From Armillaria gallica (Eukaryota > Basidiomycota > Agaricomycetes > Agaricales > Physalacriaceae), in NCBI GenBank assembly GCA_037576215.1, contig JBANDB010000009.1, positions 620,001-684,000 on the forward strand: a DNA stretch of 64,000 nt. Reading direction: 5' to 3'. The translations under genes and the position numbers were made by a program. The notes beneath the pieces were generated by a model. The model did no database searches and had not been told where the DNA came from. It saw only the letters and a program-made list of their open reading frames with translations. This document shows, piece after piece, positions 1 to 64,000 of the stretch. The stretch's first letter is position 1, and each line of letters begins with the position of its first letter.

Positions 1-1245
1 GGCGAGCTGTTAGATCCCAGCGATGGGTTTGAGGAAACTTTAGCGTTGCTGGATTCACTCAACATCAAAAATCCTCCGTGGAACTTATCCTACGTCTCGT
101 CTCAATGGCGGCAAGCTGTTTTGACCACACCAAGACTATGGTCGTCCATCCGGCTCCAACTTCGCAGATACGAAGGCCACACGGCTTCATTGTTCCGTCT
201 CGTAACATATCTGGAGAGGTCCGGTACACAAAACCTTACCGTTGTTATCGAGAATGAGACGGATATATCGGACCATCCCGTTCTTCCCGTGATTCTCTCC
301 ACATCTCCCCGTTGGGATGGGCTCCTCGTTAGTCTTCCCTTCTCTGCATTACGCATTTTCAACCATGTATCCGGTTCATTGAGCGCCTTGACATGGCTCA
401 GTGTATACCTAGGCGGTGAACCGGATACCGAACCGACAACCATGATTGAAGCGTTCCGGTTCGCACCGCAATTACGGGCGTTAAGACTCATTGGATGGGA
501 TGGGGCAATCTGTTTTCATGACCTGTTCCATTTTCCGTGGGACCAACTCGCCGAAGCGTTGATACAGGGGAGCAATATGCAGTCCTTCGCAGTCGTGCAA
601 AAAGCGCCGAATCTGCTGTATGGCAGGTTTTCAGCAGACATAGACTTCCTCTCAGGCACACCGTCTGACTTGTGTTGGCACGCCCATCTCCAGGTGCTGA
701 CCGTAACCAATAGCCCTGCAGCTTCGCCAGAATGCATAGCCGAGCTATTTTCACGGCTCGCTCTGCCGGGGCTCCTCGAGTTACGTATGGAATTCAGCAT
801 CACGGAAGAGGATATTGCTTTTCCGGAATTTACTTCTGAGACTGCGCCGATGTTGGAGAATCTGTGTATACAGATTGACAATTCAAAGACTCTCGACAGC
901 CAAATGTTGACGCGCCTGTTGAAGCACACCCCGCTCCTGATGTACCTGAAACTCAGCGCGAAGGTGACAACCAATGACGTCTTCCTTCAGCTAGGAAGAA
1001 AGAGAGATTTTTCGCGATTGGTCCCTCAGCTATGCAGCATAGACTTGGCTGGGTCCACGTTTGAGTTCGAGGACGCGAGCGATATAATCTCTGGGATGGT
1101 CGCGTCTCGAAGAGAGGCAGTTAACGGGAGTAGGACCTTGCAGGCGCTCATTTTGGATGAGCCTTTGTGTTTTGATGATGACGATCTCTCTGCGAGATGG
1201 GAGAGGCTCTGTCAGGATGGCCTGGATGTTCAGTGTAGTGGATGA
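1..1245 (+). CDS. F-box/LRR-like protein, 5' end cut by window edge
   Basis: The frame is open from base 1 and ends at TGA 1243-1245, giving at least 414 residues; the true start lies outside the window. Near the start, the segment PPWNLSYVSSQWRQAVLTTP followed by RLWSSI matches the F-box-linked consensus common in agaric proteins (P-W-x-L-x-x-V-x-x-x-W-R-x-x-x-x-x-x-P-x-L-W-S). The rest has leucine-rich stretches such as LRALRLIGWD and LLELRMEF, as expected for the LRR-like C-terminal part of this large family. Such proteins are usually taken to be SCF ubiquitin-ligase substrate adaptors, but the F-box itself is not fully inside the window, so this role is inferred. No intron is needed within the visible part. 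Confidence 0.75.
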   Translation, partial: GELLDPSDGFEETLALLDSLNIKNPPWNLSYVSSQWRQAVLTTPRLWSSIRLQLRRYEGHTASLFRLVTYLERSGTQNLTVVIENETDISDHPVLPVILSTSPRWDGLLVSLPFSALRIFNHVSGSLSALTWLSVYLGGEPDTEPTTMIEAFRFAPQLRALRLIGWDGAICFHDLFHFPWDQLAEALIQGSNMQSFAVVQKAPNLLYGRFSADIDFLSGTPSDLCWHAHLQVLTVTNSPAASPECIAELFSRLALPGLLELRMEFSITEEDIAFPEFTSETAPMLENLCIQIDNSKTLDSQMLTRLLKHTPLLMYLKLSAKVTTNDVFLQLGRKRDFSRLVPQLCSIDLAGSTFEFEDASDIISGMVASRREAVNGSRTLQALILDEPLCFDDDDLSARWERLCQDGLDVQCSG

Positions 1246-1773
1246 AAGGTACTGGAAAGATTTCTTTTTTGAACTTGTGAAACATGTAGCATCTCTTGAT
1301 ATTGAAACTAGTTGACAGCAGATAAGCTTTCGTTGCTTTTCCCTTAACATCCTGGGTTCGTAGGAATGACGAAGTATGGTCTTCACAATTGGAGATCCGG
1401 CTGAGGACAGACTATTACCCGAGAGTCTAAGATTAGCGTGAGATACTATGAACCTTTGCGTATGACGCGCTTACAGTGAATGATTCTCGCGAATAGTCCA
1501 ATGCTTCGCCACAGACTAAGTCTCCAGTGTCATACCTTTCCTTCTGGTTCCACCCTTTGTTCACGATTATACTGCCGGGACTGACCAACATCTATAGCAA
1601 AGAGCTTCATGGATACTGATACTGCTACATCTATATTGTTCTCGCGTGTATGATGCGTTCCGGACTAGTTACATAGTTAGATATATCAGTATCATGGGGT
1701 AAATTCTCAAGTAAATGTCATATTTCCGGCGCTGCCATTTGAACGACCACTTTCCATGACGGAAACAGATACA
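1246..1773. other. Intergenic spacer, no gene seen
   Basis: About 530 bases between two convergent genes. No ORF with recognisable protein character, no repeat and no RNA gene was seen. It presumably holds the 3' ends of both flanking transcripts. Confidence 0.5.
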
Positions 1774-3732
1774 TTAACTTTCTGGAGAGAAAAAAGAGTA
1801 GCATATCTTTGACGTACTCACGATAAGTGTGCCACGTACCGTCCTTGCTACATCACCTGCACCGCTTCTGGAAGTGCGAGAGATAGCCCTAGGTGTCTTC
1901 TCGTTGACGGAATGCCCTTTGGTTTTTGTCGTCCTTTGCGCGTTGCGTGCGTTGAGCCTACTCGGGGTTACATCATTATTCAAACGAGACGGGGAGGTGA
2001 ACTTGCATCGCGAGCATAGAGTTTATGTAGACTGTCGGTGAATAGTTAGGAGCGGACAAGAAATCAGTGGAAGAGACTTCAACGCTCACGCTTTGGTAGA
2101 ATGAAATGGATTGCGATGAAAATCAAAGTCTTTGGCCAGGCCACAAACTGTATGAAAGATGAGGATCAGGAGGATCAAGGATTGGCGGGCCATTACCGCG
2201 ACAAGGGTAAGTAGCTCGCATACACTTGAGTGAACAACCTTGATTAACTCTCATTATATCAGACAGGTCAAAAGATACCTCGTCGCCAGACCGGATATGA
2301 CAGCAAGCCGCATCAATCCCACAATCATCTTCGTCGTACTGCAGACAATTCTTGCTATGAGCACCAATCGTATTCATGAAGTTTGTAGAGAAAGCAACCA
2401 TACTTGGAGAAGCTCGTCATTGAAGTGCCCTTGTCCAAGTAGTAGCACATTGTAGCAGCGATGAAGAAGTCCGCTCCCGCGAGCGTAGAGAAGACCACAT
2501 AAATGGATGTCTGCAATAGCGTTAGAGTGGCCATATGTTCAGTACAGAGCTACCGAAGCCTACACTGATGGTGGGGATGCCAAAGAGGCTTGATAGGGTG
2601 TATCTGGTCATAAGGTTAGCATGAGAGCCGAAGAACATAGAGAGGCCTAGTCCATACGTATCATAGATAGCATCTAGTAGCATTGTCTACAAGTCAGCGC
2701 TGTATATATAAAATTGATGCTCACAAATTCCGGTGCCTTCGAATTGGCATTCAGATCTTCATTCATGATGACAAAGGAGGTCTCACCAAGGGAAGCGGCG
2801 ACAGCAAGAAACTGCGGGTTGTTTCCGAGGACAGTTGCACGAGTATTGTGAAAGGGGGGAGAGCACGTACGATGGACCATGGAATGACCTTATGGATTCT
2901 CCGACCAACTATTAGAAAACCAATGGCAACAGTCAGGGTTCATTTTCTCCACTACCGACAGAAACTCACGTTTCCATATTCTGACGGCGTATAGGCTGTA
3001 CCAGGGCGACTAAGTGTTTCCGAGCTTTGGAGAATCAATCGAAAGAGACGTACGCTTGGACTCCAACAACGGTTAACATCTAGTCAACAGTTAGAGAAAA
3101 ATGCAAGATCGTTCCGAAATCCACTTACACTGACTAGGAGCTGCAACTACGGATGGAAGGAACTTGAGACGTCCGCATAATGAATGAAGCGGGTAAAGAG
3201 AAGCACCGGGAAACTCCTGCCAGTGATCTCAGTCAAACCAAAGACAATGACAGACGCGAGGTGGGCGTACCAAATGATGTCGAGAAGAGCAGAATAATTT
3301 CCAAACGATTCGACCATATAAAAGTACAAGGCATGGGTGCTGAATACGACGCTCAGCGTATCGAGGATCCTGTGAATTGTAATGGACGTTAGGGTATGGT
3401 TCGATACGTTGACCGAGATTCCTCGCAAACGCACCATAGTACTGCGACCTGGTTACATGTGATAGGTAAGAAACGACGAGTACGCGGCTACGCATCTTCT
3501 TCACATACGGCATATCGAAAGATCCAGGGATCATTAGGATACTGCTTATAGTAGATGACTGTCTGCAGAATCGTGATGCCATAGAAACTAGAACGCGCGA
3601 TGAGTATTGGAAGGAAAATCTCAAGGGAACAAAAACATACACTGCAGCTATGGTAGCCCCGAAATAGACTGCACCGAGGGTTAATTCAAGCGGGAAATGA
3701 TTAGCTATCAATATCGGGGTGAGCGGAGGCAT
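1774..3732 (-). CDS. DUF6534-type multi-pass membrane protein
   Basis: ATG at 3732 opens with MPPLTPILIANHFPLELTLG. Joining exons across short GT-AG introns gives the usual order of the agaric DUF6534 family: an FYGITILQTVIYYKQYPNDP segment, then LDTLSVVFSTHALYFYMVES, DIIWSFPLQLLV, VVGVQALYAVRIWK, VIPWSIFLAVAASLG, TSIYVVFSTLAGADFFIAAT with MCYYLDKG (the DUF6534 core), LMRLAVISGLATS, FVAWPKTLIFIAIHFILPK and finally VYINSMLAMLNARNAQR. Each hydrophobic block corresponds to a membrane helix. About ten introns are needed. The last is best explained as a GC-AG intron (donor GCAAGT), which restores the family motif SMLAMLNAR. Stop is TAA at 1774. The function of the family is unknown; it is assumed to sit in a cell membrane. 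No frameshift or stop is needed, so the gene looks intact. A fragment of a paralogue lies at 14112-14314. Confidence 0.85.
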
Positions 3733-4262
3733 TTGGTACACCAACGTTAAGGGAGTAGCACGTCATATATATCCAGCGTTTGGCATGCAGCACATTTAGA
3801 TCACCTCCGAAGAAGGTTAAGTTGTTTGGTGACGGTTACAGCAAATAGGGAGAACCCCCGTCACCAGGCAATTCGAAGGCGACAATCGAGATGTCACGGA
3901 GGCAGCAGCGGTGTCCAATCGTTAATCGCCCAGTGCCGCAGGATACTGTCATCTTGAAAATGAAGGGAATGGAAACACTCGGGAACGAGATCAGCTGAGA
4001 TAGCGGGAGCAGCTATGGATGTTCACTAAAGTTGATGGACCTTAAAGAGGACGACTGATCCGCGAGTCGATGATGATCCATGTTGCCTTAACGATGAGAT
4101 TGCATGAGCGCAAAGGGACGAGTTACTCTACGCTTACGCTGTGATGTTATGTAGTGCCATGGAGGATGAGCCTAGGCAATAATCAGTTGAGCTCCAAATA
4201 CTTGGTAGACGCAAAAGAAATACTCAAGATGCGTGATGTCGAGTGCGTCTCGGTAGTGGGAT
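3733..4262. other. Spacer upstream of DUF6534 gene
   Basis: Likely promoter side of the minus-strand DUF6534 gene. No coding region, clear TATA element or repeat was recognised. Confidence 0.4.
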
Positions 4263-6130
4263 TCAGCCGGAGGCTTGGGCTTCGTTCTGAGAGTATTTGA
4301 TACTTGGGCTTGACTTGTTGAGATTGATCATCGGCGTTCCTTCCCAGGCCTGTACAGAAGATCTAAGTAAAAAACAGACCAAAGACAAAAGAAGCACATA
4401 CATCTGTCCAATGTCTTTTGATCCCAACAGCCATTTCTTACTGAAGGTCAGATAATTAGGATACCTTGGCGCGCGCTTGAAAAGGTTATGTAAATAGAAC
4501 CGTTGACCACTACGACATGGTGAATACAATATGGCCATTACAAAAACAAGCAATGACAAAATTGGAAGCAAAATATCCACACCGGGAATCTCGCTCGGTT
4601 TCATCTCCATCGATAAAACAGGTGCCGGCGATACCATCTTATCCCTACAAAATGATGTGCCTTAGTATTCTTCGCATGGTAAGCCATACTGACCGACCAA
4701 TGTCATAATACTCTCAGGCGCATTCTTCCGGTGTGGAGAAGCACATCGCATAATTGTCTCAGGACTCTTTATACGGGCTTCAATATACCGAGTTACTCCA
4801 TCGTTAGTAAATATAGAGGCTGCTAATGCGAGAGCCTTAGCAATCTTATTGCATTGAGTCTGGCGAACGGGAAAACAGATTAAAGGTCTGCCGTAAATGC
4901 TTGCATCTTGCATTGCTCTCATGACTGCTCCGCCATCATATAACTCAGCTGAGGTGACGGTCCGATGCCCGAGTGCAATCTTTCTGATGATTAAAACGAC
5001 TTAGCATCATCAGCAAAGGAATTAAGGCGAAAACCTACTACGCGGTGCGAACATTTCTTCGTAATCATTTGGTCCACATCCTCGCGATGACGAAACTGAT
5101 TTTGCAGGGTTGTAGTCGCCGACAAGGTGGAAGGCGGCAATGATGAAGAGGAGCATTGGAATTTGGAAAGTACGTAAATCCTTGTGACTTCAGCGGGACG
5201 CGAAAGGCGGTGCAAAGATGAAAGATGAGCTCCCGTCTCATCATTTGGAAGAAAGCTGGTCGCTTGGAGAGGGAGAAGACGTGGCCTGTAGGACTACGGT
5301 ATGGTACCATGTCAGTCAGAGGTAGAAATTGTGGTATCTGACGTACAGGGGCTAGGACTCTCGGCGAGATGATGATATTAGAGGGAAAAAGCAAGGTGTC
5401 CGCTCGGGACGATCTCATTATAGCGCCTTGAATACGCCAGCTGGGTCGAATCGGAGCTCGAGCAATGGGTAAAAGCTGTAGCCTGTCGCACGTACATGAG
5501 CTGTCACAGTTGAAATGAAGATTAATGATATCCTGATAATAAGCATACATTTGCACATCGAAAGTTTGATGTGATTGCGTGTGCTCTCCTTGCTTGTCTC
5601 TTTCTCTACAGCAGGGACAACATTTTGCAGTCGTGAATCGACGTTTCCTAGTTTTGTTTTCGGCAGAGGATAATCCTTCGTTGGGGTTATCTTTGATGAC
5701 GTCAGAAACGAGCGACTCGGTGGATGCAGACCGAGGTAATTTGGAGAAATGAGCGTACCTCACGCCTGGGAGGAATAGAGCTGGCGCCTCCAAGTAGAAT
5801 AAGCACCCATGCAAGGTGAACCTCGTAATGACGGCGCGGTTGCATCACAACAAAACCCGGCGTTGAGGATCCGAATAAGCAACACGGGCCACGGCCTTGG
5901 GTTATAGATTCTTCGGTGTAGTACCAATGTAGTACATCTTAATTATCGGTTCGTGGCCACGTATAGTGCACACAAAAGGCTTGAGAATATAGCAGTTTTC
6001 AATTCCAATACGCAAAAGTACAATATAAACTATCGCACAGTGAGCCAGAAATATCATCATCAAAGCAAAGGATATTGACATACGGCAAGGAGTTCACAAA
6101 TCAAACTTGGCATCGTAGAATGATGGGTCC
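4263..6130 (-). pseudogene. Unassigned multi-exon gene, probably degraded
   Basis: Several minus-strand open segments with protein-like composition lie in series (about 5814-5065, 4922-4662, 4637-4263) and would need splicing to join. One segment carries IYGRPLICFPVRQTQCNKIA, loosely recalling the donor-binding part of GT1/UDP-glycosyltransferases, and another carries a strong hydrophobic stretch IPGVDILLPILSLLVFVMAI that could be a membrane anchor. I could not build a full protein, and no complete family signature was found, so no function is assigned. Diverged copies of parts of the locus lie at 14343-15400 and 17130-17911, showing that the locus has been duplicated in pieces. It could be a living gene with many small introns or a relic. 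Confidence 0.35.
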
Positions 6131-6860
6131 GTCGTCGCTCCTTATTCTGCATCCTAGCTGTGAGATGTAGAATTGTGTGAATGGAAGGGAGCACTGACCT
6201 GAAAAAGAGGCTTCAGGGAAGAACGGACCATGAAGGCTGCATCATGCTCGGTGAGACAGCCTCAAGAACAACAAGGGCTAGCCATCCTGAACACTGCGCG
6301 GAGAATCCATCTTGTCCCTGCTCCGAGGGGTTTTACACCTCCAGCTGTCCAGCGCGAATGACGACTGAGTCGTACGGATTCCGGTGAAAACGACCAGTTT
6401 GCGAGAGAAATTACTAGCATAGAAAAGAAACTTCAACAAACAGTCCGAGGCGATGCTATTTCTGAGACTCGCCTGAAGTGAACTCGTCAGCCATCAGAAC
6501 TCAGTTCGCCTTTCTGATACCATTGCAACGTGGAGCAGTCTGTGGTACTAGTAGACTTTTGATTGAAGAAATACAGGAGCACGAGAGCTGCACTATAGTG
6601 AGGAAGTAAGCGAGATCGACCAGCAAAGCCGGAGCACAATGAAGGCGAAGGTGAGAAAGGAAGGCCCAGGTCGGACCCGGCACCCCGGACACCCGGTGCG
6701 CACGGGCCTGCGACGCGTTTCCGTGGGAAAAACCTTTCTCCTTCCGTTCAACAGAGCCTCACGCGACCATTCTGTTGCTGTATGGATAACTGCGCCCTGT
6801 CACAAGCGAAGGAATAGGGCTGTAAGCCTTGCGGTGCTCTTTGTGACTGCTAGTTGACTT
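6094..6860. repeat. Segmental duplication, copy 1
   Basis: This stretch aligns in blocks with 14343-15400. Shared blocks include TTGGCATCGTAGAA near 6109 and 14343, TTACTAGCATAGA near 6411 and 14788, and the ACGCGTTTCCGTGGGAAAA block at 6714 and 15070. Copy 2 holds about 190 extra bases in the middle. Confidence 0.8.
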
Positions 6861-7752
6861 TTTGATGGGCAGATTTATGATTGTTAAAGTCTTCGTTACA
6901 AAGTCAAGGTGTGCGAAAAACGGACGTACTAGCACAAGCTGCCGCATTAGCTATAGGCATCCCAAGACCTATTGTCCTTCCTTCCGCATGGTACTAGTCC
7001 CTGATGCGCCTACACCAGATGGATGGTCAAGAATGCCCCAAGGTTGGTACCACGCTGAAGGAATCTTCAGCAATATTCTCGTCCCCAAGTTCGTCTTTAG
7101 TGACCTCCATTCCTCTTGTCCATACACTCATGTCTTCATAGCGCCTGATTTCCTGGCTCCCTTGATCCAGATTTGATCGCAGAGAAATATTCCCTTTTGT
7201 CCCCGAGAAAGTATAGGCCTTCCTCCAGTACCGTACTGAACTGGATAGCTTCCTAGTTCGCTGACCTCGTTTACAATGAACAGAACGCTTCACCCTGTAT
7301 GGGAGGCATTATACTTTAGCTGACTGGAGTAGCTTGAGGTTGGGGAAATCGGGCCTCCAAATTCCGAGCATCGGAAACATTACCCACTAGATCACCTTCC
7401 AGAGCCTAACGTCATTTCGTTGCACAATATTCAAGACCCTTCTACACTTCTCGATCTACCTGGGGTCTCATATGACTAGGACTGGTCGCGGATGCTGACT
7501 GGATGTTGCTTCTCTCATTAACGCAGGGGGTTGGTTCCTCGGGTAGAAACTTGAAACGAGCCAGTTTATCGTCGAACTATCGCGATATGTGCCGGCCTGG
7601 TCGAATAGCGCAAGCGCATGGAGTGCAGATTGTGGATTGTTCCGTCAGACTGGCAGAACTTTCTGCGTTTTTACGATCTTCGTATGACGGCCAACATTGT
7701 TCTCCGAACAAAAACATCATGCGGACCTGACAGAAGTGATGTCACCGGACTT
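6861..7752. other. Spacer upstream of P450, no gene recognised
   Basis: Only short open frames without recognisable protein character were seen. The end of this stretch is expected to contain the P450 promoter. Confidence 0.4.
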
Positions 7753-7753
7753 T

Positions 7754-7764
7754 TTTATATATAA
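7754..7764 (+). promoter_or_regulatory. TATA-like box of the P450 gene
   Basis: A TATATATAAA-type stretch lies about 45-55 bases before the proposed start ATG at 7808. It argues against starting translation at the upstream in-frame ATGs, which would fall before or at this element. Confidence 0.5.
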
Positions 7765-7807
7765 ATTAGACTCCCTTTCAGCACCTGTGAAAGTGATTAC
7801 TCAATCA

Positions 7808-10091
7808 ATGTCCCTCTTCTCCGTAGCATTCGCTTCCATCTTTGCAGCCGCCTTGCTTGGCTGGTGGTTTAAACGAGTTTCTGTTAAATATATTGACGGA
7901 CCACCGTCTGCTTCTTACTGGCTAGGTAAGCTGTACCATGTTATTTAGCTTAAGTATGTAATTAAACAATCGCCCACCAGGCCATGAGCTTGTTCTTCGC
8001 AGTCAAGATGAATTTGGTGGTCTTGAAACGGAGTGGCGCAGGAAATATGGCACCGTCTATCGTATCGCAGGCTGTTTTGGTGTAAGCTCACTTTCCAACC
8101 TTCGTTTTATACCAGTTGAAACCAATGGGCACCTAGCAAAACCTCCTGGTAGTATCTGATCCCAAGGCCCTCGAGCACATTTTCCATGCCTCACACCCTT
8201 ATCCCAAAACTTCGGACACGGACTTCATCTTCGGTCTTATCCTTGGAGGGACCGGAGGGCTTCTAGTCGCCAAAAGTGCGTGAGATTTCGTAATGATGTC
8301 ATCTTAGCTAGAACCTGTTTGTCAAGAGGAAGATCATCACCGACAACGCAAGATCCTCAATCCGGCGTTCTCCTCTACTAATCTGCGGAATTCTCAGGTT
8401 ATATTTCAGCGGTGCAGCGACAAGGTAAGCTATCTTTGTCACATCAATCAGCGTTCATGACCATCATCCATTAGGTTGTAAACGCTATGAGACGATGCAC
8501 TACTACCGAACCAATCGATGTCGTCCATTGGATGAGCAGGATCTCTCTTGATATAATCGGTCTAAGAAAGTGGTATCAACGGTTTCTTTACGCAGCTGGT
8601 CTGACATGCAACAGGTGCTTTTCGATACGATTTCGGATCACTGGACGGCCGAGATACTGAGTTAGAGAAAGCCATGAAGCATCTATTGTACGTGGCAGAT
8701 CTACGTTTCTCTCGACCTTGACGTGTCATACGAAGTACAGCACGGCCTCGCAGTCCAATCCATCAGCTGTAGAGCTCATGGTCGTAGCCCTGATACGGAT
8801 GCTTCCAGATTCAGTACTGAAGATTCTAAAGTTGTTTCCGACTACTAGGGAAATCCGCCAGCTGTCCAGCGTGGGGGAAATCGCCAGGAAGGTTTCCCGA
8901 GAGATCTTAGCTGCCCATGGGGTGCAGGATGAGACGGATAAGGACATTACTTATATTCTAAGTAAGTCTAGAGGACTTGGTGTACATCCGATTCTGCTGT
9001 TGTTCAAGCTCGTGATTCAGCAAGGGCGCGCCTTACAGGACAAATGCGGGATGACAAAATTGAGCTCCAGTTCATGTTCGTCGTCTTTCCTTTCTAGTTA
9101 ATATCCATCTGATCATGACTGCCTTTTCTTTAGAACATTTTTAATTGCCGGACATGAGACGACAGCTACAACTCTGTCCTGGTTGCTGTATGAACTCGCC
9201 GCACATCCGGAGCATCAATCCATAATACGTGAAGAAGTAAAGCACTCCTACCATGATGACTACGACTCTCTGCCGTTCTTGAACGCCGTGATCAAAGTGA
9301 GTGTGCAAGCCTCTTCCCTCGCATTCATGGATTTATGAACTTCTCGTTGTAGGAATCTCTTCGTCTCCATCCCATCTTGCATACGCCTACACGTACTGCT
9401 CCTCATGATGACGTTCTGCCTCTCACGGGGTCTAAAACACTGCCAATTCCTAAAGGACAGACCCTCTTCTGTTCTGCGTACTTGTATAACCGGTATGTCT
9501 GTCCTATGAGTCATGTCCCGTTTCGCTGTGAATTTATTTCTATGATTTCGAGCCTCTCATCCATCTGGGGAGCCGACGCAGAAGAATGGAATCCAGCCCG
9601 CTTCCTCGACAAGAGCATCCCTATATCGTTGGGAGTCTACGCAAATTTGTAAGTACGAGCTGTTGTTTTTAATCCTTAACTTCTAATATAGGATCTTAGG
9701 ATGTCGTTCAGTAAGCAATTCTTCAATTTCATCGAATGTAGTTGTTCATGCTATGCTTAGGTGCAGGTTCTCGTTCATGTATTGGGTAATTACCGACTTG
9801 AAGCCATCGTCCTCAATAGCCGTTCACTGACTTAAGCTTTTCGCTCATACATAGGTGGCGATTTGCGTGCGTTTCCTCCGTTATGACCAGTTCCATTGAA
9901 ATCTGAACGTAAACCGCAGGGTCATGGAGATACAAACAATTCTAGCGAACCTCATCCAGAACTTTGAATTCAGTTTGCCAGAAGGCATGGTAATACAGCA
10001 GTTCCCCGGCGCGCAAGCGATAATGCCTGTTGTGAAAGGCGAAGCACATCTGGGTTCTCGGATTCCTTTAAAGGCTAGGAGTTTGGAGTAG
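7808..10091 (+). CDS. Cytochrome P450 monooxygenase, 15 exons, intact
   Basis: Exons: 7808-7925, 7981-8081, 8137-8275, 8327-8424, 8475-8559, 8615-8687, 8741-8961, 9021-9075, 9134-9296, 9353-9492, 9553-9648, 9700-9710, 9761-9785, 9855-9866, 9920-10091. All phases join without a break to 502 residues, a normal P450 length. The N-terminus (FSVAFASIFAAALLGWWF) is a membrane anchor for the ER. The I-helix motif AGHETT lies near residue 302, the K-helix ExxR as ESLR near 352, and the heme loop FSAGSRSCIG (FxxGxRxCxG, heme-ligand Cys) near 433-442, followed by WRFAVMEIQ. Exons 12 and 14 are only 11 and 12 bases. It is a heme monooxygenase using a reductase partner; substrate is unknown. A terpene synthase lies 2 kb downstream on the same strand, so oxidation of a sesquiterpene is a reasonable inference. 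Confidence 0.93.
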
Positions 10092-12077
10092 ACGGCACAG
10101 TCATTCTTTTCGAGTACAGATAGACCATATGGCCTTGCCTCTGATCAATACTTCAACGTGTGATTGGCATTAGTATCTATGCATGAGCATGACAAAAAAT
10201 GGCACTGGTTATTGAAGGATCTTTGGCGCTGTTATTCCCTTACACCTATCCAAGAGGGTAAAGGTGAACGGCGCGGGGGCCACGTTCGTTGCTCACTGGG
10301 GTGTCACGACTCTACCTTTTCCCTGGAAGGAAGTTGCACCACCCCTACCCTCCGAATCAACACATGTGCTTGCTTAATAAACGTGCCGTGCCACGACTAC
10401 CCTGTGCTATCTTCTTTACCAGGCAGCCAGCTTTAGTTGGGTTTAACCTTTTTTAATGTCAAGGCCAGGGTCGTGTCTCGTCTAACTTTGCACGCGAACT
10501 GAGACTCTGCATTTATTCTTGATTCACAAAGATGAGCAAGGCAATGAGACTGTCTTTCTGGGGTCGTATCTTAGGATCGCGGGATGCCGCCGGACACCAA
10601 GCGATCCGTGACAAAGAAAAGATCACAGGGGAAGACATACTTCCTTATCAATGAAAGTGCAATCAGATTGCCACCAATGCCTTCTTCACTGCATCTCACG
10701 CTGTTGCTGGTCTAGTTATTGGTACCGATGTCAAGGCGCGCACCATTCCTTTGCTCTCGACACGGAAAACTTCCGTTATCCTTATACTTATCACTTGCTG
10801 GCCTGCGTAGTATCAGCAGCACCATTGCAAAAACAATGGTATTGCACATCCAGCTGAACAACAGAAAGAAATGTCCACGGAGACGTCTCTCATTTTTGGG
10901 AAATGAATGTTTGCACAAGGTTGAAGAGGCACACTATCCATGCTTCCCCATTTCCCCATATCATACGACATAGGCAAGATAGAACGGCAGTCCTCCATAG
11001 ATTACGGTCCCGCATCCAGATTCCGACGCAGGTGTCACCATATCTCACACCAGTGCCATTCTTGCCCACGACAATTACGGTGCAACATCGCGACTTGCAA
11101 GATGACGAGCCTAGCTTACAGTGGAGGAATATACGGTCGTCGTGCTTCTCAATTCGTTTCTACTAGCTTGTGAGAAATGAATCACGAGAGCATAGTTTTC
11201 GCCTTATCCTGAAACTCTTTGCCGACTATCCCTTGTCGGACATAGTATCGTTGTACTCCGAGTACACGGCCATGGATTGGACGACTCTCAATGCGCATGC
11301 TCCCATTCCTTCTGTGCAAAGGCCGCCGGCTCTGTGATGACGTTTTAGAATCCGTGGCTCGCAGTCAGTACTTCATGATACGAGCGACACGGGGTGGGCG
11401 TTGTTACTCTCTGATGGCCCTCAAAGAGAATCAACACGGTAGTGAACAGCCGAATGGCGTCGTCTTCAGAACTTCATTATCGGTAGTTTCTACTCATTTT
11501 ACTGTGACTCGGTCTGGCTTTCCTCCTCAGTGGAAGCTTGGCTTCCCTTACATGGACCTCAGCTTTTGGATCCCACCCACGTTTTCTTGTTCTTCCAGAT
11601 TTATCGGGAAATCTCCGGAACGTGAGATTTCTTGTCGCCCAAGTACCGTAGGAGGCGTGCGATCAGTGACAAAGAGACCTAGCCTAGGTGTATAGATGGC
11701 TCTAAAATGAACGTGGAACCTGAATGTAGGTGGTAATTTTGATCATCATTACGCCATTCTTGTTGGCAGTCGGCGGTCCGTCTATCGGGAGTTGGGCTGG
11801 CACAAACAACGTCGTAACTGCGTCGTTACTTCGAGCCTCTGATTTCCACCATCATAATTTTCTTTGTTTGTGCAATTGTTGACCTCCGGCGAATAGCTAT
11901 TGCGGTGATGCTGAGTATCATGATGGAACATGTGCATGAAGGTCCATTTCGAACGGGTGCTATTCTTGTTGGTGACTCCTGAGAGTATACATTGAGGTCG
12001 AAACTTCATATGGATTCCCGTCGTATTGATACCCTACATCGAAGCATAGACAAACCGCATCTAACGAAGTACTAACA
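10092..12077. other. Spacer with possible coding remnants
   Basis: No complete gene could be built. A plus-strand segment around 11180-11340 reads with protein-like composition (LFADYPLSDIVSLYSEYTAM), and a minus-strand segment near 10730-10890 is hydrophobic. Neither could be assigned to a family or connected by convincing splice sites. These may be pieces of a decayed gene between the P450 and the terpene synthase. Confidence 0.3.
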
Positions 12078-13252
12078 ATGGCTCCTTCACGCGTCAACCT
12101 TCAAACTATTCGACATCGAGGGCTTCAATTCTGGGCCTCTTCTCTGTCGATTCTAGCAGGTATGGTGGTCTCTTCAATGTACCATGCTCTCCACACTAAT
12201 GCATTTCTTGTTTGAAAATTCCCCTTAGGACGTGTGCTTGGGTTGCCAAACCTTCCGCCGAAGCGGACCACCGAAGACATATTGCGATTTTTCTTGAACT
12301 ATTTTGATACCACCGGCTTGCCATCCGTCGAGGATGCTGCACTCGAAGATCTCTGTATCAAAGAGGCTGAACGTCGAGGATATGCCCTCGATGTTCTCAA
12401 GCCTTACTTAAAAGTTGGGCTCAGTATCACTGCCTCGGCGTACCATCATCTCACCGATAATAATGTCAAAGTATATATCGTCTTCTTCACCGCGTTAGCG
12501 ACATACTTCGACGATGTCTATCCTGATGACCCTGACACCCTCGTCGGTGTTCCTGATTTTACCAAGGTGAATATCGTTATCTGTAATAATGCTTCCAGTG
12601 AATTCCATTGATTTCTTTCGCGCAGCACTTTGCTTCCTCGGAGAAACAGCCAACCAAGATGCTAGACGACTTTGCGAGCGTCCTAGCAGAAACCTCTCAG
12701 CTTTTTGGCGAAGTGGCTGCTGATTTTATCGTACAAGCGGGCCTCAGGTTTATCACTGGATTGATTTTAGAGATACGCAGTAAATCTGAACCGGTGAGTA
12801 ACCTTTATCTCGCAGTTGGTTTACTTACTCATCAAAGATGACAGAATCATAAAGTCGACAGATACGCCGTATTTCTTCGCGAGCTCAGTGGAATACCCGA
12901 AGCATACGCCATGTTCATCTTCCCCGAAGACCTGCCGTATAACTTATACGTTCAAGCTCTTCCTCTGCTGGGGGAAGTCATTAACTTCACGAACGACATC
13001 ACCTCCTTCTACAAGGAGGAGTGTGAAAATGAAACGCACAACCTCATTTCACTTCTGTCTGAAGCTCGCGGAAAGCTAAAGAGTGAAACTCTTTGCTACG
13101 TGGTGAAACGTTGCATCCAGGCGCATGAGAGGATACTTGGTATCTTGTCACCGCACGAAGGAGTACGTAGCAATTACGAAAAATTCATGAAAGGGTATCT
13201 GGCGTTCCATCTGGGTACAAAGAGATATAGGCTTAGCGAGTTGAACCTGTAG
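12078..13252 (+). CDS. Tri5/trichodiene-synthase-type sesquiterpene synthase
   Basis: Four exons (12078-12159, 12229-12566, 12626-12793, 12845-13252) join in phase to 331 residues, close to the family's usual size. The metal-binding aspartate-rich motif is FDDVYPDD at about residues 121-128, and the second metal motif NDITSFYKE (NDxxSxxxE) is at about 246-254; both bind Mg2+ around the diphosphate. These enzymes cyclise farnesyl diphosphate in the cytosol. The second-motif context NDxxSFYKE is typical of the Tri5-like clade rather than of the ordinary fungal sesquiterpene synthases with shorter spacing. The product cannot be predicted. No stop, frameshift or missing key residue was seen. The P450 at 7808-10091 on the same strand suggests a shared pathway. 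Confidence 0.93.
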
Positions 13253-14111
13253 CTTATCGCTATCTGAATATGTATCTCGATTTTCGTGCCACTTACTTAC
13301 CCGAAGTTACGCCAGAGTGGACCAGTTACGATTCTCCCATTCATGGGTATTGGTGCCCATGAACAGGTCATAGTAACGGAGACTGCTCCGGTGATTCAGG
13401 TGCATCGGTAGGTAATACAGTCGCGTCTAGACTCAAGGATTGCTGCCGGAAAATGTGCGCCAAGGCCCAGTGAAACGTGAAGGCAAGGCAAAAAGACTAC
13501 TTCATATGAATCTTCAGCGTGTCGACAATTCACATTTTCAAGTGAACCTCGAAGGAACGCGTTGGCCCAGTGGATACACGCCTTTCGAAGCTATCTTCTA
13601 CCCTGGAACCCTCCGTTGACAGTCTTTCCCTGGGGAAAGGCTCCACAACAACGTCGGATCTTCCACCTTCGATGCACGATGATTGAACCAGCCTGAGTTT
13701 GCGTCAAATTGTTCACGTAGAATTATTCACATGGTTTCGGCCACCGCCTCTCCCGGGAACAGTTTACGGCATCAAAGACTGCGGAACGAATACAAGGGAC
13801 CAATCGCAGCTCTGTTAAGAGGGTGAATACTTACCGTACGTCAAATAATGAGGCAAAGCGTCAAATTGGCCTGCAGTGGCAAGCAAGCACATGAACTTGA
13901 GGGCAGGCCGCCTTCGCAGTCTTCCTTTCGGCTGACGTCAAAGGCCTCGCAGATAACAATTCCCCACTGCTCTGGCAGTGCTCACATGATCGTCTTCTTT
14001 CCTTCAGGTTCGCATTATCTTTGTCAACATTCGTAGCTCCAGGCTCTTTTCATTGTGTCAGAAGCCTCTCTCGAGGATGTACGTTCACGAGGACCGTCTT
14101 CAGTGACTGGC
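13253..14111. other. Spacer downstream of terpene synthase
   Basis: No gene recognised on either strand. Short open frames have no family character. Confidence 0.4.
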
Positions 14112-14314
14112 AGAACTCACGTTTCCATATTCTGACGGCGTATAAGCTGTAGTGGGCGATTGAGTCATTCCGATCATCAGAGAATTAATCGAAAGAGACA
14201 TACGCTTGGACTCCAACAATGGTTAACATCTAGTCAACAGTTAGAGCAGGATGCAAGATCATTCCGAAATCCACGTACGTTGACTAAGAGTTACAACTAC
14301 GGATGGGAGGAACT
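14112..14314 (-). pseudogene. Fragment of a DUF6534 gene
   Basis: About 200 bases closely match 2963-3157 of the DUF6534 gene, covering the exons around VVGVQALYAVRIWK and the introns between them. Introns are kept, so it is a DNA-level copy and not a retrocopy. Nothing of the rest of the gene is present nearby, so it cannot encode a working protein. Immediately to its right begins the duplicate of 6094-6860, so two separate pieces of the left locus are joined here. Confidence 0.85.
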
Positions 14315-14342
14315 TGCCTACGGTAAAGTACACAAATCAAAG

Positions 14343-15400
14343 TTGGCATCGTAGAACGATGGGTCCGTCATTGCTCCTTATTCTGCATCCAAGGTGTGAG
14401 TTGAGATAGAATGGTATGAATGGAAGGGAACTGACCCGAAACGAGGCGCCAATTCTTCGGTAAGAACGGACCATCCGCATCATGCTCAGAGTTAGTGCGG
14501 GCGATGTCCAAGGGTCTCCAGAAGATAACCGAAGGAGCTGGATACGGAAGAACGTACGTTGTCGAGGACTTGAGTTACTCTGGCCCTACAATATGTTCAT
14601 CGCATTGGAAGCAGAAAGTCTCTGAAGCATTGAAACATGTACATAAGCCTTGAGGAGATGTTCTCAACAACAACAAGGGCTCACCGTCCTGAACACTGCC
14701 TGGAGAATCTATCCTGTCCCTGGTCCAAGGCGGGGTTACGAATGGCGGTATGGAATCCCGGTGACAGCAACCAGCTTGTGCGAGGAATTACTAGCATAGA
14801 GAAGATCAGCAAACGGTGGGCGAGACTATTTCTAAGACTCACCCTAAGTGAAATCGTCAGCCATTCCAGCTCGCGAAGCTCAGGTCGCCTTTCTGGCACC
14901 ATTGCAACATGAAGCAGTCCGACGATTGAAGAAATACAAGGGAACGAGAGCTGCACAGTAGAGTAAGCGGGATCAACCAGCGAAGCGGGAGCGCAATGAA
15001 GGTGAAGGTGAAAGGAAGCCCCAATTGAAATTCAAGGTACCCCGTACACGTGATGCGCACGGGCCCGCGACGCGTTTCCGTGGGAAAACAATCCGATCTC
15101 CTTCAACACTGCACCATCCTGTCACGCATCCCCACGCACTGGCAGATCAACGTCAATTGTCGTGCGCCATGGCATTCCAAGGTCTTGTCATCCTTCCGTA
15201 CTAATAAAGTATAGCGGCTCAACGCTGTAAAATCGTGCCGTTCGGCCAGTGATGGCGATCCTGTGGTGCTGTTTTAGTTTTGGCTCGCGCGAAAAATGCT
15301 GTTGTGAATCCACGTTTTGACAGATGATACGCATGTCGCTGCTGCGTATGGTATGCATGAATCATGCAGGCCTGTGACTGCTAGTTCACTTGAAAGGTTG
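14343..15400. repeat. Segmental duplication, copy 2
   Basis: Diverged copy of 6094-6860, including the ACGCGTTTCCGTGGGAAAA block at 15070 and a later short match (GTGACTGCTAGTT) at 15373 and 6843. No complete gene is visible in it. Confidence 0.8.
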
Positions 15401-15987
15401 TCAGATTGAGAGACGAAGGTATGTACTTGGTAAATCTGTACGTCCCTCAGGGATATATCAGTACAGCAGCTGCACAGGACGGGGGGACCTTGGCATCAAG
15501 GATGGGGTGATTGAACAGCCGGAAACGGACAGCCTCTTTCACAGTTACGTGTGTCTATATAGTTAGGCATTGATATACCTCCCCAAAAATCCTCAACTCC
15601 CGTGAGGATGGCGTTAATCACCTTTTCTATGCGCGCATACTCCGATTTCAGGCATCCTTTCCGTCGACTGTATTATGCTTCTACCATGACCATGACTTGT
15701 CAGCGGCTCCGGTACGTATTTTCTCCGGCGTTAGTCAATGTAAAATTAATGCCTCATTCAGAACGAGTACAAGGTCAATACTCGAGGTCTCCAAACTGCG
15801 ACTCTCGTTCAAGGCTTGGATCAAGGAAGGTCAGAAACAAACACACCCTCTGTCAGAATATGCTCATAAAATGGTGGACATAGGTACGAGAAGTAAGTAA
15901 AGAGGTGGAAAAATCGAGAACTACACGTCTTAGCTAGGTACGTTATCATATGACGGAAAACCGAAGACCCTCAAATTGCAAGATCCA
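15401..15987. other. Spacer with short unassigned open frame
   Basis: A plus-strand open frame at 15602-15883 starts with ATG but has no recognised family features and a second frame in the same place is also open. I see no support for a real gene. Confidence 0.3.
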
Positions 15988-16689
15988 TCACGCCGGTGAA
16001 GTCTGGGATGACAAGGCGGAGACATGAAGGACTGCAGCCACTTCTGCCCTGATATCAGCCGGATCCTGTGTGATCTCGACTTCTAAGCGCAGTGCCTCTC
16101 CCTCATCAGCAAGTATAATGTCCTAGCAATATCGTCGTAAGCGCGACTACAACGGCAAACAACTCTAGCTAACCTCCATATCTCTTTATAGCGTCTTAAC
16201 TTCTCGCTGGCCTTCCCGGCCATCCTTCAAAATGTTCTTCATCATAGATATATATCTTAACCATGAGGAACAATTCGACCGAGAGAATGTACGGTCTGCC
16301 ACACGGAGTGTTTGGTACAAGGTGTGTGATTTAAGCCTGAGCCTGCATATGATCAGCGTGCATTCCACAGCTCTAGTGCGAGGAAAACCATACAATTGCA
16401 GCCTTCTCTGGAACCCGGACCGTCGCAACACGTATTTATGGCTATCAAATATGACCATTGCTTCATCAACGGTGGTTGCGAAATCTCGAACGGCGGTACT
16501 CGGCTTCCAAGGTGACGTATTGAAATGCAGGGAGATATGACTAGGGAGGAGAATGACAAGAAGAGTGGAAACCCATGCAGGGGATATCATTGAAGTGAGC
16601 AGGTGCAAGATAACGTCAGATTTGCAGGAATCCATCGCGGGCGGGCGAAGGGATATTCTTGTCGCTAGAAAGATAAAAATAGGATCCAT
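15988..16689 (-). CDS. Small unassigned protein, copy 1 of a paralogous pair
   Basis: The main exon reads from ATG 16689 (or ATG 16635, which matches the start of the paralogue better) through LLTSMISPAWVSTLLVILL, a likely signal or membrane segment, then KPSTAVRDFATTVDEAMVIF. A downstream exon reads DIILADEGEALRLEVEITQD and ends at TGA 15988-15990. The paralogue at 20505-21123 has the same layout, which is the main evidence that this is or was a gene. The last intron's phase does not fit cleanly here, so this copy may be damaged. No known domain was recognised. Confidence 0.45.
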
Positions 16690-17129
16690 TGCTTTATATA
16701 CCACCGTGTCATCGCTTCCTCAATTGAATCTTTTCAAGCGGTGCAAGACCTTGGACGGCTGTGAACCAGCTGTTATAAGTGTGGGCTGTTGCTGTATGGG
16801 TTTTCTATTACACGTTTGTCAAGCTGCGGTCCCTTGCTGATGTCACTTTGGCATTATCAATCAATGTCTGTTATCTATGACCTTACGGAGTAATGTCTCT
16901 GTCCTCAGAATCACCTCCGGTAGGGAACGGAATGATGGGCTGGACAGGAGGATAGTCGGCCTCCCAGATGGAGTATAACACAACAAGGGATTGTAATCGT
17001 GTCTATAACCACAGAAGTATCATCATGGCTAGTATCCTTTCCACGAGGGTTCCGTAGCATTCCTTCGACCGAGGCTTGACCTCGCTGAGGTACCTGTTCT
17101 TGGAAAATGAAAGAAGGATGTTCATGCCC

Positions 17130-17911
17130 AATGTCTTATCATCCCAGCCGTCGTTCCTGCTGAAAGTCACATAATTGTTCGCACATGAAGATATTCTGGC
17201 GTGTGCTTAAGAACGTATCGGGATAGAAAATATTGTTCGTTATGACGCAGGTGAGTACAGAACGAATGAAGCAGTGACAGAAGCAAAAAAAAACCGGGGA
17301 GCTCATTACGGTTTATCCACATTGATTGCCGACGATACCATCCTTTCCCTACGAATTATTCAGCATCAATATTCTTCGCGCAGTAAAACATACTGACTGA
17401 CCATATCACTCCTAATTCTTCGGATTCTAGGATGAAAGACATCGCCTAAACGTGTTTTTATATGGGCTTCGGTATTCTACGATTGAGTCCATTCGCTGCT
17501 GGTAAATATGACGCGTAACTCAGCTGAGGTGATAACATTACACTGACAGAAAAAAGCATCGAGTCCGCGTTGTACTCGGGACGCTGTGATTTTTGGCGCT
17601 TGAAAAGTCTTGAACGTTTTGATCTGTTGAGCTGAAGTCGAACATGAATCAATTCCACATGGGAGATAAACGTTCACGTCCTTCACTAATGCCGTCTCCT
17701 GCAAATGACGAGAGACTGCAGACGATCCACTAAGGAGCGACGTTATCAAGGGATTATCACTAAACCGAAAGAAAGAGAGTAGGGGAAACCTGCCATAAAG
17801 CGGGTACAATTTAGGAGCCGCAGATATGGCTCGCAACCTTGACCTAAGCAACCGCAGGCACTTAAGGAAGAAACAGACTTCGACTACACGGCACAAGTCT
17901 CGCATTAGCAC
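17130..17911 (-). pseudogene. Diverged partial copy of the unassigned gene at 4263-6130
   Basis: Two stretches match the earlier locus: around 17140-17420 (to 4420-4700) and around 17440-17530 (to 4760-4960, including AACTCAGCTGAGGTGA). A minus-strand frame at 17477-17911 is open for 144 residues and includes CQCNVITSAELR. As with copy 1, no family could be assigned and a whole gene could not be built. Confidence 0.4.
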
Positions 17912-18955
17912 CCATGATCACACCAGATTTGATGTATATCTAGATGGATAGGAAGCAACGTAAAAACAGCTACCCAATTTCTAACAATTAACTAGTCCTG
18001 TTTTAACCGCGCCCCCCTTGCTATGACCATCGGCCCCGTTACATCAGCAACCATGTTTGGAAGGACTTTCCCACCACCACAAGGGCTACTACTGCATCTT
18101 GCACCATCGCACCGCCCATATTTCTGCTACTCTCGTGCCTCTGCCATACCATGGCCCCAAATTTTTCTTGGGAGTTACATGAAAGTCATCAGGCAAGGCA
18201 TCCAGTATCAAAAATGATTTTCGCTCTGCATCGGGTGGGATAGCAGGGATACCGGTGTTTTGAGGAAACACGCCTCAAGACCTTTGCTTATGGAGCATTT
18301 TTAGAACATGGAATTTTATATTAGTATTTTACGTATAGTACAGCATGTCGATAGCAGAGAAATGAGAGCAAAATCATGTCAAGATGGAAAAATAAATGGA
18401 CGTGTTCCTTGAGCACATGATAGTTTTATGTAACGGAAGCGATGGTTATAGCAAGACCCCCTGGGAGAAAAACAGACTACATACATACCGTCCCTCCCTC
18501 TCTCATCAGGTATGTATCATCTGTCTGTCTATGAGAGACTAACAATTAACGGCAACATCAGCTAGTAACATAAATCAATAGTCGAGCGTTTATCACTGAC
18601 CTGCGTTGTATCGCATTGCCTCTAATCCAGAATATGCAGCTTTGGGAAGGGTTGACTTGACTTCTAGAGGAATATCTATGTTTGTGAGCCTATTTAGTCT
18701 TGTCTGCTGTGGTATGAAGTGCCCTTGCACAATTTTGAATATCTGTCTGAACTGCATGCTAGAAGATCATCAATAGTGTTCCGTGACACCAACCACCATT
18801 CTTTCAGGGATTTGATCTGGAATTGCCATTAGCGAGAGTAGAGATGGCACCAAGATAAACTCACCAATGAGTAAGTCCATCAGTACTCATCGAGGTATGC
18901 TGCATGAAAAAAAAAGGTCTCCGGCCATAGTGCTGCACCACCCCTTGGATCAAAC
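17912..18955. other. Spacer, no gene seen
   Basis: AT-rich stretch without a convincing open frame, RNA gene or repeat. Confidence 0.4.
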
Positions 18956-18957
18956 TA

Positions 18958-19620
18958 CAGTCAAGGACCAGTCAATGAGACACCCAAATATAGAAGGACC
19001 TCGGAAAGGCGAAAAAATGTGGTTCCTTACCTCGGTTGTTGGCAGCAGAAGGCAAGCTATGATAAGAACATAATGGCAAAAAATCCGGTGGGGATATGTG
19101 CCAAAACCCTACATGCCAGAGGACATCAGTGCGAAATCTTCTTATCGCACGATTACCACTCAATGAGACACGTCACATCACGCCGGCAATCTACTGGCAA
19201 ATCCAAATATAGTAATTATATGTAATCATAATCTAATCGGATTGCTTATCTTTGGTGCTGATTTCCCTCCCTGCCTCTTCCTTGCTGTCGTCAGTGTCAG
19301 TGGAGAGTGTCTAGACCTCAGCCTGTAAAGCAGAGTATATTTGATGAGAGTAGAGTCCAATTAGCAACACATAAAGAAAAAATATAAACAGGTCTCCTGA
19401 CTGTGACTGATATGGTAATTTGTGGTGTGACCTGATAAGCCACCCCCAAAATAATTATTGCCGTAGTACATTCCCAATGGCCTCGGAAATTCATTACTAT
19501 TACATGTACATGTCCTATCATAATTTATACGTGAAGTCCGAGACCAATTTGGCCCTGAGGAGAGCACCCAGGCCAAGTGTCTCATTGAGTGGTACTGTCT
19601 CATTGACCGGTCCTTGACTG
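18958..19620. mobile_element. Non-autonomous inverted-repeat element flanked by TA
   Basis: The ends are near-perfect inverted repeats: left CAGTCAAGGACCAGTCAATG from 18958 and right its reverse complement ending at 19620, with one mismatch over the first 25 bases. A TA dinucleotide stands directly outside each end (18956-18957 and 19621-19622), as left by Tc1/mariner-type insertion, and CAGT ends fit that group. The subterminal motif CAATGAGACA occurs again near 19159 and, inverted, near 19577. There is no transposase frame in the 663 bases, so it would need a helper. Confidence 0.7.
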
Positions 19621-19622
19621 TA

Positions 19623-20504
19623 GTTCCCTCTTGAACCTGTCTTCAGAGTATTCCCGCCTGATATTCACAGTCTACCACTGAAAGCTTTCCATTTCCCATC
19701 CCCTGTTTGCTTGCCGTTCGAGCGCATTTAGTGGATGTAACTAAGGTTCAAGGAAAACAAACGATGAGATGCTGCCTCCAGTACTTTGAGTATACACATG
19801 CACCACAGATTCTGCAAACCTGATTGGAATGGCTGTCCTCTCGAGAAACTTTTGACCTCGTCAGTGTGCGATAAATGATTAACAAAGTCCAGCTTGGGGG
19901 TTTTGTGGTTTTGAAGGGGATGGTTTTGGCTCAAGCAGCAGGGTCCACCTAGTTTGAAGAGATGCCACAAAATTGAGCTCACAATGGCGGTAACAAGATG
20001 ATCGGTGCTGTAATGGCGCATAGTTTTGAGTTCATGGTTGTAGAGTCCATGCTGTAAGCGAAGGTAAACAAAGCCAGCACTGTTTCGGCAGCGCCTGCAG
20101 GCGAAGCCCGATAAAGCCGCTGCTGGGCTTGAAGTTGCTTACCAGCATGAACACCGATATCTGAAAGAACTTCCAGATAGACCATAGCCTTTCTTACTCA
20201 ACTTCTAAGTTGTCCACCCAATGAGTAAAAAATCAGCAAACTCGAACACTTGACATTGATGCCTTTTTATTTACCGTGTTGATCGATTCTGGAGTCTTCA
20301 TGAAAGACCACGGTACAAAGCATGACACTTTTTGTTGTAAAACTCCTAAGTTGGCCAGATTTACATAAATTTTACAAAAGCAATAGCGATGGACACAGAA
20401 TAGGAACAACTGGAAGGCGAGACAATGATAACTGAGGGTATAACTCTTTGGTGAAAAGAACTCTAATATCAACACTGTGGGTCCTCTCGTGCTGCTGCTG
20501 GGTC
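19623..20504. other. Spacer, no gene seen
   Basis: No recognisable coding region or repeat on either strand. Confidence 0.4.
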
Positions 20505-21123
20505 CTAGTATCGCATGTTAAATACCGCCACATTTTCCCTATTTTGCATGATCTTGGCCTCTGCACGTGACCTCTCCTCTTCCACAGCAAGAATCACATC
20601 CTATACTGCCATGAGCGCAATAGCAGGGGGAAAAATCGATAACAAGCTATACCTGCATACATTTCTGCAATGCATCAATTGTACGCTGATGTACATGCGC
20701 ATCATTCTAGATTTTTTTCAGTCTTGAGATATATCTCAACCACATATTCTTATCGAACCATGAGAACGCATCATCAGCCTGACGAAGCTGTCTAGACAAT
20801 GCGAGCGATTCGCACCTGAGTCTATACCATCACGAGTCGGCATACAACCTCGAGGATCGAATAAGACATATGACATACAATAAAAGTCTGCAGCTGAACG
20901 TTCCCAGGACACTCGTATGGGCATGGAAGACGGTTATTGCTTCATCGATGGTGGTTGCGAGGTGTTGGATGGCAGTACTTGGCTTTAAGAGTGGGAAGCT
21001 GGCATGTAGAAAAGCACTGCCAGAGATGAAGACGATGACAAGCAGCGTAGATAGCCAAGTAGGCGATATCATGGAGGTAAGAAAAGTGATAACAGTTTCG
21101 ACTTTGCAGCCTGTGGAAGACAT
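20505..21123 (-). CDS. Small unassigned protein, copy 2 of a paralogous pair
   Basis: ATG 21123 begins MSSTGCKVETVITFLTSMIS, followed by TWLSTLLVIVFISG (signal or membrane segment) and KPSTAIQHLATTIDEAITVF, matching copy 1 at 15988-16689. Further downstream RQADDAFSWFDKNMWLRYIS also matches, and a final exon DVILAVEEERSRAEAKIMQN, rich in charged residues, may form a coiled coil; stop TAG is at 20505-20507. The middle requires frame changes by splicing or mutation that I could not settle. Function unknown. Conservation between the pair argues that the family was once coding. Confidence 0.45.
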
Positions 21124-21339
21124 TGTGAATGGGAAACCAGTAGTGTTGCCGCTACTATACTTATAGAGTGGAAAAGGTACCGGAACATTCTCGTGCGGAT
21201 CTTAGAGCCAAATCCCACAGTACTCAAGCATTATGAATCTGTGGAAAGCCTTGAGTAACAATGCTGTGCCAGTTGCAGTTATTCGAGCAAGGTCGATGAT
21301 TGCTGCTGAACAGCCGGAGCTAACAATATATGGAAATCT

Positions 21340-21655
21340 AAAAAAAGGCTGCGAACCATCACATGAATAGCTTCTTTCTTATGGACCTTCCTCCATATGT
21401 TCAAACCCATGCCTACGATGATCTACCAATTGACTCCTTTGGGCCACTTGTCACAATCCTTTCCATCCTGCTGTTCAGAATCTTAGATAGTATCTATAAA
21501 AAGGCTGTTGACCATCATGTGAACACCTTTTCTATGAATCTTCCTCCATATGTTCAACCCCATGCCTACGATGATCCACCAATTGACTCCTTTGGCATTT
21601 TCATCCTGCTGTTCGCAATCTCAGACAGTATTTATAAAAAGGCTGAGGACAAAAC
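21340..21655. repeat. Imperfect tandem duplication, two units of about 140-165 bases
   Basis: CTTCCTCCATATGTTCAA, CCATGCCTACGATGAT and TATAAAAAGGCTG occur in the same order in both units (about 21340-21508 and 21509-21655). The plus frame stays open across both (21363-21680), giving a repeated peptide with LPPYVQ and HAYDD, but no family is recognised. Confidence 0.8.
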
Positions 21656-21696
21656 AATGAAAAGGATAAGAGAATTATAATTTGATATGGATGTAC

Positions 21697-21714
21697 ATCA
21701 TCATCATCATCATA
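21697..21714 (+). repeat. TCA microsatellite
   Basis: A run of six TCA/CAT units. Confidence 0.9.
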
Positions 21715-22074
21715 TTACATGACATGGTCCGCTGTAGAGATGGCCTTAGCATACAATACACGAGCGCAAGGTACAGCTGGGGTACCCTGAGATTAAAACA
21801 ACATTGCACACTAGAATGGATTGAATGGATCCGGACATGAGGGTTCTGTGAGAACGGGCTTTCAGATCACAAAGGCTGTATGCAGTAAGTTGTGGCATTG
21901 TGACAAGGCTCTCAAATTCCATGAATTCCCTGCCCCGAATTCCAAGTGTGACTTAAGGGGGACTTTCTTTTCTCTTTATGGCTTGATTCGGTCTATCTTC
22001 ATTGGACCTGTAAACTGCTTCGTCCATCGAGGGCATCCAATCTACTGGTTCCCTCCATTGACAAAATCCTGCAA

Positions 22075-22235
22075 AGCTCTTTTCTTGGAGATCAAGGGCG
22101 GGTTCTTGGCATCATGAGGTGAATCAAGGATAACACTCTTTTGGTGCTTATATTTCCATCAGATAGTGCTCTTTTCTTGGAGATCTAGAGCTGGTTCCCG
22201 GCTAACTCTCTTTTGGTACTTATAGTTCTGTCAAC
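22075..22235. repeat. Imperfect tandem duplication
   Basis: Two units share GCTCTTTTCTTGGAGATC and CTCTTTTGGTGCTTATA-like blocks, at about 22075-22165 and 22170-22235. No gene is seen here. Confidence 0.7.
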
Positions 22236-22584
22236 AGAAGAATCGAACAGTTGCTGTGTCATCTCTGCATGTCGCGTTTACCCTGGAAGACTTGGGACAA
22301 TACATCGGATCAAATTTTCGGAACTGGTGATGACTTCTGGAGTCTCCTCTCTTGTCTTCTGCAATTATTCATTGTGCAAAGGTATATCAGATATATCTTG
22401 CCTCGAGGATTACTTGGTGATATCTCTGACTTATCCTAGATGTTCACCCCCATCAATGACACAGCAGAGCATGATCGGGACGTATCCTTTGCACAGATGA
22501 CCTTGCAGTCTCTCTAGGGCCCTCCTGTTTATGGTCTTCGGGCATGTTGAATAACTTTTGATTGGTCAATGCAGCTACTCCTGG

Positions 22585-22695
22585 AAATGTCAGACAACAC
22601 CTTTCGTGCGGCTTTCTGCAATCCTTGCACAGCCTCCATCGCTGACATCCTGATTGACAAGGCCCAGGGATGTAGGGTGTCGCAAATGTGCGATT
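22585..22695. repeat. Dispersed repeat, copy 1
   Basis: About 110 bases match 25150-25258, sharing CCTTGCACAGCCTCCATC and CTGACATCCTGAT. Same orientation, about 2.5 kb apart, identity roughly 85-90 percent by eye. Possibly an old coding exon or transposon piece. Confidence 0.8.
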
Positions 22696-23492
22696 GTTGA
22701 TACATCCCCAATTCTTTCCGAACATAGTGAGGAGAAGAGAGGGAATTGTCATGCCTTCCGCGACCGTTTGCCCACCATAGACCATGGGCAGGGGCTATTT
22801 GTACCTGTTAGAGTTCGCATACTTGTGCTTCTGGTCCAAACACGGTGTCTATTTTCTCTCCATATTCCCCCGAGACTGTGTCACAGTGGTGTTGCCCATT
22901 TGCAATAATAAGTTCTTATAGACTGGGTGTTTAAATCTGTTCTTACAAACAGGGTGTTTTATTCTCTATACCCTCTTCCCCTCTTGTCTTTCCCCCGCAC
23001 TGTGGTACAACACTTCCTTGACTCCTGCCCATTGACGCATATTTGTGCTGGAACAATGTTGAGAATCTGCTTGTGCGTAATTACACACATCAGTGACATT
23101 GGTAAAACTTTAGCTTCACTACAGTCAGATATGTATGCTATGACCTTCCCTGTAATCTGATATATTTGGTACTGGGACTGTATTCCGCATTGGTGAGTGA
23201 TTTGTACTTCATCCCACTGAGACGTCTCACAGCAGTGTTGCCCGTTGGCGAGATTTGCTCTTATAAAACAGGTTCCTTTTAGTGTACACTCCCTATGATT
23301 CATTGGTGTTGCACTTTGACTCAGCACAAACCTCATATTGTGTTTTGTTCATTTAGGTATGCTCCATTTGTTTTGTTGCTTTGTTGTGTTTCTTGCTGAT
23401 CCTTATATTGTCCTCTAGGGCAAAGTGATGCCAGTGGACTGTGTTTCCAGTTGAACACTCTTGCTGCTCTGTAGCATGTCCGGGGCCAGGTA

Positions 23493-24041
23493 AGGGCTAA
23501 TAATTCCCAGTCCTGTTAATAACATGTTATTTAACATTGGGCCACGAGGGGACATTTATTCACTAGGTTATTAACAGTCAATAAATTTATCGCAAAATAA
23601 TGTGAATAACAGGTGAAAAAAGAAATTTTTAACAAGCTAATCACAAAAGGTTGGTTAAAAAATCCCAAACCACTTGTACATCCGGGCTCAATTGATCTTT
23701 TTCAGTCACTCTCGACGTGTCTGCCGACGCTGTTTACAACTCCATCAAATCGGAAACCCCGCCAACTGTATGCAGCACCCAAGCAGCATCTGCTTCGGAG
23801 GAAGAAGCATCGAGATTCATGTTTTTCGAGTTTGACCGTATAGCAAAGAGTGACAAAAAGGGAGTACCGCTTTTGTGCCTGGTAGAGTGGAACAGCTTGG
23901 CGGTCACAGGCCTGGCCAAGCTCGATTATTCACCTTTATTCACAAGGTGTGTTGGAGTACCCTGTTATTAACTTGTTATTAACGTGTCAATAACAGTGTT
24001 AATAAACTGATGTTAATTAATACCCATTTTTTTTTAGCCCT
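23493..24041. mobile_element. Possible non-autonomous DNA transposon with TTATTAAC-rich ends
   Basis: Both outer ends read AGGGCTAA inward, and both subterminal regions carry many copies of TTATTAAC/GTTAATAA-like motifs (for example TTATTAACTTGTTATTAACG near 23963). Clustered subterminal motifs are common in hAT-type and related elements. A clean target duplication was not found, so the boundaries are uncertain. Confidence 0.35.
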
Positions 24042-25149
24042 GCCTTACACATCCCAGGCATTTATACTGGCTTGGCTCTGTGTCTGCTTCCATCCGATGC
24101 TGATGCTGTTCTTCCCCATGGCAGCGAGTGACTAAGGAGCCGGGCCTCTGCAAATCACTCATCCCTTGCCACAGTCTGTTCATTCCGCAAAGGGCCCACT
24201 ACCTCAAGAGTCACTGTTCCAAAGTCTACACACCAAAAGTCAAGGTACACAGCAAACACCGCAGATTTCATACAACGACTACACTCCTCTTCTTCTTGCG
24301 ACATCGTCTAACACTCTCAGCCATGTGTGGGCATGAGCAGTTCAGCCTGGCTCGATTTTTGTCATTTTTAATTGTGGAAACTTCCTTGAACTTGGCATTT
24401 GACGCTGCCTGAAAAATTTTGATTGTAAAATTATACTAGTACTCTTGCTAAGTATGTTTCTGGTAAGGCTCCTGTGCAATACTGTTCCCATATTTGATTG
24501 TGAAGATAGCTACAGTGAGCGCATTGTGGCAAGACCCTGTCTAATGTGATGCATTGTATTGTCCTCACTTTCATTGCTCCATGTTTGCTACTGTCAGAGT
24601 GGTTAGGCCAGTGTTTCTCTACTTACCTCAGTTACATGGCTGCTTCTGTAGCCTTGGTGAGAAAATGCGAGCTGGTGACAGCTGAAGGCCATCACCAAGC
24701 GAGTCTTTTTCGAGCCAGGTGCATGAGTCTTTGTCTTTACTCAGGTTTCTACTGTTTTCTATGCCTAGATCATTCACAAGTTATCCGCGGTCGCTATTTT
24801 TCCACCTGGAATTTGCCATCAATGTTCATACTTATTACCTGCTTATTGTTCCAGCTTGGAGGTCACCAGCAGAAAATGTTGTGACTATGCTTAGTAGCAA
24901 TGGGAATCAGATACTAGAGCTTGCATATATCTAGAATATTCAGAAGTACTTCATATATCCTGGTATCGTGACAAAAATTACAATGATGATGCCGAATAGT
25001 CAGGAATCCTTCAGCTTGTGCTTGAAGTTGTTCCTTCACTCTGAGATTCGGAGGTTGAAACAAATGGAAAGAATCGGGGACCGGCACAGGACACGTCACT
25101 ACACAGATTAACTTGTCCGGATCTTTACAGATCTCATTGCTGCGGAAAC
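24042..25149. other. Repeat-rich spacer, no gene seen
   Basis: Several frames are open for 70-110 codons but none has recognisable protein features. Confidence 0.4.
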
Positions 25150-25258
25150 ATCAGGCAACACCTTTCATGCAGCTTTCTGCAAATCCTTGCACAGCCTCCA
25201 TCACTGACATCCTGATCGACCAGGCCCAGGGACGTAAGGCATTGCAAGCGTGTGAGTA
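25150..25258. repeat. Dispersed repeat, copy 2
   Basis: Matches 22585-22695, as described there. Confidence 0.8.
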
Positions 25259-25832
25259 TTGGTACAACTGAATGCAAGTAGTATTGCTGTTTTGTCATGG
25301 TTAGAAGATGAAAACCTACACTAAGTTTGGTTCCAAGTATAACAAATCAAACCTTGCCAGAGCATGCCAACCTTCCCATGCTGTGTTCACCACGCTCAAA
25401 TGATCTTGACGTTGAAGAGACTCTGTGCGTGCAGGCTAGAAATGCAGCAGTGTCGAAGACACTGATCACACTCACACCCAACACTACACACACAAACCCT
25501 CAAAGTTCTTGGGGGGATATTATGCGGTAGAAGCAGATTGAAGCAAAACAACTAAACTCTCAGAATATACGATACACACGTATAGCAATAGCGCGCGTCA
25601 CGTATCTAGATCTCTCTAAGTCCAAAGGCTTTTATAACAAGAGGGGCGACCAATGTCGCCAGGCCTCAAGGCAAGGTGTACTGCAATACACGATACGTCG
25701 CCACACACCAACAAAACCCTCAATAAGCCTCGCGCGACATACACAGGTGACCACTAAGAACTTAAACACACTCTAAACACGACTCAAAGCTTGCGCTCTA
25801 AGCAGAAACCCTTCAAAACACGTCCACTCAAG

Positions 25833-26236
25833 CCACAGGATTTGAACCTATGTGCTCCAGCTTCCAAAACCGATCGTAGATCCACAGGGTTTGAACCTGT
25901 GCTGATCCAGAGAAACAATAACCAAATAAACCCCATCTGACAAGCCAAAGGGTTTGAACCTCTGCCGCTTGCAGAAATGAGAACCCTCAAGCACGCACTA
26001 AGCAGACCACAGGGTTTGAACCTGTGCTGCCTGTAGCACCGCACGTTAAAAGAAGGCCTCTGTACAGACACTAACCAGACCAAAGGGTTTGAACCTCTGC
26101 CACCTGTAGTATCTCGCACCCAAGAAACGCTGTCCGACAAGCCAAAGGGTTTGAACCTCTGCCACTTGCGGAATGGTATACCCAACTAAGCGCGTGCTAA
26201 TCAGACCAAAGGGTTTGAACCTCTGCTGCCTGTAGC
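25833..26236 (-). repeat. Array of seven tRNA T-arm / B-box units
   Basis: On the minus strand the core GGTTCAAACC (GGTTCAAATC in one unit) recurs seven times, centred near 25844, 25893, 25956, 26018, 26091, 26153 and 26217; the spacings are 49, 63, 62, 73, 62 and 64 bases. Each core sits in a perfect or wobble-paired stem, for example CACAGGTTCAAACCCTGTG, which is a canonical T-arm with 7-base loop TTCAAAC. The core also matches the RNA polymerase III B box (GGTTCRANYC). Units alternate between two types differing in the stem (AGAGG/CCTTT and CACAG/CTGTG). One unit has an A-box-like GCGCTTAGTTGGG about 33 bases before its B box. No unit folds into a full tRNA with an anticodon arm. Confidence 0.75.
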
Positions 26237-27599
26237 ACCACACGTCACAAGAAACCCTCAAAACTCAAGAGCGCGTCCGCACTGACACAATATCTCTTAT
26301 TCTCAGGGTGGAGCGCAAGTCAACCAATCACTCAAACCATACCCAAGTCCCCTGCTAGCTTTCTATGCCTCGCGCACTACTCAAGTCTCTCAAATGTTAT
26401 CAATAAAAGGTATATTCTCTCGCTCGAAGCTACATACTAATCCCAAAGCTAGAGCGTCAAGCGGGAGGCTTGCGCGCAACTACAGCGGGGGTCCGAAGCT
26501 TTTTCACTATTACTATACTACGGTATTTATACTATGCGCTCTACATATTAATACAACCTTAAATAGTAACTCTTGGCTGGCGGAACTTCCTTTCCTGGGT
26601 CCCATGCATGTCGCCATAATCACGCCATTGCTTGGCGCTTACTCAGAGCTCCGGCTCGGGGCCAGATCCCAGTCTCTCAGCTGCGCGACATCAGTTAGCC
26701 ATGCTATACATGCGTACTGACGTCGCCTAGTATCTCCTTGGAGTTGTGGCCTAGAGCGCAACTCGTCTTTATGGTAATAATATCTTCTAGTGATTTCCAT
26801 GGTCTTCTAGGACCACTGGCTTTCAGTCTAGGCCTCACGTGCATTGGCCAAAGTCAGAGACATCAGTCTTACTTCAATTCTACACATTCTGAGGTCTAGA
26901 GCGCTAGCTCCCGGCGTGGCAGTGCCTTGTGCATCATAGATCAAGGTTGCGCAAAGTATCAATTATCTCCTGAGCTTCGCTGGTTCTATTCTTAGTGCAC
27001 GTCTTCTGTGCATTGTCAGTGTATTCAGTGTCAAGTGCTGGGGCTTTAGACTTAGCATGACCCTTCTGGTATCACTCTACAGTTAAGCCATGCGCTCCAC
27101 CGAACATCACTCAAGGTATTGCATTGCCTGCACTTAGGACATTGCGCTCTAAGGTATATCTCATTTCCTCGGTATCTAGCTTTTATAAAATGTATGTATT
27201 AATATATTTCACGAAATTACATGTGTGAACACTTTTCAAGTGTGTCAATGTCTTCCACCATTGAGTATGGGTAAGATTACTCAATCTTGCTATGAGTAGG
27301 ACCTCACCGCATTTCTTTCTTTTATATAAACTTAGCCAAAGTGGGCCACTGCAAGCACAGCAGTTACGGGTCTGAAGTCCAAGCACTCTCAGACTTTCAT
27401 GGTAGGCTTGAGGTGACCAAGTCAAGCTAAATGATATAACAGTTACGCAAAGAAGCCATACAAGTGTGAAAACCATACATTATATAGCTACCTGAGAATG
27501 TAAGGGGTATCAACAAAGATATGCTTTCTCCCTACAAAAAAGAGCCAACTCTCCCCTCCTTCTGCAGAGAACGGCTGTTCACTATTAAATCAACAAAAT
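26237..27599. other. Spacer, probably old repeat sequence
   Basis: No gene recognised. The motif AGAGCGC recurs, and the base composition resembles the sequence just before the T-arm array, so it may belong to the same old element. Confidence 0.3.
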
Positions 27600-28440
27600 A
27601 ACCACCCCACCTTCCAATCCTTGTCCTGGCTCAGAGATCGATGACACCTTCACATCTCACCTCCAGCATGGGCAGCATTATCCATCTCCAGCCTTTAAAG
27701 CTCCATCAAGATGAAATCAACATAGAATCAAAACCAACTCACCTTTGCACTGGATCTCTCCTTTGCATGTGCAATCCATTTGCTAAGTGATGCTGGTGGT
27801 ACCTTCTCATGTTTGCAGACGCAGTCCAAAGTTGGATAAGTTGGTTTGGACTGTGATTCGATGCCAGCTTGCTTGTAGTTGACTGGTCATGGTTTATGGT
27901 GACAGCAGAGTTGAAGGGATAAACGGATCTCATCACCCGATTCTCTGTGGTCGATAACGGCATTGGTGAGGCCATTGTGAGGCTGCAGTGTGTAGTATGG
28001 GCCAAAAAAGGTGGGCATCGGGATGTGGAACGGGTGGGCAGCGATGACGGCGTCAGAGATAGATATCAACCACATAGTCATGTTCCCCCACTCAATAAAT
28101 GGGAGATGCATGACTGTGGAATGTGTAGGCGACCCTATTGGCATAGTAAGCCCACATGTTGGATGAGGATGGAGTGGCCAGAGGTGGGCATCATAGTGCT
28201 CACACAGCCGTATCATTGGGCATGTTCTGTGAACCCAAGAGTGGTTTATCGTTGTCCAAAAGGGCATGCTTGTCGTCACCATGGTTGGCCATCGGGGTCC
28301 TGACATTGCTCCCGCCTTCCCACTCAGACCCTTCAGCCCTGCTCCAGCCATCCAGCACCTCCAGTAACCCCTCCAGCCTCCATGAGCCTTGACCTATGCC
28401 CTACCATGGCCCAGGAGCAGAGAATAATGAACCCTGCCAC
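27600..28440. mobile_element. Unclassified repeat, left half of split copy A
   Basis: Aligns with 54420-55100; the clearest block is GTTCCCCCACTCAATAAATG at 28083 against GTTCCCCCACCCAAATAATG at 54788, followed by shared ATGCATGACT/ATACATGACT. Minus-strand frames are open in both copies (27887-28351 and 54402-54908) and partly alike, so the repeat may once have been coding. Homology breaks at about 28440 and resumes near 29800. Confidence 0.55.
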
Positions 28441-29790
28441 TAGCCGTTGATACGCCGTCTACGCGTTCACACCTAGATTTTGCGATTTTATAATAATACT
28501 ATTGCATATCTATCTTACATTAGTGATACTTAGAGGACTATAGCTGAGGCTTCGAGCTGATAGTTAGACTAGTATGCAACTAGTAGAGCCAGGACTTAGA
28601 TGCAATACCACTAGTGGGTTAAATCTACCAGCCGGCCATACTAGTGACTTGAATGCTAACAGGGCTAAGTGAATATGGCCACTAGTGGACAAGTAACGTG
28701 ACTAGCGCACCAAACAAGAAGCAGAGGACACAAATCTCGTGAAGTTCAGTCACTAGCAAGCTGATCTGGGCATAAACACCTAAGTCAGGTTAACTAGTTA
28801 CGCAGCAATCTCGAAACAGGACTTAGAAATGAATTAGCAACGGATTAACCTTGAGGCAAATCCAACTAAGCGCGATACAGATCCATTGCGATTGGTACTA
28901 GTATAGCCGGGCTGTGCCTTCGATCACGATCAACAGCTGTTACAGGCACGCTCGCCTGGCTAGTCATTTATCCTTGGCACTAGTGGAGCGTCGCTGGGCC
29001 CAGGACATGGAATACAATTGCTAGCGGAGCTCCTAGGCTCACTAGTCAGCAAGCAACCATTTCTAGACCGACTATTGTGTGATTATTCACCATTATTTGT
29101 GACTAGCCAAGAAATCCTTATCAATAATACCCCTCTAGTCAGTTATTTATATCTCGATTGTACCTTGTTTGTCAGTATATAAGTAGTAGAATAGGCACAC
29201 GCACAGCTCAGGCAAGCCATCCCTGCAATTGTGACCTACTAGTCAGTATCTAGTGCCCCAATTAAAGGCTTTTGTGCTTAACCTCGACGAAGCGGCTACT
29301 AGTCGCTAAGTTACCCATAGCATTGAGTGAATAGAAGTGTCTTAGAGCAATCTTTTGTGTCCTGCAAAGGCCAAGAGTGTTTTGAAGTTAGTTCAAGCGA
29401 GTTCTCGAAGTTTAAAGTATTATTCTTAGGCCAAGAGTGCCACTAGTCTGCCTAGCAAGTGACTAGTCAAGTGTTTATTCACTTGTAAGACATTATAGGG
29501 CCAAGAAAGCCACTAGTTCGAAGCAGTCCCAGTCAGAGCGAGCGCAGTAGCTCAAGTCAAGTCACTATTCATCCAATTGTGTCTTACCAACCCCACTAGT
29601 GTGAGTAGTACACTTGTATAGCTCACTAGTAACAAAATAAAATGTCTTTAAACAACTTTCCTTGATTATTGAAGTCTGCAGAGTGCTTCTATCATACTCG
29701 AAACGCCCGAATTCAATACATTGGTGATAAGTGTAGAGTTAGTGTTAGGTTTAGTGTTGTTGGTGTTCATTGCCAGCCACTAGTCCTTTT
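28441..29790. mobile_element. ACTAGT-rich insertion, possible solo LTR
   Basis: This block interrupts the repeat described at 27600-28440 and 29790-30235. It contains 17 ACTAGT hexamers between 28567 and 29785, where less than one is expected by chance. A TATATAAG box is near 29177 and AATAAA signals near 29635, the arrangement of promoter and polyadenylation signals expected of an LTR. The block GGCCAAGAGTG recurs near 29371 and 29430. Exact ends and a target duplication could not be fixed; no protein is encoded. Confidence 0.45.
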
Positions 29791-30235
29791 GCCACTCACT
29801 GTTACCGAGCACATCACCATTGTCGCTGTCGTCAATGCATTCATGGTTGTTGTTGTTGTCATCGTTCGTCTGCACCGGGAATTACAGCCTCCTACTTCCA
29901 GATGGTGGTTGATATAGAATCCCTGGACATATTCCAGGTTGCTGAGATGTAGGAATCTCGTGCTCGGCAGCGATTGCCCTCAATATTGAGGCAGGGTAGG
30001 CTGGGTGAGTGGGAATGGGCAGGGAGGGTTATTTTCTGCATTGGTGGGTGTCGTTGGGAGATGGTGTCATTGTCATCATCAAGTTCTGAGGGCATATTGT
30101 TGGTATCCTGCAGGTACAAGAAGTACTGCCTTGACTGAGGGCTTACACACAGGTGAAGGGGGTTGAATAGTCGCTATCCAGGCTCTTGGGACTGCCAGAC
30201 ACATAAAAGTATCTAAAATAATAGTAAGCATCAAG
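29790..30235. mobile_element. Unclassified repeat, right half of split copy A
   Basis: Aligns with 55130-55515, ending with GGCTCTTGGGACTGCCAGAC and AAAGTATCTAAAATA against GGCTCTTGGGGCCACCAGAC and AAAGGTATCTAAAATA. The match ends close to the last shared block in both copies, which probably marks the element's end. Confidence 0.55.
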
Positions 30236-30460
30236 AAAAATAAGTTCATACCTTTTTGCCCATAAGAGGGCTGTTGATTGAGTGGACGGGGCATCATTGT
30301 GTTCGAGTGAACCATATTGACCCAACAATGTGTCTCCAACAGGCTGCAAAACAGACAAGCCCTAATGACGAATGACTCTTCTCATTCTACCAGCCACCAT
30401 GGCATGAATCAATGGCTGACTTCATGGGATGCCTTCAAATTACAGAAGCAGATCCAACGG

Positions 30461-32152
30461 TGATGGGCCTAAGACTTCCGTGGCAACGGCAACACCAACT
30501 CGGAATGAGATTGGTTAATTAATGTAGTGGCACGGCAATCAAGGCGATTGTGTGTGCGAGTGGTTCGGGGCACCTCCGTGCAGTAGAACAATTCCTCTAT
30601 ACGCAAGAATACACTGCGACTTTAAGTCTGCGAAGTAGTACTGCTTGGTAGTCGAGTACTAAATGCTATGGCTTCAAGCTGGTAGGGATCTCTCGAAATG
30701 AGAGGGAACGAAAACGGGTATGACGTGAATACCACGAATCCATATGAGAAAACGTGCTGTGAGACTAGAAAACGTTGCTCGACGTTAATCGGAGCGAGGT
30801 GAATGATGGAGAATAGACTAAACGGTCGACAATAGTCTATGGGTGAGTGAGGCGATGAGAAAACGGCGTGGGGACTGCGAATGGCGAAATAAACGTGGAA
30901 CGAGATGCTGAGGGTGGACTGGCAAGAGAAAACGTGGAACTACGAAAACTGGTGGCGATACTGGTCCTATACGATGCAAGGGTGCTGAGTCGATGTCGAA
31001 ACTTGTCTGGTACTGAAACGATCCTATCCTATGTCAAACTAACCTTCAAGTCCACTCGAGGGACTGATACTATACGAAAACTGGCTGAAACTGATCCTAA
31101 GTCTGCTCAGAGACTACCCAAGTGGGCGACGATAACAATGGCGAAAGTGAAACTGTAAAAACTCCAATGGTGCGAAAGTGAAATGATGACGGCCTATAAA
31201 AGATAACGGGGGTGAGGTATGGCACGGCGATCACGTATTGGCACAGTATGAGCGTGCACCAATAGTGTTAAGAGCAAAGAGCACGTAGCGAAGGACTCTT
31301 CACAGTTAAAAACCATGGAATAACTCTGGTGAGTTTCAAGAGTCGACATGCAATCAAGAATATGCTGGTGCAAACGATATATTGCCATAGAACGGTGAAT
31401 AAACATTGTTTACTGGCGATAGACTAGAGCGTGATGATAATTGACGTAGTCTGGGGTCAACTGGAGATGAACTGCCCTGTAACTACGTTTTCTAGCTAGT
31501 TTTTATACTAAAAGTACGAATTTATAAATAGAGTAAATATGCGAGACTTAGTAAGGCTGTAAGGTCTTAGCTTTGTAAAAAGTCGTAGGAAACATATGGT
31601 CCTTGGTCTTCTAAAGTAACAGCAACTCGTTGACGTTGCCGTGTATGGATGCAAACCGTATGGTTTTGCTGAGCGATGCACAGATCGTTAGGTGCTGTTT
31701 AGCTGCGGATTACTTGAGCAATAGTCGTTGTGCTGAGGAGTACGCGTGGGGCAACGTTTTCTTGAAGCCTTGGCGAAGTAACAGCCTTAGTAAACATGGT
31801 CTGTAGTTGCCGTAGCTGCTATTGCCGTAGCTGGGAGGGTACTCGCATCAATCACGTCATTTTCATTAAGTGATCAATGAGCACGTCAACTAGGTGCTTC
31901 TGAGTGATGTGTCAATTCCGTATTGGGATGATTGTCGATCGAAGGTGCCTTGCCGTGATGAAGTACGGCAATTATGATGCGTGGCCAGGTGGGATGGATA
32001 ACAAAGCGCGTAAGGAGTGGTTGCCGTAGGATGAAAGTTGTATCAATGTGTGTGCAATTATTGGTTTGCTGAAAGGCCGTTGAAGGGACAATAGCGTTAA
32101 TTAGCAGGCAAAATCCGCGAATTCTGAGCATACAGAGCCTGGAGGCTCATCA
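30461..32152 (-). repeat. 3' LTR of the gypsy element, complete
   Basis: 1692 bases, starting TGATGGGCC and ending GGCTCATCA on the plus strand, so the ends are TG...CA with 9-base near-perfect inverted termini. It is bounded internally by the polypurine tract at 32153. Its first 453 bases match 45689-46141. Confidence 0.9.
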
Positions 32153-32168
32153 TCCCCCCTAAACTTTT
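32153..32168 (-). promoter_or_regulatory. Polypurine tract next to the 3' LTR
   Basis: On the minus strand AAAAGTTTAGGGGGGA lies directly before the LTR start TGATGAGCC. In LTR retrotransposons such a tract primes plus-strand DNA synthesis. An identical 16-base copy occurs at 35937-35952. Confidence 0.85.
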
Positions 32169-32782
32169 ATTATGTTACTCGGGAACATAAGACCGATGTA
32201 TGAGTAACCGTTTTCCCATGAGAAGTTAGGGTTCTGGGCTCTGTTGCCAGGAGATAACGTGGTGGCTGTACGATGTGTCTGATATTGGTGATCGAATTGC
32301 TTTAGACGCATCGGTGATCTAAAGATAGATGCCGTTAATTGCGGTTCACAGGCACGGAAGTCTTCGTATGTCTTCTCGTTTCGCAACGGAATCTTCTGTG
32401 ACGCGTGAAAGAGTGGAGAACTTTCTGTTGCCGCATGACAAGTTGGACTTAGAGAAATTTTCCATTCATATCTCTTCCTTTCTTGCTTTCGCCTTCATCC
32501 TCTCGTTCCCCTCTGCTAACATAATCGTCCTCCTTTTCTTTTGCTTTCGTCGTTTTCCTTCTTCAAGACGCTCTTCCTCCTCTACCTCCAGAGGTAAGTA
32601 GTCTTCCCTTGGACACCGTCTGTTACACAGACGGATCCTTTCCACTTTGACGTGTACTGATGACTTCCTTTGGTTTCACTGAAGGTGTTTTTAGTGTCGT
32701 TTCCTTCTCTTCGCGCACGCTTCACCGGTGTTCAACGCTGGTGAAGTTGTCTTCTGAACGCTTGACTCGCCGTCTTCGTGAA

Positions 32783-35289
32783 ATGGCTGAGCCTACCGAT
32801 CCTGTTGAACTCGCTAAAGTCCAAGCTCAGGACCTATACAACGCCACTGCCGTCGCTATCAAAGACCTTTTGGATGACTTCCCCAACTCGACTTGGGATT
32901 CCACAAGGATGGACACCTGGATTATCGACGCCGTTAGCCATTGGTCGTCTTGTGAGGAAAATTGGTCGGCGGCCGGAGTTATCAGCAAGGAGTGGTACAA
33001 ACTGGAGTACAGTTTGCTAGTGCGGGTGCCTGACCTTTCGATGGATAAGGTGAAGTTTGCTCGTAGGGAATTCAATGAATTCGTTGAACGAGCAGTGCGT
33101 TTATTACTCGTCTCTCTTTTCCTTAACTTCTGATCGATTCCTTTTTAGCTCGATTATAATCTTGATGTTGTCCCTTTGCCTGTTCGTTGCGCACCGGCTA
33201 AGCGCTCCAAGACCACGGCTTCTCCTTCTCAGTCACGTCAAGATGTGGCGACAACTGGTTCTCGGGCGGTAACACCGGCTCCTTTACCTGTACCTTCAAA
33301 GACCATGACTCCTGTACCGCCGCCTCCGAAGCCCACAATGCCTGTTTCTCAGAAGGAGAAGACCCCAGCGCCTGTTACTCCTCAGCGAGTGGTACCACAA
33401 CGCGTTCCAAATCTTGCCAGCTCTGTACCTCGACTTAATCTTTTAGCTGCTACTCCTGCAGCTAATACGTCGTCATCCAACGTTCGAACTTCGGGCTCTT
33501 CGCGCGTCAACATTGCTAAACCTCCATTGCCTAATTTTACGGCTCCATCGACTACTCAGCAGCCTGGCCCATCTTCCACGACTCAAAGGAAGGTGACGCC
33601 TTTCGACTTCACCAAGGCTTTTCAGAAGGATTGGACCTCTCCTTTGCACAGCAAACCGGCTCAGCAACTCAAGACTGTGCCACCGGTCAATGCTATGCGT
33701 TCTGGGGCGTCCAGTCCAACTCCTTCTCGTGCGCTTGCCGTTGATGGTAGGTACTTTTGTCTTTTCTTGTTGATTGCCGTACTGACTTTTTATTTTTCAG
33801 CCGCGGCTCATCCTAACGTTATTCGAGGTCCAGATCCTAGTCTTCTATGTGCAGGTAGCGTTCTCGTTCCTTCAAATGACCACGAGCCCTTATTTCTGCC
33901 GGGTACAGATGATGAAGAGGACCAGGTTCAAGAGGACTTAGTGGAAACCGGGCGTGTCGACGAGGAAGTTGCTGGTACTGACGGCGAGGATGGAAATATT
34001 GCGATGGGTACTACGATGGATGTAGATGATGAGGAAGGGGCCGCTTCTGATGAGGACTCGAGTCCTATCCCTACGCTGGCTCGTCGTCTTCGAAAACCCC
34101 GAATTGAGTTCGTATTTGACGAAGTCACTGGTGATCTCCTCGAATCTCATCCAACTATCTTCCTTTCTAGGCCGACCGTCCCTTCGCAAAGTCCTGACCT
34201 TAGACGTTCTGCCTGGTCACGCACTTCCCCTGTCAATACTACTGCTGCCTATCTTCAAGCAGTCCACGATTCCAAGTCTGACGCCACGAAGAAGAAGAAG
34301 AAGAACTTGAAGGGTAGAGACCAGGCTTCAGGGACTAAGGCGTCTCATAAACGTGCAAGGACCGAAGATGATGCTGCACAAGTGAAGGACAAACCGTCCT
34401 CCAAAAGGCCCAAGTTAAAAGAGACCGTTGTTATTGATGAGGACGAACGTGAGTTCCTTTTTCTATCTGTGGTATCCTTTCTTAGTTCTTTTTCTTTAGC
34501 TGCCATAGCTACCAAGGTTGTTCGCGAACGTGGCCCTGGGCCTTCCAAACCGCCGCCAGTTACTCTAGGCGTTAGTGGTGGAGGTTTTGGAGAGAAGGTC
34601 CCTTCTTCGGCAAAGGAAGTAAAGGACGGTATCAAGAGCATTGGCGTGCTCATGGTCGATAAAGATTTCGGTAATTTCGTGGAGGTGGATAAGAGCTACT
34701 GGAGTAAGGAAGTAGCTCCTTTCGTGGGCGAGCGAGTAAGTGTATTCTCTTCGTGTTTAATCGCTCTCTCTCCTAACTTATTTCGACAGTATACCACCAC
34801 TTGTGACCACTGCCAGCGCCTTGGAACACAATGCTGCAAGCTCCTGATGCACACGGTTAAGTGTGTCCGTTGTCATTATTCCAAACTTCCATGCAAGGTT
34901 GATGGAGTTCCCGCTCTTAATCCCGTCGAGCATTATCGACCAAAGGGCTATGGTATGTTCTCTCCTCTCATATTTTTCTGTGCCGGGTCATGACTTTCCT
35001 TCTTTCTTTTATAGATGCTGTCAACACGTTCGAGGCCGCCGTTAATGCTATCGAGGCCAACAATGCCGCCATCTTCGCCATCACTCAACAGTACCTAGCG
35101 GGCCTTAGCGTTTCCGCGCATGTCGAAAATATCCGTGCTCAAGCCTCTCATCTCCACGGCTGCCTGGATCCCGTCGAGGATGAAGATGAAGAAGATGTTG
35201 AGGAAGAGGAGGACGATGGTGAGGCACCAGAAGATGTTGCTGAAGGCGTCACGGGTCCTTCCAAGCAGAAGAAGAGCAAGTCGCGTTGA
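32783..35289 (+). CDS. Antisense accessory gene A: Zn2Cys6-like cluster protein
   Basis: Six exons (32783-33094, 33149-33746, 33801-34448, 34500-34735, 34790-34952, 35015-35289) join in phase to 743 residues. Order: a folded-looking N-terminal part (MAEPTDPVELAKVQAQDLYN onward, to about 104), a long Pro/Ser/Thr-rich stretch, acidic blocks, a basic Lys-rich stretch (KKKKKNLKG), then a cysteine cluster near residues 600-625 with spacing C-x2-C-x6-C-x9-C-x2-C-x6-C (CDHCQRLGTQC ... CVRCHYSKLPC), an Ala-rich helix and an acidic then basic tail (PSKQKKSKSR). The spacing fits the fungal Zn(II)2Cys6 DNA-binding consensus, but here it is near the C-terminus instead of the usual N-terminus, so DNA binding is inferred. 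The gene runs against the retrotransposon and lies between integrase and 3' LTR. An upstream 5' exon (from about 32360) is possible. No stop or frameshift seen. Confidence 0.75.
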
Positions 35290-35512
35290 GCTGCAGAACT
35301 GGGGTCTTCGGTCGTCGGCTGGCGTCCTTGCTTGGGAGCACGGCTCCATTATTTTAGAACTTTTTACATATTTTGACTGTATCGCGCGCCCTATGGGCAA
35401 TATTTTTACATAGTGTTGAATGTCACCGCCCCAAAGAGGGTTCAAAATAAATAAATCGTATTTTCTTGCAATTTTTGTGTGATTTATTGGATTTTTGAGT
35501 GAATTTTCGGTG

Positions 35513-35616
35513 AATTTGGACTTAGAGAAATTTCAGCGGCTGGGGCTCACGTGCTAGGATTCACGTGATTGTCCACCTTGGGCTGTGTCTTGAAATAATT
35601 TCTCCAAGTCCGAATT
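35513..35616. promoter_or_regulatory. Inverted repeat enclosing two CACGTG boxes
   Basis: AATTTGGACTTAGAGAAATT (35513-35532) and AATTTCTCCAAGTCCGAATT (35597-35616) are inverted copies with 2 mismatches. Between them are CACGTG at 35548-35553 and 35562-35567, the E-box core bound by bHLH factors. A direct copy of the arm, TTGGACTTAGAGAAATTT, also lies at 32443-32460 upstream of gene A. Regulatory use is inferred. Confidence 0.55.
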
Positions 35617-35936
35617 GCCGTGAAATTGAAATGGTAAGGAATGTGGATGGCCGTGGCTCTGAGCCGTTGGCCTTTGGATTCGTCGTGTTTCGTGTTACTG
35701 GTCATGAGTTTTCGTTACTGAAGTATGATTTTGGTGATATCTCCATCGTGTATAGTCAAATTGATGGTGGAGCGTGGTATTTTTGTCGTTAGAAATGATA
35801 TTTTCGTAGTTTTTCGTAGAGTATTTCGTAGATTGAAAGGTCATTTCTTTCATGATTTCGTTACTTTTTGCACGAAAATGTAGTGTTGAAAAGAATGCGT
35901 GTTTTCGTCCTATGAACAACATGGGGACCATGTCTC

Positions 35937-35952
35937 TCCCCCCTAAACTTTT
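35937..35952 (-). promoter_or_regulatory. Second, internal copy of the polypurine tract
   Basis: Sixteen bases identical to 32153-32168 (TCCCCCCTAAACTTTT on the plus strand). No LTR end adjoins this copy. It could act as a central polypurine tract or mark an old LTR junction left by recombination. Confidence 0.6.
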
Positions 35953-36148
35953 TAAATCTTTGCCGGCCAAGGCTGAAAAGATTTAAACCGAGGTTCGAAG
36001 ACTTGTAATTTGAAAGTGAATGCCGCTGAGTTTTGAAAGTTGCAAACATGCGGTTGGATTCCGTGCTGCATTCCGTTGAGCGTATGATCCAAGCCCGATA
36101 GGAATTTTCGCGTAAATGCGATGAGGTGAGTTGTTCTTTGAGTTTTTG

Positions 36149-36154
36149 TATAAA
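36149..36154 (+). promoter_or_regulatory. TATA box of antisense gene B
   Basis: TATAAA, about 55 bases before the start ATG at 36210, in the context TTGTATAAAGGGAA. Confidence 0.5.
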
Positions 36155-36209
36155 GGGAATGTTTTCTTGTCGTTGTGTCCTCAGAATCATCGCATTTCAC
36201 TGAATCGCC

Positions 36210-38162
36210 ATGTCTACTTCTGCTGCTCAAACTATTCCATCTCTCATCTCCCTTGTCAAGCGTGCTGATGCCGTCTTGCAAGCCCCTCTCGAGCCTAACG
36301 CGCAATTATTGCGTCGCACCACCTACTTTGACGAGGCGGCACACGTCAAGGTAAATTGCCATGCTCTTGTGCGGGTTTTCCTGCTTTAATTGCCGTTGAA
36401 TAGTGCCAGGTCGAAGCGTACTATCCATCCGCTCTCAAGGAAGAATTCTTTAAGACGTTCGAGGCTGTCATCGATGGCTGCGTCTCTAAGTTCAACTTCC
36501 GCGAGACTTGGGACACCATGCTCAAGATCGAGTCGGACCGTCTCAAGTTTTCTGTCAGTGGACGGTACTCCATCTCCGGCAACCAGATCTTGGATGCTTT
36601 GGAGGTCCTTCCTCCCTTGCGTTACCGTATCGACAACGATATCCAGATGTCGTCTGCTCTGTTCACTCCCAATATCGCTCCTTCCAAGGAAGTTCAGACC
36701 GTGCCTTTGTCTTCGGATGCCGCGTCTGCTTCTGCCTCTCAGGGTGCCGACTTGGTATTGGAGGAGGAAACTCCTGCTAGGGAAACTCATGCCGTGTCTC
36801 CTTCTACGGTCTCTTCTGCAGATTGGGTGGTACGTGCTTCGAATCAATTAAAGCCGTAGCATCACGTTAATTTGACTTGGTATGATCTAGATGCCATCTC
36901 CGGTTGTCGCTCCTTCCGGTGCCTTCATTGAGCAATTTGCTGAGAAAGAAGGTACCCTCAAGGACACCGTTCAGATTGGCGAGAAGATCACCGATCTGTA
37001 TCGCCGCTCTTTCAACAAGGCTGACCTCCAGTACGGCAACACGTTCTGCGCCTATTGCTCTGACACTCCTAGTCATCCCGCTCATCGATGTCCTGCTCGA
37101 TCCGCCAAGGTACGTTTTCTTTTTAAATCCACGTTTTCTTTTGTATTGACGTGAATCTAAGGCTGTTTGTCCTTGCGGGCCTTGCATTCTTGAGGGCACC
37201 GAGTGCACCTTTGCCAGGTTGTCTTCGATCTGCCATGCTTGCCATAAATCCATGACTCGTCGCTGCATCGGAGGTCTTCCTGACCGACAAATCCTCTTGA
37301 TGCCGTTCAAGGATCCTCTTGATGCTGTTCAAGGATCCTCATCCGGAGAACGATAAAAATATCCTCGACATTATTGATGAACTCATCGATGCTGACCCTT
37401 ATGGAGCAAGTAAGTTTTTGTCTTCCACGTTTTCTGGTCTGCGGTTACTAATTCCATGCATTTATAGCTCCTTCGCCCGACATTGGTGATGATCCTCATA
37501 CGGAAGCCATCGTCCACAACGCGGCAGAGTTTGTTGGGGCGAACTATCAACAGTTTACTCCTCAGGGCGAGTCTATAGCCTCGTTGGTGAAGACGAAGGA
37601 CTCCTTCTACCATCAGTTGGAGTCTAACACCCGCGATCTCTATTTGCACCTGAAGATTCGCCACGTCCTCATCCAGCATTACCGTCTTGTTGCGGTTAAA
37701 CTCGATGAGACGCGTGCTCAAGAGGAAGCGGAGGCTAGTACTGCAGCCAAGATGTGGACCGACAATCATGCTACGTCTTCTCGCAAAACCTATGCTCCTT
37801 GGTGGCGGAATAAGCACCAGTGTTCGGGTCGTGGCCACGGTAAGAAGAACCAGTCGAAGAACAAGGGCAAAAAGGAGGATCGAAAGGGTAAAGGTAAACA
37901 CGAGGCCGCCCAGTACATTAAGGAATGTGCTGGGTGGAGTTGCGACCATAATAACTGTGATTCTAACATGGAGACTCCAGACCCTGTCCCAGCTCTTTGT
38001 ACTTGCTGTGGTTGGGGCCATTGTGGTGAAGCTAACTGTCCTTCTAAAGGCAGCTGGACTCCGCCTCCCCAGGCATCCGTCGAGTACCAGGACGGTGTCC
38101 CTGGTAACTATGGAGGAAACTGGCAGAGCAAGGTGGGCTCCAGTCGTCGTGGTCGTTACTAG
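36210..38162 (+). CDS. Antisense accessory gene B: Zn2Cys6-like cluster protein, frameshifted
   Basis: Five exons: 36210-36350, 36404-36829, 36891-37109, 37162-37409, 37468-38162. The protein begins MSTSAAQTIPSLISLVKRAD. Exon 3 ends with a zinc-knuckle-like C-x2-C-x5-H-x4-C (CAYCSDTPSHPAHRC). Exon 4 carries CGPCILEGTEC ... CHACHKSMTRRC, spacing C-x2-C-x6-C-x8-C-x2-C-x7-C, again matching the Zn(II)2Cys6 consensus. The last exon has a helical part, a Gly/Lys-rich basic stretch (GRGHGKKNQSKNKGKKEDRK) and a further Cys-rich block (CTCCGWGHCGEANC). A 22-base tandem duplication in exon 4 (37294-37337) shifts the frame and leads to an early stop just after the cluster; the downstream sequence is still open in the other frame, so the damage is recent or tolerated. 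Shares layout with gene A, suggesting common origin. Confidence 0.7.
37294..37337 (+). repeat. 22-base tandem duplication in gene B
   Basis: Two copies of a 22-base unit (CTCTTGATGCCGTTCAAGGA plus TC), differing by one C/T. Since 22 is not a multiple of 3, it changes the reading frame of exon 4. Confidence 0.9.
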
Positions 38163-38361
38163 AGTTGCCGTGGTTGCCTAAGTGGTCGTATTCAATTCGT
38201 ACGGACAATTTCGCAGGGGTATATTTTGAACGAGTGTTGGGGGACCGGTATGGATATACCGGTCAGAATAATTAGCTATGAATGAATGTGTAGGGGCCTC
38301 CAAAATGGAGCCCAATTATTTATATAAAATTTTTGGTTTTTGCCAATGTCTCGAGTGAAAA

Positions 38362-41300
38362 TCAAGCAAGTTCTGCTTCATTATGCGCTCCTTCTAGATC
38401 TGGGAGGTCGTCGAGCGTACCATCATCTGATGACACGAAGAGATCATTGATCCACGTGGGTGGCATGTCAATGATCACATTGATATCCGGTACGTCAATC
38501 TTCTTTCTGGCGAAGTACAGCAATAGCCTAAACGTGGCAACTGGTCTTGCGAAGGTCGAACCGTCTAATTCACAAAGGAGATATGCGCCGCCTTTATTCC
38601 TCCCCAAGATCACTAAGGGGCCCAAATATCTGGCGCGCATTTTACGATTTAGAGCCTTCTCTATCTGTGTGTTGCGCATCAAAACTAAATCTCCCTTCTG
38701 GAAGTTGAAGTCTCTGATAGAGTATTCATGGTCCTTCTCGAATTTAACTGCGGCATTTCTTCTAGCTTCGTAGACTTTAGACCTCAAGCGCTCGAGATCT
38801 TGAGAACGTTTTTGAAGACTAATGGCTCGGTGTGCAATTAATGACGTGGTACTGATGATATTGTCTGGTGGCAGCATCAACCATGTAGATTCGACTATGT
38901 CCATTGGAAGAAGGGGCTCTGTCCCGGTTGCGGCAAAATACAGTGAACAACCCATGCGTCTCCTGATCGTTATTCGGTCTGCCCAAAATACGGAATAGGC
39001 ATTTTGACTCCACTTCTTTTGATCACCATCAGATGCCTTAAACAGTCCTTGATGGACGTTGAAGTGCGGTCGTTCGGCAATTCCATTGGCTCTGGAGTTA
39101 TAACCGGAGATACGAATGTGATTGATATGGTACTTCTTGCTTAAATAATTGATTGCGGCAACAAAGGCGGATCCGTTGTCGGTAACAATCTCGACTAAGG
39201 ATCCCCAACGGCATAAGATATCCTCGAAAATCCATTCTCCTAATGTTCATGCTGTTTCTTTGTGCAAGCAACGAAATTCTGGATAATGACTGAGCGAACA
39301 TCTGCCTTGGACGATGTAACGGTATTGTCCTGAAACTGGCATGATCATGGTGTCCATGTACATCTTGGAAAACAAAGGAGCGGGAAGCGCGACGGTAGGC
39401 GGGATATAGATTTGTCGGGTTTGACGGATTTGGCATAGATGACACGTCCTTACGAACCAGGAAATATCATACTTCATATCCGGCCACCAATAACGTTCCT
39501 TGATTAGCGCGTGTGTCGCATAGAAGCCCTTGTGAGCAACGTCATCATGACAAGACGTCATCACTTGAATGCGACGTTCGGGGAACAAGACGAGCTGATG
39601 TCTCCCATCTATGTTTTTGCACCATAGCTTTCCTTGTCTCTCGAAGAAATGAACGGCGTATTTCATGAATTTCGCATATGCAATATCGTCAAATCCTGCA
39701 GGCCTCTTGAGGTATAGATGCCACGGCAACAGGTGCGTTAGCCATTCATCTAAACATTGTTGCTTTGCGGTACGAGGAACTTCTGAGTAAGGAATGATTT
39801 CCGTGGGATCTATGGCAACTTCTTGTTGTAGAACTTGAATTAACATGATTGGCGAATTAACCGTAGGTGAAGTTGAATTAATAAAATGCATAAGCCCGTA
39901 ATGAGTGTGTAAGAAGTCTTCCATGCCGTCTTCGGGCAGAGGAGGGTCTCCTAGTTGGGGTGGGCGTCGCGGTAATCCATCTGGACCATGCTTAGAGCCT
40001 GGTACATGGACTAGAACAAAATGAAAAGATAGAATGCCGATAATCCATCAGTTAACTGCTGCTGAGGGTGCGATATCAGGGTTCTTGAGCATTCCCTTGA
40101 TAGCACTCGCGTCTACTTCAACAATAAACGTAGGAAGACCGATAAGATAAATTTTGCAATCTCCTAGAGCGTGGTAGAGTCCAAATATCTCTTTCTTGGC
40201 TTGAGAATATCCGCACTCGCGTTCGTTAAGAGTGATTGAACCGAATCTAGCGAAATATCGAATCTTTGGGTTGACGGGGTCGCACTGTGCTAGATAATAT
40301 CCAACTGCAGCAGGTCCTGTATCAACGGCAAGTATAACAGCTCCGGTTGACGTGTAACTGAGTGGCCTTAATGCCGGGCTGACTCTGACTGCGTCTTTAA
40401 GATCTTCTTGTGCGGCAATCTCTGCTGATTCGAATTTGAAAGGAACATCTTTTCTGAATAACTTGGTAATGGGTAGAGCTCGGGTTGCGAAATTATCGAT
40501 GAATATTCGTAGGACTCCGACGGTACCAATGAAGGCACATGCGTCAGAGACGTCAATACAAGGCCCCCATCGAAGTATCGAAGAGACAATACTTTCGAGA
40601 GGTAGTCGGCCAGCATACGTGCATCTATGACCTAGCACGGTAATTTCGGCGCAGCAAAGGTAGGCTTTCTTGCCTGAAAACGTGCCTCCACAATATTTCA
40701 TGCGTTGGACAATTCTGTTTAGGTTCTGGAAGTGTTCCCAAACAAAACGTCGAATGCCGTTATTGAGAGGAATGGTTTCATAGCCTCCTATGATTTCGTA
40801 TCGAGTTTCTGGTCCTCGAACTGGAACGTCATCAATGTAAGGAATGGTGAACTCTGGGATTTCGGGTTGTAGAATGAAGGTAACGTCGTCATGGAATATT
40901 GGGACGGAATTTGTCCAACCCATGGGTAAGGTAACGAGTCGTAGTGCTCCATAAGGAGTCTGGAAGGTGGTAAGGTCGCGAGACGACTCTGCCAATAGAC
41001 GTTCATCGTATCCAACGAATAAGTCTAGTGTAGCGCCGCATGCACGACCTGCGAAATGTTCTGCGAGAGGGTCTGTTGCCGGTGGTAATCCAGAATGAGC
41101 AATCGTAACTTCATTCAACGGTTCTAGACTGTGAACTATGCAAAGACTTTTGCCATCTTTCTTTAAAACCGTAAACCATCTCGAGCGGTAAGAAGAATTG
41201 GAAGGTTCATAAATGCCTGCGTCAATCTTTGTCTTGATCATACGGCAAACTTCTGTGTAAATGCCTGGAGGTATAGGCATATTTCGTAGAACCCAAGGGG

Positions 41301-42063
41301 TGTGTTCGACGACTGGGATATCGATTGGAGGGAAGAACTCTCTACGAAAACTGCCTTGTTCTGAATCCTCCCATGCGAATGCTTTCTCCTGAACCATCAT
41401 GAAGTGATGCATGAGCTTCATTTCTTCTGGCCAAAGGAAACCATCATTATGGATGGAGTCGATGTACTCCTTGCGCTCTTGGGTATAACGTTCGGTGGGA
41501 ATGAAAGGGGGTGGGGTTGGAGATAACATAGGTATTTCGGCTAATGGATCTCCTCGAATATTGCGAACGATACGGAATTTATCAGGCAAGGTTGCAAGTA
41601 CGGGCTTCGTTTTCAAAGCGACCGGCTTGTACTTCTTGCCTGCTAACACCGAAACTTTCTTAGAGAACCATGGCTTGTAGGATTGATCTCCAATAATATT
41701 AGAACCGTATAGACGATACATGTAATCTCGGGGCTGGGAAACGGAACTGAAATCTGAGAAATCTTGAGGAATCTGAGTAGGAATAGAATATAACAGTAAC
41801 AATTGTTCGCGATCTGTTGGTAAAGAGAATTCGGCATATGGGGTGGAACTGTACACGGTTTCGGTCGACCATAGTGATTGTGTAAATGTAGTGGGTTGGA
41901 TAGGGAATTTATTAGGGTCGCAAGCCAATAAATATTGGGTGGAAGCTTTTTCTGAGTCAAATTCGGAAGTGGACGCCGCGTAGGCAATAATTTTAGGTTC
42001 TTGATTCATGTCTAATTCAATGACGAGGGCGATCTCCTCTATATCATCGTTGGGTTCTTCTAG
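38362..42063 (-). CDS. Gypsy pol: reverse transcriptase, RNase H, integrase
   Basis: Read from directly after the gag stop (first ATG 42009, MNQEPKIIAY). Reverse transcriptase: primer-grip and palm motifs, with the catalytic YIDD in TIPYIDDVPV and upstream TPYGALRLVTLPMGWTNS. RNase H: ILAVDTGPAAVGYYLAQ, LNERECGYSQAKKEIFGLYH and VEVDASAIKGML supply the D-E-D residues. Integrase: zinc-binding H-x-C part (HKGFYATHALIKERYWWPDM ... CHLC) and the catalytic D (YMDTMIMP), D (EIVTDNGSAF) and E (GIAERPHF). A C-terminal part with GDLVLMRNT and MRARYLGPLVIL follows. Two internal in-frame TGA codons, at 40048-40050 (after RNase H, before WIIGIL) and 39247-39249 (before TLGEWIFEDIL), fall where relatives have arginine, consistent with CGA to TGA mutation. 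Everything else stays in one frame. Confidence 0.92.
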
Positions 42064-42066
42064 TCA
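42060..42066 (-). promoter_or_regulatory. TGA-CTA-G context between gag-protease and pol
   Basis: The gag stop reads TGA CTA G on the minus strand, and pol continues in the same frame. TGA-CTA is the best-known efficient stop-readthrough context in eukaryotes and RNA viruses. Readthrough here is an inference; the alternative is that TGA arose from CGA, as at the two pol stops. Confidence 0.5.
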
Positions 42067-45000
42067 ATTTTCCCAAGAAAATGGGACGTGGTTAAGGATA
42101 CGGGGACGACCACGAGGAATCGTCGGGATGGTGGCGGTCTTGCCGGTGTTCAGATCATGGATGGTAATGGTCTGGTTTTCGTCCGAATAATTGCGAACTA
42201 TGCTCTGAGTTAACGTGTTGAAGGGTCTGCTGAGCAAGATATCGTAGGCAGATTGCCGAATGACGTGCACTTGCAAGTATAGTGTGATATCTCCAAACAA
42301 AAATGCGACATTTCGTGCTAGACCCAAGGAATAATTTGTAGTTCCATTGGCTGACTGCATTTCCAATATAACCATAGGATCATAGATCAACCCTAAGCGC
42401 AAGCACACAGTTTCTGACATGGAGATCACTTGTGATCTGGGATCAATGATGCATTCGACTTTGAGCTGATGATCCACCACTGGGACGATGGATCTTAATG
42501 AAATAGAATCTGCTGCGCATTTCAAGGGTCCGATCTTCTCCCCTTTCTTGATGCGAGCTTCGTACGGGTCTGGGACGACTGACGATCCTGCTGGCAGTTC
42601 CTTCTGCGCGTTACTGGTCTGCTCGAAAGTCTGCACGAAATTATCTGGCATGCTGTATAAAAGAGTGGAAGTTTTGCTGTTTTCGTGGTCTTCTGGCACC
42701 TTTACCATGATTTCTACGGTTTTGGGTCCGGTAAACAGTAAAGCTACCTCCTTCTGGAACTGTTCCACTGTATTTGGCACTTTGCGCTTCGTGTTATCCT
42801 CCTTAATCATTTCCCTGATTGCTGGTGATAAAGAATATAACTCTTGATGCGACAATGTGATCGTGGAGTCAAGCGCACGCTCATAGACTTCTCGTGCAAC
42901 ATGCGAACCTTCTATCGGCGCCTGCGTCCTATAAGCAGGTTCATTATCTTTGGGACGCTTGCGGACATCTGGCTTTGCACCTGCATTACGAACTACTGGC
43001 GGTGCGTAATTGGCTGGCTTTGCTGCGGCAAATGGATGAATATCTTCGGGGATGAGCTGAGCTACATGCTCCTTGACTGGCGCATGCTCGGGTACTGCCG
43101 TGACAGTCTTGGATGGATCACGTCGCAGAGTAGCAGGTGGCGCGTAAGATGGAAACTTGGAACGAATATCCTGATCATTGCCGTGGACTACTGTCTTTGA
43201 TTTCTCGAATTGTCGTGGAGAATAAGACTCGATAATAGCTGCAGCAATTTCGTCGTCTTGCTTGGTCTGAGTAGGTATGGCAATATCGTCTTCGCCGTCT
43301 GAATATTCAACTAAGTTGGGCATGCCATCATAATCTGGTGTAAGATCTTGATCGAAGTGATCGCAAATCTTGGGTATGGCAACCTCCTGCTCATCATCAA
43401 GCACGGCTTCTTCAGCAGCCTTCCGACTAGTACAAGTTTGTCGACCCACTGCCTTAGTAGGTTCTTGTGGAACAGCGGCCTCCGCTTTTGCTGCGGGCGC
43501 TGCTTTCTTGGTTGGTCCGCGTTTAAGGCGGGGAACCTCGACTACTACTTGGTGAATCATAGTATCTGTAGTGTCTGCGGTATTCGGACTGGACGAGTCT
43601 TCTTCGGCAACATGCATGAACTGTTTGATGCCCTGGATCTCTTTTCCAATAGCTTCGGATTTGGCAATGAGCGCCTCGAGGCGTTGACGCGCATCTATCC
43701 TGGAAACGGGCATGCTAAGTGACTGAGCATCTGCGTTAACTGGCGAAGAACGTTGCCGACTGAGATGCGGAACTGGCTCGACAATGGCATTCATCAACTG
43801 ATTAACGATGCCGATCTGGCCGGGATTCTGTCGGTGCCATTCTTCGATGCGATCTTTAAGCCAAGTGCCTTGAAGACCTCTAGGGACCCAAGCGCCAGTA
43901 GATAGGACGATCTTCCCATCTATATTGCACCTGCATTTCCCTTCTTTAATCATTTCCTCGACTTTGAGACATTCTCGAATAAAATGGCCAATTTCACCGC
44001 AGAAACTGCAATTTTGGCCAGTTGCCGTATTAGCATAACTGCTCTGCTGCGGTGGACCGGACGAAAATGATCGTTGCTGAGCTTTCTGGAATCGATCATT
44101 CGAGTTTAGCTGCAATAGCGTCTCACCAAGTTTAATGAGCTGATTAATATGCTCCATCTTTACTTGGGGTTCCACAGGTTCCTCCTTGACGCGGACGATT
44201 GGCTGAGGTTGTGAAACGGGACCGGGATACGGCATCTCGGAGGGTCTAGCTGGACCAGCGTCACGAAAACTCTGAGTAGGCATACTGCTAAGAGTGCTTT
44301 CTCCTTTATTCGTGCCTTGTAGAACGAACTGAGCGGCTGCGTAAATGTCGCTGAGGTCGTAAGGGTCTGCTGGATGATGGTCTGGTAATTTGATCTGGAG
44401 TCGACGGGCAATGGTGTCCCAAACGTGGTTAGGAAAGCCTTTACTGAACATATTGCCGGTCTCGTGGTTCGACAAATGATTATTCGTGACCAAGTGCTGT
44501 ACTTTGGGGTAGAATTCTCGATAAAACGCTCCTAGGTCTGCGAGATTATCAACTTCTCGCGCGTATTTTCCAATGATGCGCTCGAGGTCGTGTCTCTCGT
44601 ATTTACGAGTGGTACTAGCGTCTGGATACTGAGCAACTACGGCATCCTTGAAATTTTTGTAGGTTTTGCCGGCGTCGCTATACTCGGGCAAGCTCTCCCA
44701 AAACTCGGAGATGACGAGACCAGGATAGTAGATAAACCACTTCTTTTTATCGGCGTCTGCATTTATGCTATGACGGGTGAAAAGGCCTTCGATATCACTG
44801 ATATAACGCATCAATTCGCGTCCAGGACTAATTTCGTCAATGATATTCGGGGCGCTCTTCTCCTTTCGGAACAGCATAGATGCTGCTGCCATGGCTGCGG
44901 GTTGTTGTACTGGCTGCTGAACTGGAGGTTGTACTGGGGGCTGTACAGGTGGTTGTGCGCCGGGTTGCGCTACGGGGGCTGGTTGTTGATTCAGATTGAC

Positions 45001-45591
45001 TGGTGGTAAAATGGGAAATATGGGAAAATAAGAGGTGGAAGCCTCTGCCGGTGGATCAAAAGTAAGACTTTGTTCGAAGGACTCGTCCTTGATATCAAAG
45101 TTTATGGTGGTAGCAGAATCTGGTACTAATTTGTCGCTAGATTCGACGGATTCTTCTTGTCGGTAGTTGGTGAACAAGGTGGATTCTACGTGGTAGCCTC
45201 CGAAAGCTTGTCCGGAATAAGGTGTGCCGGGGGCTGTTCCGTAGTTTGAACCAAAGAGTTCTGCGGTAACTTCGGTTTCTTCATCGTCTTCTGGTCCAGA
45301 AAACGATAAATTCTCTCTTTCAGAGATGTCTAGTTCTGCGGGAAATGGGGATGGGGGAGATTCCACGAAAGATCCAGGAATGGGACTACAAGGAGAGTCT
45401 GGTAACGGGGTTTCTGTAGCGAGCGTCGAAGATGACGCTTCAGATGATGCTAAATGGGCTGTAGATTCTTGTAACTGAAGACGCGCAGAGGTATTTCGAA
45501 GGCCTCTGCCCGGAACTGGGACGTAAGGTGTTTTACGTTCGAATTTTCGTGAAATGGTGAAGAATTCGGGTTCGCAGCAAGTATAAGCTTG
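42064..45591 (-). CDS. Gypsy gag-protease
   Basis: The frame opens after a TAG at 45592-45594 and ends at TGA 42064-42066. The capsid-like central part (for example WFIYYPGLVISEFWESLPEY) is followed by a CCHC zinc knuckle CSFCGEIGHFIREC near 44010, a long charged linker, and a retropepsin-like domain (VECIIDPRSQVISMSETVCL ... YDILLSRPFN). The protease has D-P-R-S where most have D-S/T-G, so its activity is uncertain. There is no in-frame ATG between the frame opening and the MAAASMLFRK position about 230 codons in, so initiation may be non-AUG, from a spliced leader exon, or internal. The N-terminal part contains a QPPVQPPVQQPVQQ repeat. The pol frame follows directly in the same frame after the TGA. 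Confidence 0.88.
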   Translation of the reverse strand, partial: QAYTCCEPEFFTISRKFERKTPYVPVPGRGLRNTSARLQLQESTAHLASSEASSSTLATETPLPDSPCSPIPGSFVESPPSPFPAELDISERENLSFSGPEDDEETEVTAELFGSNYGTAPGTPYSGQAFGGYHVESTLFTNYRQEESVESSDKLVPDSATTINFDIKDESFEQSLTFDPPAEASTSYFPIFPILPPVNLNQQPAPVAQPGAQPPVQPPVQPPVQQPVQQPAAMAAASMLFRKEKSAPNIIDEISPGRELMRYISDIEGLFTRHSINADADKKKWFIYYPGLVISEFWESLPEYSDAGKTYKNFKDAVVAQYPDASTTRKYERHDLERIIGKYAREVDNLADLGAFYREFYPKVQHLVTNNHLSNHETGNMFSKGFPNHVWDTIARRLQIKLPDHHPADPYDLSDIYAAAQFVLQGTNKGESTLSSMPTQSFRDAGPARPSEMPYPGPVSQPQPIVRVKEEPVEPQVKMEHINQLIKLGETLLQLNSNDRFQKAQQRSFSSGPPQQSSYANTATGQNCSFCGEIGHFIRECLKVEEMIKEGKCRCNIDGKIVLSTGAWVPRGLQGTWLKDRIEEWHRQNPGQIGIVNQLMNAIVEPVPHLSRQRSSPVNADAQSLSMPVSRIDARQRLEALIAKSEAIGKEIQGIKQFMHVAEEDSSSPNTADTTDTMIHQVVVEVPRLKRGPTKKAAPAAKAEAAVPQEPTKAVGRQTCTSRKAAEEAVLDDEQEVAIPKICDHFDQDLTPDYDGMPNLVEYSDGEDDIAIPTQTKQDDEIAAAIIESYSPRQFEKSKTVVHGNDQDIRSKFPSYAPPATLRRDPSKTVTAVPEHAPVKEHVAQLIPEDIHPFAAAKPANYAPPVVRNAGAKPDVRKRPKDNEPAYRTQAPIEGSHVAREVYERALDSTITLSHQELYSLSPAIREMIKEDNTKRKVPNTVEQFQKEVALLFTGPKTVEIMVKVPEDHENSKTSTLLYSMPDNFVQTFEQTSNAQKELPAGSSVVPDPYEARIKKGEKIGPLKCAADSISLRSIVPVVDHQLKVECIIDPRSQVISMSETVCLRLGLIYDPMVILEMQSANGTTNYSLGLARNVAFLFGDITLYLQVHVIRQSAYDILLSRPFNTLTQSIVRNYSDENQTITIHDLNTGKTATIPTIPRGRPRILNHVPFSWEN

Positions 45592-45666
45592 CTACGAAGG
45601 GCGAATTAAAAGGTGATAGGTGTATATAAACGCGATCAAAGAATTGATCTGGGGTGTGAACTGATC

Positions 45667-45684
45667 CCCTCGCGGTGGGCTCCA
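45667..45684 (-). other. Primer binding site
   Basis: TGGAGCCCACCGCGAGGG on the minus strand begins four bases after the 5' LTR end. The leading TGG would pair with the CCA of a tRNA 3' end; the tRNA could not be identified by eye. Confidence 0.6.
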
Positions 45685-45688
45685 GAAA

Positions 45689-46141
45689 TGATGGGCCTAA
45701 GACTTCCGTGGCAACGGCAACACCAACTCGGAATGAGATTGGTTAATTAACGTAGTGGCACGGCAATCAAGGCGATTGTGTGTGCGAGTGGTTCGGGGCA
45801 CCTCCGTGCAGTAGAACAATTCCTCTATACACAAGAATACACTGCGACTTTAAGTCTGCGAAGTAGTACTGCTTGGTAGTCGAGTACTAAATGCTATGGC
45901 TTCAAGCTGGTAGGGATCTCTCGAAATGAGAGGGAACGAAAACGGGTATGACGTGAATACCACGAATCCATATGAGAAAACGTGCTGTGAGACTAGAAAA
46001 CGTTGCTCGACGTTAATCGGAGCGAGGTGAATGATGGAGAATAGACTAAACGGTCGACAATAGTCTATGGGTGAGTGAGGCGATGAGAAAACGGCGTGGG
46101 GACTGCGAATGGCGAAATAAACGTGGAACGAGATGCTGAGG
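45689..46141 (-). repeat. 5' LTR of the gypsy element, truncated
   Basis: 453 bases match 30461-30913 with two differences (CG/TG at 45751 and CG/CA near 45829). The remaining 1.24 kb of the LTR is missing; sequence beyond 46141 is unrelated. Confidence 0.92.
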
Positions 46142-46872
46142 ATCAATGTGAGCCATGGATATGACTAGAACTTCACATAATGATCAGATGCTCCCTTACC
46201 AACAAACTTTCCTGCGACTTATTCCACCTTTTATACTTATGTGACAGCAGTTCCCCACTCCATCTGATTGCCTTATCAGAAATTGAGACATACTCAACTC
46301 TTGCCTCAATGCGTCAATCCAGATTAACCAGCATTTATGCAGGAATGTTGGATGAAATTCCTTGTTCTCAAATCATGCTGTCATGATCAGATTTATCCCT
46401 GGACTGTAACGATTCTCACCATCTTTGCAGGGTGGTCTTGCTGTCAGAGTGGGCTCCATTGCTGAAACCGCAAGTCATTTCTGGTCAATGTGCAATACAT
46501 GCTTTTCAATTCAATGAATGCATTAATAGATTCTATGTTTTCCATATGCATTCTACTCTGAGTCATGTCCTGTAACCATTTCTCTCTAGAATGTGCACTC
46601 TTTGAGATCACCGTGATTATCCCTTGGCTTGGGTGTTCTTAACACCCAAAATATGACCAAATATCCGTTACATTTGCACTATTATTCTTCCCATCTGCAG
46701 AAATATCGCTTTACCGAGATGAACGATAATCTAGGCGCCTATGTCTGCCCTCATTTCTCTTGCAAACCTGAAAGCAAAGTGCGGAGAGTGGCTTTAATAA
46801 TGTCCCACCACTCTCCTTGCATATGGTATAAAAATGAGACCGTATTGCACTTGTAAAAGCCACCATTGACAA
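46142..46872. other. Spacer after the truncated LTR
   Basis: AT-rich, no gene recognised. Its first bases mark the breakpoint that removed most of the LTR and may be the end of the invading or deleting sequence, perhaps the Helitron region. Confidence 0.35.
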
Positions 46873-47692
46873 TGCGCACTACTATGATCCGTCTTCCATT
46901 TCACTCGACACAATCTGGTAAGTCATATAATGCCCATAATATGTATTGATATTGATATGCTTTTAGCAATGCCAGCAAGAAAAGACCGACATATAATGTC
47001 AGGGTTAACCCTCAAAATTCTATTAGAGAGTGCTGCCTGCGCTTCATCCAGAACGGTTTCACTGGTTTTAAAGGCTGTTACCTTCAATATCAGAGTAAGC
47101 AACAAATCTGTTTGAAGTTTCATATGAGTGCTGACTGAATTTCCAGGGCAACATTGACAGCCAACAACAGCAGGAGGTGCCTGGAGGTTACACTGCCCAT
47201 CCCGCCACATTTGTGTGGCGCCCGCTGAGCCAGCTCTTGCTCAGGGCAGATCGGCCTCCATCTTATGATGGTCACGAATTGAGTACCAAACAGCAATTCA
47301 CTGTCACTGTTGTGACTCTGAACATTGCTGGTAGAAATACCGATGCGGCGGGTGCCTTGGCAAATGGGCTCATCCAGTTTGTCGTGGCATATTTCTCCTT
47401 CAATAAGGCAGATCTCAAAATAATTGGCATATCCTACCAGCTGGATATAACATATGGAGTAGCGGTAGTTGTACTACAGGGAGGGTCCACAATATATCAG
47501 AGAATAAAAGCATTGGCAGATGCCAATGCTACATCACCATTCTGTGATGCTTTCAAGACCTACCATGGTGGGGAGATGGCATATTCTCCCCATCATCTGT
47601 ATGCACAGTTACTACAAGCAGAGCTGATATCGAGGTCAGTTTCATCTTCTTACATGTTTGAATCTTTATTCACACTGAACATAGGGACTTGA
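46873..47692 (+). CDS. Unassigned three-exon gene before the Helitron
   Basis: Exons 46873-46918, 46967-47094 and 47147-47692 have GT-AG borders and join in phase to 239 residues, beginning MRTTMIRLPFHS. The last exon includes TAHPATFVWRPLSQLLLRAD and LIQFVVAYFSFNKADLKIIG. No family was recognised. It could be a host gene fragment captured by the Helitron, a second Helitron gene, or chance. The matching phases of three exons are the main support. Confidence 0.4.
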
Positions 47693-47836
47693 TCATAATG
47701 TATTAAGTTATTTTTTTAATGAGCTTTGCCACAGCGGCAATCTATTCATTCCTTTTGCTTTATTTACAGTATCTGTTCTAAAATTGCTTATAATTGCTAC
47801 CTTTTTTTACACCATATCTCTTGTCTACCTCTCATC

Positions 47837-50800
47837 ATGTCCAAAACCAGAGACCTTCTCTTTCATGATGGCACACCGCTCGACTCTGAGTTCCATTTTT
47901 TCAAAATGCCAGAGCTCATCAGTATTGTCCATCCAATATCGTACTTGACAACTGAGCTCAAAAGGTCGAAACTCAAGTTGTACCAGCATATTGTTGGCAG
48001 ATCAGTTTTGGAGCAGGAAACCATACATGAGGCAGCTCGGAAGGAGATGGGAAAGGGTCGAAAGAGGAAGAGAACAGATGCAGATGGAAATGGAAGAGGT
48101 GGTCACCAAAAAAAGGCTTGCATGGCTGATGGATCTACTGTTCAATCTTGTCGCTTTGTGGAAGATAGCTCTGGAGATTCCAACCATGAAGATACAGATG
48201 ATTTATGTGAAGGATCTTTCTTGAGTAGTGCCACTCAGGAAATTCGAAAACAATGTATCGAGATGTACATTGAACGAACTGGAAATGCAGCATTGTTGCA
48301 ATCAGTATGCATGGTCTGTGCCCAGATCAATTTCCAATAGCAGATGTCAGAAATCAGTGTCGACGACATTCCAAACAGGCATCTGCTTCACCCAGCTCAT
48401 CCGCATCCTCACCACATCTTAATGGATAGCATGCTACTTTATGAAGATGCAGTCAATGGCGACAGAGGCTACATATGTTATGGATGTATGCAGTAGTTGG
48501 AGAAGACAAAGATTCCATCTTTTTCGCTTGCAAATGAAATGTGGATAGGCCATGTACCTCACTGCATCTCTATATTAACTCTCCCTGAGAGAGTCCTCAT
48601 TGCTCGACATCTGCCATGTTCGTATCTCATCAAACTCTATCCCAAGTCTGGTCATGCCGAACACTGGGAAAAGGATGATGCACTGTACTCTGCCTTAAAA
48701 GGGAACATCTGTACGCATCCTTTAAATGTCAATTATGTGGCAGGGCTAGTTGCAGGCAAAGTTATGCCTCTTAACATTCAGGTTTTGTCTGCAGTAATTG
48801 GCATCACTTTTGTTACTCCAAGAGGTTCTGTCCAGCCATCAATACCAGGTACCATGTTAGAGATTCAAAGAAATCGTGTAGCTGAAGCATTGTGGTGGCT
48901 AAAGGAGAATAATCCACTATATCATGATATCTATATATTGTCAGAGCAGTTGGGACTACTTCCAGAAGGTGGTATTCCCAAAGAAATTTTGGCAACAGCG
49001 CATTACTCTCATGACATGGCTGGATTAGCCAGTGAACAGGATGGTTATGTTCCAGATCAAGATGGAGATGAAGACTTTGGTTCGTCGCTAAACTTATATT
49101 ATAGCAAAATTACTCATGCTTTTTTTCAGTTCATGATAAAAATGTTCTCCCTGTGTATGATTCTGGTGATCCTAGATTTATTTATGTGGAAGACGAGCAT
49201 GACGAGACAGAAATCAATGCAGATCCTGGTAGATATTCTTATTTATAAATATGCTGTTCAAAGTCTCATGTTGGATAAGGTGTTTTCCTTCTGCATGCAA
49301 ATGGCATGATTGATGCAAATGGTGACAATATTCCAGACCAAGACATCATGACCCATGCGTTAGCAAATATGGTGCAAGATTCAAATGTCAAACTGGAGAA
49401 AAAACATCTTATTCAACATGGAAGTGCATTTGTCAATGAGTATGGTCGAGTTGATGAGATTACAGGAGAGAGAACTGATGGTGGACCTTTGAATCCCAAT
49501 CACTTGTTAGGCACCTTTCCATGGTTGTTTCTGTATGGGAAGGGGGGTTTTGAAGTTGCATGGCCTGTCAATGTGACTTATGAACATCATTCACAATGGG
49601 CATTGTAATATGCAGACCGAAGATTTTGCAAGGACTATCATTTTGTATTTCAAGTCTGGGGTGTTATGCACAAACAGAACATCTGTCGTTCGGCCACTCT
49701 GCAAATTAAGAGATCGAGTTTTATACATAAATGGGGAACCATAATGAATATCACGCCTGAGGATTTGCAGAAGGCAAGTAGGGAAGAAGCAAGGAAGGCA
49801 CCATTTTCACATCCAGGGATTCAGGCTCTACGAAAGCAACTATCAGCTGTATGAGTATGGGTTCCTGAGACTGATGAATCCAGGACCAGTATCCGATCCA
49901 AGATATGGAGCACAAATCTCATTTTTAATCCGCCTAGTCTTTGGATAATGCTTAACCCATCTGACTCCCATGATCCCATTGCCCAAGTTCTAGCTGGACA
50001 GGACATTGACCTGGATAATTTTGTAAAGACGGCCGGTCCAAATTCTGCTCAGCGTGGTAGGAACATGGCATCCAACCCTTTTGCGGTAGCACAGTACTTT
50101 CATTTTGTCATTGGTGTTGTTCTGGAAGAATTATTTGGCATCAAAGGTGGCAGTCAGGGCTGGCCTATTCACAAAGATGGAATCTTTGGTTGCATCCAGT
50201 CATATATCGGAACTGTTGAATCGCAAGGCAGAGGTACCCTTCATCTTCACATGCTACTATGGTTAGTTGGAGCACCTAGTGCACAAGCAATGACAGATGC
50301 CTTGAAGTCAGTACCATTCAGGGAAAAGGTCAAGGCTTTCATCAGTGCAAACATCCATGGTGATCTTGGTGGGCTCAGTGGACGCCAAATGGAAGAGATG
50401 TCAAAAACTAAGGAAGTGTCATATTCACGCTCAGCACATTCTAAGAAAGTGGATTATGAAGTCCTGCGAGATGAGGATACAGTCAAGTTGGCATGCACTG
50501 TACAGCACCATAAATGCATGCGAGGTGTGTGTATCAAGATGAGAGGGGGTCACAGAGTATGCAAGAGACATGCACCATTTTATGTGTTGTCTCAAGCCTG
50601 GGTTCTGCCAACAGGAGAGTGGGGTCCAAAGAGGTACTCATCATTTATGAATGCATGGAATCCAGAGATTTTACAATGTCTTTGTTGCAACCACGATATT
50701 AAGCTGATTACAAATGCAGTTGATACAAAGGACATTATCTGGTATATCACCAACTATGCCACAAAAAAGCGATTAACATCATGGAATGCCTCGGTGACTT

Positions 50801-53689
50801 TAGCAAAATCATTAGCCTTTCAGCTGAAGAAGGACAAACATATCTCAGAGTGTCGGGACCTTGGAAAAAAACTTGTACAAATGTTCTCGCATGCATTGAA
50901 TAAAGAACAAGAATTCAGTATTTGCGAGGTCATCTCTCATATCATGGGCTGGGGAGATTGCTATATCTCTCATCACTATGTCGTGATTTATTGGGATGTA
51001 ACAACAACTGTATTATGAGACGCTTATCCCTATTTAAAAGCAAAAAAGTATGTTTCATCTCTAAAAGTAGTTATATATTACTGATGACATCTACTCATGA
51101 AACAGGGCTTATAACCAAAAGACAGTCATCCAGGCAAATGGCCAATTAGAATCTTTATCTGGAGAGGTGACAATGCCTGTTGAGGTAGTCGATGGTCAAA
51201 TGAAGTTGAAGGATCAGATGAAAGAATATTTGGATCAAGGAGATGTGCTTGAGAATATGTGTTTCTTGGACTATTTTCTGGAGACGTATGATGGCAAGCC
51301 ACCAAAGAAACATCAGGATGGCTCTGAAAGTGAGGCTCATAGTCAAAGGGTACCTTATAGAGAAGGTAGTGGTAGAGGGAAGCAATGTTGTATTATTCAC
51401 CAGCCTGGCCATGAGACAATACCACAATTCATTGGAAGATGGTTTGCATGACGTGATCAACCTGATATTTATGAGTACTACTGTGTACAAATGATGTTGC
51501 TCTTAAAACTGTGGAGAACAATGGCAGATCTCAAGCCTGCAGAAGTGACATTTGCTGTAGCATTTGCTGAGGTTGAAGCTATATTATCAGCAAAATATAA
51601 AGGAGTTTTAGACAACATCCAGTACTTTCATGAGTCATCAGATGGAGCTCATGCAAAGAAGCCAGAGACAATTATTGGTGCTGGTATGTTAAGTTTAGAT
51701 GAGGATGACAGGATGGACATAGACATTGATGATATGCTAGATAATAGCGAACAGAATCAATTTACTGAGGTAGATGTTGACATTGCAAGAAATGAATGAC
51801 ATCCAATGAGGGAGGTCCATTTTGGTATTGATGCTATAAACATTGCTGAGCAAGCTGGAATGTTCAATGAGATCTGTTGTGATACTGCACTACCGTCAAT
51901 AGCACCTCAAGCTGATGATGCAGATATTATGTGCTTTTGGCAATGGGAACAAAAATTGAAAAGCATTACAAGGTGGAGAGACAAAGATCTGAGGCATTCT
52001 ACTCCAGATGATAGGAACATTGTGAATCCAATCAGAAGAGAAGGAGAGGTTGAGCCTGGAGGGTCAAGCGAAAGAGAGCCACAGGCACCACCAAAGGAGT
52101 GTATCCTCTTAGCAAAGCTGAATACAGAACAGAAGATGGCACATGACATTATTGAAAAACATCTTAAAGCCAATATTGCAGATTGAAGTCCACCTCAGTT
52201 ATTAATGCAAGTTCAGGGGCAGGGTGGTACAGGAAAAACAGTTCTCATTAATGCAATAACAGAAACATTTGAGTACTATAGAGTTGAACAGAAGCTGGCC
52301 AAAACTGCAACTTCAGGTGTAGCTGCAAGTTTGATTGCTGGTCAGACACTACACTCTTGGGGAGGAATTCCTATTCATCCTGGAAAGGATGATGATTGGC
52401 ATATGAAAGGTAGCAAAGCAACTGAGGCAAAACAGAAATCTAACATGGTTGACAAAGAATATCTTGTTATTGATGAACGTTCAATGATGACAAAAGATCT
52501 CCTTGCATTGACATCTCAGATTATTGCAAAGCATAGGTCTCATGAAGGCGGAAATGGTCATGAGATGTTTGGAGGCATGAGCATTATACTTTTTGGTGAC
52601 TTTCATCAGTTCCCTCCTGTTGGCAACCCAACTGCTGCTTTATATCATTCTAGTACTGCTGGTGCAACTGCACGAAGTATTGTTGGGCAGGCAATATATG
52701 AGTGTTTCACAACAGTTGTTACTTTGGTCAAACAAAATTGAGTAGAAGATGGTGAATGGAATTCTTTGTTGAATAGGCTACGAACTGGAGACTGTACCAA
52801 AGAAGACATAGAGGAGCTTCAAAAGCTTGATATCTTGAAATGTCCTAATGATAATTATTCCACCTTTCCATGGAACTCTGCAATTCTGGTTACTTCCCGT
52901 CATGGTCCTAGAGAAAGATGGAATGCTGCTGCTATTTGGAAGCATTGTAGATTGACTGGCCACCAGTTGTATATCTGCAATGCAGAGGATACCAAGGGTC
53001 AAAATAGAACAGAGCTTAATATAGAGAAACAGGTTACTGTTGCAGGAATGACAATGAAACAGAGTGGTCGACTGGCAGAGAAGGTGGAAATTGCCATTGG
53101 CATGAAAGCTATAGTGCTTATGAATATAGTGACAGAGGCAGACATTACTAATGGGACAAGAGGTACCATTGAGAATATCATTTTGGATAGCCAAGAGGGT
53201 AATATGCCAAATGACTCAGGAACTGTTGAGGTTGAATTAAAGTATTCTCCAGCAGTCATTATATTCTGACCAGATCATGCCTCTGAAGAATTTGAATTTG
53301 AAGGGTTGGCTAAAAGTCTTATTCCTATTGTTGCAAGTGAGGCTGGGTTTACCATTGATACAAGGCAAGGTAAAATCTGTATCCATCAAAGACAAATGGC
53401 AATTACACCTGCATATGCATTTACCCATCACAAATGTCAAGGACAGACAATTGAATATGTGATTGTGGACCTAGGAACTCCACCAGGTGGTGGACTTAGT
53501 CCTTTCAATGCCTACGTTGCACTCTCACGCAGCCGTGGTCAGAAAACTATCCATTTGTTGTGAATGCCAAAGGATAGTGGGTTGTTTATGAAGCATCCTT
53601 CAGAATCATTGAGGGATGAGGATGAGAGACTAGTTTGTCTGACTCGGAATACCAGGAATCAATTTTTAGGTGGCAAATTTGTGTGGTGA
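47837..53689 (+). pseudogene. Helitron Rep/helicase, broken by many stops
   Basis: Order follows Helitron proteins of agarics: an N-terminal part with MVCAQ and, after a stop, LANEMWIGHVP and LTLPERVLIARHLP; the Helitron-like N domain with GTFPWLFLYGKGGF; the HUH nickase motif in GTLHLHMLLWL near 50240; the catalytic-tyrosine region WYITNYATKK near 50740; then a PIF1-type helicase with Walker A GQGGTGKT near 52218, Walker B VIDERSMM near 52470, FGDFHQFPPV near 52600, and the final TPAYAFTHHKCQGQTI ... NAYVALSRSRG. Introns near 49100-49280 and 51047-51104 are likely. Internal stops: TAG 48338 and 48494, TAA 49606, and eight TGA (49852, 51016, 51449, 51797, 52184, 52739, 53267, 53561). Several TGA positions hold arginine in relatives. 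The protein cannot be made from this copy. Helitron ends (TC, hairpin plus CTRR) were not located. Confidence 0.9.
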
Positions 53690-54419
53690 GAAACAGGTGA
53701 AGTACTTCACTTCCATTCTTATATTTATGCTAATCTAAAAAAGAAAGTGCATACATGCAATGCCAATCTGTCACATCCATGTTTACTTAGTCAAAGTGGG
53801 CTGGCATCCAATGTTGGATCCTCAGTTGCATTCATGATTGTTGGCATGTGCAGATTCACTGCACACAGGTGTTTGGGCCTAATGTTGATATAGTTGGGGC
53901 TGGGTAGGTGCTGAGGGCATGGTGCTGATTTTCAGGATAACAGACAGCAGAAAAGGTTATGGTTGTCGTTCTAGTTGTAACTGATAAGTATCATTGTATC
54001 AATACAAACCTGCCATCCCAGCACCTTCCTTTTCATTCAAATACTGTTACTCTCAACAGATCTTGAGCAGATCTGATTGATAATTAGCTGAGCTCCCAGT
54101 AGCCCTGACTGTTCACTCTTTTTCACTCTCCCTATTGATTTGTTGAGCATGCCTCCTGGTGCTCCCTGCCCTCTAAGATCTTTCTGCCTTCCATGTGACC
54201 TGTGCCACATGTTCTGCAAGATTTTGATCCCTTCCAGATTAGGCTAAGAGGTAATATAGTAACCTCCCTCATCATCTTACATTGTCACACCTTCTTTACT
54301 CATAAATCTTTTATTGAACTCATGGCAGAGCAATAACATGAACTCATGTCCATAGATATTTATTACATAGGATAATATACTAAGGGTCCATACTTAATAT
54401 TTTAGAAATTAAAAAAAAT
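53690..54419. other. Spacer after the Helitron gene
   Basis: No gene. A short hairpin (AGATC-TTGAGCA-GATCT) lies at about 54059-54075, but no CTRR end follows at the right distance, so the Helitron 3' end is not proven here. Confidence 0.35.
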
Positions 54420-55515
54420 AGCTGCCCATACACTGGGCACGGTTGGGCATAGGCATTGACAGCTGGCATCGCGTGTGTCATCAATGGCATAGCATCCACC
54501 TACATCCAAACCAACGATTTCAGGGTGGTCAGATGAGACAGGGTGCCGGTGGGATGAAGGAGAGGGCCAGGGAGGTGTCGGTGCCCGTTTGACAGCGATG
54601 TCATGGTCCCAGGTGAGAAAGGACCTCGCCTTTGAATCCCCCAGCATCAAAAACAGGGGTGATGAGGATGGGGTGGTGGTGGCTATGCTGTAGGGGTAGG
54701 TATAGGGCAGAAATGGTGGGAATGGGAATGAGGTGGCGATGCCTGGCGACGGAAGCATTGGGGGCAGTGGTGCACAGCAGGATCGTGTTCCCCCACCCAA
54801 ATAATGGGGGATACATGACTCTTGAGGTGTGTGGGGCATGTGGGCAGAGTGGGGGGGGCATTGTTGGCTTTGGGTGGAGTGGGCAGCAGTGGGCAAGCAA
54901 ATCGTCATATAACAGTAATTCTTGTGGAATTTATAGTGACTGAGGGCCCTCCTTCGATGTTCAGAAGGGTGTGTTTGTCATCGCTGTCGTTCAGCGTCGG
55001 TGTCCTGATCTTTATCCTGCCATCTGCTCGACATCTCCCACCCTCCTAGAACCTCCATCTCTCCTCTCCTTCTGGGTGAGCCCTCCCCAGGACAACACCA
55101 GAGCCCCACCTTGCAGTAGAAATCCACCTGTCCCCATAGTCGTCCTCATTGTCATGCTCGATGTTGCTGTCCTTATCGTCAGTTGTACACTTCGTGGGCC
55201 CTCCCATGCCAAGATGGCAGCCAATGTCAGATCCCCAGACATATAGTACACTCTTGTAGTGTGCGAAATTCGTGTGCAGAAGCGATTGGCCCCAATGTCA
55301 ATGTGGACGCTACTGGGGTGGTGGGATTGCAAATTGGGTGTAATTGGCATCGTCGAGCGTGGGGGTCTCCAGAACTATCATTGGAGATGTCGTTGTATGC
55401 TTCTGCCTCGTTTGGGGGCTTATGCGGGTGGTGGTGGGGAAGGTGTAGGCTATCTGGGGCTCTTGGGGCCACCAGACAAGGCAAAGGTATCTAAAATAGA
55501 ATAATTAGCATTGAA
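54420..55515. mobile_element. Unclassified repeat, uninterrupted copy B
   Basis: About 1.1 kb, the undivided counterpart of 27600-28440 plus 29790-30235. Shared blocks include GTTCCCCCACCCAAATAATG, AGAAGCGATTGGCCCCAAT (against CGGCAGCGATTGCCCTCAAT) and the terminal GGTATCTAAAATA. Diverged by perhaps 30 percent by eye, so old. A minus-strand frame of 168 codons (54402-54908) has low-complexity composition. Confidence 0.55.
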
Positions 55516-58057
55516 ATAAATCAGGATTTCTGCACCAATGCAAAGTGTTTGTTAATGTTATTTATCAAAGCCACAGCATTCATGCAGAGAATGAACTTTG
55601 ACAGACAAGCTAGTGTTTGTTAGTATTATTTATCAAAGTTACAGTTTTCAGGTGCATCGGCCATACTAAAATAGGAAGGCTCTCACCATGGGTAGACCTT
55701 CTTTTCAAGCAAGGTAATGCCCATCTCTGACTTCGTGGGTTATCAGCCCAATTGCTATGCTGTTCAATGGTAATGTCATCAGCACAGCCCCATATAACAG
55801 CGATCCCTGAAATGCTGTTAACTGATCATCACATGGCAGGAGCTAAGCGCTCTTTTTGAGTCGAGAAATACTTGCCATTGGCTGCTGTATAGAGTGTCAC
55901 CGGTTCACCACCCGCTTTATAGCATTCAGGAGCTACCCTCGATTTTTCCCAATCACGATGATGCACCGCATCGGACCCTTTCCTATCAGCTAGGAGTCAT
56001 AATGAGCATTGTACGCTCCCGCATGCATGCAAATATAAATGTAGCCGTTAATCAGCACTAAAGCTCTACTTCTCTGGTGTGGGCCGTTGTGTGCATGGCA
56101 AGTACGAGTCCGAAGTCTGGGTCACTCCATCCAGAATACTTGCAGAAACGAGAGATACCAAACATAATGTGGTTGCTACTGGCAAGTGAGTGAAATGGCA
56201 TGACAGGGCATGACTTGAAGAAGAATCATTGTCACTGTCACATGACCCTTGGCCATCGTGAAAGTGTTGCATCATGCCGGTCACGGCATGTCCATCCAGT
56301 ATTTCGCTTGCATAGTACTTAACAGAACCTGAATGAAGAATGAAGCATGTGGCACTGGCAACTGCTCGTAAGTTCATAATTCCAATGTTCTCAGTTCTCG
56401 ACATTCTTTCTGGCTCTGACAGAATTGTTGGTACTAAGGCTGGATTGAACACCAACTAAACTCTAGCTTTCAAATAATTCCCATTTCCCATTCCCATCCT
56501 CCCTCTTTGTGGAATATTGATGAGCCTGTGGCTGTGCAAGCTGGCACGATGTCCAGTTAGCCCGAGTCGTGCTGAGTAAAGGTTTACTAAGAGAAAGAAA
56601 GTACTAGAAGATACAGAAAGGTATTTAAGTAGCTAGATTTCATAGTTTACTGTACTCGTTTGCCTTCTAAGCAAACATGGATTGTCATTCCTAACTCGCT
56701 AGGCAAATGTGCCTGATCACACAGTGCATGTGTTATCCAACACTCTTCTCTCCTCCCTCCCTACTATACTGTTCTTCATTGACACCGACTCAGATCCCTG
56801 ACCTCCCTGGTGCCCACCACCTTGAATCATGTTGTCTGTCCTTCAAGTTTATGCCAAACCCATTCTTGAATTTTTTTTTTTGTTTGACATTCTCAAGGTA
56901 CGTCCCATGCTCATACGTTTGCTTATTTTGTGATGCATGTGATAGTCACCTTTTCTCTTTCACCACAACATCGACATCGACGGTGACAGTGAGCAGGATC
57001 TTTCCCCTTTTCTTATACTTAAACTGTGCTCATTTCCAGTGTCTAGGCACCATTTATACTTGGTTTGAGAGAGCCGCAGTTTGCCTTGTTGAAAGGTACA
57101 CATCCATTTTCTGAGTGTGTGTGTTCGTAGTGCTCACTCTTTTCATCAGGGCTATTTTGCTTCGGGTGTGGGATGGTGAGGACACTCTGAAATTGCAGAG
57201 ACTGCCTCACAAGTAGCAAGTTCCTTACCGTTATTCTTTTCACTGATCATCTGCATTAGATGTTGTTTTCTTCAAGATCAACTGGTTTCTTTATGAATGG
57301 ACGGTTTGTGTTGAAGATGGTGCCTAGTGTTGAAGTAGCTTCTCTTGTGATTGTTGGCAAGCTTTTTTCCCTGTCTCCTTTCCATTGCTCCCTTTGCTTA
57401 CTATGGCGCTTAGGCTCCAACTGTCAACACCTCACTAGCACATCAGAAGACTTAGAACAAGCATGGATGTGTTGACCAAAAAGGCAGGCAAACACTTGGG
57501 AAAACGGGTTGGCAAAAGAGCACATCGTTAGGAGGAGGCAAGACTTGTATTGAGGCGATCAATTGAGATCAATTGAAGGTGCATTTGAATGGATCCTATT
57601 TTGTGTTCCACTCATTGATCTCATTTGCAGGCCATCTCAACCTCAAGAAATGACAATTTGCAAGTCCTCCGATGAATATGATGGCAGTAATCCTCATGTC
57701 AGGTTTCAATAGAGTGAGAAGTGGGGGAGAACAAGTTTTAGTCATGGTGCGTGCACTAGCCATCATACCTGTAAATTGAATGCTTGTTTTTGTCAGCACT
57801 AGCACTTGAGCATAGCCATGTCTTGCCTGCTGGTTGCTAGCAAGAGGTAGCAATACATCGCGACTCGTGTCTTTCTTAGCACTCATTGACAAGATACTGA
57901 CTATTCAAAGGGTTCCGACTTGGAGCCAAATCTTGACAACGATGGTTCATGGGAGGTGAACAAACTGACCAGAAACCAGGTGTGCATGCGGTTCAACAAT
58001 CCTGGCACCGTACTCACTCATATGCCGCAGGCTCTACTTTCAGGTTTATACACATTT
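55516..58057. other. AT-rich spacer, no gene recognised
   Basis: Several frames of 60-135 codons are open (for example 56707-57114 plus, 56066-56455 minus), but none shows a family motif, a clear start context or a partner exon. I see no supported gene. Confidence 0.4.
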
Positions 58058-58730
58058 CAAGGGGCTACCGGAATGAAAAAAAATGACATGGGGTTGATTA
58101 ATATTTTTTGTGCATGGAGCTTGGACCTACCTACCTCCATGTGACATTTATGATGTCACATATCTATTTCGGGAAATTCAGCTGTTGCCGTTCGATGATG
58201 TGGTGTCGTCGTCTTGCTTCTGTCTCTCTGGCTACATTCCAATTGGCTTCCTACAAGTTCACGAGCATCGAGACAGCCTCTTACAATACATCTTGTATGA
58301 CACTCATTGTTTCACTCGAATAATCTATCCATTAACACACCTCTACAGCTCACTGCACTGTACACAGCAAGCTTATACCTACCTCGCTCATCAATTCCTC
58401 CTCTCTACCTGTACAATTGCACAAAAATAGCTGTTGATCCATTCAAGTTCCTCAGAACTAAGAATATGGGGTGCGCTTGCAGGAGAATAGGTTGGCGCTC
58501 CCATCTGTCAGCATTGTGGTGTGAAATTGAAGGCGGATGTGTCACGTTATTGGCAGTGTGTGGTCATAGATCCTGTAATAAGGTGGAAAACCCATAAAGC
58601 ACGCAATTATGATGAGTTTGGAGCCATTTTCTGACCAAAAATGGGGTGGTTCACTTTAATTTTTTTTCGACATCGCTCTGGACCTACCTACCTGCCCGAT
58701 GTACCAGGCCAACATTCCGGTAGCCCCTTG
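58058..58730. mobile_element. Non-autonomous DNA transposon, TIR CAAGGGGCTACCGGAATG
   Basis: The 18-base end CAAGGGGCTACCGGAATG at 58058-58075 returns exactly inverted at 58713-58730. Directly outside are ACACATTT (left) and ACACATAT (right), an 8-base target duplication with one mismatch. GGACCTACCTACCT occurs near both ends. No transposase is present in the 673 bases. Confidence 0.75.
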
Positions 58731-58762
58731 ACACATATCATCAAATTTTCAGCAGTCCAATA

Positions 58763-59432
58763 TAGTGATGCCGCGACTCAGCTTAAAGTCGCTTGAGCCG
58801 ACAAGCCGAGTCTTAATAAGCCAAGTCTGAGTCTTGATTGACTCAGACTCATTCTAGGCTCAAGCTCATCAAGGAGCTGGCTAAAGCTGGGCTCGAGTCG
58901 CTTTAGCTCGAATGAGGGCACCTGATTTGGCCAGCATCTTCCTGACCTTTATTCTCCCCCAGGACACATAAGCTCACACCCTGTACTTTGTAAATACACT
59001 TCCAATACTTACTGAGGCAAATAGACATTCAAAATGGGCATGAATATTATACAATGGAGCAACTGAAGTTTGAGCATCAGTGCCCTTACAAATGCCGAGG
59101 TAAAGCCGATATTTTTCCTAAAAAGGTGAAGGGGCTGTAGTTTATAGCTATATTGAAGATGTCCTTACAGATTTGCCAGTTGAACGTTCAATGAACACAT
59201 ATATATTATCAAGTATTGATTCTGAAGGATGTACAAGCCATCTCGCCTTGGAAAGTGCATCTTAACCTAGTGATTTCCTTTTTGAATCGTTAGTCTGAGC
59301 TCAAGCCGACTTGAGCCAAAGTCTAGCTTAGCCGACATCAGGTTATGGACTCAGGCCGACTCGGCTCAATGCAATTACCAAAGTCGGCATAAGCATAGCC
59401 AAGTTGAGTCTAGCCGAGTCGCGGCAACACTA
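58763..59432. mobile_element. hAT-type non-autonomous element
   Basis: Ends TAGTGATGCCGCGACTC and, inverted, TAGTGTTGCCGCGACTC (one mismatch in 17). Both sides are flanked by the identical 8 bases GTCCAATA (58755-58762 and 59433-59440), a perfect target duplication as produced by hAT transposases. The motif AGCCGAGTC or GACTCGGCT is scattered through both subterminal regions, as expected for transposase binding sites. 670 bases, no coding capacity. Confidence 0.9.
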
Positions 59433-59440
59433 GTCCAATA

Positions 59441-60097
59441 CGCCGCCTTGGTGTCTGGTTGTACGTCCTATTGCTCATATCATAGACCAGAATGGACCCG
59501 AAACGAGGGGTAGCACTGTCCCCGATTCTTTCCGAAGAATGAGGAAACGACAGAGGGTTATAGAAAGCCGTAACTGGTCGTGAGTAGTGCCAAACTGTCT
59601 GGACAGGGGCTATACTCCGGGTTGGCTTAGCTAATTTGCGGTGATTGGCGAGCCTGTGGCACACTTCGGCTGGAATGCCGGGTGGCTGAAAATGATCGCC
59701 GTTGTGGCTGAAGAAATCGCTCTTTCCGATTTCTTCCTATTGGTTTGCAGATATGGTATTTGCTCATCAAAAATTCCCTTGACGTCTTTTCAGTACCAGG
59801 ACTGACCAACTCCGTCATGAAACACTCTGCACTCCATTCCTTCTCTCTTTCATCTTTCTTGAACTCGTGTAAGATGGATGAACATTATGATGCTATTGGT
59901 CCACCAGGAACAAGCCAGTGAGACAATACCAGATTGCATCAACCAGCAAGTGTGCGCCAATATTCTCTTACAGACAGAATGTCCATACTATTCTCTTTGT
60001 CCTTTGAACACTGTGCTACTAAGCATGCTTGGCATACTCCAGAAGGTATGAGAGGAGACGAGTGTCTCTGGGAAGTACAGGTTCACAAGCATATGGT
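59441..60097. other. Spacer, no gene seen
   Basis: No supported coding region or RNA gene. Confidence 0.4.
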
Positions 60098-60587
60098 TGT
60101 TAAGAATCAGGGTATTTAGAGTAATACACGAGATAATGAATACTCAAGTAAAACCCGAGTTGTGAGTGAGGATGTCCAAAAGCCGAGTTCCAACCACCAA
60201 GAGGGATCCGATATGGGTGCTAACAAGCGCTAGGCATAGTTAACGGGGTGTCAGCAAGCACTAGGTGTAACTAACAGGGTTTCCAACAAGTGCTAGGTGT
60301 AACCGATCAAAGATGCTTAAATCACACAGTTAAGTGGACGTTGAAGAGTAGTGAAATTAGATTAAGACCTCCTAATACAATTTATCTACAAGTTTATATA
60401 CTAAGGGAAGGTTCAAGTCATTATTATTCTACAATGTTCCATGATATTCTAGTATTAGTATGAAGAATCGAGAAAACAATGGAAAGTAATAGAAAATACG
60501 AGCGAGTCATCGTTAAGGCCGAGAAGGCTGAGTATGGGCATGTGTTGACTCATGCACCAAGTTAACGGATACATGAAATCCATAACA
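60098..60587 (-). mobile_element. LTR (3' LTR of a minus-strand retroelement, or remnant)
   Basis: 490 bases bounded by TGTTAAG at the left and CCATAACA at the right, so TG...CA with a short inverted terminus TGTTA. A TATATAAAC box is present on the minus strand near 60393. Directly right of the end, GAGCCCCCCC reads on the minus strand as a polypurine tract, so the internal part would lie to the right, but no retroelement gene is recognised there. Three repeats of about 32 bases (ACAAGTGCTAGGTGTAAC type) lie at 60219-60305. Confidence 0.6.
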
Positions 60588-60799
60588 GAGCCCCCCCAGT
60601 CTACATATGCCTTAACGAGGCAAAAGGAAAGGTAAATAAAGAGGTAGAAGAAAGTGAACCGAGTTGTACATTTGAATTGTGCTGTATCAAGCTTAGGGGG
60701 ATAGAATTTATTCCACATCCTCCACCCATGGAGGGCAAGGTTCGCCACGTTCAGAAATGACATTGTGTACTGACTTCTCGTTCATAGAAGGATCGAGAA

Positions 60800-63700
60800 T
60801 TAGGTTGAAGTCCGGTTTGGAGGCTTGATGAGGTAACGTGACTACTGTGAGTGGATGTGGATGAATGCCCGGAGTCAACTATTATAGTAAATTCGAAATG
60901 GTTCCCATAGCTATATGCACATAAATTTGGTTCAAGTGATATGCGAGTAGAGGAAGCCCGAGGTTGCATGCTACGAAGCTGGGAATCGGCGTGTGCTGCC
61001 AGTTCATGGGAGCTGTTTCCAAAACGGGAACAATATTGATGATGGGCCCCATCATTTCGCTGCCTAATCGATCCTGCCTTCGTTCCATTCACGCTTGAGA
61101 TTGTATTCAGTTTCTGACATGGCTTTGAAGCCTCAGTATTCTCCATTTCGTCTCCTGGTGCATGTATGCGTCACTTAAGGCTCAAGACCTTTGTATCATC
61201 CACTGATGGCCCGGACACAGTCAGTGCTAGGTTTGTTGAACATCCAAGAAAGCTGGTTTCGGCATGTCCAGAGATAAAACTAGAAAATGCTGCGATAAGA
61301 ATGGAAAACAGTTCCCCTGGTACGCCGTTTGAACCACTGACGAGCAGAACATTCTGATTTGATTGATTATATTCAGCTTTCTCTGGGAAATTGAGCTTCA
61401 GTGATGCTATATTCAGCGCGACACTCTTTGGATGGTATTCAAGTAGCAGTTTTGACTCTTCCTTTGCCAGCGAAATTTCTGCTATAATTGCGAAGCAGCA
61501 ACACACTGAAAAGCTATAGAAATCAGTTGATTCCAGAATGAGCTTGCGAAGGAATTCCGATCAAGGTGAGGGTCGAATCCCTTGCAGATCTTTCTGTTGA
61601 ACCGTGAAACTAGCTGTACGATCCTGTAGCATGGTAGGGATAGCTGGAGATCGTGAATTTTGGAATCTATGCGAAGCTCGATGTACCAAGGATTCTCCGA
61701 GTTTGTTGTCTCCAAGAGTGAGTGTGAAGCTAGGAATGTGATCCAAGAAAGTCATGATGTCATCGCATTCGGTGGCGCCAAGCTCTTCAAAGGTGGAGTT
61801 TGGAATAATCTGTGCCCTGGTTATGATAGCAAGTCGACACGGATCATGCATCATCCTAATTCGCCGACACTTTCGAATGCTGCATGGTTGACGTTTCATT
61901 CTCTGGCTTCTCGTACAAATGCTGCAGATCTTTTTGCCAGGAATATGAACAGGACTGGTTGCATTCCAGCTCCCTACTGTTGTTAGAGAAATGCCGATTT
62001 CTGGAGTAAACTGATGAAGGAATTCCAACCAAGGTAAGCACCGTATTCTTTGGAGAGACTGCAGTCGATATCTGAGTCTACTAATAACATCCAGTGATGC
62101 AGTAAGAATTTCTGGGATTCTGGACTTCTGTACTTCCAGCAAAGCTTGATGGACCACGAAATTTCCAAGTCTCCTGTTTGCAAGAGTGGAAGTGAAGGCA
62201 GGAATGTGATAGAAGAAAGTCACGGCGATGTCCTCACATCTGGAGTGTGTTTCAAACTCTTCGAAGGCAGCGTTTAGAATTGACAGTGTGTTGATTCTGG
62301 TAGTGAGTCGACACCGAGTACCCACCATCCTGATATGTTGACTCCTTTGAGTGGTGCGCAGTCGTCGTTTCATCCCCTGAATTCCCCTATGAACACGGTA
62401 AAACCTTTTGCGAGGAATACGAACAGAACAGATGGTATTCCGCTTTTCTACCAATTTTAGAGCATTGCGGATGTTTGAAATGCGAAGGACAAAGAGTTGA
62501 GAGACAAGGAGATAGGGTAAGTCCTCTCCCTGATGCCAACAAGTTTCTTGGCTGACACTTTCTTCAGGAAATAGGATGTTATGAATGCGGGGTGTGCCTG
62601 AATGTCGTTTAGGGGACACGCAGATTGATGGCGACTTCATCGTGCAACGATCGCAAAGGGAACTGGCTTTCGTAGTTGCCGGTGAGTTGTTTCCAAAATA
62701 GGAATGATATTGATGATGTTGATTGCTGTGGCCTTCCTTTTGATGTGTTTTGGATACTGTTGGTTCATTCGCCCTCGAGACTGTGTCTGACTGTGGATTA
62801 TTCCTCTGTATGCATTGTACATTGATATCCAGATCCTGAATCTGTTCATCAAGATTCCTCAAGGGCCTGGTGCGCAGATTTCTTTCCTGATGGCATCGTT
62901 TCACATGGGTCAGGACTTCTACAGCCATGCTCACCACTTCAGGATCACTTTCTGATGCATGAACGATGTGTTGTTTATGTCGAGCGACACTTAAATGAAC
63001 TTCTGTTCGTGCTACAGTCAGTGTTAGATTCATCGCCAGAAAGCTGGACTGGGTATTTCCAGACAGGATGATGTGACAGAGTACGCCGTTTAAACTAGTG
63101 TTGAGCTGAATACTCCGATATAATTGATTGCACTCTGTTGTCTCTAGCATGCACTGCAAAGGCGCTGTATCAAACTCGGCACTCTGTGGGCTTTTTGCAA
63201 GTAGCCGCTTTGAATCTCGTTCAGTTGTCGTGAATATCAGCGTGATAGGAATTGCGGATGCATTTGTCGAAGATGATACATCAAGAAATCGGTTATCACG
63301 ACTGGCAGTAACCTTCGGTTTCGCAGGTATCACAATGCACATTTTTGCTTGAATATCTCCCGGTACTCTTCGATGCTTCGGACAGCGAAAATATTTCTAG
63401 GTCCGGCAGTGGAACTGGAGTTTGGTGAACTGGCTTGTGTCAAATAAGACATGAACTTCACTCCGATGTTCCCCATGGGTAGCTGATGCGATGGCTCCTT
63501 TATCTTCCATTCCATGCCTGACGAGATGTTGGCCGTGCGACCGGCTTTCAACTTGCCTGGTCTATCCTATAACCTGTCCATTGAGTTTGATCTTTCTGTG
63601 ATCCCTTAGCCATATAGAAAGCTTGTGAAATGTATTATAGGATGCGAAAGCCCTATCTGATCTCGGAGCTATGCTGGCTCTTGGGGTGTCAAGATGGAAG

Positions 63701-63861
63701 TAAGTAGTGATGAATTCGCATCTGGGGGTGATCCTGAACTCATCTTCGAAGACGGTTATAGTAATGGTATGTGCCTGGTTTCTGAGGGTTCGATGCAGAT
63801 CATGTGCCCCCTTTGCCACTTGGAACTGATCATTTCGGGTAGCATGCAATTGTTGTTTCAT
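60800..63861 (-). pseudogene. Decayed gene region of repeated protein modules
   Basis: Minus-strand frames repeat related peptide modules. Type x appears three times: 63861-63562 (GMKQQLHATRNDQFQ on), about 62460-62080 (GMKRRLRTTQRSQH on) and about 62040-61600 (RMKRQPCSIRKCRR on), each running on to an HIPAFTSTLANRRLG/HIPSFTLTLGDNKLG-like strand in two copies. Type y appears twice (63300-62960 and 61506-61171; LAMNLTLTV and CSTNLALTV). One frame, 61561-63342, is open for 593 codons. The beta-strand-like pattern recalls tandem C2-type domains at the front of agaric NLR proteins, but this is a weak guess. Frame changes between modules suggest decay or many introns. Confidence 0.35.
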
Positions 63862-64000
63862 CCCATGCCTTTTCCTTCAGATGCCATAAAGCCATTTCCG
63901 GGTAGTACAAACATCTCGGGTCATATTCCAGTTTCCTACTGAGGGTATGTCATCTTGCCGCCAATGGGTTTCTTGGCTGAGATGTTGCTCGACAAATAGG

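Follow-up and report, generated by a model that had tools for sequence, protein, structure and literature searches.

The window analysed here, a 64,000-nucleotide stretch of Armillaria gallica DNA, holds a minus-strand copy of a gypsy-type LTR element whose full length is about 17 kb. Zinc-knuckle gag, aspartyl protease, reverse transcriptase (RT), RNase H and H2C2 integrase follow one another in gypsy order: a 1100-aa ORF with the gag zinc knuckle and then the protease region (42064..45366, minus strand like all that follow; Pfam zf-CCHC, weak), RT and RNase H (40048..42009; RVT_1, weak, and RT_RNaseH), the H2C2 part of the integrase (39247..39924; Integrase_H2C2, E 4e-17) and ORFs for its C-terminal part (38362..38955), with pol broken between 38955 and 39247 in this copy. 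The order protease, RT, RNase H, integrase is found both on the minus strand of the window and in another copy, L020; in these two copies RNase H and H2C2 score above the curated Pfam cut-offs and RT, protease and rve below them, the sub-threshold protease match lying in ORF L020:2097-4148. The minus-strand gypsy element of the initial annotation is thus real, some of its domain matches being below the Pfam cut-offs.

The element is a Ty3/gypsy LTR retrotransposon, with TG...CA LTR ends, target duplications, and a primer binding site and polypurine tract assigned by position. Defined from two complete copies, the 3' LTR (30461..32153, minus strand) is 1.69 kb long with TG...CA ends; the LTR pairs of those copies measure 1689 bp at 97.4% identity and 1694 bp at 98.5%, and both copies, the two checked, have 4-bp target duplications (GCGC and TCGT). 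The window's 5' LTR (45689..46141, minus strand) is a truncated remnant of 453 bp, 99.6% identical to 30461-30913, and the complete copies extend 1.2 kb beyond the point where it stops; the LTR length of 453 bp first assumed has to be corrected to 1.69 kb. A putative primer binding site beginning with TGG lies four bases inside of the 5' LTR (45667..45684, minus strand). The polypurine tract is doubled: one adjoins the 3' LTR upstream of gene A (32154..32168, minus strand), and an exact 15-base copy lies between genes A and B, upstream of B (35938..35952, minus strand), each being present in 13 of 15 copies.

Gene A (32783..35289, plus strand), antisense to the element, has 76 public homologues and encodes 743 aa without an internal stop in six exons (32783-33094, 33149-33746, 33801-34448, 34500-34735, 34790-34952 and 35015-35289), separated by five GT-AG introns of 51-62 bp. 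Exon 1 (32783..33094) encodes a variable N-terminal domain that on sequence comparison falls into discrete allele classes; the protein also has lysine/arginine-rich stretches, an acidic tail and a conserved C-terminal six-cysteine cluster, C-x2-C-x6-C-x9-C-x2-C-x6-C (34802..34894, plus strand). Gene B (36210..38162, plus strand), likewise antisense and with 17 public homologues, has five exons (36210-36350, 36404-36829, 36891-37109, 37162-37409 and 37468-38162) and four introns, 52-61 bp long in the window copy and all GT-AG in 10 of 10 projected copies; its cluster is C-x2-C-x6-C-x8-C-x2-C-x7-C (37174..37266, plus strand). B is broken in the window copy, where exon 4 carries a 22-bp tandem duplication (about 37294..37337, plus strand) that shifts the frame. 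Of ten other copies, nine have an exon 4 exactly 22 bp shorter and the tenth, C1_1929, one that is 30 bp shorter; six of the ten lack an internal stop in B. Both genes lie between integrase and 3' LTR where the initial annotation had placed them, B being frameshifted, and the cysteine patterns reported there are exact and recur, that of A in 13 of the 15 genomic A loci that were read and 31 of 42 public proteins, that of B in 9/10 other copies of this genome and 9/13 public proteins. C16_267, among the 13 A loci, has two stop codons inside the cluster.

Are these zinc clusters? The Zn(II)2Cys6 spacing is C-x2-C-x6-C-x5..12-C-x2-C-x6..8-C, and A and B conform to it, both here and in a sister family of elements. 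Among 42 A proteins, 7 gave a match to Pfam Zn_clus (PF00172), all of them weak (best E 0.0043), while the 13 B proteins and the sister A protein gave none; no other transcription-factor family appeared among the Pfam matches of the 42 A and 13 B proteins. The label "Zn2Cys6-like" holds for the spacing, which is right and conserved. Together with the basic stretches of A, the spacing suggests DNA binding.

The two genes are a constant of the family. Gene B lies antisense to the family integrase at 28 of 34 B loci of the genome, gene A adjoins B at 28 of 29 A loci, and of 31 selected integrase loci of the family 28 carry an antisense B; with 28 facing loci, 24 of them separated by a gap of 1073-1134 bp from B to integrase, the arrangement is far beyond chance. 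The H2C2 part of the integrase is 84-100% identical over at least 202 of 225 residues in the best 22 rows of the genome search. The sole A locus outside the arrangement, C13:461352, is an A fragment without B. In protein searches, the named matches for A and B come from Armillaria, plus one from Guyanagaster. The sister family, whose integrase is 83% identical over 339 aa (C-terminal plus upstream part), has A and B in all four loci fetched (of eight), in the same order and with the same cysteine spacings, and a matched polypurine tract pair of its own with a different sequence. In both families the first intron of A falls on the homologous codon boundary; one sister copy out of four reads AT instead of GT. 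These counts bear out the proposal that the genes travel with the element; the homologue check called for at the outset finds A and B antisense between integrase and LTR of other copies, which refutes a one-off insertion, and the persistence of intron sites, in B and, for the first intron of A, in both families, fits the view that introns lying antisense are not spliced out of the genomic RNA. Capture of host genes by chance in one copy, also considered, had nothing in its favour and is refuted by their multiple copies and fixed position in two families, the lone fragment without B being the only A locus that departs from it; we give it practically no credence.

Within the main family, hypervariability is limited to gene A, a feature beyond the initial annotation: copies differ by 21-45% in this gene and by 3-10% in gene B and the flanks. 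Mean pairwise difference per 100 bp (13 copies) is 0.18-0.45 at 32500-35399, 0.12 in the edge window at 35400 and 0.03-0.10 outside, which delimits an island (32500..35450, plus strand) approximating the A transcription unit, its transcript ends being inferred; the island takes in introns, synonymous sites, some 0.3 kb ahead of the ATG and 0.15 kb beyond the stop. Mean dS is 0.8-1.6 in the parts of A (saturated pairs dropped) versus 0.09-0.16 in gag, RT, INT and B, so that A exceeds gag-pol roughly tenfold in synonymous divergence. dN/dS is 0.07-0.36 in A, 0.19-0.28 in B and 0.24 in the RT/RNase H region (11 copies), and below 0.4 for every element part measured; both A and B are under purifying selection. 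In the sister family, too, A is more diverse in its 5' part, where two groups of copies are up to 26% apart, than over its remainder, at 0-4%.

The N-terminal classes of A differ down to 26-39% amino-acid identity, and C11_1500 has an N-terminal domain that matches proteins of A. solidipes and A. borealis at 75% identity but seven sibling copies at no more than 38%. Grouping by species group is rejected for this domain (p-AU 5e-49, 54 rows, a value not to be taken literally given long branches, above all P0075); for gene A as a whole, monophyly of the species groups is not rejected by the AU test (p 0.203), probably owing to the mosaic nature of the gene. In one mosaic pair, C7_1422/C12_399, identity is 45-53% along some 0.75 kb of the 5' part of A and reaches 93% in the 3' half. 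The tree of gene B unites the borealis/ostoyae/solidipes proteins in a single supported group, to which the copies of this genome do not belong. A identity and flank identity have no significant link (Mantel r 0.23, p 0.12, 12 copies), and C1_5554/C7_3117 are 98.6% identical in A with flanks of 94.8-96.4%, within the range of other pairs. Gene A is present as several old alleles in element copies whose flanks are about 94% identical, and some of its N-terminal classes, common to species groups and older than the background, predate the split of Armillaria species groups. Relaxed constraint on A, or a high mutation rate there, would explain why divergence is high at all site kinds, but is highly improbable: the pair just named is more alike in A than in its flanks, classes are common to several species groups, and dN/dS stays within 0.07-0.36.

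What might keep such alleles? We lean, if not strongly, towards A and B being nuclear accessory proteins, the N-terminal half of A typing the copies, with rare types selected and alleles moved by template switching. Promoters beside the two polypurine tracts would drive A and B, whose transcripts would be spliced; since the genes are antisense, their introns would not be spliced from the genomic RNA and would survive retrotransposition. A, with its six-cysteine cluster, lysine/arginine-rich stretches and acidic tail, and B would be nucleic-acid-binding accessory proteins of the element in the nucleus. The N-terminal half of A would give each copy a type, and negative frequency-dependent selection would keep rare types, a new type most likely escaping repression aimed at common ones, whether that repression comes from resident copies controlling copy number or from silencing by the host. 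Alleles of A, or parts of them, would be shifted among copies as reverse transcriptase switches template between co-packaged RNAs, and the internal polypurine tract would start a separate plus-strand segment across A, which may favour its exchange.

The diversity might instead be selected at the RNA level, the antisense A transcript pairing with genomic RNA to yield small RNAs that silence only nucleotide-matching copies, so that divergence in introns, UTRs and synonymous sites would itself be selected; plasmid incompatibility groups with antisense-RNA control are a parallel. The extent of the island, over introns, synonymous sites and sequence on either side of the coding region, fits this, as does the sister family, in which exon 1 of A has dN 0.02-0.12 and dS 0.06-0.99 (rough frames), mainly synonymous change that gives no indication of protein-level typing there. 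Gene B, however, is also antisense and not hypervariable in the main family, N-terminal classes at 26-39% identity exceed what silent change needs, and old protein alleles would be expected to carry linked silent differences as well; we consider the RNA-level account rather unlikely. Somewhat less probable again is that A is an integration-targeting or chromatin-binding factor whose classes partition insertion sites, rare-site types being favoured: the putative DNA binding suggested by cluster spacing and basic stretches, and a variable N-terminal domain beside a conserved C-terminal cluster, would suit such a factor, but the integrase itself is not variable. We rate about as low a recombination hot spot between the polypurine tracts that imports A segments from diverged lineages, without selection for diversity. 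The island does fall between the tracts at 32154 and 35938, and parts of B are also diverged in the sister family, where the two groups of copies that diverge in 5' A are also 7-11% apart in windows of B, so that diversity is not confined to A (copies L035 and L038 differ by at most 2% throughout). A hot spot, however, depends on diverged alleles that persist and remain functional, dN/dS values are low and classes are common to species groups; moreover, the diverse stretch in the sister family stops inside A, not at a tract.

Taking the accessory-protein reading further, we can picture, more speculatively, a typing system of Armillaria gypsy elements in which the alleles of a zinc-cluster gene, antisense and spliced, kept across species and shuffled as cassettes, would decide which copies repress or tolerate each other, the doubled tract making A a separately primed, easily exchanged segment. 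If true, it would be a retrotransposon counterpart of mating-type or phage-immunity groups. Old alleles common to species in a multicopy selfish element would mean that selection keeps the diversity of a retroelement gene over species splits, and here intron-bearing genes persist through repeated reverse transcription. The many copies, differing strongly in one accessory gene and slightly elsewhere, amount to natural mutagenesis, and the function of A is thus testable by comparing copies.

How does the element compare with known systems? Fungal mating-type and incompatibility genes are allelic recognition systems with old trans-species alleles, and A resembles them in that a variable domain, set on a conserved framework, comes in discrete and old classes, some of them common to species groups. 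Those genes occupy host loci, whereas the A alleles are carried by a mobile element in many copies. With fungal Zn(II)2Cys6 transcription factors A and B share cysteine spacing and basic and acidic stretches, but differ in their weak (A) or absent (B) PF00172 match. Lentiviruses and yeast Ty1 carry a second, central polypurine tract, and the Armillaria element likewise has an exact internal copy of its 3' tract, lying, however, between two antisense genes and not in pol, a putative primer read from the sequence. Closest in layout are the plant Ty3/gypsy elements Retand, Grande and RIRE2 (aORF-3R), described in the parts of PMC7264820 and PMC11963269 consulted as having antisense ORFs between pol and 3' LTR in most copies, with suggested DNA-binding or nuclear properties; position, orientation and presence in most copies are shared with A and B. 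The plant proteins, as described there, instead have a TRP28 domain or belong to other families; TRP28 (PF04195) is not among the families listed at E 0.1 for the 42 A and 13 B proteins, which on this point sets them apart from the Retand lineage. The words "intron" and "zinc" are absent from the main text of both papers, and the parts consulted make no mention of allele classes; what antisense accessory genes do for LTR elements is treated there as an open question. Among fungi, Boty of Botrytis cinerea (also in Sclerotinia) has the antisense gene brtn (Zhao et al. 2011, as cited in PMC7264820, PMC8365987 and PMC4227169), so that the initial claim that intron-bearing antisense zinc-cluster genes are undescribed in fungal gypsy elements is not fully supported, an antisense gene as such being known. 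Boty is likewise a fungal gypsy element with an extra antisense gene, but in the citing papers' description one such gene is named, in an ascomycete host, compared with two in Armillaria. Antisense extra ORFs are already known in plant elements and Boty, and the Armillaria element is a new variant among them.

The initial annotation proposed that a gypsy element carries two intron-bearing antisense genes, and the gene pair was borne out. Gene A (plus strand, 32783-35289; six exons, 743 aa) and gene B (plus strand, 36210-38162; five exons) lie between the integrase and the 3' LTR (30461-32153) of an element whose minus strand encodes a gag with a zinc knuckle, a protease, a reverse transcriptase (RT), RNase H and an H2C2 integrase (Pfam; some matches below cut-offs). 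Two 453-bp direct repeats frame 30461-46141 in the self-comparison of the window, but 453 bp was rejected as the LTR length because other copies give 1.69 kb; compared with these, the window's 5' LTR (remnant at 45689-46141) has lost its outer 1.2 kb. Two complete copies, with LTR pairs 97.4% and 98.5% identical and 4-bp duplications flanking both insertions, give a full length of ~17 kb (40 of 623 candidates were scored in the LTR search of the genome). The window copy is damaged: its pol is interrupted, and a 22-bp tandem duplication puts gene B out of frame. Scans of the whole window for Rfam families and tRNAs gave no match, nor did a solved-structure search with the gag-protease ORF of another locus, L020. 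Around the element, seventeen ACTAGT palindromes fall within 1.4 kb just outside the 3' LTR (28400-29800; 0.3 expected with equal base use), a cluster that could belong to a repeat or LTR of some other element; 2.4 kb past the truncated 5' LTR, Helitron genes (DUF6570, Helitron_like_N, PIF1 helicase) begin on the plus strand and take up 48497-52741; and pieces of another dispersed repeat lie in two places (2959-3166, 6081-6731 and 14111-15088; 76-87% identical in the self-comparison).

The two genes travel with the element, as had been supposed. In the host genome (86 Mb, 28 contigs, the window being part of contig 9), we compared 34 B loci, 29 A loci and 31 integrase loci of the family (identity at least 73%, from 150 of 681 candidates scored), merged from separate searches. 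At 28/34 B loci an integrase faces the gene from the opposite strand at a distance of up to 8 kb, and 24 of these 28 have a B-integrase gap of 1073-1134 bp; A is present at 28 of the 34, and A and a facing integrase occur together at 24. Conversely, B stands beside 28 of the 29 A loci and at 28 of the 31 integrase loci. Outside these lists are partial matches to A (88 bp, C4:7299383) and B (73%, C14:1617171), and an N-terminal match (C11:1539208) and a fragment (C7:3318925) that were found later. A sister family with an integrase 62-65% identical (at least eight copies in the integrase search of the genome) carries A and B on the antisense strand and in unchanged order at all four loci fetched; the antisense position to be checked for in other copies is found in both families. 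The sister genes keep the cysteine spacing of the main family, and the first A intron falls at a homologous codon boundary; in one of the four sister copies its donor is AT instead of GT (L039:633). Co-location at many loci and the A-B pair of the sister family rule out a one-off insertion of host genes.

Further afield, the locus tags of A and B are adjacent at five places in public data for A. ostoyae and A. borealis, as in ARMOST_20409/20410 and EV421DRAFT_1747224/1747225. Named homologues in public protein searches (for B, among the 8000 candidates scored) come from Armillaria, plus one Guyanagaster, which places the host in Armillaria; the nearest species for gene A are A. gallica and A. 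nabsnona. At two more distant loci, L036 and L037 (integrase about 42-43% identical), the A and B profiles found no match. L037, a gypsy locus with an integrase 43% identical, has antisense open stretches at 1270-4292 with a cysteine-rich cluster and acidic and basic parts, from which antisense genes may be more widely spread in the A. gallica genome.

Both genes are under purifying selection, as are gag, RT and integrase: dN/dS is 0.19-0.28 for B, 0.19-0.24 for the three element genes and 0.07-0.36 for segments of A. These figures come from 11 copies (nine for exons 1 and 4 of A, seven models for A as a whole); those for A are rough, since the codons of each copy were read in the frame of the window copy without its indels, and pairs that were saturated or too short were dropped. 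All four B introns are GT-AG in 10/10 projected copies, six of which have no internal stops; four more stretches ended too early. Length differences in B exons are multiples of three, except in exon 4, and those in introns are not. Gene A models outside the window copy come from a simple splice-site script, which among 12 copies gave six plausible full-length models, one that over-ran (C3_2329) and five broken or cut; for the window copy it gave a wrong model of 844 aa, so the hand-read model was used. The cysteine clusters of A (34802-34894) and B (37174-37266) align weakly (profile comparison E 0.0003, probability 39.7%). A search of solved structures with the A profile returned three weak matches (best E 0.019), which were set aside, and the same search with the B profile returned none.

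A second, exact copy of the 15-base polypurine tract that adjoins the 3' LTR lies in the interval between the two genes, in the same orientation; the window's element has no further copy, even with two changes allowed. Each of the two tracts is present in 13 of 15 copies. The sister tract differs in sequence; it too occurs twice, in the corresponding positions, at the one locus for which both were fetched, and its inner copy is present in 4/4 loci. That each family matches its own tract suggests a kept function, which might be plus-strand priming or that of a promoter element of the antisense genes. Together with the weak match between the clusters, the doubled tract hints that a tract-plus-gene unit was once duplicated. 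Short inverted repeats follow both tracts on the plus strand, GTTACTC...GAGTAAC at 32174-32208 after the outer and AAATCTTT...AAAGATTT at 35954-35984 after the inner (window copy; with changes in others).

Gene A is hypervariable within narrow limits. Across 13 copies (C3_7517 and C5_2501 set aside), pairs differ on average by 0.03-0.08 in gene B, in the spacer past 35500 and at the LTR end; the difference rises from ~32500, reaches 0.21-0.45 through gene A and falls by 35500. Synonymous divergence (mean dS) is 0.76-1.62 across segments of A versus 0.09-0.16 elsewhere. Copies are 51%-99% identical in A and 92-99% in the downstream flank, and the two identities showed no significant link (Mantel r 0.23, p 0.12, 12 copies). 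Pairwise profiles form a mosaic, and exchange has taken place between copies. Neutral decay or a mutation hot spot was rejected on the dN/dS of A and the comparisons between copies. In the sister family, two copy groups differ by up to 26% in 5' A, by 0-4% in the rest of A and by 7-11% in parts of gene B, and the pair L035/L038 is alike throughout; because sister B has also diverged and this pair is alike, variability of A alone is a feature of the main family.

At 55% identity, 63 rows of the N-terminal domain of A (about 105 aa, tryptophans kept) sort into nine classes, and three of these classes span more than one species group. In the A. gallica genome the window's class has 17 loci (70-100%), a second three (74-100%) and a third two (95-100%); four loci at 46-49% to the third were taken as a fourth, and two are outliers (figures for the copy C12_399, whose model drops part of exon 1, come from a shorter stretch). 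One copy, C11_1500, has a domain that matches proteins of A. ostoyae, A. borealis and A. solidipes at 73-75% identity and seven sibling copies at no more than 38%. The AU test rejects an N-terminal tree that keeps gallica, nabsnona and A. gallica-genome rows together (p-AU 5e-49, in a tree with long branches and without the rows of mellea, luteobubalina and novae-zelandiae). For the whole gene the same grouping was not rejected (AU p 0.203, without rows P0080 and C3_2329), an outcome to be expected if segments of A differ in their history, yet one that counts against a simple interpretation. The tree of gene B, built without the frameshifted copy C1_1929, places nine A. gallica-genome copies close together (mean identity 93%, against 61% to other species) and unites the borealis, ostoyae and solidipes proteins in a single supported group; two A. 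gallica B proteins on long branches look like poor gene models.

Why should a retrotransposon carry such a gene? The data establish the layout of the element, its movement as a unit, the constraint on its genes, the allele classes of A and the exchange between copies. A and B are probably expressed and spliced, and their products would bind zinc and nucleic acid and act in the nucleus. We favour the view that the diversity of A serves typing and is kept by negative frequency-dependent selection: together with recombination, such selection would leave the pattern observed, in which old alleles, each under purifying selection, are exchanged as a mosaic and the variation is confined to a single gene. 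Typing might instead act at the RNA level, which we consider unlikely; a role of A in targeting is somewhat less probable again, and to much the same degree we doubt that the mosaic marks a hot spot of exchange free of selection.

In the literature searched, with subscription papers mostly outside it, we found no account of an LTR retrotransposon with an accessory gene that is both hypervariable and trans-species. The word 'antisense' is absent from the main texts of PMC3248453 (a survey of fungal LTR elements), PMC6431247 (a review of giant elements) and PMC7487993 (on an A. borealis genome). Zinc-cluster antisense genes, which the initial annotation took to be new for fungal gypsy elements, were likewise absent from the literature searched. 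Extra antisense ORFs as such are known: papers citing Zhao et al. 2011 attribute one to the fungal element Boty, and extra antisense ORFs after pol are described in accounts of plant gypsy elements (PMC7264820, PMC11963269).
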